Shown here piece by piece: positions 1 to 30,366 of a stretch of 30,366 nucleotides of DNA. The position numbers and the translations under genes were made by a program. The notes under the pieces are model-generated. The model did not search any database. It worked only from the letters and a program-made list of their open reading frames with translations, and had not been told where the DNA came from. Source of the DNA: a virus; the IMG/VR virus record IMGVR_UViG_3300025133_000435, positions 1 to 30,366 of that record; one strand, given 5' to 3'. Positions within the stretch are counted from its first letter, which is position 1. Every line of letters begins with the position of its first letter.

Positions 1-79
1 TGGTGGTCGTTTTAGTATTCAGCCTATTAAAATTGTACAAGGAGTTGCTAATGTGTTTGGAGAAGAAATTAAGGGATAA
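1..79 (+). CDS. C-terminal fragment of an unidentified late protein
   Basis: An open frame enters from the left edge and reads about 25 residues before TAA at 77-79, ending in VFGEEIKG. Only the tail of the protein is visible, so no function can be given. The next gene's ATG follows the stop directly, which places this fragment in the same rightward late operon. Confidence 0.6.
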   Translation, partial: GGRFSIQPIKIVQGVANVFGEEIKG

Positions 80-241
80 ATGAGGCAATATAAAATAACA
101 AAAGAACAACCTAATTTATGGCAAAGTGCTTTGTGGGAAGCTGCAAGGCCTGGCGCCCTAGATAATGCTGGAGATTCTTTAAAGACCCTATCTAAGGACT
201 CTGAAGATACTTTAACGGGACTTTTAGGCTATATGGGTTAA
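80..241 (+). CDS. Small late phage protein, 53 aa
   Basis: The ATG at 80 abuts the preceding TAA, and an AAGGG ribosome-binding sequence lies about 5 nt upstream. The product begins MRQYKITKEQPNLWQSALWE and ends LLGYMG. No known family is recognised. The open frame one base back (-1) continues past the TAA as protein-like sequence to 390. The last sense codons (GGT TAA within GGGTTAA) would allow a Gly tRNA to slip from GGT to GGG, so a fused product of about 103 aa is conceivable. Independent starts are the simpler model. Confidence 0.55.
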   Translation: MRQYKITKEQPNLWQSALWEAARPGALDNAGDSLKTLSKDSEDTLTGLLGYMG

Positions 242-282
242 AGAAGTACCTAAACCCTTCAATCGCCTCTAAGGGGCTAAAT

Positions 283-390
283 TTGAACTTAGACAAACAA
301 AGAGTAGAATATAGACCTGATGATAGATACCAGTTTTCACTAGGAGAAAAGGGTGGTTATCCAGAATTAGGAATGAGAATTAAATTTTAA
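283..390 (+). CDS. Small beta-rich late protein, 35 aa (TTG start) or C-terminal part of the preceding gene
   Basis: The frame is open from 205 to the TAA at 388-390 and encodes a strand-like segment with YRPDDRYQFSLG and the end GYPELGMRIKF. A TTG at 283 has a good Shine-Dalgarno sequence (AAGGGG, 6-nt spacer), which gives a 35-aa protein. Alternatively, the whole frame is the end of the 80-241 gene reached by a -1 frameshift or broken by an indel. The pattern of short strands ending in an R-I-K-F tail resembles small virion accessory proteins, but I cannot name the family. Confidence 0.45.
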   Translation: MNLDKQRVEYRPDDRYQFSLGEKGGYPELGMRIKF

Positions 391-399
391 GGAGATAAT

Positions 400-1650
400 A
401 TGGGGAATTTTAAAAGTACAATATCAGCATCAGGAAAGGTAGGGAGCACCACTAGGAGTTTCTTAGCCTCTAGGTCTTCTTCTATAACTGAGGTATATGA
501 TAAAGAAGTAACAATCGGAAATAGTGACACCCCGTCATTATTACTAGATTTTTCTAGTAAAGCAACTGAAGGTCCTAACCCAGAGAGTGCAGAACAGATA
601 GTAGTTCAAAATACTGACAGTTATGGAGCAGTAGAACTTTTACTTGAGTATACCCATTGGAGGGGTGCAGGTGAAATTCCGATAGGCCAGTATGTGGTTT
701 CCTATATTTTAGCACCCAAACAGTCTTTAGTTTTACCAAACACAAGAGGGGTTATTTATGATAGTATTCGTTCTGCAGCAAATAAAGAAAGTGAAGATGG
801 TGGAAAAATAACAGCTGGGACTGCGAGTACGTATGGCCTGACAATTACTGATGGAGCTGGTAAATGGGATACTACAGATTTAAGTACTTCTGCTGGTTCT
901 ACAGATACAGATGGGATGGTACCTGGAAGTTTAGTTATAGGTTTTTATACCCCTGGCTATCAAGCTTTTGGTTATTTAAAAAATATTAAATCGGCACAAT
1001 CCTCTTCTACAGATACAGAACTGACAGCAGATACAGAATATGGATTAAGTATTGCTGTAGATGGAGGAAGTGCTACAGATGTACTTTTCACTACTGATGC
1101 TACTGATACTACCTGGGGAAGTCCTACAAGCGGTAATGGCGTATTAGCAAAAATACAAGCTAGCATAAAAGCGGCAGATTTGGAATGTGATATAGCTATA
1201 GCAGCAGATGGAGATATTAGAGTATCATCTAGATATGGGGAAACTACCAGTGCAATATCACTAGACGACCCTTCAACTGGTACCTCTATTTTTAATAATG
1301 GCACTATACCTGATGATAGTGATTTGGCAGATGCTGTAGGTTATGCTGAGGACACTACAATAGAAAATATGGCCTGGGATAATGGTGACGGGACTATTAC
1401 AAGGCCAAGCGGTGGTAGCGGTACTATTGTTAGTTATAACGAGGGGGAGATTGAATTATCCCTTACAGGTATGCCTATAAACTCTGCTATGAAAGTATAT
1501 TATCAATATGAATCGTGCCATTCAGGAAATGAAAGGATAGATACTAATGATTGTAATTCTCTTGCTGGCGTATATGCAAGAAGCATGCCTATTAATACAA
1601 CTGCTTTTGCTGAGAAAAAAGCTTCAGTAAGAATATTGGTATTTGAATAA
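400..1650 (+). CDS. Probable virion structural protein with a hook-IN-like insert
   Basis: A strong AAGGAG sits 5 nt before the ATG. The 416-aa product is rich in Ser, Thr, Asp and Gly with beta-type periodicity and no catalytic motif. Residues about 205-310 (VDGGSATDVLF, then LAKIQASIKAADLECDIAI, then DGDIRVSSRYG) follow the pattern of a domain shared by flagellar hook/flagellin IN motifs and phage tail proteins, here apparently inserted in a longer structural protein. The C-terminus has an Ig-like strand stretch (EIELSLTGMPINSAMKVYY). Its position next to the tail beta-propeller-like gene suggests a tail or decoration protein. Family assignment is from pattern only, and a capsid-decoration role is equally possible. 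Confidence 0.6.
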   Translation: MGNFKSTISASGKVGSTTRSFLASRSSSITEVYDKEVTIGNSDTPSLLLDFSSKATEGPNPESAEQIVVQNTDSYGAVELLLEYTHWRGAGEIPIGQYVVSYILAPKQSLVLPNTRGVIYDSIRSAANKESEDGGKITAGTASTYGLTITDGAGKWDTTDLSTSAGSTDTDGMVPGSLVIGFYTPGYQAFGYLKNIKSAQSSSTDTELTADTEYGLSIAVDGGSATDVLFTTDATDTTWGSPTSGNGVLAKIQASIKAADLECDIAIAADGDIRVSSRYGETTSAISLDDPSTGTSIFNNGTIPDDSDLADAVGYAEDTTIENMAWDNGDGTITRPSGGSGTIVSYNEGEIELSLTGMPINSAMKVYYQYESCHSGNERIDTNDCNSLAGVYARSMPINTTAFAEKKASVRILVFE

Positions 1651-1898
1651 TGCCTAAAGAATTATTAGAAATAAAGAACTTTAATGTGGGAACTATTATG
1701 TCGCCTGATATGAAAGATATACCTATTGAAGCAGCTAGTTATTCATTGAACATTGATAGTGTGACAGAGGATGGTAAGCTTAAAGGAATACCGACTGATA
1801 ATATTTTACTTGATACCCCTGGAATTTCAGAAATTGGTATATTTGATGATGGCTCGCTATTAATTTTTACTGATACTTGGACGGTAGTAACACCATGA
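1650..1898 (+). CDS. Short N-terminal module of the tail protein, 82 aa
   Basis: The start overlaps the previous stop (TAATG). The sequence KELLEIKNFNVGTIMSPDMK followed by IPIEAASYSLNID reads like the N-terminus of large phage tail or neck beta-propeller proteins (P22 gp10 'stabilisation protein' type), where such a segment is normally joined to what follows. Here it stops at TGA (1896-1898), and the large protein resumes in the -1 frame with ATG overlapping the stop (ATGA). It may be a genuinely split gene translated by coupling, a frameshifted gene, or a sequencing indel. No canonical slippery heptamer lies in the short overlap (1874-1898). Confidence 0.6.
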   Translation: MPKELLEIKNFNVGTIMSPDMKDIPIEAASYSLNIDSVTEDGKLKGIPTDNILLDTPGISEIGIFDDGSLLIFTDTWTVVTP

Positions 1899-4800
1899 AG
1901 GCTTTATCTAAATATAATAATAAATTTCATATAGGAGGAGGAGACGAGAGAAGTTTGATAATAAACCAAGATGGCAGTAGTTTTTATGATGAACTTACAC
2001 GGCCCGTACATAGTGGTGATGGATATGCACCATCTATAAAAAGTATTACGATTGATGATACTAGGTTTATGACTTTTTCAGCTAATACATTAACAGAACA
2101 TACTATATCTGATGCAGCGATAACTACAACTACTATTTCTATTGCAAATCTCGTTACTATATTAGATATAATATATGAACTAAATATAGTATATATGGTT
2201 ACTTCTTCGCCTGGTGACCCACGAAAGTTACATAAATTAGACTATACTCCTGGAGAGCTTGAGGAAGAGCTTTCCTATAATGCTACATTCTTAGAAAATA
2301 TAGATGGTTCGATAGATGTCTTAGCCAAAGCTGGAAATACTATATATATGCAAAGAGAAGGACAAAGTATAAGTAAAATATATACATATGATATTCTAAC
2401 TGGTGATTCTGACAGTTTTTACCCTCTAAAAGTTTCCGAACCTGAATACAATTCCAGTTATCCATTCTCCCTTGAAGACCCAGGAGTAAGAGAGCATTCA
2501 ATGATAGATGGACGGGGATATGGGGATAATAATTGCGGAGCCGAGGGGGCAGCTTGTCCTAATAAAATCCTTTCTCCTATTAATAATGGTGGATTTTTTG
2601 ATTATATAAATACAACTTCTGCAAAAGCAACACTAGTTAGATATCATAATACATATACAGAAGAAACTGGAGCCGTAAATGCTGCAATTAATGACTTTAC
2701 ACACCTTCTTCAAGATTCAGCTCCAACTATAGCAATTCAAGGTATAAAATTAACAACGTCTACTGATGGCCGTGATGATGTTCAGATAAATATACAACCC
2801 CATCGTTTTTGGTCTACAGAAGGACTTGATGAGCTTACTTTTACCGGTGATATGTTAAATACTTATATTGAAAGTCAAGAGCGATTTGTAATTTTTGATT
2901 CGGCAGAGGATGTATCTTTTAATGTTACTCCAAACGATTTTGCGATTAATGGGGCTACCTCGGATAGCCAAATAAACGCTGGATGGCAAGGACCAGACGA
3001 AGGTAATGCCTACGATACTGAAGACGAGATAAGAACCGTTTCCCCTATACAATCCTTTTTTACATATGGTAGTCAAATTTCAGCGGGTGGTGCTTTATTT
3101 ACAACAGATGAAGGGGTACAGCTTTTAACGGCTCCTGTTGGGTGGCTAGAATATCTGCGGCTTGAACATCTCAGTGTAATATTTACAGATGCAGGTGATG
3201 GTGAAACAAATTTATATTTCTCATTATTATTTACGAGAATAGGCCCAAGTGATGGTGTTCTACATCCTAATTATGAGAATCCTGGGGAAGCGAAATTTTT
3301 CCGCATGCCTGATTCTATTTCGGGGTTAAGCGGAAAAGGAATGTTAGAAGCAACGTCTGCTAGAAAGATTATAAATAATTGTTTTCCTATTCAATATTCT
3401 GGGTCCGCAACTTATTTACACACTAGACGTTTTAAACCATTTGGTGAAATTAGTATTGGTGATTGGGGAGAGTTTCAGAATTTAACTACAGGTGTAAATG
3501 AAATTCCTGGAGCTGGACCGCCCGTTTGGAAATTAGATATTCGTGATTCTGAATATATCGAGAATGAGGAAGAAATTATAGAACTTGGTGGAACAAATAG
3601 TAGCCAAATAGATTTTACTGGAGTATCTGTTACATCGAATGATAATGTTATAACAGATATGACATTTAATCATTTTCTCGCGAATAATGCTGAAATTACC
3701 AGTTTAGTTTGTAAGGGGACCGGTGTAGTCGATGAAGCAGTCGTAGGGATAACATATTCATTAGATTCTTTAAATACTAATAATGATAATATTATAACAA
3801 CAAGTTTAATCGCTAATGAATTTACAATAGGAGATTCAGCAAGTGATTTTAATGCTGTATATATTAATAGTCATACAGTAGATGATACAGAGCCCCATAC
3901 ATTTATGTTTCAAGATGATGATAGTTTACAATATAAACTATCTTACCTCTATGATGGGCATCAAGAAAGCCCTTTATCTGCAGTTCCATACGTTATTGAT
4001 GAAGATGATAACGCAAGTGAAGTTAATCTTACGTTATTTATAAATTTAAACTTCTTAGAAGATAGCAGGATAACTCATGTTAATATTTACAGACAATATA
4101 TATCAAGTATAAGTGGAGCCTTAGATTACAGATTCGTAGAGTCAGTCAAATTAGTTCCAGAGCATTTAGCTATAGAGGATGATGGTAATTATTCTTATAT
4201 TGTTAAAGATAGGAATAGTGAGGTTCCAAGTTATGAATCTATTACTGGAATATCCGAAATAATACTTAACTCATCGTTAAATTATGGGCTAGCATCTCAA
4301 TTGGATTCATATCTTTTTGTAAGTAGGGCAAATATAGTAGCCTTATCTGATGATGTATCTCGGTATATTTTCAGGTCTATGCCTGGTAAATTCAGTCAAT
4401 TTAATTGGGCTACTGATTATCAGATACTCCCAGAACAGTTGATTGCACTGCAAGCATTTAATGGTAAATTATATGCCTTTACAGAACATTCATTTTTTAG
4501 AATTAATCCTGCTACCTTAGAGGTAGAGGATGAATTTGAAGGAATAGGTTGTATTAATAATAAAGCTGTATTTGTTTCTGAATATGGAATGGTTTTTGCA
4601 GATAGAAATAATATTTATTTTCATAATGGGCAACAAATTCTTACAATTAGCGACTCCATATCTACATCAAGTAACGATGATAACCCTGGATGGAAGGATA
4701 TTGAGAAAAGCAATATAGTATGTAGTTTTGATAATAAACGACAATCATTTTTAATATTTTTTTCTACTATAGGTAGTAATTTTTGCTGGGCTTATAACTT

Positions 4801-5239
4801 AGCTAAGAAAAGATGGGACTTATGGGGGAGTAGTGGAGCTGTACATACTGCAATACTGAACAGAATAGGAAATACTATATATAGTACTGATGATAAGATA
4901 TATCAGCATCTGAATGGTAATGCTAGACAAAACTGGTTCTGGCATAGTAAGAAGTTAACTATGGGTCAAGATACTCAAGAAAAGAGATTAAAAAGAATTA
5001 GAATACAATCTAATGCTGATATTTCGGATAGAACTGTTTTAGTATATGCTAATGGGAATCTTGATACATCTTATGTAGAAAATACAGAGACTTTAACTGA
5101 AGGTACATTTTATGAACAAATATATGAACCTACTGCTAATAAAAAGTTTAAAACATTAGAATTACAGCTTCGTGATATACCTGGTAATACAGAAGTAGAT
5201 GCTATAGGTGCTATTTTTAAACGTAAGAGTGTAAAATGA
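1895..5239 (+). CDS. Large beta-rich tail protein, P22 gp10 'stabilisation'-like
   Basis: The frame opens at TTG 1877, but ATG 1895 overlaps the preceding stop as ATGA and is the likelier start, giving 1114 aa. The protein has repeated short strands with aromatic turns, such as NKLAKKRWDLWG-type blades near the C-terminus (LAKKRWDLWGSSG), FRINPATLEVE and NIYFHNGQQIL. These are typical of WD-like beta-propeller tail-hub or neck proteins of podoviruses. The C-terminal sequence (WFWHSKKLTMGQ to IGAIFKRKSVK) also fits that class. The likely role is closing or stabilising the head-tail channel or nucleating tail attachment. There is little visible SD before ATG 1895, so it probably depends on translational coupling. 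Confidence 0.6.
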   Translation: MKALSKYNNKFHIGGGDERSLIINQDGSSFYDELTRPVHSGDGYAPSIKSITIDDTRFMTFSANTLTEHTISDAAITTTTISIANLVTILDIIYELNIVYMVTSSPGDPRKLHKLDYTPGELEEELSYNATFLENIDGSIDVLAKAGNTIYMQREGQSISKIYTYDILTGDSDSFYPLKVSEPEYNSSYPFSLEDPGVREHSMIDGRGYGDNNCGAEGAACPNKILSPINNGGFFDYINTTSAKATLVRYHNTYTEETGAVNAAINDFTHLLQDSAPTIAIQGIKLTTSTDGRDDVQINIQPHRFWSTEGLDELTFTGDMLNTYIESQERFVIFDSAEDVSFNVTPNDFAINGATSDSQINAGWQGPDEGNAYDTEDEIRTVSPIQSFFTYGSQISAGGALFTTDEGVQLLTAPVGWLEYLRLEHLSVIFTDAGDGETNLYFSLLFTRIGPSDGVLHPNYENPGEAKFFRMPDSISGLSGKGMLEATSARKIINNCFPIQYSGSATYLHTRRFKPFGEISIGDWGEFQNLTTGVNEIPGAGPPVWKLDIRDSEYIENEEEIIELGGTNSSQIDFTGVSVTSNDNVITDMTFNHFLANNAEITSLVCKGTGVVDEAVVGITYSLDSLNTNNDNIITTSLIANEFTIGDSASDFNAVYINSHTVDDTEPHTFMFQDDDSLQYKLSYLYDGHQESPLSAVPYVIDEDDNASEVNLTLFINLNFLEDSRITHVNIYRQYISSISGALDYRFVESVKLVPEHLAIEDDGNYSYIVKDRNSEVPSYESITGISEIILNSSLNYGLASQLDSYLFVSRANIVALSDDVSRYIFRSMPGKFSQFNWATDYQILPEQLIALQAFNGKLYAFTEHSFFRINPATLEVEDEFEGIGCINNKAVFVSEYGMVFADRNNIYFHNGQQILTISDSISTSSNDDNPGWKDIEKSNIVCSFDNKRQSFLIFFSTIGSNFCWAYNLAKKRWDLWGSSGAVHTAILNRIGNTIYSTDDKIYQHLNGNARQNWFWHSKKLTMGQDTQEKRLKRIRIQSNADISDRTVLVYANGNLDTSYVENTETLTEGTFYEQIYEPTANKKFKTLELQLRDIPGNTEVDAIGAIFKRKSVK

Positions 5240-5493
5240 TAGCTAATAAGAAAGCACCTAAAGTAAGTGATAAGGATATTGATAGGATTATATCAAAAAT
5301 ATATGATGATTTAAATAATATAATTAAAGCTGTTAATAATTATGAAGGAACCTTTGAAGAATGGAAAGGGAAACGTGGCGATATTAGAATTACAGAAAAG
5401 GGATTACAATATCGAGATAGATTTGGTTGGAAAACAGTTGCAGTAAGTACGCATACTCATTCATATGCAGATGATGACCATACACACGATTAA
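5236..5493 (+). CDS. Small virion-type protein with C-terminal HxH motifs
   Basis: The ATG overlaps the previous TGA (ATGA), so translation is probably coupled to the large tail gene. The 85-aa product has a charged helical N-terminal half (DKDIDRIISKIYDDLNNIIK) and a short strand region (RGDIRITEKGLQYRDRFGW). It ends in STHTHSYADDDHTHD, with HTH at residues 73-75 and 82-84 plus acidic residues. Repeated HxH motifs coordinate iron in some phage tail-fibre tips and spikes (T4 gp37 tip, P2 spike), so a metal-binding tail component is plausible. The stop is doubled (TAATAG). Confidence 0.6.
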   Translation: MIANKKAPKVSDKDIDRIISKIYDDLNNIIKAVNNYEGTFEEWKGKRGDIRITEKGLQYRDRFGWKTVAVSTHTHSYADDDHTHD

Positions 5494-5534
5494 TAGAGAT
5501 ATATTATAATTACACAAAATAGAACGGAGACGAT

Positions 5535-6053
5535 ATGAATTGGTTAAGTATGATAGGTGGTGGTGCAAGTTTATTAGGAGGTTTATTTGGGTCGAAACCA
5601 AAAGGTTATGATATAGGCTCTCTCAGTCAAATGAAGAATTATGAGCAGATGCTTAACCAGCAGATGCAGTTAGGGAAGGGATTAATGGACCCTAGTTCGA
5701 CACAAAATCGCCTTATGAAGCAAATGACAATGCAAAATACTATGGACCAAATAGGAGTGCAAAATCAATTATCTTCTAGAAATCCATTTACTAGTAGCGG
5801 TATATTACAAGCTCAGGGAGGTTCAAATATATTAAAAGGAATTAGGACTGGGTCTGAGACAGCGCAACAAGGGTACTTACAAAATATGGGCACAGGATTA
5901 CAAACTCTGAATACAGGGATAAGTAATTATGGAGGTCTTGCAGAAAACTATGCACAACAATCTATTGCTAATCAACAATTACAAAATCAATATGGTGCCA
6001 ATATGGGTGGATTACTTGGTCAATTTGGTATGGGCATGATAGGAGGTGGATAA
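5535..6053 (+). CDS. Gln/Gly/Met-rich probable internal virion (ejection) protein
   Basis: A CGGAGA ribosome-binding site precedes the ATG. The N-terminus (MNWLSMIGGGASLLGGLFGS) is a hydrophobic, Gly-rich segment. The rest is amphipathic helix rich in Gln, Met and Asn (MLNQQMQLGKGLM, LQTLNTGISNYGG) and ends in a Gly-rich hydrophobic tail. This composition and its place before a giant virion-type protein match small internal or ejection proteins of podoviruses, which form a membrane conduit for DNA. A 41-bp AT-rich gap precedes it, the only sizeable gap in the late operon after position 400. No enzymatic motif is seen. Confidence 0.55.
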   Translation: MNWLSMIGGGASLLGGLFGSKPKGYDIGSLSQMKNYEQMLNQQMQLGKGLMDPSSTQNRLMKQMTMQNTMDQIGVQNQLSSRNPFTSSGILQAQGGSNILKGIRTGSETAQQGYLQNMGTGLQTLNTGISNYGGLAENYAQQSIANQQLQNQYGANMGGLLGQFGMGMIGGG

Positions 6054-6455
6054 ATGGCTTTAAAATTTGGAGGTGGTCCTGAATATAAAGATTGGAGTCA
6101 AGTCCAAATGGGAGGCTTGTTAAGGGCGGCTAGTCCCTTAAATGGAGATAGTCCATTGGAAGGTACTGCAACAGATATGTATCGTCAGAACGTAGCTAAT
6201 TCTAATTCCAACCTTAGTGATAAAGATGGCTCTAGACAGCGATGGAGTGCTGGAATGATAGGAGATGCTTGGAATAAGATGAAGGGATTTGGTAAGCAGC
6301 TTGGTGGATTCCTACCGGGGACGAACTCCACTAATTTACTACAGGGATTTCAAACTAATAAGTTAGCACAACAAGGTAATTATGCTCAACCAGCATTTCA
6401 ATTTAAATCACCAACACTTGGTGGGGGCGGATTTAAAAGCCCATTTAGTATATAG
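6054..6455 (+). CDS. Small late virion-associated protein (MALKFGGG start)
   Basis: The ATG directly follows the preceding TAA. The 133-aa product is Gly-, Asn- and Gln-rich and of low complexity, with LGGFLPGTNSTNLLQGF in the middle and PTLGGGGFKSPFSI at the end. It starts MALKFGGG, similar to the start of the protein two genes downstream (MALNFGNGGGG). No fold is recognised. Location and composition suggest an internal virion or ejection accessory protein. It ends in TAG. Confidence 0.5.
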   Translation: MALKFGGGPEYKDWSQVQMGGLLRAASPLNGDSPLEGTATDMYRQNVANSNSNLSDKDGSRQRWSAGMIGDAWNKMKGFGKQLGGFLPGTNSTNLLQGFQTNKLAQQGNYAQPAFQFKSPTLGGGGFKSPFSI

Positions 6456-6463
6456 GAGAGGAC

Positions 6464-7696
6464 ATGGCATTAGATTATAGAACATATAAAGATAGACAAG
6501 AAACATATAATGAAAAAAAAGGCGACGAATGGGGAATAAATTATGAGAATGCCCCTATGCCTACACAGTTAGGTGGTTTGTTTGCCAAATGGCTTAATAA
6601 AAAGGAAGCAGGGTGGAAGCAGAAGAGACAAGGTAAAATGCTAAAGGATGCTTTTGGTAATCTATTTAAAAGTGGTGCAGAGGATGACCCTGTTATGGGT
6701 AAAGACTCTGACGGCCACAAGCAGGAAACAAAACAGACCTCAGATGGAGAAGATAACTCTGGAGATGCAGGACCCTATAAACGCAGTTTGCAAGAAGAGT
6801 TTGATATAATGAAAAGCGAAGCTGAAGCCGATAACACTAAGGGGCCCCTTGATTATCCAAAATTTAACCCAGAAGGCGGAATTTTAGAAAATGATTATTT
6901 CGATTTGACAGAAGATATCTCTCAAAGCGAAATTGATGGAATGCAATTTCAAGGCGGAATTTTAGAAAATGATTATGGTGATAATCCTTTTAGTAATTTT
7001 GACCTAAAAGCCCACTTCGATTTGACAGAAGATATCTCTAAAAGCGAAGCTAATGCTGACCTTTATTATAATAATCCCGAAAACTTTGTAGATACTATGA
7101 CATATGAAGGCGATAATGATGGTCGTAATAGCCAGCTAGCTGATACACCTCTTCAAGATAATACAGGTGGAGATTTTGATGAATGGCTCCAACGTCAACC
7201 ACAAAGTGTTTATGATGAATATTATAATTTGCAGGACCCTATAGACGAAAAGCCACCTACTTATCCAAAATATAACCCAGGAGATACACCTCCTCCAATA
7301 ACAATACCATCAGGGTTATCAAATGTTGATATTCAACAAGAAATTGGCTTAATGACTGGAGACCAACTTAATACTAGAGCAGGTAAAGAGTATATGCATT
7401 TAGCTGGTATGGATGAAGATGCCCAAAAACAATTGATAAGGGAAAGATTAAGCGAAGCTTCAACTGGTCAAATGGAAAGAGAATTACAAGAATCAGGTTA
7501 TTATGATGATGATGACTATGATATGGGACCCGTACAAGTAGATAAGGCTCCAGGATTTCAAGAATTTGGTGATTGGCTAGATGTAGATAGTGCTATGAAT
7601 ACATATGACCAACTTACCAATCCTACTACACAAGCTTTGCAAGGTAACAACAATCCAATGTTACAAGCTTGGAAACGACAAATAGGAGGTAGATAA
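6464..7696 (+). CDS. Acidic repeat-containing late protein, probable virion component
   Basis: A GGAGAGG precedes the ATG. The 410-aa protein is strongly acidic and apparently disordered, with many Asp, Glu, Asn, Pro and Tyr. It carries two short repeats that are also exact at the DNA level: GGILENDY twice and FDLTEDIS twice (see the repeat entries). Pro-Tyr-Pro-like elements also recur (DYPKFNPEGG, TYPKYNPGDT). No catalytic motif is visible. An acidic, flexible protein among ejection-type proteins could act as a scaffold or adaptor, but this is inference only. Confidence 0.55.
   Translation: MALDYRTYKDRQETYNEKKGDEWGINYENAPMPTQLGGLFAKWLNKKEAGWKQKRQGKMLKDAFGNLFKSGAEDDPVMGKDSDGHKQETKQTSDGEDNSGDAGPYKRSLQEEFDIMKSEAEADNTKGPLDYPKFNPEGGILENDYFDLTEDISQSEIDGMQFQGGILENDYGDNPFSNFDLKAHFDLTEDISKSEANADLYYNNPENFVDTMTYEGDNDGRNSQLADTPLQDNTGGDFDEWLQRQPQSVYDEYYNLQDPIDEKPPTYPKYNPGDTPPPITIPSGLSNVDIQQEIGLMTGDQLNTRAGKEYMHLAGMDEDAQKQLIRERLSEASTGQMERELQESGYYDDDDYDMGPVQVDKAPGFQEFGDWLDVDSAMNTYDQLTNPTTQALQGNNNPMLQAWKRQIGGR
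6875..6976 (+). repeat. 24-bp direct repeat A in the coding region (copies 6875-6898 and 6953-6976)
   Basis: The 24-bp unit starting GGCGGAATTTTAGAAAATGA occurs twice without mismatch and encodes GGILENDY both times. Exact DNA identity, including wobble bases, points to a recent duplication. Confidence 0.9.
6899..7039 (+). repeat. 24-bp direct repeat B in the coding region (copies 6899-6922 and 7016-7039)
   Basis: The 24-bp unit starting TTCGATTTGACAGAAGATAT occurs twice without mismatch and encodes FDLTEDIS. In the first occurrence it directly follows repeat A. In the second it is separated from repeat A by 39 bp, as if a tandem A-B block was duplicated and then drifted or received an insertion. 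Confidence 0.9.
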
Positions 7697-8946
7697 TGGC
7701 ATTAAATTTCGGCAATGGTGGAGGTGGTAATAACTTTTTTGAAGCTATGCAAGGAGTTTCCTTAAAGACACCCGAACAGATAAAAGAAGAAGCTAGACAG
7801 CTTAGGATGAAGCAAACTAATAACTACCTTAATGATGTACAGCAAGAATTTAGTAAAAAAGACTTAGGACTTGAGGGAGGTTTACGAGCTTTCGGTGAAG
7901 GGAAGGTATGGTTTGATATACCCGATTCTCCCTTGGGGAATATGACTGAAGAATATAACAATTATAAACAGCTTGCTGGAGAAGATGCTAGTTTTACAGA
8001 GTTCGCGGCTATGTGGAAACAAAATGAAAATAATTATTATTCTGGCATGATAAATAGTGTGAATAATTATGTTAGTGAGAAGATGGCAATGGGTGTTGAT
8101 AGGGATGATATTGTAGAAACCTTAGCACATCCTCAATATAGAGAATTTGTTACTAAAGCGGCCATGGTAGCACCAGAAGCATTTAAATTACTTGAAGTTA
8201 AGTCTACTGCGCCTCAAAAATCTTTCTTTGGTAGTTTATTTACTAATACTGATGTAGCTACAGGAGAGAATAGTTTAGACATACCTGCTACTGTAGCAGG
8301 AGGCGCTGCTGTGACTACTGCCGCAGGACTCGGTTATGAGTATGGTCATGCAGGTCCTAAAAGGGAATTTATTAAGGCAGAAATTAAAGCCCTTACTGAT
8401 AAATATACAGCCGATAAAGCTGCCCATGACAAATCCTTGTCTAGCAATAAGGCGGCAAGAGGTAGTTGGAGAGAGAAACTTGATAAAATTGACCCTAAAA
8501 AACGTGAGGCATGGGCAAAGAAGAATCCACAACCTAAGATATATAGAGGTAAATCTCCTGTTAAAAGGTCTAAAGCAACCCTTTTAAAGCAGGCAACTGC
8601 TAAATATGGGAAACAAGTTAGTAAATTTAGCAAGGTTGCGCCCACAGCTGCCTTTATGGCTCCACAGTTAGGTAGATATGTAGGAGAATCTCTTGGTGGC
8701 GAAGAAGGCGCTTTTGCAGGGCAAGCGTTAGGTACAGGTACATTTTTAGGGTTTCTAGCTAAGAAACTCCCAAAACAAGCTGCTAAGTTTTTAGCTAAGT
8801 CTGGGGCCCGCCATGCAGCACTAGGAGGCACTGGAGCAGGAATGCATCCTCTAGCTCAGGCTACATTATTACTAGGTGAAGTAGGAATAGCAGGTAGTGA
8901 AGTTTATAGTTTATATCAAGAGTGGAAAAAGTTACAAAGTAAATAG
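7696..8946 (+). CDS. Probable membrane-interacting ejection protein
   Basis: The ATG overlaps the previous TAA (TAATG). The 416-aa product starts MALNFGNGGGG and has a soluble helical first half. Hydrophobic, small-residue segments follow at about 195-215 (ATVAGGAAVTTAAGLGYEYG) and again near 335-360 (GAFAGQALGTGTFLGFLAKK). A very basic helical stretch (WREKLDKIDPKKREAWAKKN) lies between them. Glycine-zipper-like helices with basic linkers are typical of podovirus internal proteins that insert into the host envelope. It sits immediately upstream of the giant protein, like the internal-protein genes beside the N4 virion polymerase. The family itself is not recognised. Confidence 0.55.
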   Translation: MALNFGNGGGGNNFFEAMQGVSLKTPEQIKEEARQLRMKQTNNYLNDVQQEFSKKDLGLEGGLRAFGEGKVWFDIPDSPLGNMTEEYNNYKQLAGEDASFTEFAAMWKQNENNYYSGMINSVNNYVSEKMAMGVDRDDIVETLAHPQYREFVTKAAMVAPEAFKLLEVKSTAPQKSFFGSLFTNTDVATGENSLDIPATVAGGAAVTTAAGLGYEYGHAGPKREFIKAEIKALTDKYTADKAAHDKSLSSNKAARGSWREKLDKIDPKKREAWAKKNPQPKIYRGKSPVKRSKATLLKQATAKYGKQVSKFSKVAPTAAFMAPQLGRYVGESLGGEEGAFAGQALGTGTFLGFLAKKLPKQAAKFLAKSGARHAALGGTGAGMHPLAQATLLLGEVGIAGSEVYSLYQEWKKLQSK

Positions 8947-8954
8947 GAGTATAG

Positions 8955-11900
8955 ATGCCAAACGAAATGGCTAACATTCAAGCTCAACAGCAACAGCAGT
9001 GGGAACCTTCATATACTCAAGAGCAATTATCTCTTCTAATAAAAAAATATGACCAAGTACCCTCAACCTTTAAACAAGAAGAGATAGATACGATAAAACA
9101 ACATGCTGAATATTACGGCATGTCATTCTATGATGGGGACTTTTCAGTGTTAGAAGCCGTTAAACAAGCAGGAGCGGGCTTTGTAGAGGGTTTTACTACA
9201 ATGTCGATAGCAGACCACCCTGACAACGAATACGAGGCTGTAGCACGTAATATAGGGCATCTAGCGGGATTTGCCCCTGGGATACTATCTAAACCACTTG
9301 CTTTAATGGGAGCTAAAGGATTAGCTTCAAAAGCAGGAGCTTTAAGGTCAATTCCTATGGCAGGTGCTGATTTTGTAACTAAAAAGGCTAAAAAGCTTAT
9401 TAGTACATCTTCTAAAGCTGCTACTGTAGGTAGACAAGGGGCTGTGGGAACTGTCTCAAATTTCTTGTTAGGCAATAAAATGAAACATATCGCAGAAGGA
9501 GCCTTTCATTTAGGAGTCGCTTCTGGTATATCGTCTTGGCAAGGCGGTGTAGATGAAATGGTTCAAGGGTTTATAGGAGGGGCTAAAGCTGGAGGAGTAT
9601 TCCGTCTTATAGGAAATTATGTTAAAGTAGAAAACCCTACAGGAAAAAAACTTGCAAGAGGGTTAGCAGGCTCGTTATTTATGGGACTACCTTCTACTAT
9701 GCGTGGAGCTACTACTCCAGAGCAGGTATATGAGTATGTAATGGGCGCATATTTTGGTTCAAATGAAATGAGTTGGTCTACTCATAAGGCCCAAAAAAGT
9801 ATACAGAAAATGGAAAAAGAGGCTCAAGGAGACCCTAAAATAAGGGCTCATTATGACCCAGAACGATTAGATTGGTTTCATGAATTACCTGAAGAAGTTA
9901 AACCTAAATTTAAAGAATTAGCAGATAAGAGATATGGGGTTGAGCGTGTACGTTCTGCCATACAAGAAGCTTTATTACAAGGGATAGACCAGGCTGACCG
10001 TATTTCTGACGAAATAACTACCAAAGAAGGTTTTAAACTATCCAGAGTTGTTGTTGACGGCGAAGAACAATTAGAATTAGACGCTTCTACTATAGCTCAA
10101 GACAAGTCATATATGAGTTCAGGCGGGGCTAAAGGAGCTGATACTATATTAGCTAAGTTAGCTCATAGATATGGCATACCTACCGTTAATAGAACATTCC
10201 CTGAACATTATAAAGAAATATATGGCCCAGGGGTTCCTCATATTTTAACTAAAAGTCAATTAAAACAAGCTGACCCTCATTTATATAAAGCTAACGAAAC
10301 TCTTCAACGACCATTAGATGCTTTTATGGCAAAACAAAATCCATATATAGCTAATCTCTGGAGGCGAAATTATTACCAAGTAAAAGATGCCCATACGGTG
10401 TATTCTTTTGGTAAACTTGTAAAAAACAATGAAGCAGTTGATGGTGGTACAGGTTGGGCTACACAAATGGCATTAGACTTGGGTAAGAGGGTATATGTTT
10501 ATGATGTTAATAGTAGTCAATGGAATAAATGGAATAACAATCTAGGTAGATTTGTAGGTATGAAAAATAGAAAACCTCCTAAACCTCCTCGCCATTTTGC
10601 TGGAATAGGTACTCGTACAATGGGGGAATATCCTAATGCTATTAAAGCTGCTGATGATTTTTTTGGCACCCACTTTAAGCCTCAAAAAACAATTGAAGAA
10701 TCAGCATTAACTCCTGAAACATTAGAAAAACCTATAAAAGAATCTAATAAGGTTGAATTATCGCCAGAAGAAAAAAAACAAGTTAAACTATATGAAACTG
10801 AATTAGATGAAATAGAAAATGAAATAGTTGACTTATCTACCGAACTTAAGGAAAATTGGGACCTTGAAATAAATGAACCTATCGATTTAGATTTAGATAT
10901 TCAACTTCGACAAGAACTAGATATATTAGGGCTCAAAAGCCAGGACAAACAGAAAGCTCATTTTGAATTAGTCAATAGAGGTATTGATTTAGAAAATACT
11001 TCTAAAGCTATAGCAGAAGGCGATAAGGTTATTGAAGATATAGAAGCAGCTGAAGATTTAGACTTTGAGACACCAGTAGAGAACGTAAGAGCTGGTAAAC
11101 GAAGTATGGCCTTTATCGAGCATGGCCAAGTAAAACCTTTAATGTCAAAACTATGGAACACGCCAGATTTAGCACATAAAAAACAATTAAAATTAGAAAC
11201 AGCTAATAAGGTGGCTCGTCATATCTCTAAATGGATTGATAAAGATACCAAGATTAATAGAGTTGAAGATGTCATTAAAGGCATAGAGGAGGAATTGACA
11301 GTCTCTTTTTCTGAAGCCCCTGAGGCTAAAGGAGCTCTAAGGCAATGGTTAACTATGAGAAATTGGGGTGAAATAGTACCTCAATTCCAGGCTAATGAGC
11401 GAGGTATCGGGAAACTGTCAGGAGTATCCTTGGGTGGTAACAAACAATACGTAGAAGAACCCCCTAAGCGTTTAGATGCGGTATATAAAGCAGCTGGTGG
11501 ACAAGGCCCATCATATGCAATATTAGATAAAATTACAGTAGAGGAAAATGGTCGCTTAAAGGATTATGATTTATCTACATATAGAGAAAATGTTCTATTA
11601 CGTGAAAACTTTTGGGACCAGGGAAAAGCTGATAAAGCCTACAATGCGTGGCTTGGGGAACTTATGGGACAGAATGGTTCTGATAAGGGTGGTAGATGGT
11701 TTCCTATGGGTGGTAAAGGTGATAATGATAGGATATATTGGGCAAAGGTACATCCTTCCTTACAGAAAGCTGATAAAGGTGAGGTAGTTAAAATAACCGC
11801 CAAAATGCTTCAAATAGCTGAAGGAGCTTCTCCTGGATTTAAGGCTAATTACTTTGAAATGGAAAAAAAGTTTGCCGATAAATATGCAGGTGAAACTTCT

Positions 11901-14900
11901 GCTGAACGAGAAAGATTTAAACAACTACATAGAGAAGCTTTCTTGTCTAACCTTAAATATGATATAGAAGTTAATGGACTTGAATTTACTAATGATAATA
12001 TAAAAAAGGTATTAGGTTCCCAAGAATTTACACAAGAGGCTCTAGATATTACTAATAAGAGTGAGTTAAAATTAATTGACAAAACTACTAAAGTTGTAGA
12101 ATTGGAACATAGTATAAAATCAGTTGAATCTGATAGGATTGTTTCTGCTCGAACAGATATGAAAAATAATAGAATTATTCTTAATCAAAAGGAAATAGAA
12201 AAAACATTTAATGAAAAAGCATGGACAAAACCTAAAGTAAAAGGAGTAAAACCTCTTCCTGAGAATACTTTTAAAACAGTCGAAGAATGGAAGAATTTTG
12301 TTATTGCCCACGAAAAAGCTCATTTTACAACAGCAAATAAAGCATTGTCTAAAGGAGTCGAACGTGAAAATCATGCTAATGAATTAGCTTTAAATATATT
12401 AAAAGATAAAGCGTCAATTACTCCAGATTTTATCAATTCGTCTAAAGCATGGAACAAACGTGCTCAAATATGGTTATCTAATTCTTGGCCAGGAGATGCT
12501 AGATATATAAGTGATAGAATTGCCGATTTACATTATAAAGATGGTAAAGACTTATTTAATACTGGACAGTATAAATATATTATCTCTCCCGATTTAGACC
12601 CCGATATTAAAGCTGAATATAATAAAAATCCACGATATGGATGGGAAACCTCTAGAAAAAATTCAGAACTTGGAGAAAATGTTGATGGAGCTATCATCAT
12701 TAGAGATGACCTAATTGACATTATTAATTTAGATTTTGGACAACCGGAATCTGGTGCTAATAAATCTTTTATTGTTTCTCCGCATGCAGAACATGGAGCT
12801 CTATTAGGTAAATATATGTTTCATGCAGCTGGCCCTGAAATGACTAAAATGATGAAAAATAGGGCCCTTCATATGATTATGCAAGAATCAGCTGTTAAAC
12901 AGCGAGGAACAAGAGGCATGACTGAATATGCTGTTAATAAAGGGGAGCTAAATTATGATATGTCTAAACAATATTATTTAGACCCTGCACATGTTTTAGG
13001 TAATTTCTCTGTAAAAATGTCACATCATATGTTAGAGAATCAACGATTACCTAAACAAATGTTTATGTCATTAATGCCTAGTGAGAATATAGGAGAAGGT
13101 CTTATCAAGGATATGTTTGAAGGAATCATTGGAGAAAAATGGAATGGTAAAGCGTCTCTTAATAAAATGGGTGAAATGGTTTATAAAAGCAATGATTTTT
13201 TAGACTCTTATTTTGCAAAGATAGATACTGGAGCCAAACAGTCTGAATTACGCTTAATGGAAGATAAAATAGTTAAAAATTTAGAAAATTTGGGCATTGA
13301 AAATCTTATGTCTATTTTAGAAAATAACTATTCAGAATCATTATCTGAAAAGGTCTATAAAGAAATACTAAGGATAGATAGGAATACTTTAGCTGAAGCA
13401 TATGCTGAAAAAAATATCAGTAAGTTAGAATATTTAGAAGCATTGTCTGATATTAACGAGTATGAAACAGTTACTCAAAGACAGATTGGAGAGTCTATGA
13501 TATGGGCAGAACAAGAACGAGCTGCGGGTAGAGAAGCTACAATGCTCGGAACCTATATGCATAAGAATATCCGAGATTACAGGATGACAGCATTAAAGAA
13601 TTATGTTGTTAATATAGCAGCTAAACCTAAAATGGGTAATTCAATTGCAGCTGTTATGAGACCATATGACAAAGCTATGAGAATTAATTTAGATGGCAAT
13701 AATAGACGCCTTTTAGAATTAGAAACTAATGATGAGATATTCTTTTTAGATGATGCTTTTAAAAATAGAGTTATTGATGCAGATATTTCTGGCTTAGGTA
13801 AAATAAAGACCTTAGGAACATTATGGGAAAAATATGAAGCAGGAGAATTTCATGGTAAAATAAAAGAAGAAGTTGAGGAATACTTTAGAGCGGCTACGGT
13901 GCGAGTCCCTATGGATTCAAAATCAGGAACCCAAGTCTTACGTTTTGCAGGTTTTACGGGTCGTAAGGGGCATGGAATATTACTACATGGTAGAGCTATG
14001 AGAGCAGAGGGTGGTGCCGACCTTGATGGTGATAAATCATTTGTATTTTTTGGAGGCAAAAATGGGCTAACTTCTGAATGGAAAGATGCTTATTATAATG
14101 CAAAAAAAGAGTTCTATTTTACAGAAAACGGCATTGAAATGGTTGGTGATAACAAGGAGGCTGTAGCAGGAGAAGGTGCTCATAAGGGGAAGGCGTTTAA
14201 TCAATTTTTAGCTCTACAAATGTCAGATGATTTGAAAAGTTTACATGCCTCTAAGGCGGCTATGTATTCACCTCTAGAGCGCATTCGTATTTCCGAAGCT
14301 GCAGTAGGGGGTAGAAATCAATTAGGACCAGCTGTATCTTCCAAACAAGTAATGGCATCTGCTTATGCCGGTATATTAGCTAGTGAAAAAGGTCAAGATG
14401 AATTAATTATATCACACACTGATAAGAAAAAAGGGTTTACTACGGATTATATCGTGCCTATTAAATTACGTACTTCTAAAGAATGGCAACAATATCAAAA
14501 AGAACTTACTCGTGCCATGTTAGGATTAGCTTCTGACCCTATGGATGAAATGGGGTTATCTGGCAAGGATGTTTGGTTTAAGAAAATGTGGGATGCTCAT
14601 TTTGAAATAGACCATGCCAACATTAAACGCAAAACCAAGAAGGGAAAGGAATACAAGCTAAATCAATACGAGAAAGACCACTTATTTAATCCTAAGAAGA
14701 AAAAGGATTATCTAATTAAGATGAGTGATTTAAAAAGTGGTAAAACTATGTTTGGTAAGTATAATAATATTAATAAAGCTTATTGGGGTAAAAATTGGAG
14801 TGCTGGACGACAATTTAATGTATATGAAATGGCTGAGTTAGGCTCTTCTTATTTTGATATACAGCAAGATACCAAGAGAATTAATACATTTTTGCCACTT

Positions 14901-17900
14901 ATAGGTGAAAAACTTGCCAATATACAACTTACTGATTCAATATATAATCGAGTTAATTCCAAAGAAGTGGAAAGATTATATAGTTCTAATGCTAAGAATT
15001 TAAAACAATATGACTGGCTAAAAGATTTACTAGGTCGTTCTAGTTTTAATGTCCCTCATAATCAAATTATTAAAATAATGAGCGCTCAAGAATTATACAA
15101 CCCTTCAAAACTTAGACGTTTAATAGATAGACCTGAAAAATGGGAAGAGATATTTGAGGGGACTCATCTAAAGAATGATTGGAGGTGGGAGAAAGCTGTT
15201 AATGACGTTGAAACCGAGGAGTCTTATAATGCACGGAAATTATTAACCAGGGAATTTGCTATATTAGCCGAAGATGCTCTTTCTAAAGATTTAACAGATA
15301 TGAGCACTATTGCTCTTATTGGTGAAATAACTAAGAAAATGAAAACCGAAGGAGACCTGGGAGTACATTCTAAAGCCGCTACTCTAGAAGAGAATATTGC
15401 ATTTTTAGCGGATGCAGCTAATAAATTTAAACAAAATTCTTGGCTTGCTAAAAAAGATAGAAATAAAATATATGCATTTTTAACATCTGACTTAGCAAGA
15501 ACTCCTCAAGGGAGGAAGATAGCAAATTTTTTAGAAGAAGAAGCAAAAAATGTCCCTCTTCAGCCCCATTTATGGAAAAAAGAAGAGGCAGAATTTATTA
15601 AAAAAGCTTTATCACCAGAAGATTCTCGCTCACTTACACTAGACAATATAGAGATGGATATTGAAGTAAAGGCGTTCAAGGAAGGTTTAACTCCCTTAGG
15701 GGCCAAACTGTTCGACCATTTAATGCTAGGGTCATTACGTAAACATAATGTGCAAAAAATAGATGCTTTTATTAATCAATTTGAGGGTAATATCCCTGAA
15801 GATTTGGCAGATGTTATATCCTCTTTACGCAAGGGGATGGCTGGGACCAATACTTCTAAATTAGGATTTATGTTGCAAAGTGTAAACAATATTAATATTA
15901 GAGAACACTTAGGACAATTTAATAAACTTGTGAACAAGGTATGGAAACGACCTGATGTTGAATTGATTAAGGCTAATCAAGAATTAAATACTAATGAAAC
16001 AATGGGGAGTAAAGAAGCTATTGAAGCTGGCATGCCTGACCGAGCAGTTGAAGAAACAATATATAAAATAGTTGATACAGGGTTTGAGGGAATTAAAGCT
16101 GGTAAGCTTGATGCTGAATCCCGCTCTATAGTATCTGAATTGGCTGCTACATTAAAAGGATATGGAGATAATGTAACATATCGTATTAATGAACTTACTC
16201 GTGGAATACTAGGTAAAGATTTTAACGTCATGAATAAACAAGACTTTATAGCTCTCAATAATTTTTTCAATGACATTAAAAATGGTTCAATATGGCAACA
16301 AATGTTTGAAAAAAATGGCTTACAAAAGTTACGTAAAAGACATTATTGGTTGTTTCCCCGGGCTGTTAATACAGAACTTATGAGAGATGATATACAACTT
16401 TTAAGACGTCGAGGGTTTTTTGTTAATAAATTAGGGACTATGGTTGAGGGGCAGATTGCGACTCCTACGGGATATATTGAAACTTTACAGCATTTTATCT
16501 CTATTGCTAATGATTCTGCAGTAGAAGAAGGTGATGCTATGATTAAAGTCATTAAAGAAAACTTATTCTTTCTTAATTCTATAAAGGAAGGTGAGGCTAT
16601 TCGGAAAATGGCAGTAGCTGTTAGGGAAATGGGAAATATTAAACGATTTAACGATAGTGACCAACAACATAAGGCTAGAACATATATAGAATCGCTTAAA
16701 AAAGTTGAGAAAGAAGTAAATTGGAAAACCCTTAAAAATAAAATTTTTAATGTTGAAATAGACGGTAAACGTGTAGAAAAAACTGGTATAGAATTAATGC
16801 ATAAAAGTAATGAACAATATACTAATTTTTTTAAAGATATGTATGGTTTTATTGAGGGGAAAGAGGGTGCTTTAGATAAATATATTATAAAGGGAAGGTT
16901 CCATGATAAGAAACGCCAGAATCCTATATATGATGTTAATAAGTTTGTTGCCGATGTATCTCGTGCTGTACATAATGGTACAGCTAATAGAGTCTATTGG
17001 AAGAAATTTGGAATTGATGGATTAAGACGTATTGCTCGTTCAGCTATGTTTGAGCGGATACATGACCCCGAGATATTAAAACGCATTCTTGCTGAACCTG
17101 AAATTAAAACAGGAAAAATAGAGTTTGAACATTATTGGCCCCATATGTTCTTTGATAGTAAGGAAGCCAAAAGGGCTTCTGATGTTGCTATTAAGCGTAT
17201 TATGTCAGACCCCAAACTAACTGAAGAAGTTAAAAACGAAGAGCTTAAAAAATTAATGTATCGTCATAGAGCTATGGATGGTGAGTGGAACTTTGAAGAT
17301 TTAGATGATTGGCATATGGCAGACAAGATTATATTAGAAATAGCTGAAAAAAAGGAAGTTTCTGAAGAAAATATTAAATGGTTTAACTCTAATGAACGTT
17401 CAGGAAATATGCAAGCACGTACATCTACTATATCTGGATGGACATTGGATAGTAGTGCTGCTGAAGCATATGCTCGACAAATGAGCAATACATTTTTTAG
17501 ACAATTATCTCAAATATTTGGTCGTGAAATTATTGAGGGTAAACCAAAAGCTATGAGTATAGACGGTATAACAAGTATGCGTTCAGCTATGTTTAAAAAA
17601 TATGGAGCAGACCAAACTAATGCATGGACAGAGTATGCTAAATTGTACGTACAAGACGCCTTGGGCAATCCCTCAGTGGTTCCTCAAAGATTAATAGATA
17701 ATCCGAATATGGCGCTAAAGGGGACTCCGTATGCAGCATGGGCTGACAATAAGGTAAAAGACCGAGTTAATAAGATGTTAAAAGCTGTAGGAATAACGGA
17801 TAAAAAATTACCTGAAGCTTTACAAGGGGTAGATTTACAGACTATACGTAATTTAAGTAATATGGAAGCTAAATATGAAATGGCTTCATTACTAGCTCAC

Positions 17901-19025
17901 CCTAAGAGTATGGTTGGTAATATATTTGGTGGTACTGCACATACAGTGCAGTCAGCTGGTTGGCGGAATTTTTTACATGCTAGGAACATTAAAGAATTAC
18001 GTAAAATAAACTCTGAGTGGAAGACCATAGAAGATGTAGAAAATTTTGTAGTTAGCCACGGTGTGTTACCTGATTTTTTAGTATATGAATTTGGATTACA
18101 CGAGGAATATCAGAAAGTTCAGAATAAGGAATTTATTGAAGCTGTAAGCCAAAAAATATCACGCAATCCTAACGCAGGTGAAGAATCTATAAAGGAATTA
18201 GCTAAAAAATATAAAATTACTGATAAGGTTAATGAGTTTGCTGCTAAATTTATGAGTGTTCCTGAAAAAGCTTTACGTAGAGATGCTTTTATGGCCCATT
18301 ATTTACAGGCATGGAATAAATTTGGTGGAGCCCTTAAAGACCCTAATCATCCATTTTTAATTGAGATGGGTAAAAAGGGTGTAAAAGCTACTCAATTTTT
18401 ATATTCAGCACCATTTAGACCTGCCTTTGCTAGAACAGCTCTAGGTAAGATAATGACACGTTTTCAACTATGGAGTTGGAATGCTGTAAGATTTAGGAAT
18501 GATGTGGCCAGAGAAGCTAAGATATACGGCTTTTTACCAGGAACTGAACAATATGAAAAATTTCAACGTACTGCTCAAATAGATATGTTTGTATTCGCAT
18601 TGGCTAATGTATTCGCATATTCCTTATTTGAAGCTACATTGCCTGCTCCTTGGTCATATTTACAAGATACGGCTGATTGGGTATTTGGAGATGAAAAAGA
18701 GCGTGATAAAGCGTTCTTTGGTTCATATCCTACTGCAGTAGCTCCATTACAGTTGGTAACTCCTCCTATATTGAGATTATTACCTCCCATGATGAGAGCA
18801 ATTGTCGATGATGATTGGAGTAGAGTAAGTGAATATTATGCATATACTATGTTTCCATTCGGTAGAATAGCTAGAGATGTTGCAGGACCAGGTAATGTAT
18901 TAGAAAACCCTATGCGTATAATGGAGAAAACAACTGGCTTTCCATTACAGCAAATGTCAAAGGGTTCTAAGAATATTCGAGAAGGCAAATATAATGATAA
19001 AATATATCCTGGAAGTTATGAATGA
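8955..19025 (+). CDS. Giant multidomain virion-type protein with SLOG, zincin and RNA-polymerase-like double-psi barrels
   Basis: This 3356-aa protein starts at ATG 8955 (GGAG upstream). Domains seen, in order: Ala/Gly-rich amphipathic N-terminus (about 65-290). SLOG-type domain at about 383-560, with SGGAKGAD at 387-394, then GGTGWATQMA and FAGIGTRT. Charged coiled-coil region to about 700. HEKAH zincin-like site at 1119-1123 with E1138 as a possible third ligand. A first barrel-like segment with DGA (1244-1246), K1270 and K1286. A second with R1650-V-P followed 39 residues later by DLDGD (1689-1693), then GRNQLGPAV. The C-terminus has hydrophobic helices at about 3209-3228 and 3260-3280. 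RxP plus DxDGD matches the catalytic barrel of two-barrel RNA polymerases (beta-prime NADFDGD, QDE-1, crAss-type). Its place after ejection genes suggests an injected virion polymerase. Polymerase activity is inferred; the motif spacing is seen. Confidence 0.75.
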   Translation: MPNEMANIQAQQQQQWEPSYTQEQLSLLIKKYDQVPSTFKQEEIDTIKQHAEYYGMSFYDGDFSVLEAVKQAGAGFVEGFTTMSIADHPDNEYEAVARNIGHLAGFAPGILSKPLALMGAKGLASKAGALRSIPMAGADFVTKKAKKLISTSSKAATVGRQGAVGTVSNFLLGNKMKHIAEGAFHLGVASGISSWQGGVDEMVQGFIGGAKAGGVFRLIGNYVKVENPTGKKLARGLAGSLFMGLPSTMRGATTPEQVYEYVMGAYFGSNEMSWSTHKAQKSIQKMEKEAQGDPKIRAHYDPERLDWFHELPEEVKPKFKELADKRYGVERVRSAIQEALLQGIDQADRISDEITTKEGFKLSRVVVDGEEQLELDASTIAQDKSYMSSGGAKGADTILAKLAHRYGIPTVNRTFPEHYKEIYGPGVPHILTKSQLKQADPHLYKANETLQRPLDAFMAKQNPYIANLWRRNYYQVKDAHTVYSFGKLVKNNEAVDGGTGWATQMALDLGKRVYVYDVNSSQWNKWNNNLGRFVGMKNRKPPKPPRHFAGIGTRTMGEYPNAIKAADDFFGTHFKPQKTIEESALTPETLEKPIKESNKVELSPEEKKQVKLYETELDEIENEIVDLSTELKENWDLEINEPIDLDLDIQLRQELDILGLKSQDKQKAHFELVNRGIDLENTSKAIAEGDKVIEDIEAAEDLDFETPVENVRAGKRSMAFIEHGQVKPLMSKLWNTPDLAHKKQLKLETANKVARHISKWIDKDTKINRVEDVIKGIEEELTVSFSEAPEAKGALRQWLTMRNWGEIVPQFQANERGIGKLSGVSLGGNKQYVEEPPKRLDAVYKAAGGQGPSYAILDKITVEENGRLKDYDLSTYRENVLLRENFWDQGKADKAYNAWLGELMGQNGSDKGGRWFPMGGKGDNDRIYWAKVHPSLQKADKGEVVKITAKMLQIAEGASPGFKANYFEMEKKFADKYAGETSAERERFKQLHREAFLSNLKYDIEVNGLEFTNDNIKKVLGSQEFTQEALDITNKSELKLIDKTTKVVELEHSIKSVESDRIVSARTDMKNNRIILNQKEIEKTFNEKAWTKPKVKGVKPLPENTFKTVEEWKNFVIAHEKAHFTTANKALSKGVERENHANELALNILKDKASITPDFINSSKAWNKRAQIWLSNSWPGDARYISDRIADLHYKDGKDLFNTGQYKYIISPDLDPDIKAEYNKNPRYGWETSRKNSELGENVDGAIIIRDDLIDIINLDFGQPESGANKSFIVSPHAEHGALLGKYMFHAAGPEMTKMMKNRALHMIMQESAVKQRGTRGMTEYAVNKGELNYDMSKQYYLDPAHVLGNFSVKMSHHMLENQRLPKQMFMSLMPSENIGEGLIKDMFEGIIGEKWNGKASLNKMGEMVYKSNDFLDSYFAKIDTGAKQSELRLMEDKIVKNLENLGIENLMSILENNYSESLSEKVYKEILRIDRNTLAEAYAEKNISKLEYLEALSDINEYETVTQRQIGESMIWAEQERAAGREATMLGTYMHKNIRDYRMTALKNYVVNIAAKPKMGNSIAAVMRPYDKAMRINLDGNNRRLLELETNDEIFFLDDAFKNRVIDADISGLGKIKTLGTLWEKYEAGEFHGKIKEEVEEYFRAATVRVPMDSKSGTQVLRFAGFTGRKGHGILLHGRAMRAEGGADLDGDKSFVFFGGKNGLTSEWKDAYYNAKKEFYFTENGIEMVGDNKEAVAGEGAHKGKAFNQFLALQMSDDLKSLHASKAAMYSPLERIRISEAAVGGRNQLGPAVSSKQVMASAYAGILASEKGQDELIISHTDKKKGFTTDYIVPIKLRTSKEWQQYQKELTRAMLGLASDPMDEMGLSGKDVWFKKMWDAHFEIDHANIKRKTKKGKEYKLNQYEKDHLFNPKKKKDYLIKMSDLKSGKTMFGKYNNINKAYWGKNWSAGRQFNVYEMAELGSSYFDIQQDTKRINTFLPLIGEKLANIQLTDSIYNRVNSKEVERLYSSNAKNLKQYDWLKDLLGRSSFNVPHNQIIKIMSAQELYNPSKLRRLIDRPEKWEEIFEGTHLKNDWRWEKAVNDVETEESYNARKLLTREFAILAEDALSKDLTDMSTIALIGEITKKMKTEGDLGVHSKAATLEENIAFLADAANKFKQNSWLAKKDRNKIYAFLTSDLARTPQGRKIANFLEEEAKNVPLQPHLWKKEEAEFIKKALSPEDSRSLTLDNIEMDIEVKAFKEGLTPLGAKLFDHLMLGSLRKHNVQKIDAFINQFEGNIPEDLADVISSLRKGMAGTNTSKLGFMLQSVNNINIREHLGQFNKLVNKVWKRPDVELIKANQELNTNETMGSKEAIEAGMPDRAVEETIYKIVDTGFEGIKAGKLDAESRSIVSELAATLKGYGDNVTYRINELTRGILGKDFNVMNKQDFIALNNFFNDIKNGSIWQQMFEKNGLQKLRKRHYWLFPRAVNTELMRDDIQLLRRRGFFVNKLGTMVEGQIATPTGYIETLQHFISIANDSAVEEGDAMIKVIKENLFFLNSIKEGEAIRKMAVAVREMGNIKRFNDSDQQHKARTYIESLKKVEKEVNWKTLKNKIFNVEIDGKRVEKTGIELMHKSNEQYTNFFKDMYGFIEGKEGALDKYIIKGRFHDKKRQNPIYDVNKFVADVSRAVHNGTANRVYWKKFGIDGLRRIARSAMFERIHDPEILKRILAEPEIKTGKIEFEHYWPHMFFDSKEAKRASDVAIKRIMSDPKLTEEVKNEELKKLMYRHRAMDGEWNFEDLDDWHMADKIILEIAEKKEVSEENIKWFNSNERSGNMQARTSTISGWTLDSSAAEAYARQMSNTFFRQLSQIFGREIIEGKPKAMSIDGITSMRSAMFKKYGADQTNAWTEYAKLYVQDALGNPSVVPQRLIDNPNMALKGTPYAAWADNKVKDRVNKMLKAVGITDKKLPEALQGVDLQTIRNLSNMEAKYEMASLLAHPKSMVGNIFGGTAHTVQSAGWRNFLHARNIKELRKINSEWKTIEDVENFVVSHGVLPDFLVYEFGLHEEYQKVQNKEFIEAVSQKISRNPNAGEESIKELAKKYKITDKVNEFAAKFMSVPEKALRRDAFMAHYLQAWNKFGGALKDPNHPFLIEMGKKGVKATQFLYSAPFRPAFARTALGKIMTRFQLWSWNAVRFRNDVAREAKIYGFLPGTEQYEKFQRTAQIDMFVFALANVFAYSLFEATLPAPWSYLQDTADWVFGDEKERDKAFFGSYPTAVAPLQLVTPPILRLLPPMMRAIVDDDWSRVSEYYAYTMFPFGRIARDVAGPGNVLENPMRIMEKTTGFPLQQMSKGSKNIREGKYNDKIYPGSYE

Positions 19026-19981
19026 TAAAGCTATTATTTAAAGCCTTACATGGGTTACCTAAGGATTATACTAAGGATGGTATAAGATTAGCTAAATATT
19101 TTGCTAAAGACCCTAAACAAACTTTGTTTTCATTTTTTTCATGGATAAATCCAGCATATTATAAAGGGAGTGTACCTGGTGTAACATATGGCATTAAGAA
19201 CTCTATAAAACAAGCTAGAGATGTAGCAAAATGGACTGGACAATCTACTAAAAATGTTATGGATGATATTTTTAAACGAAAAACTATGCTTAGTTATGAG
19301 CATGCTGGAAAGAAAGTTCCTCAAATCTGGAAAAAAGTAGAAAAGTTAGATTATAATAAAAATGTAGATAAATTTAAACAAGCTAATAAAACTATGAGAG
19401 CTCTTAGAAAAGAACAAACAGATTTAATAAAGGCCAGTGAGCCTTATGCAAGGGCTTTAAATATTAATAATACATATAGCAAACAAGCATCTAAATATTA
19501 TGATGTCTTTGAAAATATTCCTGCAAGGAATGTTGGGATGTCACCTGATTTATTAAAATTGAATAAATTTACTCCTGATAGACCTATTACTCAATTAAAG
19601 ATTAAAGATAAAGAATGGTTAAAAGAGCTAAGAGCAAAAACTGTTAATTCTCCTAGATTTAAAGAAGCTTATTTTGATTTAGCAGGAGACTCTAATGCTT
19701 TTGGTAAAATAAAAGGTGGGTATGGAGTAAAGCAAGTAGGACCACAGCAAGTACAGTTTACACCCCATTTCAATGAAACTAGACCATGGAAGCCAACTGT
19801 TGGTCAAGAGGTAGCTAATAAGGGTGATAAAGTATTAGGAGGTTTTGCTTCCCAAGTAGATTTTACATGGCATAGACCTCAGTATAGTTTCTTTGATAAA
19901 ACTGATTTTACAGGAGGTTTATTAGGACGAACCTTAGATAAATTCCTCAAACCAGTAGTTATTACGGGGCATACTTTATAA
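19022..19981 (+). CDS. Unidentified 319-aa protein, partner of the giant protein
   Basis: The ATG overlaps the giant gene's stop (ATGA), so the two are translationally coupled and the product probably acts with the giant protein or in the same particle. It is basic and Lys-rich in the first two thirds (KDYTKDGIRLAKYFAKDPKQ) with a helical middle (QANKTMRALRKEQTDLIKAS). The C-terminus is aromatic and Gly-rich (FTGGLLGRTLDKFLKP). No known domain is recognised. It is the last gene of the rightward operon and is followed by the convergent terminator. Confidence 0.5.
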   Translation: MIKLLFKALHGLPKDYTKDGIRLAKYFAKDPKQTLFSFFSWINPAYYKGSVPGVTYGIKNSIKQARDVAKWTGQSTKNVMDDIFKRKTMLSYEHAGKKVPQIWKKVEKLDYNKNVDKFKQANKTMRALRKEQTDLIKASEPYARALNINNTYSKQASKYYDVFENIPARNVGMSPDLLKLNKFTPDRPITQLKIKDKEWLKELRAKTVNSPRFKEAYFDLAGDSNAFGKIKGGYGVKQVGPQQVQFTPHFNETRPWKPTVGQEVANKGDKVLGGFASQVDFTWHRPQYSFFDKTDFTGGLLGRTLDKFLKPVVITGHTL

Positions 19982-20010
19982 AAAAAAAGGGAGACCGTAG
20001 CCTCCCCTTC
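19981..20010 (-). terminator. Convergent hairpin terminator at the strand switch
   Basis: A GGGAG/CTCCC stem with an 8-nt loop lies between the two convergent operons. Read on the - strand it is followed by a run of eight or more T residues, a classical intrinsic terminator for the leftward operon. Read on the + strand the tail is TTCTTCCC, a weaker terminator, so it may work in both directions. Confidence 0.75.
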
Positions 20011-20025
20011 TTCCCAACTTAACTC

Positions 20026-20235
20026 TTAATTACTTTCCATACGCTGTAATACTATTTGTACTATATCTCTATCTACACATGTGTGATGGACGACAACCGA
20101 TTCTTCAACCCAGAAATGGCCATCGTCCCCACAAAAACCGTATGATACTTCTATAGCGGGGGCATGTTCTCCTATTAGCTCTCCACAGACCTCACAATTT
20201 ACGAAATCTCTAGGTGGTTCATTCACTAACTTCAT
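20026..20235 (-). CDS. Zinc-type microprotein, 69 aa
   Basis: The start is taken at ATG 20235, which has GGAG 10 nt upstream. An earlier ATG at 20271 would overlap the preceding gene by 53 nt. The product has CEVCG near the N-terminus, an aromatic middle (EVSYGFCGDDGHFWVEE) and HHTC towards the end. That gives a CxxC plus HHxC arrangement suited to one zinc site. It is the last gene of the leftward operon, just before the terminator. Function is unknown; such proteins often act as phage inhibitors or adaptors of host proteins. Confidence 0.6.
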   Translation of the reverse strand: MKLVNEPPRDFVNCEVCGELIGEHAPAIEVSYGFCGDDGHFWVEESVVVHHTCVDRDIVQIVLQRMESN

Positions 20236-20563
20236 CGTAACTATACTCCATAGAATGTTCATTTTCTTCATAACACATACCCCTAAGTAGTAGGAGGTAG
20301 ACTATTGAATCTATAATACGGCCATATACATCTTCTCTTTGGCTTTTATGCCCATTAACATATGCTGTTATACCATCAGTATGTTTAAGTAGATATGTTA
20401 ATAGAACTTGTTCTCTTGTGATACCTATATGATTTGCCACTCTTTCAAAATTGGCAAAGACATTATCTTCTGTCCTAGCATATTCCTTTTGCCCTGCATC
20501 ACGGGTACATATAACATCATTTAATGTCTCTTTAATCAACTGTTCCATCTGTTTGTGTGTCAT
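20219..20563 (-). CDS. DUF1599/all-alpha NTP-pyrophosphatase-like phage protein (tentative)
   Basis: An AAGGA lies 8 nt before the ATG. The 114-aa all-helical protein has a conserved-looking core (QKEYARTEDNVFANFERVAN, then LLKHTDGITAY, then GHKSQREDVYGRIIDSIVYL). The pattern of acidic and basic helices, with K..D and RExVxGRIxDxxxYL, resembles DUF1599 (nucleotide-modification-associated domain 1) and MazG-like NTP pyrophosphatases. These act on (d)NTP pools or modified nucleotides in phages. The assignment is by pattern and remains tentative, but the protein looks well conserved rather than random. It overlaps both neighbours. Confidence 0.6.
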   Translation of the reverse strand: MTHKQMEQLIKETLNDVICTRDAGQKEYARTEDNVFANFERVANHIGITREQVLLTYLLKHTDGITAYVNGHKSQREDVYGRIIDSIVYLLLLRGMCYEENEHSMEYSYDEVSE

Positions 20564-20780
20564 CTAGTTTTTCCTTTATTTTAGCTTCCTTTTCAGCTCG
20601 TTCTTTCATCTTAGCTTTAGCAAATATTTCAAACTCCTTAGCCTTGCCTGTAAATTCAACAAATAAGTTCATTATTGTAGTTATTGACATAACTTGATGG
20701 TGGAGAAACTCTATCTCCTGTATTAGTCCATTAATTACTTTTACTAAATCCTTATTTGTTGGCTTCTTGTTGTTATTCAT
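20532..20780 (-). CDS. Small coiled-coil protein, 82 aa
   Basis: The ATG has AAGAAGGA about 8 nt upstream and overlaps the previous gene by 8 nt. The protein has two helices (IQEIEFLHHQVMSITTIMNL, then AKEFEIFAKAKMKERAEKEA) with heptad-like hydrophobics and a charged tail. No family is recognised. It is probably a small oligomerising early protein. Confidence 0.55.
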   Translation of the reverse strand: MNNNKKPTNKDLVKVINGLIQEIEFLHHQVMSITTIMNLFVEFTGKAKEFEIFAKAKMKERAEKEAKIKEKLDDTQTDGTVD

Positions 20781-21018
20781 CTAAAATTCCTTCTTTCATC
20801 TTTTTCTTAAAGTTCTTACTTCCGAATTTACTCTTATAAATACATTGCCTGCAAGCTTTATTTGGAGTTTTATCATTTTCAGGAAGCCACAATACTGAGA
20901 TTGCTATATATTCATACCAATAAGAGTTAGCTGTTTTCCCACATATATAGCAGGAAAACAGCTCTTTAACTTCACTCTTTGTTGGCTTTAATATTCGGTC
21001 CCTTATAGTCTTGGACAC
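20773..21018 (-). CDS. Zinc-ribbon-type microprotein, 81 aa (GTG start)
   Basis: A GTG at 21018 is the only reasonable start before the Cys motifs, and the SD is weak (AGGGAAGC). CYICG and later CRQC give a four-cysteine zinc-binding pattern about 30 residues apart, with an aromatic stretch between (YWYEYIAISVLWLP). The C-terminus is Lys-rich. The 47-nt overlap with the upstream gene is unusually long, so the true start may differ. Function is unknown. Confidence 0.5.
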   Translation of the reverse strand: MSKTIRDRILKPTKSEVKELFSCYICGKTANSYWYEYIAISVLWLPENDKTPNKACRQCIYKSKFGSKNFKKKMKEGILDE

Positions 21019-21268
21019 GCTTCCCTATGTCTAACATTTTCTTCATTGTTATTTCTCTATCTTCTAATGTTCTAACTAGATTTGCTGGAATTGGGCTGTA
21101 AATAGCCTTCTCAGGCAATTGTTGGCCTAATTGATACTCGAGGCTGGTTATGTTCTTCTTTAGCCTAGTAACCTCATTTACGGCGCTTAAAAGCACTTCA
21201 ACACAATCTATACATATTTCAATAGTATCATTAGTTTCTTCTTCACAATGATTACAATAATTAATCAT
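20972..21268 (-). CDS. Zinc-finger plus coiled-coil small protein, 98 aa
   Basis: The start overlaps the end of the upstream gene, and no clear SD is visible. The N-terminus has CNHC and CIDC, a compact treble-clef or ribbon-like four-Cys site. A helix with heptad-like spacing follows (VLLSAVNEVTRLKKNITSLE). The layout is like small phage adaptor proteins, but the function is unknown. Confidence 0.55.
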   Translation of the reverse strand: MINYCNHCEEETNDTIEICIDCVEVLLSAVNEVTRLKKNITSLEYQLGQQLPEKAIYSPIPANLVRTLEDREITMKKMLDIGKRVQDYKGPNIKANKE

Positions 21269-21510
21269 AAGCCATAATTTTCATCAGTAGTATTGCTATA
21301 TTTTTTGTATACTTTCATATACAAATCGGTTCTACCCCATTTACCAGTAGCTTGGTAACATTCAACAATATGACTTTGATTATTTATTTTAATAGGAGCT
21401 TTGTAAATTGGATTTTTCCAATCAAAGGGACCATCTTCATCTCGTCCCCCTTTAAAAGCATCCTTATTTTTCCTTATATAACCTTGGCCTACCAGTTCTG
21501 CTTCTGTCAT
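21265..21510 (-). CDS. Unidentified small early protein, 81 aa
   Basis: The ATG overlaps the stop of the mini-HTH gene (ATGA), indicating coupled translation. The sequence mixes Gly and aromatic residues (FKGGRDEDGPFDWKNPIYKA, then VECYQATGKWGRTDLYMKVY). It looks like a small beta or mixed fold with no Cys motif. No family is recognised. Confidence 0.5.
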   Translation of the reverse strand: MTEAELVGQGYIRKNKDAFKGGRDEDGPFDWKNPIYKAPIKINNQSHIVECYQATGKWGRTDLYMKVYKKYSNTTDENYGL

Positions 21511-21620
21511 GCTCTGTTATTCCACTTTTTCATATACTTATATAAAGTATTTCTATGTATATTTAGTATATTAGCTACCTTATTTCTTTTAATAGGAAGT
21601 TTTGTTAGAATCTTCAACAT
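21507..21620 (-). CDS. Mini helix-turn-helix protein, 37 aa (Fis/HTH_8-like)
   Basis: An ATG at 21620, with AGGA about 11 nt upstream, gives a 37-aa product. Its core, RNKVANILNIHRNTLYKYMK, fits the Fis-type helix-turn-helix, in which the N..A..L.I.R.TL.K.. pattern reads DNA. The whole protein is little more than the DNA-binding unit. It lies between two accepted small genes, overlapping the 3' end of one and sharing ATGA with the next. It may act as an early regulator or DNA-binding adaptor. The sequence match is good; function is inferred. Confidence 0.6.
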   Translation of the reverse strand: MLKILTKLPIKRNKVANILNIHRNTLYKYMKKWNNRA

Positions 21621-21879
21621 CCACTGTTTCTTCCTGCTCATCTTCTTTCCCTGTCTCATTCATATCCTCACATAATTTACATATTTTTCTCTCTAAACCA
21701 TAAGTTGGAAAGTCTATATGATACACAGTAGGAGTACATTTTCCTTTTTGTGCTTTAGACGCTTCCCAAACTTTCTTACAATTAGAACAGACAAAAGGGG
21801 TGCATATATTATCTGTTATGTGCTCAGCAATTTCTTGTTTTGGTATAAACCAATCCCTTTCTTGTATATTATCTTTCAT
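21589..21879 (-). CDS. Zinc-type small protein, 96 aa
   Basis: The start is placed at ATG 21879 (AGAAGGG upstream, 11-nt overlap with the previous gene). A longer version from 21951 would overlap by 83 nt. CSNC and CKLC, about 40 residues apart, make a likely zinc site. Basic residues lie between (KKVWEASKAQKGKC), and a very acidic tail follows (EDEQEETVDVED). Function is unknown. It belongs to the run of Cys-rich microproteins. Confidence 0.55.
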   Translation of the reverse strand: MKDNIQERDWFIPKQEIAEHITDNICTPFVCSNCKKVWEASKAQKGKCTPTVYHIDFPTYGLERKICKLCEDMNETGKEDEQEETVDVEDSNKTSY

Positions 21880-22042
21880 AATCACATGCCCTTCTAAAGG
21901 TTTCACTATTGAATTTACTGTTATCTCGCAAGAGTTCATCACATAAAACATCTATAAACCTGTAATATGCTCCTGAAGCTCTAATGGAATGTAAGGTTCT
22001 TCGGATAACCCTTGCAAGTAAAATATAGTCTTTTTTAGTCAT
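21869..22042 (-). CDS. Small conserved-type phage protein, 57 aa
   Basis: The start is ATG 22042, preceded by AAAGGA with an 8-nt spacer. A GTG six codons earlier lacks this. The form MTKKDYILLARVIRRTL with a later DNSKFNSETFRRACDYE matches a pattern seen often in phage and bacterial genomes (TKKDYxxIAxxI... DNxxFDxxRFxxAC), usually annotated hypothetical. All-helical; no known function. Confidence 0.65.
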   Translation of the reverse strand: MTKKDYILLARVIRRTLHSIRASGAYYRFIDVLCDELLRDNSKFNSETFRRACDYER

Positions 22043-22202
22043 TATTTTTGTCCTTTCCACAATATGTACAACATCCTAAATAACTTGTTGGATGTGAACA
22101 ATTCCCATCTTTTATTTCTTTTGCACATTGGTCGCAGATTCCTATTACTTTTGATTTAACATAGAATCCATCACATAAATTACATTGGTTAGGTAATGGC
22201 AT
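22035..22202 (-). CDS. Tandem zinc-knuckle microprotein, 55 aa
   Basis: A strong AAGGAGA precedes ATG 22202. The 55-aa protein contains CNLC (7-10), CDQC (23-26), then CSH (35-37) and CCTYC (44-48), enough ligands for two zinc sites. Its end overlaps the start of the 57-aa gene by 8 nt. The SD, ligand spacing and operon fit support it as real. It may be a small zinc-ribbon adaptor; no family is recognised. Confidence 0.7.
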   Translation of the reverse strand: MPLPNQCNLCDGFYVKSKVIGICDQCAKEIKDGNCSHPTSYLGCCTYCGKDKNND

Positions 22203-22315
22203 TTTTATTCTTTCTCCTTGTTTATTTCTTTGTTACCAACTAAGTGCAGAGAAAACATATCTTCTACCCGACGAGAAACAATATTGCTCTCTACACTTCT
22301 CTGTTGGTAATTACT

Positions 22316-22549
22316 CTACCATAGTACGTAAATTTCTACTAAATCCATTAAAGCAACTCGTTGCATTTTTTGCTTCTTGTTTAGAGGCAGTGAAGTTCCT
22401 TGCTTATAATGTTTTATTGCATACTTTTTACGTGATTCTACCAACTGGTTGATTGCAAACTGCACTTCTTTTATAGGTGCTATATGTGTCAATGGTTGGT
22501 AATTTTTACTTAATGCATCCTCTAGGGGTATTTCATAATTTGAGTTCAT
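22316..22549 (-). CDS. Small early protein, 77 aa, apparently cut by an amber codon
   Basis: The ATG has AAGGA with a 6-nt spacer. The product is helical (PIKEVQFAINQLVESRKKYA, then QRVALMDLVEIYVLW) and stops at TAG (22316-22318). The same frame then reads on for about 35 protein-like residues (SNYQQRSVESNIVSRRVEDM, then FSLHLVGNKEINKEKE) to TAA at about 22210, directly before the next gene's SD. The gene therefore looks longer in origin (about 113 aa), ended early by an amber mutation, readthrough signal or sequence error. Elsewhere in the window TAG is an ordinary stop. Function is unknown. Confidence 0.6.
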   Translation of the reverse strand: MNSNYEIPLEDALSKNYQPLTHIAPIKEVQFAINQLVESRKKYAIKHYKQGTSLPLNKKQKMQRVALMDLVEIYVLW

Positions 22550-22557
22550 AGTATTCC

Positions 22558-23070
22558 TTAATATACATCTTTATTAGATAGTTTTCTAAATAAATAATCT
22601 TGTACATGTTTCTTTTGCTTAATAATGAATTTCAATACCTTATAGTATTCAATATGAGAGAGGGGTCCTTTCCGTCTATTACATCGTTTACATATAAATT
22701 GAAGATTATCTAAGGTAGATTCTCCTCCGTTTGAAATTGGATGAACATGGTCACATGCCATATTATTTAATTTTAATACTTCATTGCAATATCTACATTT
22801 TTTCCCGTAACTATTGATAAACATATTACGTATACTATCTAATGTTGTATTACATTTAACTCCATAATCTTTACTACGTTGTTTTAAATTTGACTTCAGT
22901 GTTGATGTCTTATTCATTATTCTATAAAACACTCGTTTAGTCTGTGATTTATGGAGGGGGATTAATATTGGTGCTAATAAATCAAACCAATGTTGTGTTT
23001 GTGAGGTCATTCGGGGAGTCTTGCGACTCCCCTTAGACCTCTCCTTAAAGGCAGTAGTCTTCTTGGCCAT
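22558..23070 (-). CDS. HNH endonuclease, 170 aa
   Basis: ATG 23070 (GGAAAAG upstream) is preferred over a start five codons earlier. The C-terminal half holds a complete HNH module: CRYC, DHVHPISNGGES, LDNLQFICKRCNRRKG. This is the Asp-His general-base region with the asparagine and two CxxC zinc pairs of the McrA/HNH superfamily. The basic N-terminal half (about 1-85, KERSKGSRKTPR) may bind DNA. It could be a free-standing homing-type nuclease, or a phage nuclease for host DNA breakdown or genome processing. No intron is seen next to it. Confidence 0.85.
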   Translation of the reverse strand: MAKKTTAFKERSKGSRKTPRMTSQTQHWFDLLAPILIPLHKSQTKRVFYRIMNKTSTLKSNLKQRSKDYGVKCNTTLDSIRNMFINSYGKKCRYCNEVLKLNNMACDHVHPISNGGESTLDNLQFICKRCNRRKGPLSHIEYYKVLKFIIKQKKHVQDYLFRKLSNKDVY

Positions 23071-23269
23071 TATACTTTTCCGCATCTTTTGTAGTCATGA
23101 CAACGTTTTTAATTTGCCGATGTCCTGTTAATTCAACAAGCGAATTTAATGTTTGTTGAGTCTGCCATACATCCTGCCGTAAATTAGCCATTTCAATGTC
23201 ACTTATTCTTGAAAGATGACCTCTTCGAGTTTTTCTTCCTATTATAAGTCGTCTTAATAATTTAAACAC
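23045..23269 (-). CDS. Small basic helical protein, 74 aa (GTG start)
   Basis: A GTG start is supported by a near-ideal AAAGGAG with a 7-nt spacer. The start overlaps the stop of the upstream HTH gene. The N-terminus is basic (FKLLRRLIIGRKTRRGH), followed by a helix (MANLRQDVWQTQQTLNSLVE). No family is recognised. It may bind nucleic acid or be an antirepressor-like partner, but nothing in the sequence decides this. Confidence 0.55.
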   Translation of the reverse strand: MFKLLRRLIIGRKTRRGHLSRISDIEMANLRQDVWQTQQTLNSLVELTGHRQIKNVVMTTKDAEKYNGQEDYCL

Positions 23270-23477
23270 TTGGTGTCTCCTTTAGTTTATATGTTGCATA
23301 TTTATAATCACCCCGTTCTGTCATCGTTGTATCAATAACAAAACCTTTTTTTCTAAGGTTAAATATTACAGCTGACAATCTATAAACACCAAATCGTGTT
23401 AAAGCCTGCCTACCATTAATAGTATTACCTCTAAGTAGGTGATTAGTTATCTTTTGTGCTCTACTGAGTCTTCTCAT
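23262..23477 (-). CDS. Winged helix-turn-helix protein (PF14090/HTH_39-like), 71 aa
   Basis: A GGAG lies 9 nt before the ATG. The chain AQKITNHLLRGNTINGRQAL followed by FGVYRLSAVIFNLRKKGFVI, and a wing YKYATYKL, matches the small phage helix-turn-helix family PF14090. In that family an 'ITxxEA...fGixRLaxxIxxLRxxGxxI' pattern forms the HTH, with the recognition helix at RLSAVIFNLR. Such proteins sit in phage replication operons and are presumed early regulators. The sequence fit is good; the DNA target is unknown. Confidence 0.75.
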   Translation of the reverse strand: MRRLSRAQKITNHLLRGNTINGRQALTRFGVYRLSAVIFNLRKKGFVIDTTMTERGDYKYATYKLKETPSV

Positions 23478-23667
23478 CGTCTGTTCTCCATATTAAGTTT
23501 ATGTTCAGTTCTGAACGCCATATTCCTAAGACTAAACTTCCTACAACACCTATAGGTGTTGCCTCTGAAATCAATCCTATTTTGAATAATCCAAAAAATG
23601 TTACTGTTATACCGTTACAATATTTATCTATAACTATTAATGGCCATAAATTAATTTGGAATTTCAT
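23461..23667 (-). CDS. Small hydrophobic protein, 68 aa
   Basis: ATG 23667 has an excellent AGGAGA SD and overlaps the primase-helicase stop by 17 nt. The frame is also open upstream, but without a comparable SD. The product is rich in hydrophobic and Gly residues (FFGLFKIGLISEATPIGVVG, then SLVLGIW), consistent with one membrane-associated segment or a compact beta protein. No family is recognised. Confidence 0.5.
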   Translation of the reverse strand: MKFQINLWPLIVIDKYCNGITVTFFGLFKIGLISEATPIGVVGSLVLGIWRSELNINLIWRTDDEKTQ

Positions 23668-25441
23668 CGTATATTCTCCTAAGCCTAAATGATGGCCTCC
23701 ATTGAACATCTGCTGTGAATAGTTCACCATCAGTATTCTTTAATAGTTCTATTTTCTTTATATCTGTATTAGCTTGACCGATAAGGCCCACTACCTTTCT
23801 GCTAGCGTTTTCAATTGCACCAGACCCTTTGCCAGCGTATAGGTCTAATGCATCTGCTCTACTATATTCTCTCGATACTTGAGAAACTTGAATAATAATA
23901 ACATCCATATTAACAGCCATATTACTTAAATTATGTGATATATATTTCACTTGTTCATATTCTCCTTTGATATGAGGAGGGGTTTCAACCAAGTCAATAT
24001 AATCTACCACAACTACAGCAGGATGAAGTTCTCGTATTTTATTTTGTATTTGCTCAAGGGTTGGAGAGATTGTTTGTACTACTACGTGTTGCAAGAGTTC
24101 TTTGTGACACTCATATACTTCTGCAGGATTTGCATTTACTTCATCTTTAGTTAAGCCTGATACTATTTGCAAATGTCTTCTATGCATATACCATGCACTT
24201 AATTCTAATGACAAAAATAGGGTGGGTATTTGATTTTCAGGTTTAATACAATCATTTGCCATATCGACACCTAATATCAAATTAGATGCAAAAGTAGTTT
24301 TATTGCTACCAGTAGGACCAAATACTGTTACTAATTCTCCTGGATATATGGTAGAATCTAATGTTTTATCTAATCCTAACATGTTAGACATATTTAATGT
24401 TTTACCTATAAAGTCAGTTGATAATCTACTTAAATATTCTTCTTGTAGTGTTTCAGCATCCTTGACTTCTACATCATAGTCTTTACGTTTAAAATAAATA
24501 CAATTAGTCCTACAATATTGCTTCATTATATCATCATTACAAGAATATTTATATCCTCTTTCATAGGTTTGCTCCACATTCTTAATTATCTGACCAGGTT
24601 CTAATGAGTTATTGTTCCAATGTAAGGTACTTACCTTAGCATACTCAGATGGAACACCGTGACGCCTAAAATGGCTTGCTATACGCAAACTTGTCATATT
24701 TCTATTCCCTTCGGTAGGACCTACTGACAGCATTCTTTGCACACATGGCACTACTGTAGTTGGCTCAACAACGGATTTGAAAGTTTGTATTCTAGGTTTT
24801 TCAGTTATTACTCTGTCTTCTAATTCTCCATCACCTAATAATTCTTGGTATGGAAAATCAAAGCGTGCTGTAGATGCTAGATGTTTTATTTCATCTGGCA
24901 TACTATTATATACTTCCTTTAAGCTAAGAGGAATTTTATATAAATTGGTCTTTTTATTAATAGTATGTTGAACTCTGTAAATACCAGGAGCCATATATAT
25001 CATAAAATCGATACCTTCAAATAACGTCTTTAATGTCTCCTTGACAAGAAAGGGCAAATCAGGTGAAGGGTTGAAATTAAATATACTTCCTGGTAATGAT
25101 ATATGATATCCACTACCGCTAAAGTATGTTTGAGTTGCTTTTCTAGGATTAATACTATATTCATCTTCTAAAATATGTAATAAATTACGTACTTTGTCTA
25201 ATGTAAATTCATCAGTATTATCCTTCTTGTCAATATCAATAAGAATATTATCAATATATCGCATTCCTATGAAATTACGAACACTACCTTCCTTGGTAAT
25301 ATACTGTTTAGCAGGTTCATCATATAAGTACATTGAGCGATATAAAGGTTCATTTTTAGATATATAGCTTGCTAAGTTAGCTTTAGGAATAAGAGTCCCC
25401 CTGTTACGGGGGGACCCTATTGCTACTTCAACATACTTCAT
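23651..25441 (-). CDS. Fused archaeo-eukaryotic-type primase and DnaB/gp4-like helicase, 596 aa
   Basis: The start overlaps the upstream stop (TAATG). Residues about 55-175 carry AEP primase motifs: IDID (D69, D71), SGSGYHISLP (H113), and APGIYRVQHTINKKTNLYKI, with D145 a candidate third acid. A Cys cluster follows (C301, C310, C314). The C-terminal half is a RecA-fold helicase: GPTGSNKTT Walker A (375-383), LSLELS, VVVVDYID Walker B (476-483), IIIQVSQVSRE, and a DnaB-like GKGSGAIENASRKV end. The product should synthesise primers and unwind DNA at the fork, as T7 gp4 does with a TOPRIM primase. The AEP-helicase fusion differs from that; such fusions are known in some phages and plasmids. Confidence 0.85.
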   Translation of the reverse strand: MKYVEVAIGSPRNRGTLIPKANLASYISKNEPLYRSMYLYDEPAKQYITKEGSVRNFIGMRYIDNILIDIDKKDNTDEFTLDKVRNLLHILEDEYSINPRKATQTYFSGSGYHISLPGSIFNFNPSPDLPFLVKETLKTLFEGIDFMIYMAPGIYRVQHTINKKTNLYKIPLSLKEVYNSMPDEIKHLASTARFDFPYQELLGDGELEDRVITEKPRIQTFKSVVEPTTVVPCVQRMLSVGPTEGNRNMTSLRIASHFRRHGVPSEYAKVSTLHWNNNSLEPGQIIKNVEQTYERGYKYSCNDDIMKQYCRTNCIYFKRKDYDVEVKDAETLQEEYLSRLSTDFIGKTLNMSNMLGLDKTLDSTIYPGELVTVFGPTGSNKTTFASNLILGVDMANDCIKPENQIPTLFLSLELSAWYMHRRHLQIVSGLTKDEVNANPAEVYECHKELLQHVVVQTISPTLEQIQNKIRELHPAVVVVDYIDLVETPPHIKGEYEQVKYISHNLSNMAVNMDVIIIQVSQVSREYSRADALDLYAGKGSGAIENASRKVVGLIGQANTDIKKIELLKNTDGELFTADVQWRPSFRLRRIYDEIPN

Positions 25442-26046
25442 TAAAGATTACTCAGTGACGCTTCATTAAGCGTAGAAGTCCCTTCTGCAGTAGGAGGAGC
25501 AACATATTCTTTAATACGTCCTTTTTGCTTTAACCATGTAACTAGACTAGCCATTTCTTGTTTACCTTTATCTGTATTTGGAAAAAGTCTAGGATAAACT
25601 TCAGTATAAACCTTTCTAGTTTTAAGATTTTGTGATTTATAAATATAACCAACATAATTCATAGGGGCTTCAGTTAAGTCTGGAAATCCACCTTCAGCAA
25701 AACGTTCATTTAGATAACTTGCTATGTCTGGTATAATTTCTCCATCATCTGTTTCCCATTTACCTTGTAAATTTATCCCTGCTGAGCAGCCTATGCTTTC
25801 AAATAGTCGATACAACCTTGTCAATACTGTTCCTCCTGAAATATCACCATTAGGTGCTTTATCTAAGCTTCCTTTGATATCTAGAGTATTAGTATATTTA
25901 GAATTTGGAATAGCTACTTCTACTGAAAGATATATGTCGGCCCAATCATATTCGCCACCTCTATCTTTAAATTGTACTATTCCCATCTCTTTAATCCCAA
26001 GGAACCCTCCTTTGGATGTAGTTATTTCTGGTTTAAATAATGCCAT
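25441..26046 (-). CDS. Probable single-stranded-DNA-binding protein beside Sak4, 201 aa
   Basis: The start overlaps the Sak4 stop (TAATG), with AGAGGAT upstream. The first 140 residues look beta-rich with OB-fold-like strands (DWADIYLSVEVAIPNSKYTN, then EAPMNYVGYIYKSQNLKTRK). The C-terminus is a flexible, low-complexity tail (APPTAEGTSTLNEASL). Phage Sak4 genes are commonly followed by an SSB-type (for example DUF669) gene, and this spot between Sak4 and the primase-helicase fits. The usual acidic SSB tail is absent. Role inferred mostly from context. Confidence 0.55.
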   Translation of the reverse strand: MALFKPEITTSKGGFLGIKEMGIVQFKDRGGEYDWADIYLSVEVAIPNSKYTNTLDIKGSLDKAPNGDISGGTVLTRLYRLFESIGCSAGINLQGKWETDDGEIIPDIASYLNERFAEGGFPDLTEAPMNYVGYIYKSQNLKTRKVYTEVYPRLFPNTDKGKQEMASLVTWLKQKGRIKEYVAPPTAEGTSTLNEASLSNL

Positions 26047-26708
26047 TATTTATCCTCTTTTTTATAGATTAAGTCCCAACTAAATGGGATTATTTCTCCT
26101 CGTAGATGCGCACATCTACTTCCAGCTTCTAATGCTTTTCCTGATTTAAAGGAAACCATAAGTTGCTCTTCTTCGTCTCTAAACATATAACCAATTGCAT
26201 CACATTGAGCCATAATAAGATTCTTTAACTTACCTGATATATCTAAACTTTCAGGTTCTATAGCATTAGAATTATCTATAGCTACTGCTGTTTTGCGATG
26301 TCCTATAACGATTAAATGCGGTACTAATGATGCCAACTTCTTTAAATGATTAATAACCTTAGTCCTTACCAATCCAAACCCTTTCCCATAAGGTAAATCA
26401 TTAATAGATTCTATTTCATATTCTTTGAGTATGGACTGTTCTATCCACTCTACAAGTTTATCAACAGTATCTAAGGCAAAATATGTATAATCATGTTTAT
26501 CTGCATCTTTATAGAATTGCAGTAATTCTTCTCTGCTATTAATATTAGTAAAATAACCTTCTAACATTGAAGAGCCTTCTTCGGTATCAATTACTAAGCA
26601 ATCATCAAGTTGTGATAATGCTGTAGTTTTACCTACCTTAGGTGCTCCATATAGTAATGTTATTTTAGGATTAATCGACAGAGGTTTTCTCTTTTTCTTT
26701 TCTAACAT
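26046..26708 (-). CDS. Sak4-like RecA-fold ATPase, 220 aa
   Basis: The N-terminus has TLLYGAPKVGKTTAL (Walker A), then CLVIDTEEGS, YFALDTVDKLVEW (Walker B) and LIVIGHRKTA. This is the compact core of Sak4-type phage recombinases (RecA/RAD51 relatives that anneal or pair single strands with an SSB). Its length fits the family. It sits between a coiled-coil protein and the probable SSB, directly before the primase-helicase, so replication and recombination appear coupled. The related phage AAA 'ATP-binding protein' family cannot be fully separated by eye. Confidence 0.8.
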   Translation of the reverse strand: MLEKKKRKPLSINPKITLLYGAPKVGKTTALSQLDDCLVIDTEEGSSMLEGYFTNINSREELLQFYKDADKHDYTYFALDTVDKLVEWIEQSILKEYEIESINDLPYGKGFGLVRTKVINHLKKLASLVPHLIVIGHRKTAVAIDNSNAIEPESLDISGKLKNLIMAQCDAIGYMFRDEEEQLMVSFKSGKALEAGSRCAHLRGEIIPFSWDLIYKKEDK

Positions 26709-26880
26709 TTGTATTCTTCATCCTTTCATTATATTTTCTTTTATATTCCCGTTGTTTAAAAGTAATTTCATTTTCCAATGCTTCTATTTTTTCATAGATT
26801 GGATATTTGGGAAAAAATGGATATAATTTAGTTAATTTAGTATGCAATATATCTATTTCTTTTCCAAGTTTTTTTAGCAT
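26671..26880 (-). CDS. Small coiled-coil protein upstream of Sak4, 69 aa
   Basis: The start is chosen at ATG 26880 because AGGAG lies 5 nt upstream. Earlier in-frame ATG and GTG codons lack a site. The product is a charged helix with heptads (LKKLGKEIDILHTKLTKLYP, then IYEKIEALENEITFKQREYK) and a Lys/Arg-rich end. It overlaps the Sak4 start by 38 nt. It may be an accessory partner of Sak4; no family is recognised. Confidence 0.6.
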   Translation of the reverse strand: MLKKLGKEIDILHTKLTKLYPFFPKYPIYEKIEALENEITFKQREYKRKYNERMKNTNVRKEKEKTSVD

Positions 26881-26932
26881 TTTTTCTCCTTGTTCGTTCA
26901 TTGCAAAATCGAGAGAGACCACGCTTATCTAC

Positions 26933-26944
26933 TGCCATATGGCA
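26933..26944. promoter_or_regulatory. 12-bp perfect palindrome in the intergenic gap
   Basis: TGCCATATGGCA is a perfect palindrome in the 148-bp gap (26881-27028) between the E1-like gene and the coiled-coil gene. It is the largest gap inside the leftward operon. It could be an operator for one of the HTH proteins, or chance. No clear -10/-35 pair was found near it. Confidence 0.3.
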
Positions 26945-27028
26945 TCATAGAACATTAACGATTGGTGGTTTTAGCCGTAACTCTCTCTTAATTGTCTCTG
27001 AATTGGTTATTAAATATACACTTAGTTA

Positions 27029-27676
27029 CTATCTCCTTGCAAGTGTTAATTGCGGAAAACTAAAATACATTTCTTCCATTAAAGGTTGGTCTGTAAGTGC
27101 TTTTCGCACACCATTAGCAATAAAAGCTCCAGCCATATTACTACAATATGAAGTTGCTTTTGCGTTACAAGGAGCGTCTTTTGCCATTCCATCAGTATAC
27201 CAATGTTTTGTATATCTTTTAAGTGTAGGTTTGTAGAACGAATGTTGTTGATATTCTTCAGCACCCATTCTACCATCTATTAATACACCAGGATTAGCCT
27301 TACAAGCTTCTTTAGCTGCTAATAATCTTGTCCTCATATTATCAAAACCTAATATTACTATATCATCTTCATCTAATTGTTTAGGGAACTTAATAAATTC
27401 ACCATGATATTTAACAATAAATGAATCAGAATTAATAGATTTAATATGTAGTTCTAGTGCATTGACTTTCTTTTTACCTATATCTTTTAAGATATAATGT
27501 GAAACACCAACATTTTGTACTTCCACTACATCCATATCATATAATACAAATTGAGCACCTCCCATTCGTGTTATTTGAGTAGCTGCGGAGCTACCAATAG
27601 CCCCGCAACCAAGTATATGAAAGGTTTTATTGTTAAAATTATTAACAATCTCTAAACTTCTTTCATTAATGTACAT
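27029..27676 (-). CDS. ThiF/E1-like adenylyltransferase, 215 aa
   Basis: An AGGAG lies 9 nt before the ATG, which overlaps the JAB gene's stop. Features of E1-like enzymes: ILGCGAIGSSAA nucleotide loop (21-32), acidic YDMDVVE (46-52), N55 in EVQNVGVSHY, K65 and K69-70, and FDNMRTR (111-117) with the DNxxxR signature. A candidate active-site C170 follows in DAPCNAKATSYC. At 215 aa it is a minimal ThiF fold without an extra Zn or UBL domain. E1s adenylate the C-terminus of a ubiquitin-like or sulfur-carrier protein. Adjacent E2-like and JAB genes argue for a conjugation system rather than thiamine or Moco synthesis. The usual Arg of the E1 NxxR motif is not seen. Confidence 0.85.
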   Translation of the reverse strand: MYINERSLEIVNNFNNKTFHILGCGAIGSSAATQITRMGGAQFVLYDMDVVEVQNVGVSHYILKDIGKKKVNALELHIKSINSDSFIVKYHGEFIKFPKQLDEDDIVILGFDNMRTRLLAAKEACKANPGVLIDGRMGAEEYQQHSFYKPTLKRYTKHWYTDGMAKDAPCNAKATSYCSNMAGAFIANGVRKALTDQPLMEEMYFSFPQLTLARR

Positions 27677-28562
27677 TGTTTTTTTCTCCTATTTTTGCAA
27701 TGAAGTCTTCTGGCCATATCCTATAACAGACTGAAATAAGTTCCTCTGCTGGAAACAATGTCATTGTTAAACCCCATGGTTTAAGCAATTTGCTTATCTT
27801 CTTAACTTTTTTACAGTAATTAGGATAATTTATTTCTTGTGCCGCATAAGTTTCTTCTGTTAATTCATCATGTAATGACTCTATTTTATCTAATATTTCT
27901 AGTTTCTTACCATAAGGCAAAACATCTGTAATATTAGATTTTGCTTGACCCTTATAATCAAAAGCTCCATTATTAAAATCTAAAGAGCGTTGAGGATAAG
28001 TATTACATGGAATATGCGATATATGCTTGTTATGCTCCCAACCAGATGTAATTACTGGTGCTGGTTTAGTACATAACTTTTTAACTTCAGTATCTATTTC
28101 TTTTTGATTCTCAGTTTCTACAGTAAGAAAGTTGAGTGTTACATTCTCTTCATGTAGAAAAGGTTTAAATAGTTGAATCCGAAGTTTATATTCTCTTTTA
28201 AGATTAACTACAAGTGATATACTAAAATCATTGGTAGTGCTCTTTAAGATAGTATTGTTATCAGTACCTGACCAAAAAGCAGCCATAGTATGATGACTAT
28301 GCCACCAACAATGTTTTGCACCTCTTCCATGCTTAGAATAATATTTACTTAATTCTGTAGCATCAAGTGTACATTCTCCAGCAGATACTTCTTGTTTTAA
28401 AATAACAGGGTCTTTTAAGATATAATCACCCTCTTTGTCTTGAATTACGATTAATTGCCCACCAATCTCACTTTTAAATTGAGTATGTGCTGATTGAGCG
28501 TATGCTATTACTTTATTGAAGTCATCTGGGTGTATCCAGAATCTGGTATCTTTATTATCCAT
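27666..28562 (-). CDS. JAB/JAMM-domain protein, 298 aa
   Basis: ATG 28562 overlaps the E2-like gene's stop. The first 110 residues have a complete JAMM metal site: E32 in SEIGGQL, then HSH (88-90), seven residues, S98, two residues, D101. This is the E...HxH(x7)S(x2)D pattern of zinc isopeptidases that process or remove ubiquitin-like tags. The remaining 190 residues are a longer unknown C-terminal part with helices (LEILDKIESLHDELTEETYA) and a Cys/Trp-containing end. Its location between E2-like and E1-like genes points to precursor processing or deconjugation. All ligands are present, so activity is expected. Confidence 0.9.
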   Translation of the reverse strand: MDNKDTRFWIHPDDFNKVIAYAQSAHTQFKSEIGGQLIVIQDKEGDYILKDPVILKQEVSAGECTLDATELSKYYSKHGRGAKHCWWHSHHTMAAFWSGTDNNTILKSTTNDFSISLVVNLKREYKLRIQLFKPFLHEENVTLNFLTVETENQKEIDTEVKKLCTKPAPVITSGWEHNKHISHIPCNTYPQRSLDFNNGAFDYKGQAKSNITDVLPYGKKLEILDKIESLHDELTEETYAAQEINYPNYCKKVKKISKLLKPWGLTMTLFPAEELISVCYRIWPEDFIAKIGEKNNVH

Positions 28563-30147
28563 TTTTTGACAACCTTTCTAGGAATGAATTATTAGTTAAA
28601 GGAGTAGAACCTCTTGCTGTTAATAGTGCTTGAAGTCTTTTAAATACTAAATCTCTAGTTGAAAATTGAGATTGACGCTTTTTAAAGTTATTTTCTCCTA
28701 TTAAGTTTTTTAATTGGTTTACTAACCATATCTCTTCAGCATATTCTATCCATTCTATTGCAAATAGAACAAGTGCTTTTTCGTCTTTAGGGTCAATAGT
28801 TTTCTCTGTCATCTCAGACCACTTTTTAGAGTTAAGACCATATCCTATAGATTCTACTTCTAACGTTACTTCTGCTGACTTAAATAAACTCATCTTAAGT
28901 TTACTATAAAGTAAAATAAGAGTATTTAGAAGAGAAGTTTTTCTATTAGTATCTTTAAGCCATGTAGTAAGAACTTTTATACTGTCAGGAGGTATTTCTA
29001 CTGGTCTAAAAGTATTAACAAGTTCACATCTAACTTTCTTAGCACAACTATTACAATGAGTTTCTATCATTTTATCACCTAAAATAGTATGTTCAGCTTT
29101 ACAAATAGGCCTTATAGGTTCTGTATGTGCAATGATTGTGTCATGCCAATCGTTCGGTATTCCAACTACAGAATAGGAAATCCTATTTAATGGTGTAACT
29201 GTAGCCCATGGAAAATAACTTACCCATTTTTTTAATGTATGATGAGCATCTCCTATTCTTCCAGTAACCATTTCTATAATGAATTGTTCCTGAAAGTCTC
29301 CTAGACATAGGTTCCCTAGACCATACTGTCCATAATTCCTCAACCCATCAGTTTCATCTGAAGAAGGAATGGCATTTATTGCATATGGATGAGAAAAATG
29401 CTTAGGGTTATCATGAAAGAATACCATTTTAGCATCAAAGTTCCTTAAATTAAAGGAAGTAAATAACGCATATAAGTTTATCGAAAAATATACTCTTCCA
29501 TTACCAAATGGTATAGTAGTTCTCCATTCATTTCGATAAGTCATCTCAATATTTATATCATTTAATGGAAATTCCACATTAAGGTAAATATTTTTTGGAG
29601 ATATTGTATCTAATTTGAGTCGCTCTAGAGCTTGGTCTCTTTTCTTTTTCGTATATTCTTTAGAATGTACGAATTTTGTAGCGCCATCTTCAAAGTAAGG
29701 ATAAGTACCTATACAAAATGTTGTATATCCAAAAGTATCCTTTATCATATCATAATGAGGTGTATCTGATATTTCCCAAGAACCGTTAAAACTTTGAGAT
29801 TTGAGTATGTTATGCCATTTATCGTAGATTTTCTTACCATTGACATTACTATATATTTCAGAATGTGATTTTCTGAATTTAGATAAGCTATTGTTTATAT
29901 GTACTATCTCCGAACGAAATCTACTAAACTTCCATTCATCATTGTTTAGTACAGTACTTAGCTTTCTTGCATTGTTAAACTTTGGAAACATATGCTGGGT
30001 TGCTGCTTTTTTGATTTTATCATAAGTTCCAGGTTTAAATTTACCTGCATTAGTTATTTTAATATCAGTATCATATTTTGCGTTAAAGTTTTCCATCTTT
30101 TGTAATATTTTATAAGATGGGTCTAATAAGTTATAATTCATTTCCAT
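28555..30147 (-). CDS. E2/ubiquitin-conjugating-like protein with long extensions, 530 aa
   Basis: The start lies just after the preceding ORF's stop (TAATTATG), with AAGGG upstream. Residues about 190-320 carry an E2-type core: strands INIEMTY and FDAKMVFFHDN, HP at 253-254, and GNLCLGDF with C281 as the likely thioester cysteine. Then FIIEMVTGRIGDAHHTLKKW and VSYFPWATVTPLNRI. This matches prokaryotic E2-like proteins ('HPH...GxxCLGD...L..G......fL.sY'). A Cys cluster follows (C349, C365, C368, C374), perhaps zinc. The N-terminal 190 and C-terminal 150 residues are of unknown fold. The assignment is by motif pattern. Confidence 0.7.
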   Translation of the reverse strand: MEMNYNLLDPSYKILQKMENFNAKYDTDIKITNAGKFKPGTYDKIKKAATQHMFPKFNNARKLSTVLNNDEWKFSRFRSEIVHINNSLSKFRKSHSEIYSNVNGKKIYDKWHNILKSQSFNGSWEISDTPHYDMIKDTFGYTTFCIGTYPYFEDGATKFVHSKEYTKKKRDQALERLKLDTISPKNIYLNVEFPLNDINIEMTYRNEWRTTIPFGNGRVYFSINLYALFTSFNLRNFDAKMVFFHDNPKHFSHPYAINAIPSSDETDGLRNYGQYGLGNLCLGDFQEQFIIEMVTGRIGDAHHTLKKWVSYFPWATVTPLNRISYSVVGIPNDWHDTIIAHTEPIRPICKAEHTILGDKMIETHCNSCAKKVRCELVNTFRPVEIPPDSIKVLTTWLKDTNRKTSLLNTLILLYSKLKMSLFKSAEVTLEVESIGYGLNSKKWSEMTEKTIDPKDEKALVLFAIEWIEYAEEIWLVNQLKNLIGENNFKKRQSQFSTRDLVFKRLQALLTARGSTPLTNNSFLERLSKNG

Positions 30148-30149
30148 AA

Positions 30150-30290
30150 TTATACCCTTTTTTGTGTTGTAAGGGAGTAATATCTTCCGGTTGCTCGTGA
30201 GCTCGGGCTAAGATAAAATACCCCCTTATAACGTTTTAAATATGATGTAGTTTCAATCAAAATGTTGTTATCTAGGGGTTTTTGGCGCAT
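30150..30290 (-). CDS. Possible small protein at the head of the leftward operon, 46 aa
   Basis: ATG 30290 to TAA 30150-30152 gives 46 basic residues (MRQKPLDNNILIETTSYLKR, later SLTTQKRV). The stop is 2 nt from the E2-like start, which is good operon spacing. No proper SD is seen before the ATG (AAGG about 20 nt away), and the frame is open further upstream. The start is therefore uncertain. It has no GG end and is too short for a ubiquitin-like fold. Confidence 0.4.
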   Translation of the reverse strand: MRQKPLDNNILIETTSYLKRYKGVFYLSPSSRATGRYYSLTTQKRV

Positions 30291-30341
30291 AAATAAATAA
30301 CAATTAAATACCTTGTAATTTTTTGTATGGCTCTGAACGCT

Positions 30342-30357
30342 ATAATAACATTATTAT
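30342..30357. repeat. 7+2+7 inverted repeat upstream of the leftward operon
   Basis: ATAATAACATTATTAT is a perfect 7-bp inverted repeat around CA, just before the first leftward ORF. A TATAAT lies at 30341-30346 on the + strand, but without a recognisable -35 at the proper distance. It may be an operator or promoter element; the AT-richness makes chance occurrence possible. Confidence 0.3.
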
Positions 30358-30366
30358 TGAAAATGA

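Follow-up and report, generated by a model that had tools for sequence, protein, structure and literature searches.

A phage gene block that likely encodes a complete ubiquitin-like conjugation cascade, conserved beside the replication genes

Prokaryotic ubiquitin-like cascades are known mainly from bacteria, and several of them are anti-phage weapons. The question raised by this locus is what a phage does with genes of the same kind. The window analysed here is the whole 30,366-nucleotide stretch of virus record IMGVR_UViG_3300025133_000435, near the end of which an earlier note had read three overlapping genes as an E2-like protein, a JAMM peptidase, and a minimal E1. We confirmed the three open reading frames, co-directional on the minus strand at 27029-30147 (Table 1), and found every residue that had been named: H253 P254 ... 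G278 N279 L280 C281 L282 G283 in the E2-like protein; E32, H88, H90, S98, and D101 in the JAB protein, where HSHHTMAAFWSGTD represents HxHx7Sx2D; and GCGAIGS (23-29), DNMRTR (112-117), and C170 (in APCNAKAT) in the E1. The overlaps of 8 nt (E2/JAB) and 11 nt (JAB/E1) suggest coupled translation. The 46-aa frame preceding the E2 gene may be a leader or spacer instead of a gene.

Table 1. Cassette genes and the replication genes that follow them, in window coordinates
Feature	Position	Strand	Basis
46-aa ORF between Ubl and E2	30150..30290	-	no relatives found
E2-like conjugating enzyme, 530 aa	28555..30147	-	H253-P254 ... C281-x-G283 and Cys4 cluster; profile homology
JAB/JAMM metallopeptidase, 298 aa	27666..28562	-	E32, H88, H90, S98, D101
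Minimal E1 (ThiF superfamily), 215 aa	27029..27676	-	GCGAIGS, D112-N113-x3-R117, invariant C170
Sak4-like ssDNA-annealing ATPase	26046..26708	-	conserved gene following E1; same position in relatives
SSB-like protein (cluster c6)	25441..26046	-	next in conserved order; putative SSB
Primase-helicase (DnaB_C)	23651..25441	-	next in conserved order; served as test of core status

The cassette does not begin at the E2-like gene, as had been assumed. L001, an IMG/VR contig that matches the window over 6648 bp, apart from 5 mismatches, and extends beyond its end, carries a 77-aa frame directly upstream of E2 (L001:758-991; window equivalent 30391-30624), which places this gene 25 bp outside the window end. 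Its product ends in AGLKGGQ. Where the flanks of a phage locus reach far enough, a relative precedes E2, in most loci a single-domain protein of 67-89 aa. The Gly-Gly lay at most 12 residues from the end in 59 of 68 distinct proteins, vs 5 of 492 other small genes on the same contigs. The tail that follows it ranged from 0 residues (for example, in L082, L137, and L143) to more than 100 (L065, L073, and L036), and residues after the Gly-Gly in most of these proteins are what would be expected if a peptidase matures them. Pfam ThiS was matched by 20 of 31 diverse relatives (best 1.3e-4). AlphaFold2 modelled the L001 protein (pLDDT 80) with a strand-strand-helix-strand-strand-strand layout. Almost all Foldseek matches listed for this model were ubiquitin-fold proteins, with Caldiarchaeum ubiquitin in complex with an Rpn11 homologue at the top, and VIA aligned it with archaeal Mth1743 (Z 8.0, 2.9 Å over 66 residues) and with TtuB (2.1 Å over 60 residues). 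Ubiquitin-like modifiers are recognized by a beta-grasp fold and a C-terminal Gly-Gly; the first is predicted here by AlphaFold2 with Foldseek and VIA, and the second, preceded within two residues by K or R (K/R-(x)-GG), was present in 68/68. On this modelling, the 77-aa protein is a ubiquitin-like modifier (Ubl) with a predicted ubiquitin fold. It had been overlooked, and with it, an E2-JAB-E1-like set becomes a complete cascade.

Conservation was counted over 80 kept loci plus references. The E1 belongs to the ThiF/E1 superfamily, given a Pfam ThiF match well above cut-off (2e-18, 66.8 bits vs 28.1) and conserved GCGAIGS, R117, and C170 (the last in 65/65). It is a single ThiF domain, with neither a separate Cys domain nor a rhodanese domain. 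Its best solved relatives were UBA5 (1.4e-5) and Cap2 (7e-4); the nearest, UBA5, is a conjugation E1, which counts towards a conjugation cassette. The JAB protein matched Pfam Prok-JAB at 4e-4 with a score of 20.7, below the cut-off of 25, and it has the JAMM Glu and HxHx7Sx2D signature, with H88, H90, S98, and D101 in 71/71 and E32 in 70/71. It is predicted both to trim the Ubl tail and to deconjugate. The earlier note had put its reading at risk from homologues that lack the Cys or JAMM residues, and we found these residues to be near invariant.

Whether the E2-like protein is an E2 needed separate evidence. No useful match was obtained for it in Pfam, PHROGs, NCBIfam, or PADLOC, PF14461 (Prok-E2_B) was unmatched in 16 records, and PDB sequence searches with the E2, JAB, and Ubl profiles returned chance-level matches only. 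The hallmarks of the E2 superfamily, HP(N/H) and a catalytic Cys, are present nonetheless, as H253/P254 in 51-55 of 55 and C281 in 55/55. G283 was likewise conserved in 55/55, and a Cys4 cluster, C349-x15-C365-x2-C368-x5-C374, in 53-55 of 55. For the whole 530-aa protein, the AlphaFold2 model was middling (pLDDT 72), and Foldseek found nothing significant with it; VIA gave weak alignments with the Tsg101 UEV domain in three entries (Z 3.2-4.0 over about 120 residues), the two best of which, too weak to carry the case by themselves, span residues 104-329. Profile comparisons were clearer. The phage E2 core, its catalytic Cys in register, aligned with a profile of Calditrichota E2s at a score of 35.5 (hhalign, E 2.9e-4), where the best of 77 decoys scores 21.0. 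A phage subgroup (L130, L133, L141, L162, L182, and L184) carries textbook E2 motifs such as HPHIQNGSACMGNF (HPHI..G..C), and its E2s matched the window E2 core at 45.0 (E 2.2e-5) as well as bacterial E2s at 40.8 (E 2.5e-4), with decoys at 23.2 or less. A direct match to eukaryotic E2s was not significant. The motif YIHPHISDGSICWGN of the Calditrichota L085 E2 aligns onto YHPNINSNGSICLDI of human UBE2D2, a weak pairwise match; UBE2N and UBE2I were also used for comparison. At the level of sequence, then, E2 homology is supported by motifs and by profile scores above decoys, without a convincing fold match.

The JAB profile matched at least 280 IMG/VR contigs. The window's group consists of environmental phages, the larger contigs being 50-57 kb; nearest primase matches in a host look-up for the window phage were distant, and tblastn with the window JAB or E2 found none among isolate phages. 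A survey of related phages, which had been proposed as a check, returned a core block, and in all 56 phage loci where the four genes were found, they stood on a single strand in the order Ubl-E2-JAB-E1. E2 and E1 were separate genes in every locus. Core status was evaluated starting not from the cassette but from primase-helicase relatives with enough upstream sequence. Given enough flank, 54/54 had E1 and 42/44 JAB, with 27/33 for E2 and 24/30 for Ubl; the presence of E1 in every such relative makes the cassette core. In the HPHI..G..C subgroup, E2 and Ubl (and JAB in L182) were missed, and divergent forms were recognized by eye in the three representatives inspected, L130, L141, and L182.

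The same gene order was observed in Flavobacterium phage FpV4 and in Steigviridae (crAss001, DAC15, and Kolpuevirus); in crAss001, gp79 is the Ubl, gp78 the E2-like protein, gp77 the JAB, and gp76 the E1. The JABs of these phages and of the window's group are clearly homologous (hhalign 3.9e-12). Their E2s have an H-x-H...C-x-G motif in common, while hhalign of the window and crAss E2s over the whole length was not significant and the crAss E2 core scored no better than decoys by profile (0.2). Homology of the crAss E2 is argued for by gene order, this motif, and the homology of its partners. In the FpV4 and Steigviridae Ubls, KSG or KSGG closes the domain, mostly followed by a long extension. 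Erwinia and Xanthomonas jumbo phages combine an E1 with a large IHPHM...GSLCLGSF protein and a candidate Ubl whose last residues are exactly SGG. No JAB was seen in them by inspection, which fits the already exposed Gly-Gly of their candidate Ubl.

The neighbours of the cassette were similarly constant. In 69 of 70 loci, the gene after E1 encodes Sak4 (34), ERF (22), or another AAA_24 protein (13); an SSB-like gene comes second after E1 in 67 loci, with the primase-helicase further downstream. In crAss-like phages, the cassette lies between primase and uracil-DNA glycosylase, with helicase, Sak4-type ATPase, and primase upstream, and in jumbo phages it is flanked by DNA ligase and topoisomerase. 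Such neighbours, in phage groups of unrelated appearance, tie the cassette to DNA replication and recombination. This fixed position points to targets among phage or host proteins of the phage DNA replication or recombination apparatus, although synteny alone names no substrate.

We consider it likely that the four genes form a complete, reversible Ubl-conjugation cascade of Ubl, E2, JAMM peptidase, and E1 that acts during phage replication. In its activity, order of steps, timing, and substrate, the cascade that we infer would run as follows. The JAMM peptidase would trim the residue or residues after the Ubl Gly-Gly (Q in this phage), and the E1 would adenylate the exposed tail and then hold it as a thioester on C170. 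The Ubl would pass to C281 of the E2, which would attach it to a target, with the Cys4 cluster and the extensive non-catalytic regions of the E2 standing in for an E3. The JAMM enzyme could later take the Ubl off the target. Counting against this reading, Foldseek and VIA leave the UBC fold of the E2 unproven, and the E1 is small and without a separate Cys domain.

It was observed that dN/dS is well below 1 in all cassette genes. Pooled over 13 pairs, it was 0.15 for Ubl, 0.13 for E1, 0.25 for JAB, and 0.42 for E2, and 0.08-0.21 for neighbouring replication genes. On these estimates, all of the genes are under purifying selection, with E2 changing fastest; its identity drops to 51-62% between phages whose E1s are 85-95% identical. 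A fast-evolving E2 suggests changing substrates, perhaps in the host, and relaxed constraint fits equally. The fast E2 sits awkwardly with conserved replisome targets, and the hints from position and rate point different ways.

The rate and identity of the E2, relative to its partners and replication neighbours, would be expected if the same cascade were aimed at the host, tagging defence proteins, RNA polymerase, or metabolic proteins early to inactivate or redirect them, with the E2 tracking its targets. We think this somewhat unlikely, as the cassette, a core block that keeps its place, does not look like a typical set of accessory counter-defence genes, and dN/dS stays below 1 everywhere. 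A further alternative is counter-defence: the JAB would strip off or imitate the Bil, CBASS, or Bub tags of the host, with E1 and E2 sequestering host Ubl or competing for it. Tags of this kind do serve hosts against phages (PMC10097602; reviewed in PMC11354881), and Borg elements have been proposed to carry de-SAMPylases for that purpose (PMC12660748). Mere removal of host tags would require neither a Gly-Gly-tailed Ubl of the phage's own nor an intact E1 and E2, and the cassette is again core, which leaves this explanation improbable. The idea of an accessory anti-defence cassette gave way in the same manner to that of a core block fixed beside recombinase-SSB-primase/helicase genes.

The likeness of the Ubl to ThiS and the place of the E1 in the ThiF superfamily would also suit a ThiS/MoaD-like sulfur carrier, whose thiocarboxylate feeds thiolation and is recycled by the JAB, as in CysO/Mec+. 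Every cassette, however, has an invariant E2-type Cys protein, and its E1 lacks a rhodanese domain. Rhodanese, Aminotran_5 (the cysteine-desulfurase type), and PAPS reductase were absent in 22 cassette phage records, with control genomes positive. With no sulfur-transfer genes in these records, we rejected sulfur carriage as the main explanation and give it little chance; a host could still supply sulfur.

We found no report of a phage-encoded Ubl-E2-JAB-E1 cascade in the literature searched, where coverage of Bil and Bub was incomplete. In Iyer et al. 2006 (PMC1779556), Ubl-E2-JAB-E1 operons, compare operon type 6d, appear in bacteria alone, and phage Ubl with JAB in tail assembly alone. The terms searched gave no such cascade in the jumbo-phage review by the group of Iyer et al. 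(PMC7824862), a crAss-like genome survey (PMC7886860), the crAss001 structure paper (PMC10172136), or a Crassvirales review (PMC10136315). As far as we found, the chemistry is already known and a phage-owned core cascade is new. The genes for a whole cascade, tag included, belong in this case to the phages and form a conserved core gene block. Hundreds of related phages with the same set beside DNA-copying genes suggest that tagging is standard in their replication and not just something that bacteria turn on phages. It is possible, and offered tentatively, that large tailed-phage lineages, including cultured crAss-like phages of the gut, run ubiquitin/SUMO-like signalling that is core to genome replication, with replisome or host factors tagged reversibly, a viral counterpart of eukaryotic PCNA/RPA modification. 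The cascade reading would supersede annotations such as "thiamine biosynthesis protein ThiF" and "metalloprotease domain", and it is directly testable in cultured phages that carry members (crAss001 gp79-gp76, DAC15, and FpV4).

Among known systems, the UFM1 cascade (UBA5/UFC1) resembles the phage set in its minimal E1, UBA5 being the best solved relative. It is eukaryotic, and UFM1 exposes a single Gly, which differs from the phage Ubl. Like the cassette, Bil spreads Ubl, E2, JAB, and E1 over four genes, whose order is also shared and corresponds to its gene letters A-B-C-D. Bil is an anti-phage defence marked by two Ubl domains in BilA, a CEHH motif in BilB, and, in BilD, inactive and active adenylation domains with a Cys domain (PMC11354881). 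The phage Ubl has one domain in most loci and the E1 one ThiF domain in 215 aa; counting from C281, the CEHH positions (Cys, Glu+6, His+8, His+13) are E287, F289, and V294, so both His are missing. Type II CBASS shares the E1/E2/JAB chemistry, and Cap2 models and structures are matched by the phage E1 domain. E2 and E1 are fused in Cap2, which tags a cGAS-like enzyme (PMC10097602), unlike the separate phage E2 and E1 with their own Ubl. PRTRC, of plasmids and integrative elements, is likewise a mobile-element Ubl/E2/JAB/ThiF set, and its models scored far below cut-off (ThiF 20.1 vs 144.75 bits; PRTRC_A 16.4 vs 101.8 bits). With most of the defining features tested being absent, membership in CBASS, Bil, or PRTRC, systems that the trio had called to mind, is not supported. 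The TAPI-TAPK genes of lambda and T1 also pair a phage Ubl with a JAB peptidase (PMC1779556); unlike the cassette, they are tail-assembly genes without E1 or E2.

Calditrichota operons (L085, L096-L112) share the gene set, the order, and a Gly-Gly-tailed Ubl with a short tail. Among 84,980 species genomes, the JAB profile found one contig only, from a Calditrichota MAG (L085), whose gene order, Ubl(KGGC)-E2-JAB-E1, is that of the phages. This E2 was present in 10 of 39 Calditrichota genomes, one with four copies, and the four-gene operon was intact in most of the loci retrieved. Their E2s have IHPH...ICWGN and C-terminal metal-binding Cys, features akin to those of the phage E2, and their JAB is 36% identical to the phage JAB over the JAMM region. 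Unlike the phage cassettes, these operons are chromosomal, occur in up to four copies per genome, and have no phage replication neighbours; the E2 of the phages exceeds theirs in length and has diverged strongly. The comparison raises the question of whether bacterial and phage cascades have a common origin or were transferred between them.

A cysteine motif, C-x15-C-x2-C-x5-C, was found to be invariant at residues 349-374 of the E2-like protein encoded in the window, and is possibly a zinc or iron-sulfur site. No relatives of the 83-aa ORF between the E1 and Sak4-like genes were found among the compared loci. Genes of structural appearance extend across window:400-19981, including a 3356-aa ORF. 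Eight other + strand ORFs were searched against PHROG families and had no match, from which we infer a virion of undescribed type.

Ubl-E2-JAB-E1 operons were also observed on Calditrichota chromosomes (L085, L096-L112), where a single genome can hold as many as four; in L085 a ParB-like gene lies near the operon. Jumbo phages of Xanthomonas and Erwinia (L095, L094) encode a candidate Ubl with Gly-Gly as its exact C-terminus, together with an E1 and a large protein that contains HPH...GSLCLG and is rich in Cys at its end; by inspection, JAB is apparently absent beside these genes. In locus L182, a Ubl ending in KSGK adjoins a JAMM peptidase of altered spacing (HSHHGLSGGAYISSVD), whose activity is possibly changed or lost.

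Coordinates of the features discussed
Feature	Location	Remark
3356-aa ORF	window 8955-19025	
83-aa ORF	window 26671-26922	between E1 and Sak4-like ATPase gene
E2-like gene	window:28555-30147 (-)	
Jumbo-phage genes	L095:2706-5916 and 5929-6612	L094 alike
JAMM peptidase	L182:6016-6849	
HNH insertion, Ubl gene	L004:2695-3898	crAss-like phage cr106_1
Extended Ubl genes	L036:637-1191, L065:5077-5700, L073:2288-2878	

The HNH endonuclease gene within the Ubl gene of cr106_1 splits the Ubl domain from a segment that forms the C-terminal extension in relatives. Three Ubl genes continue 100-120 aa past Gly-Gly, one of them weakly matching DUF7303; by analogy with ubiquitin-ribosomal-protein fusions, these extensions may be released by JAB.
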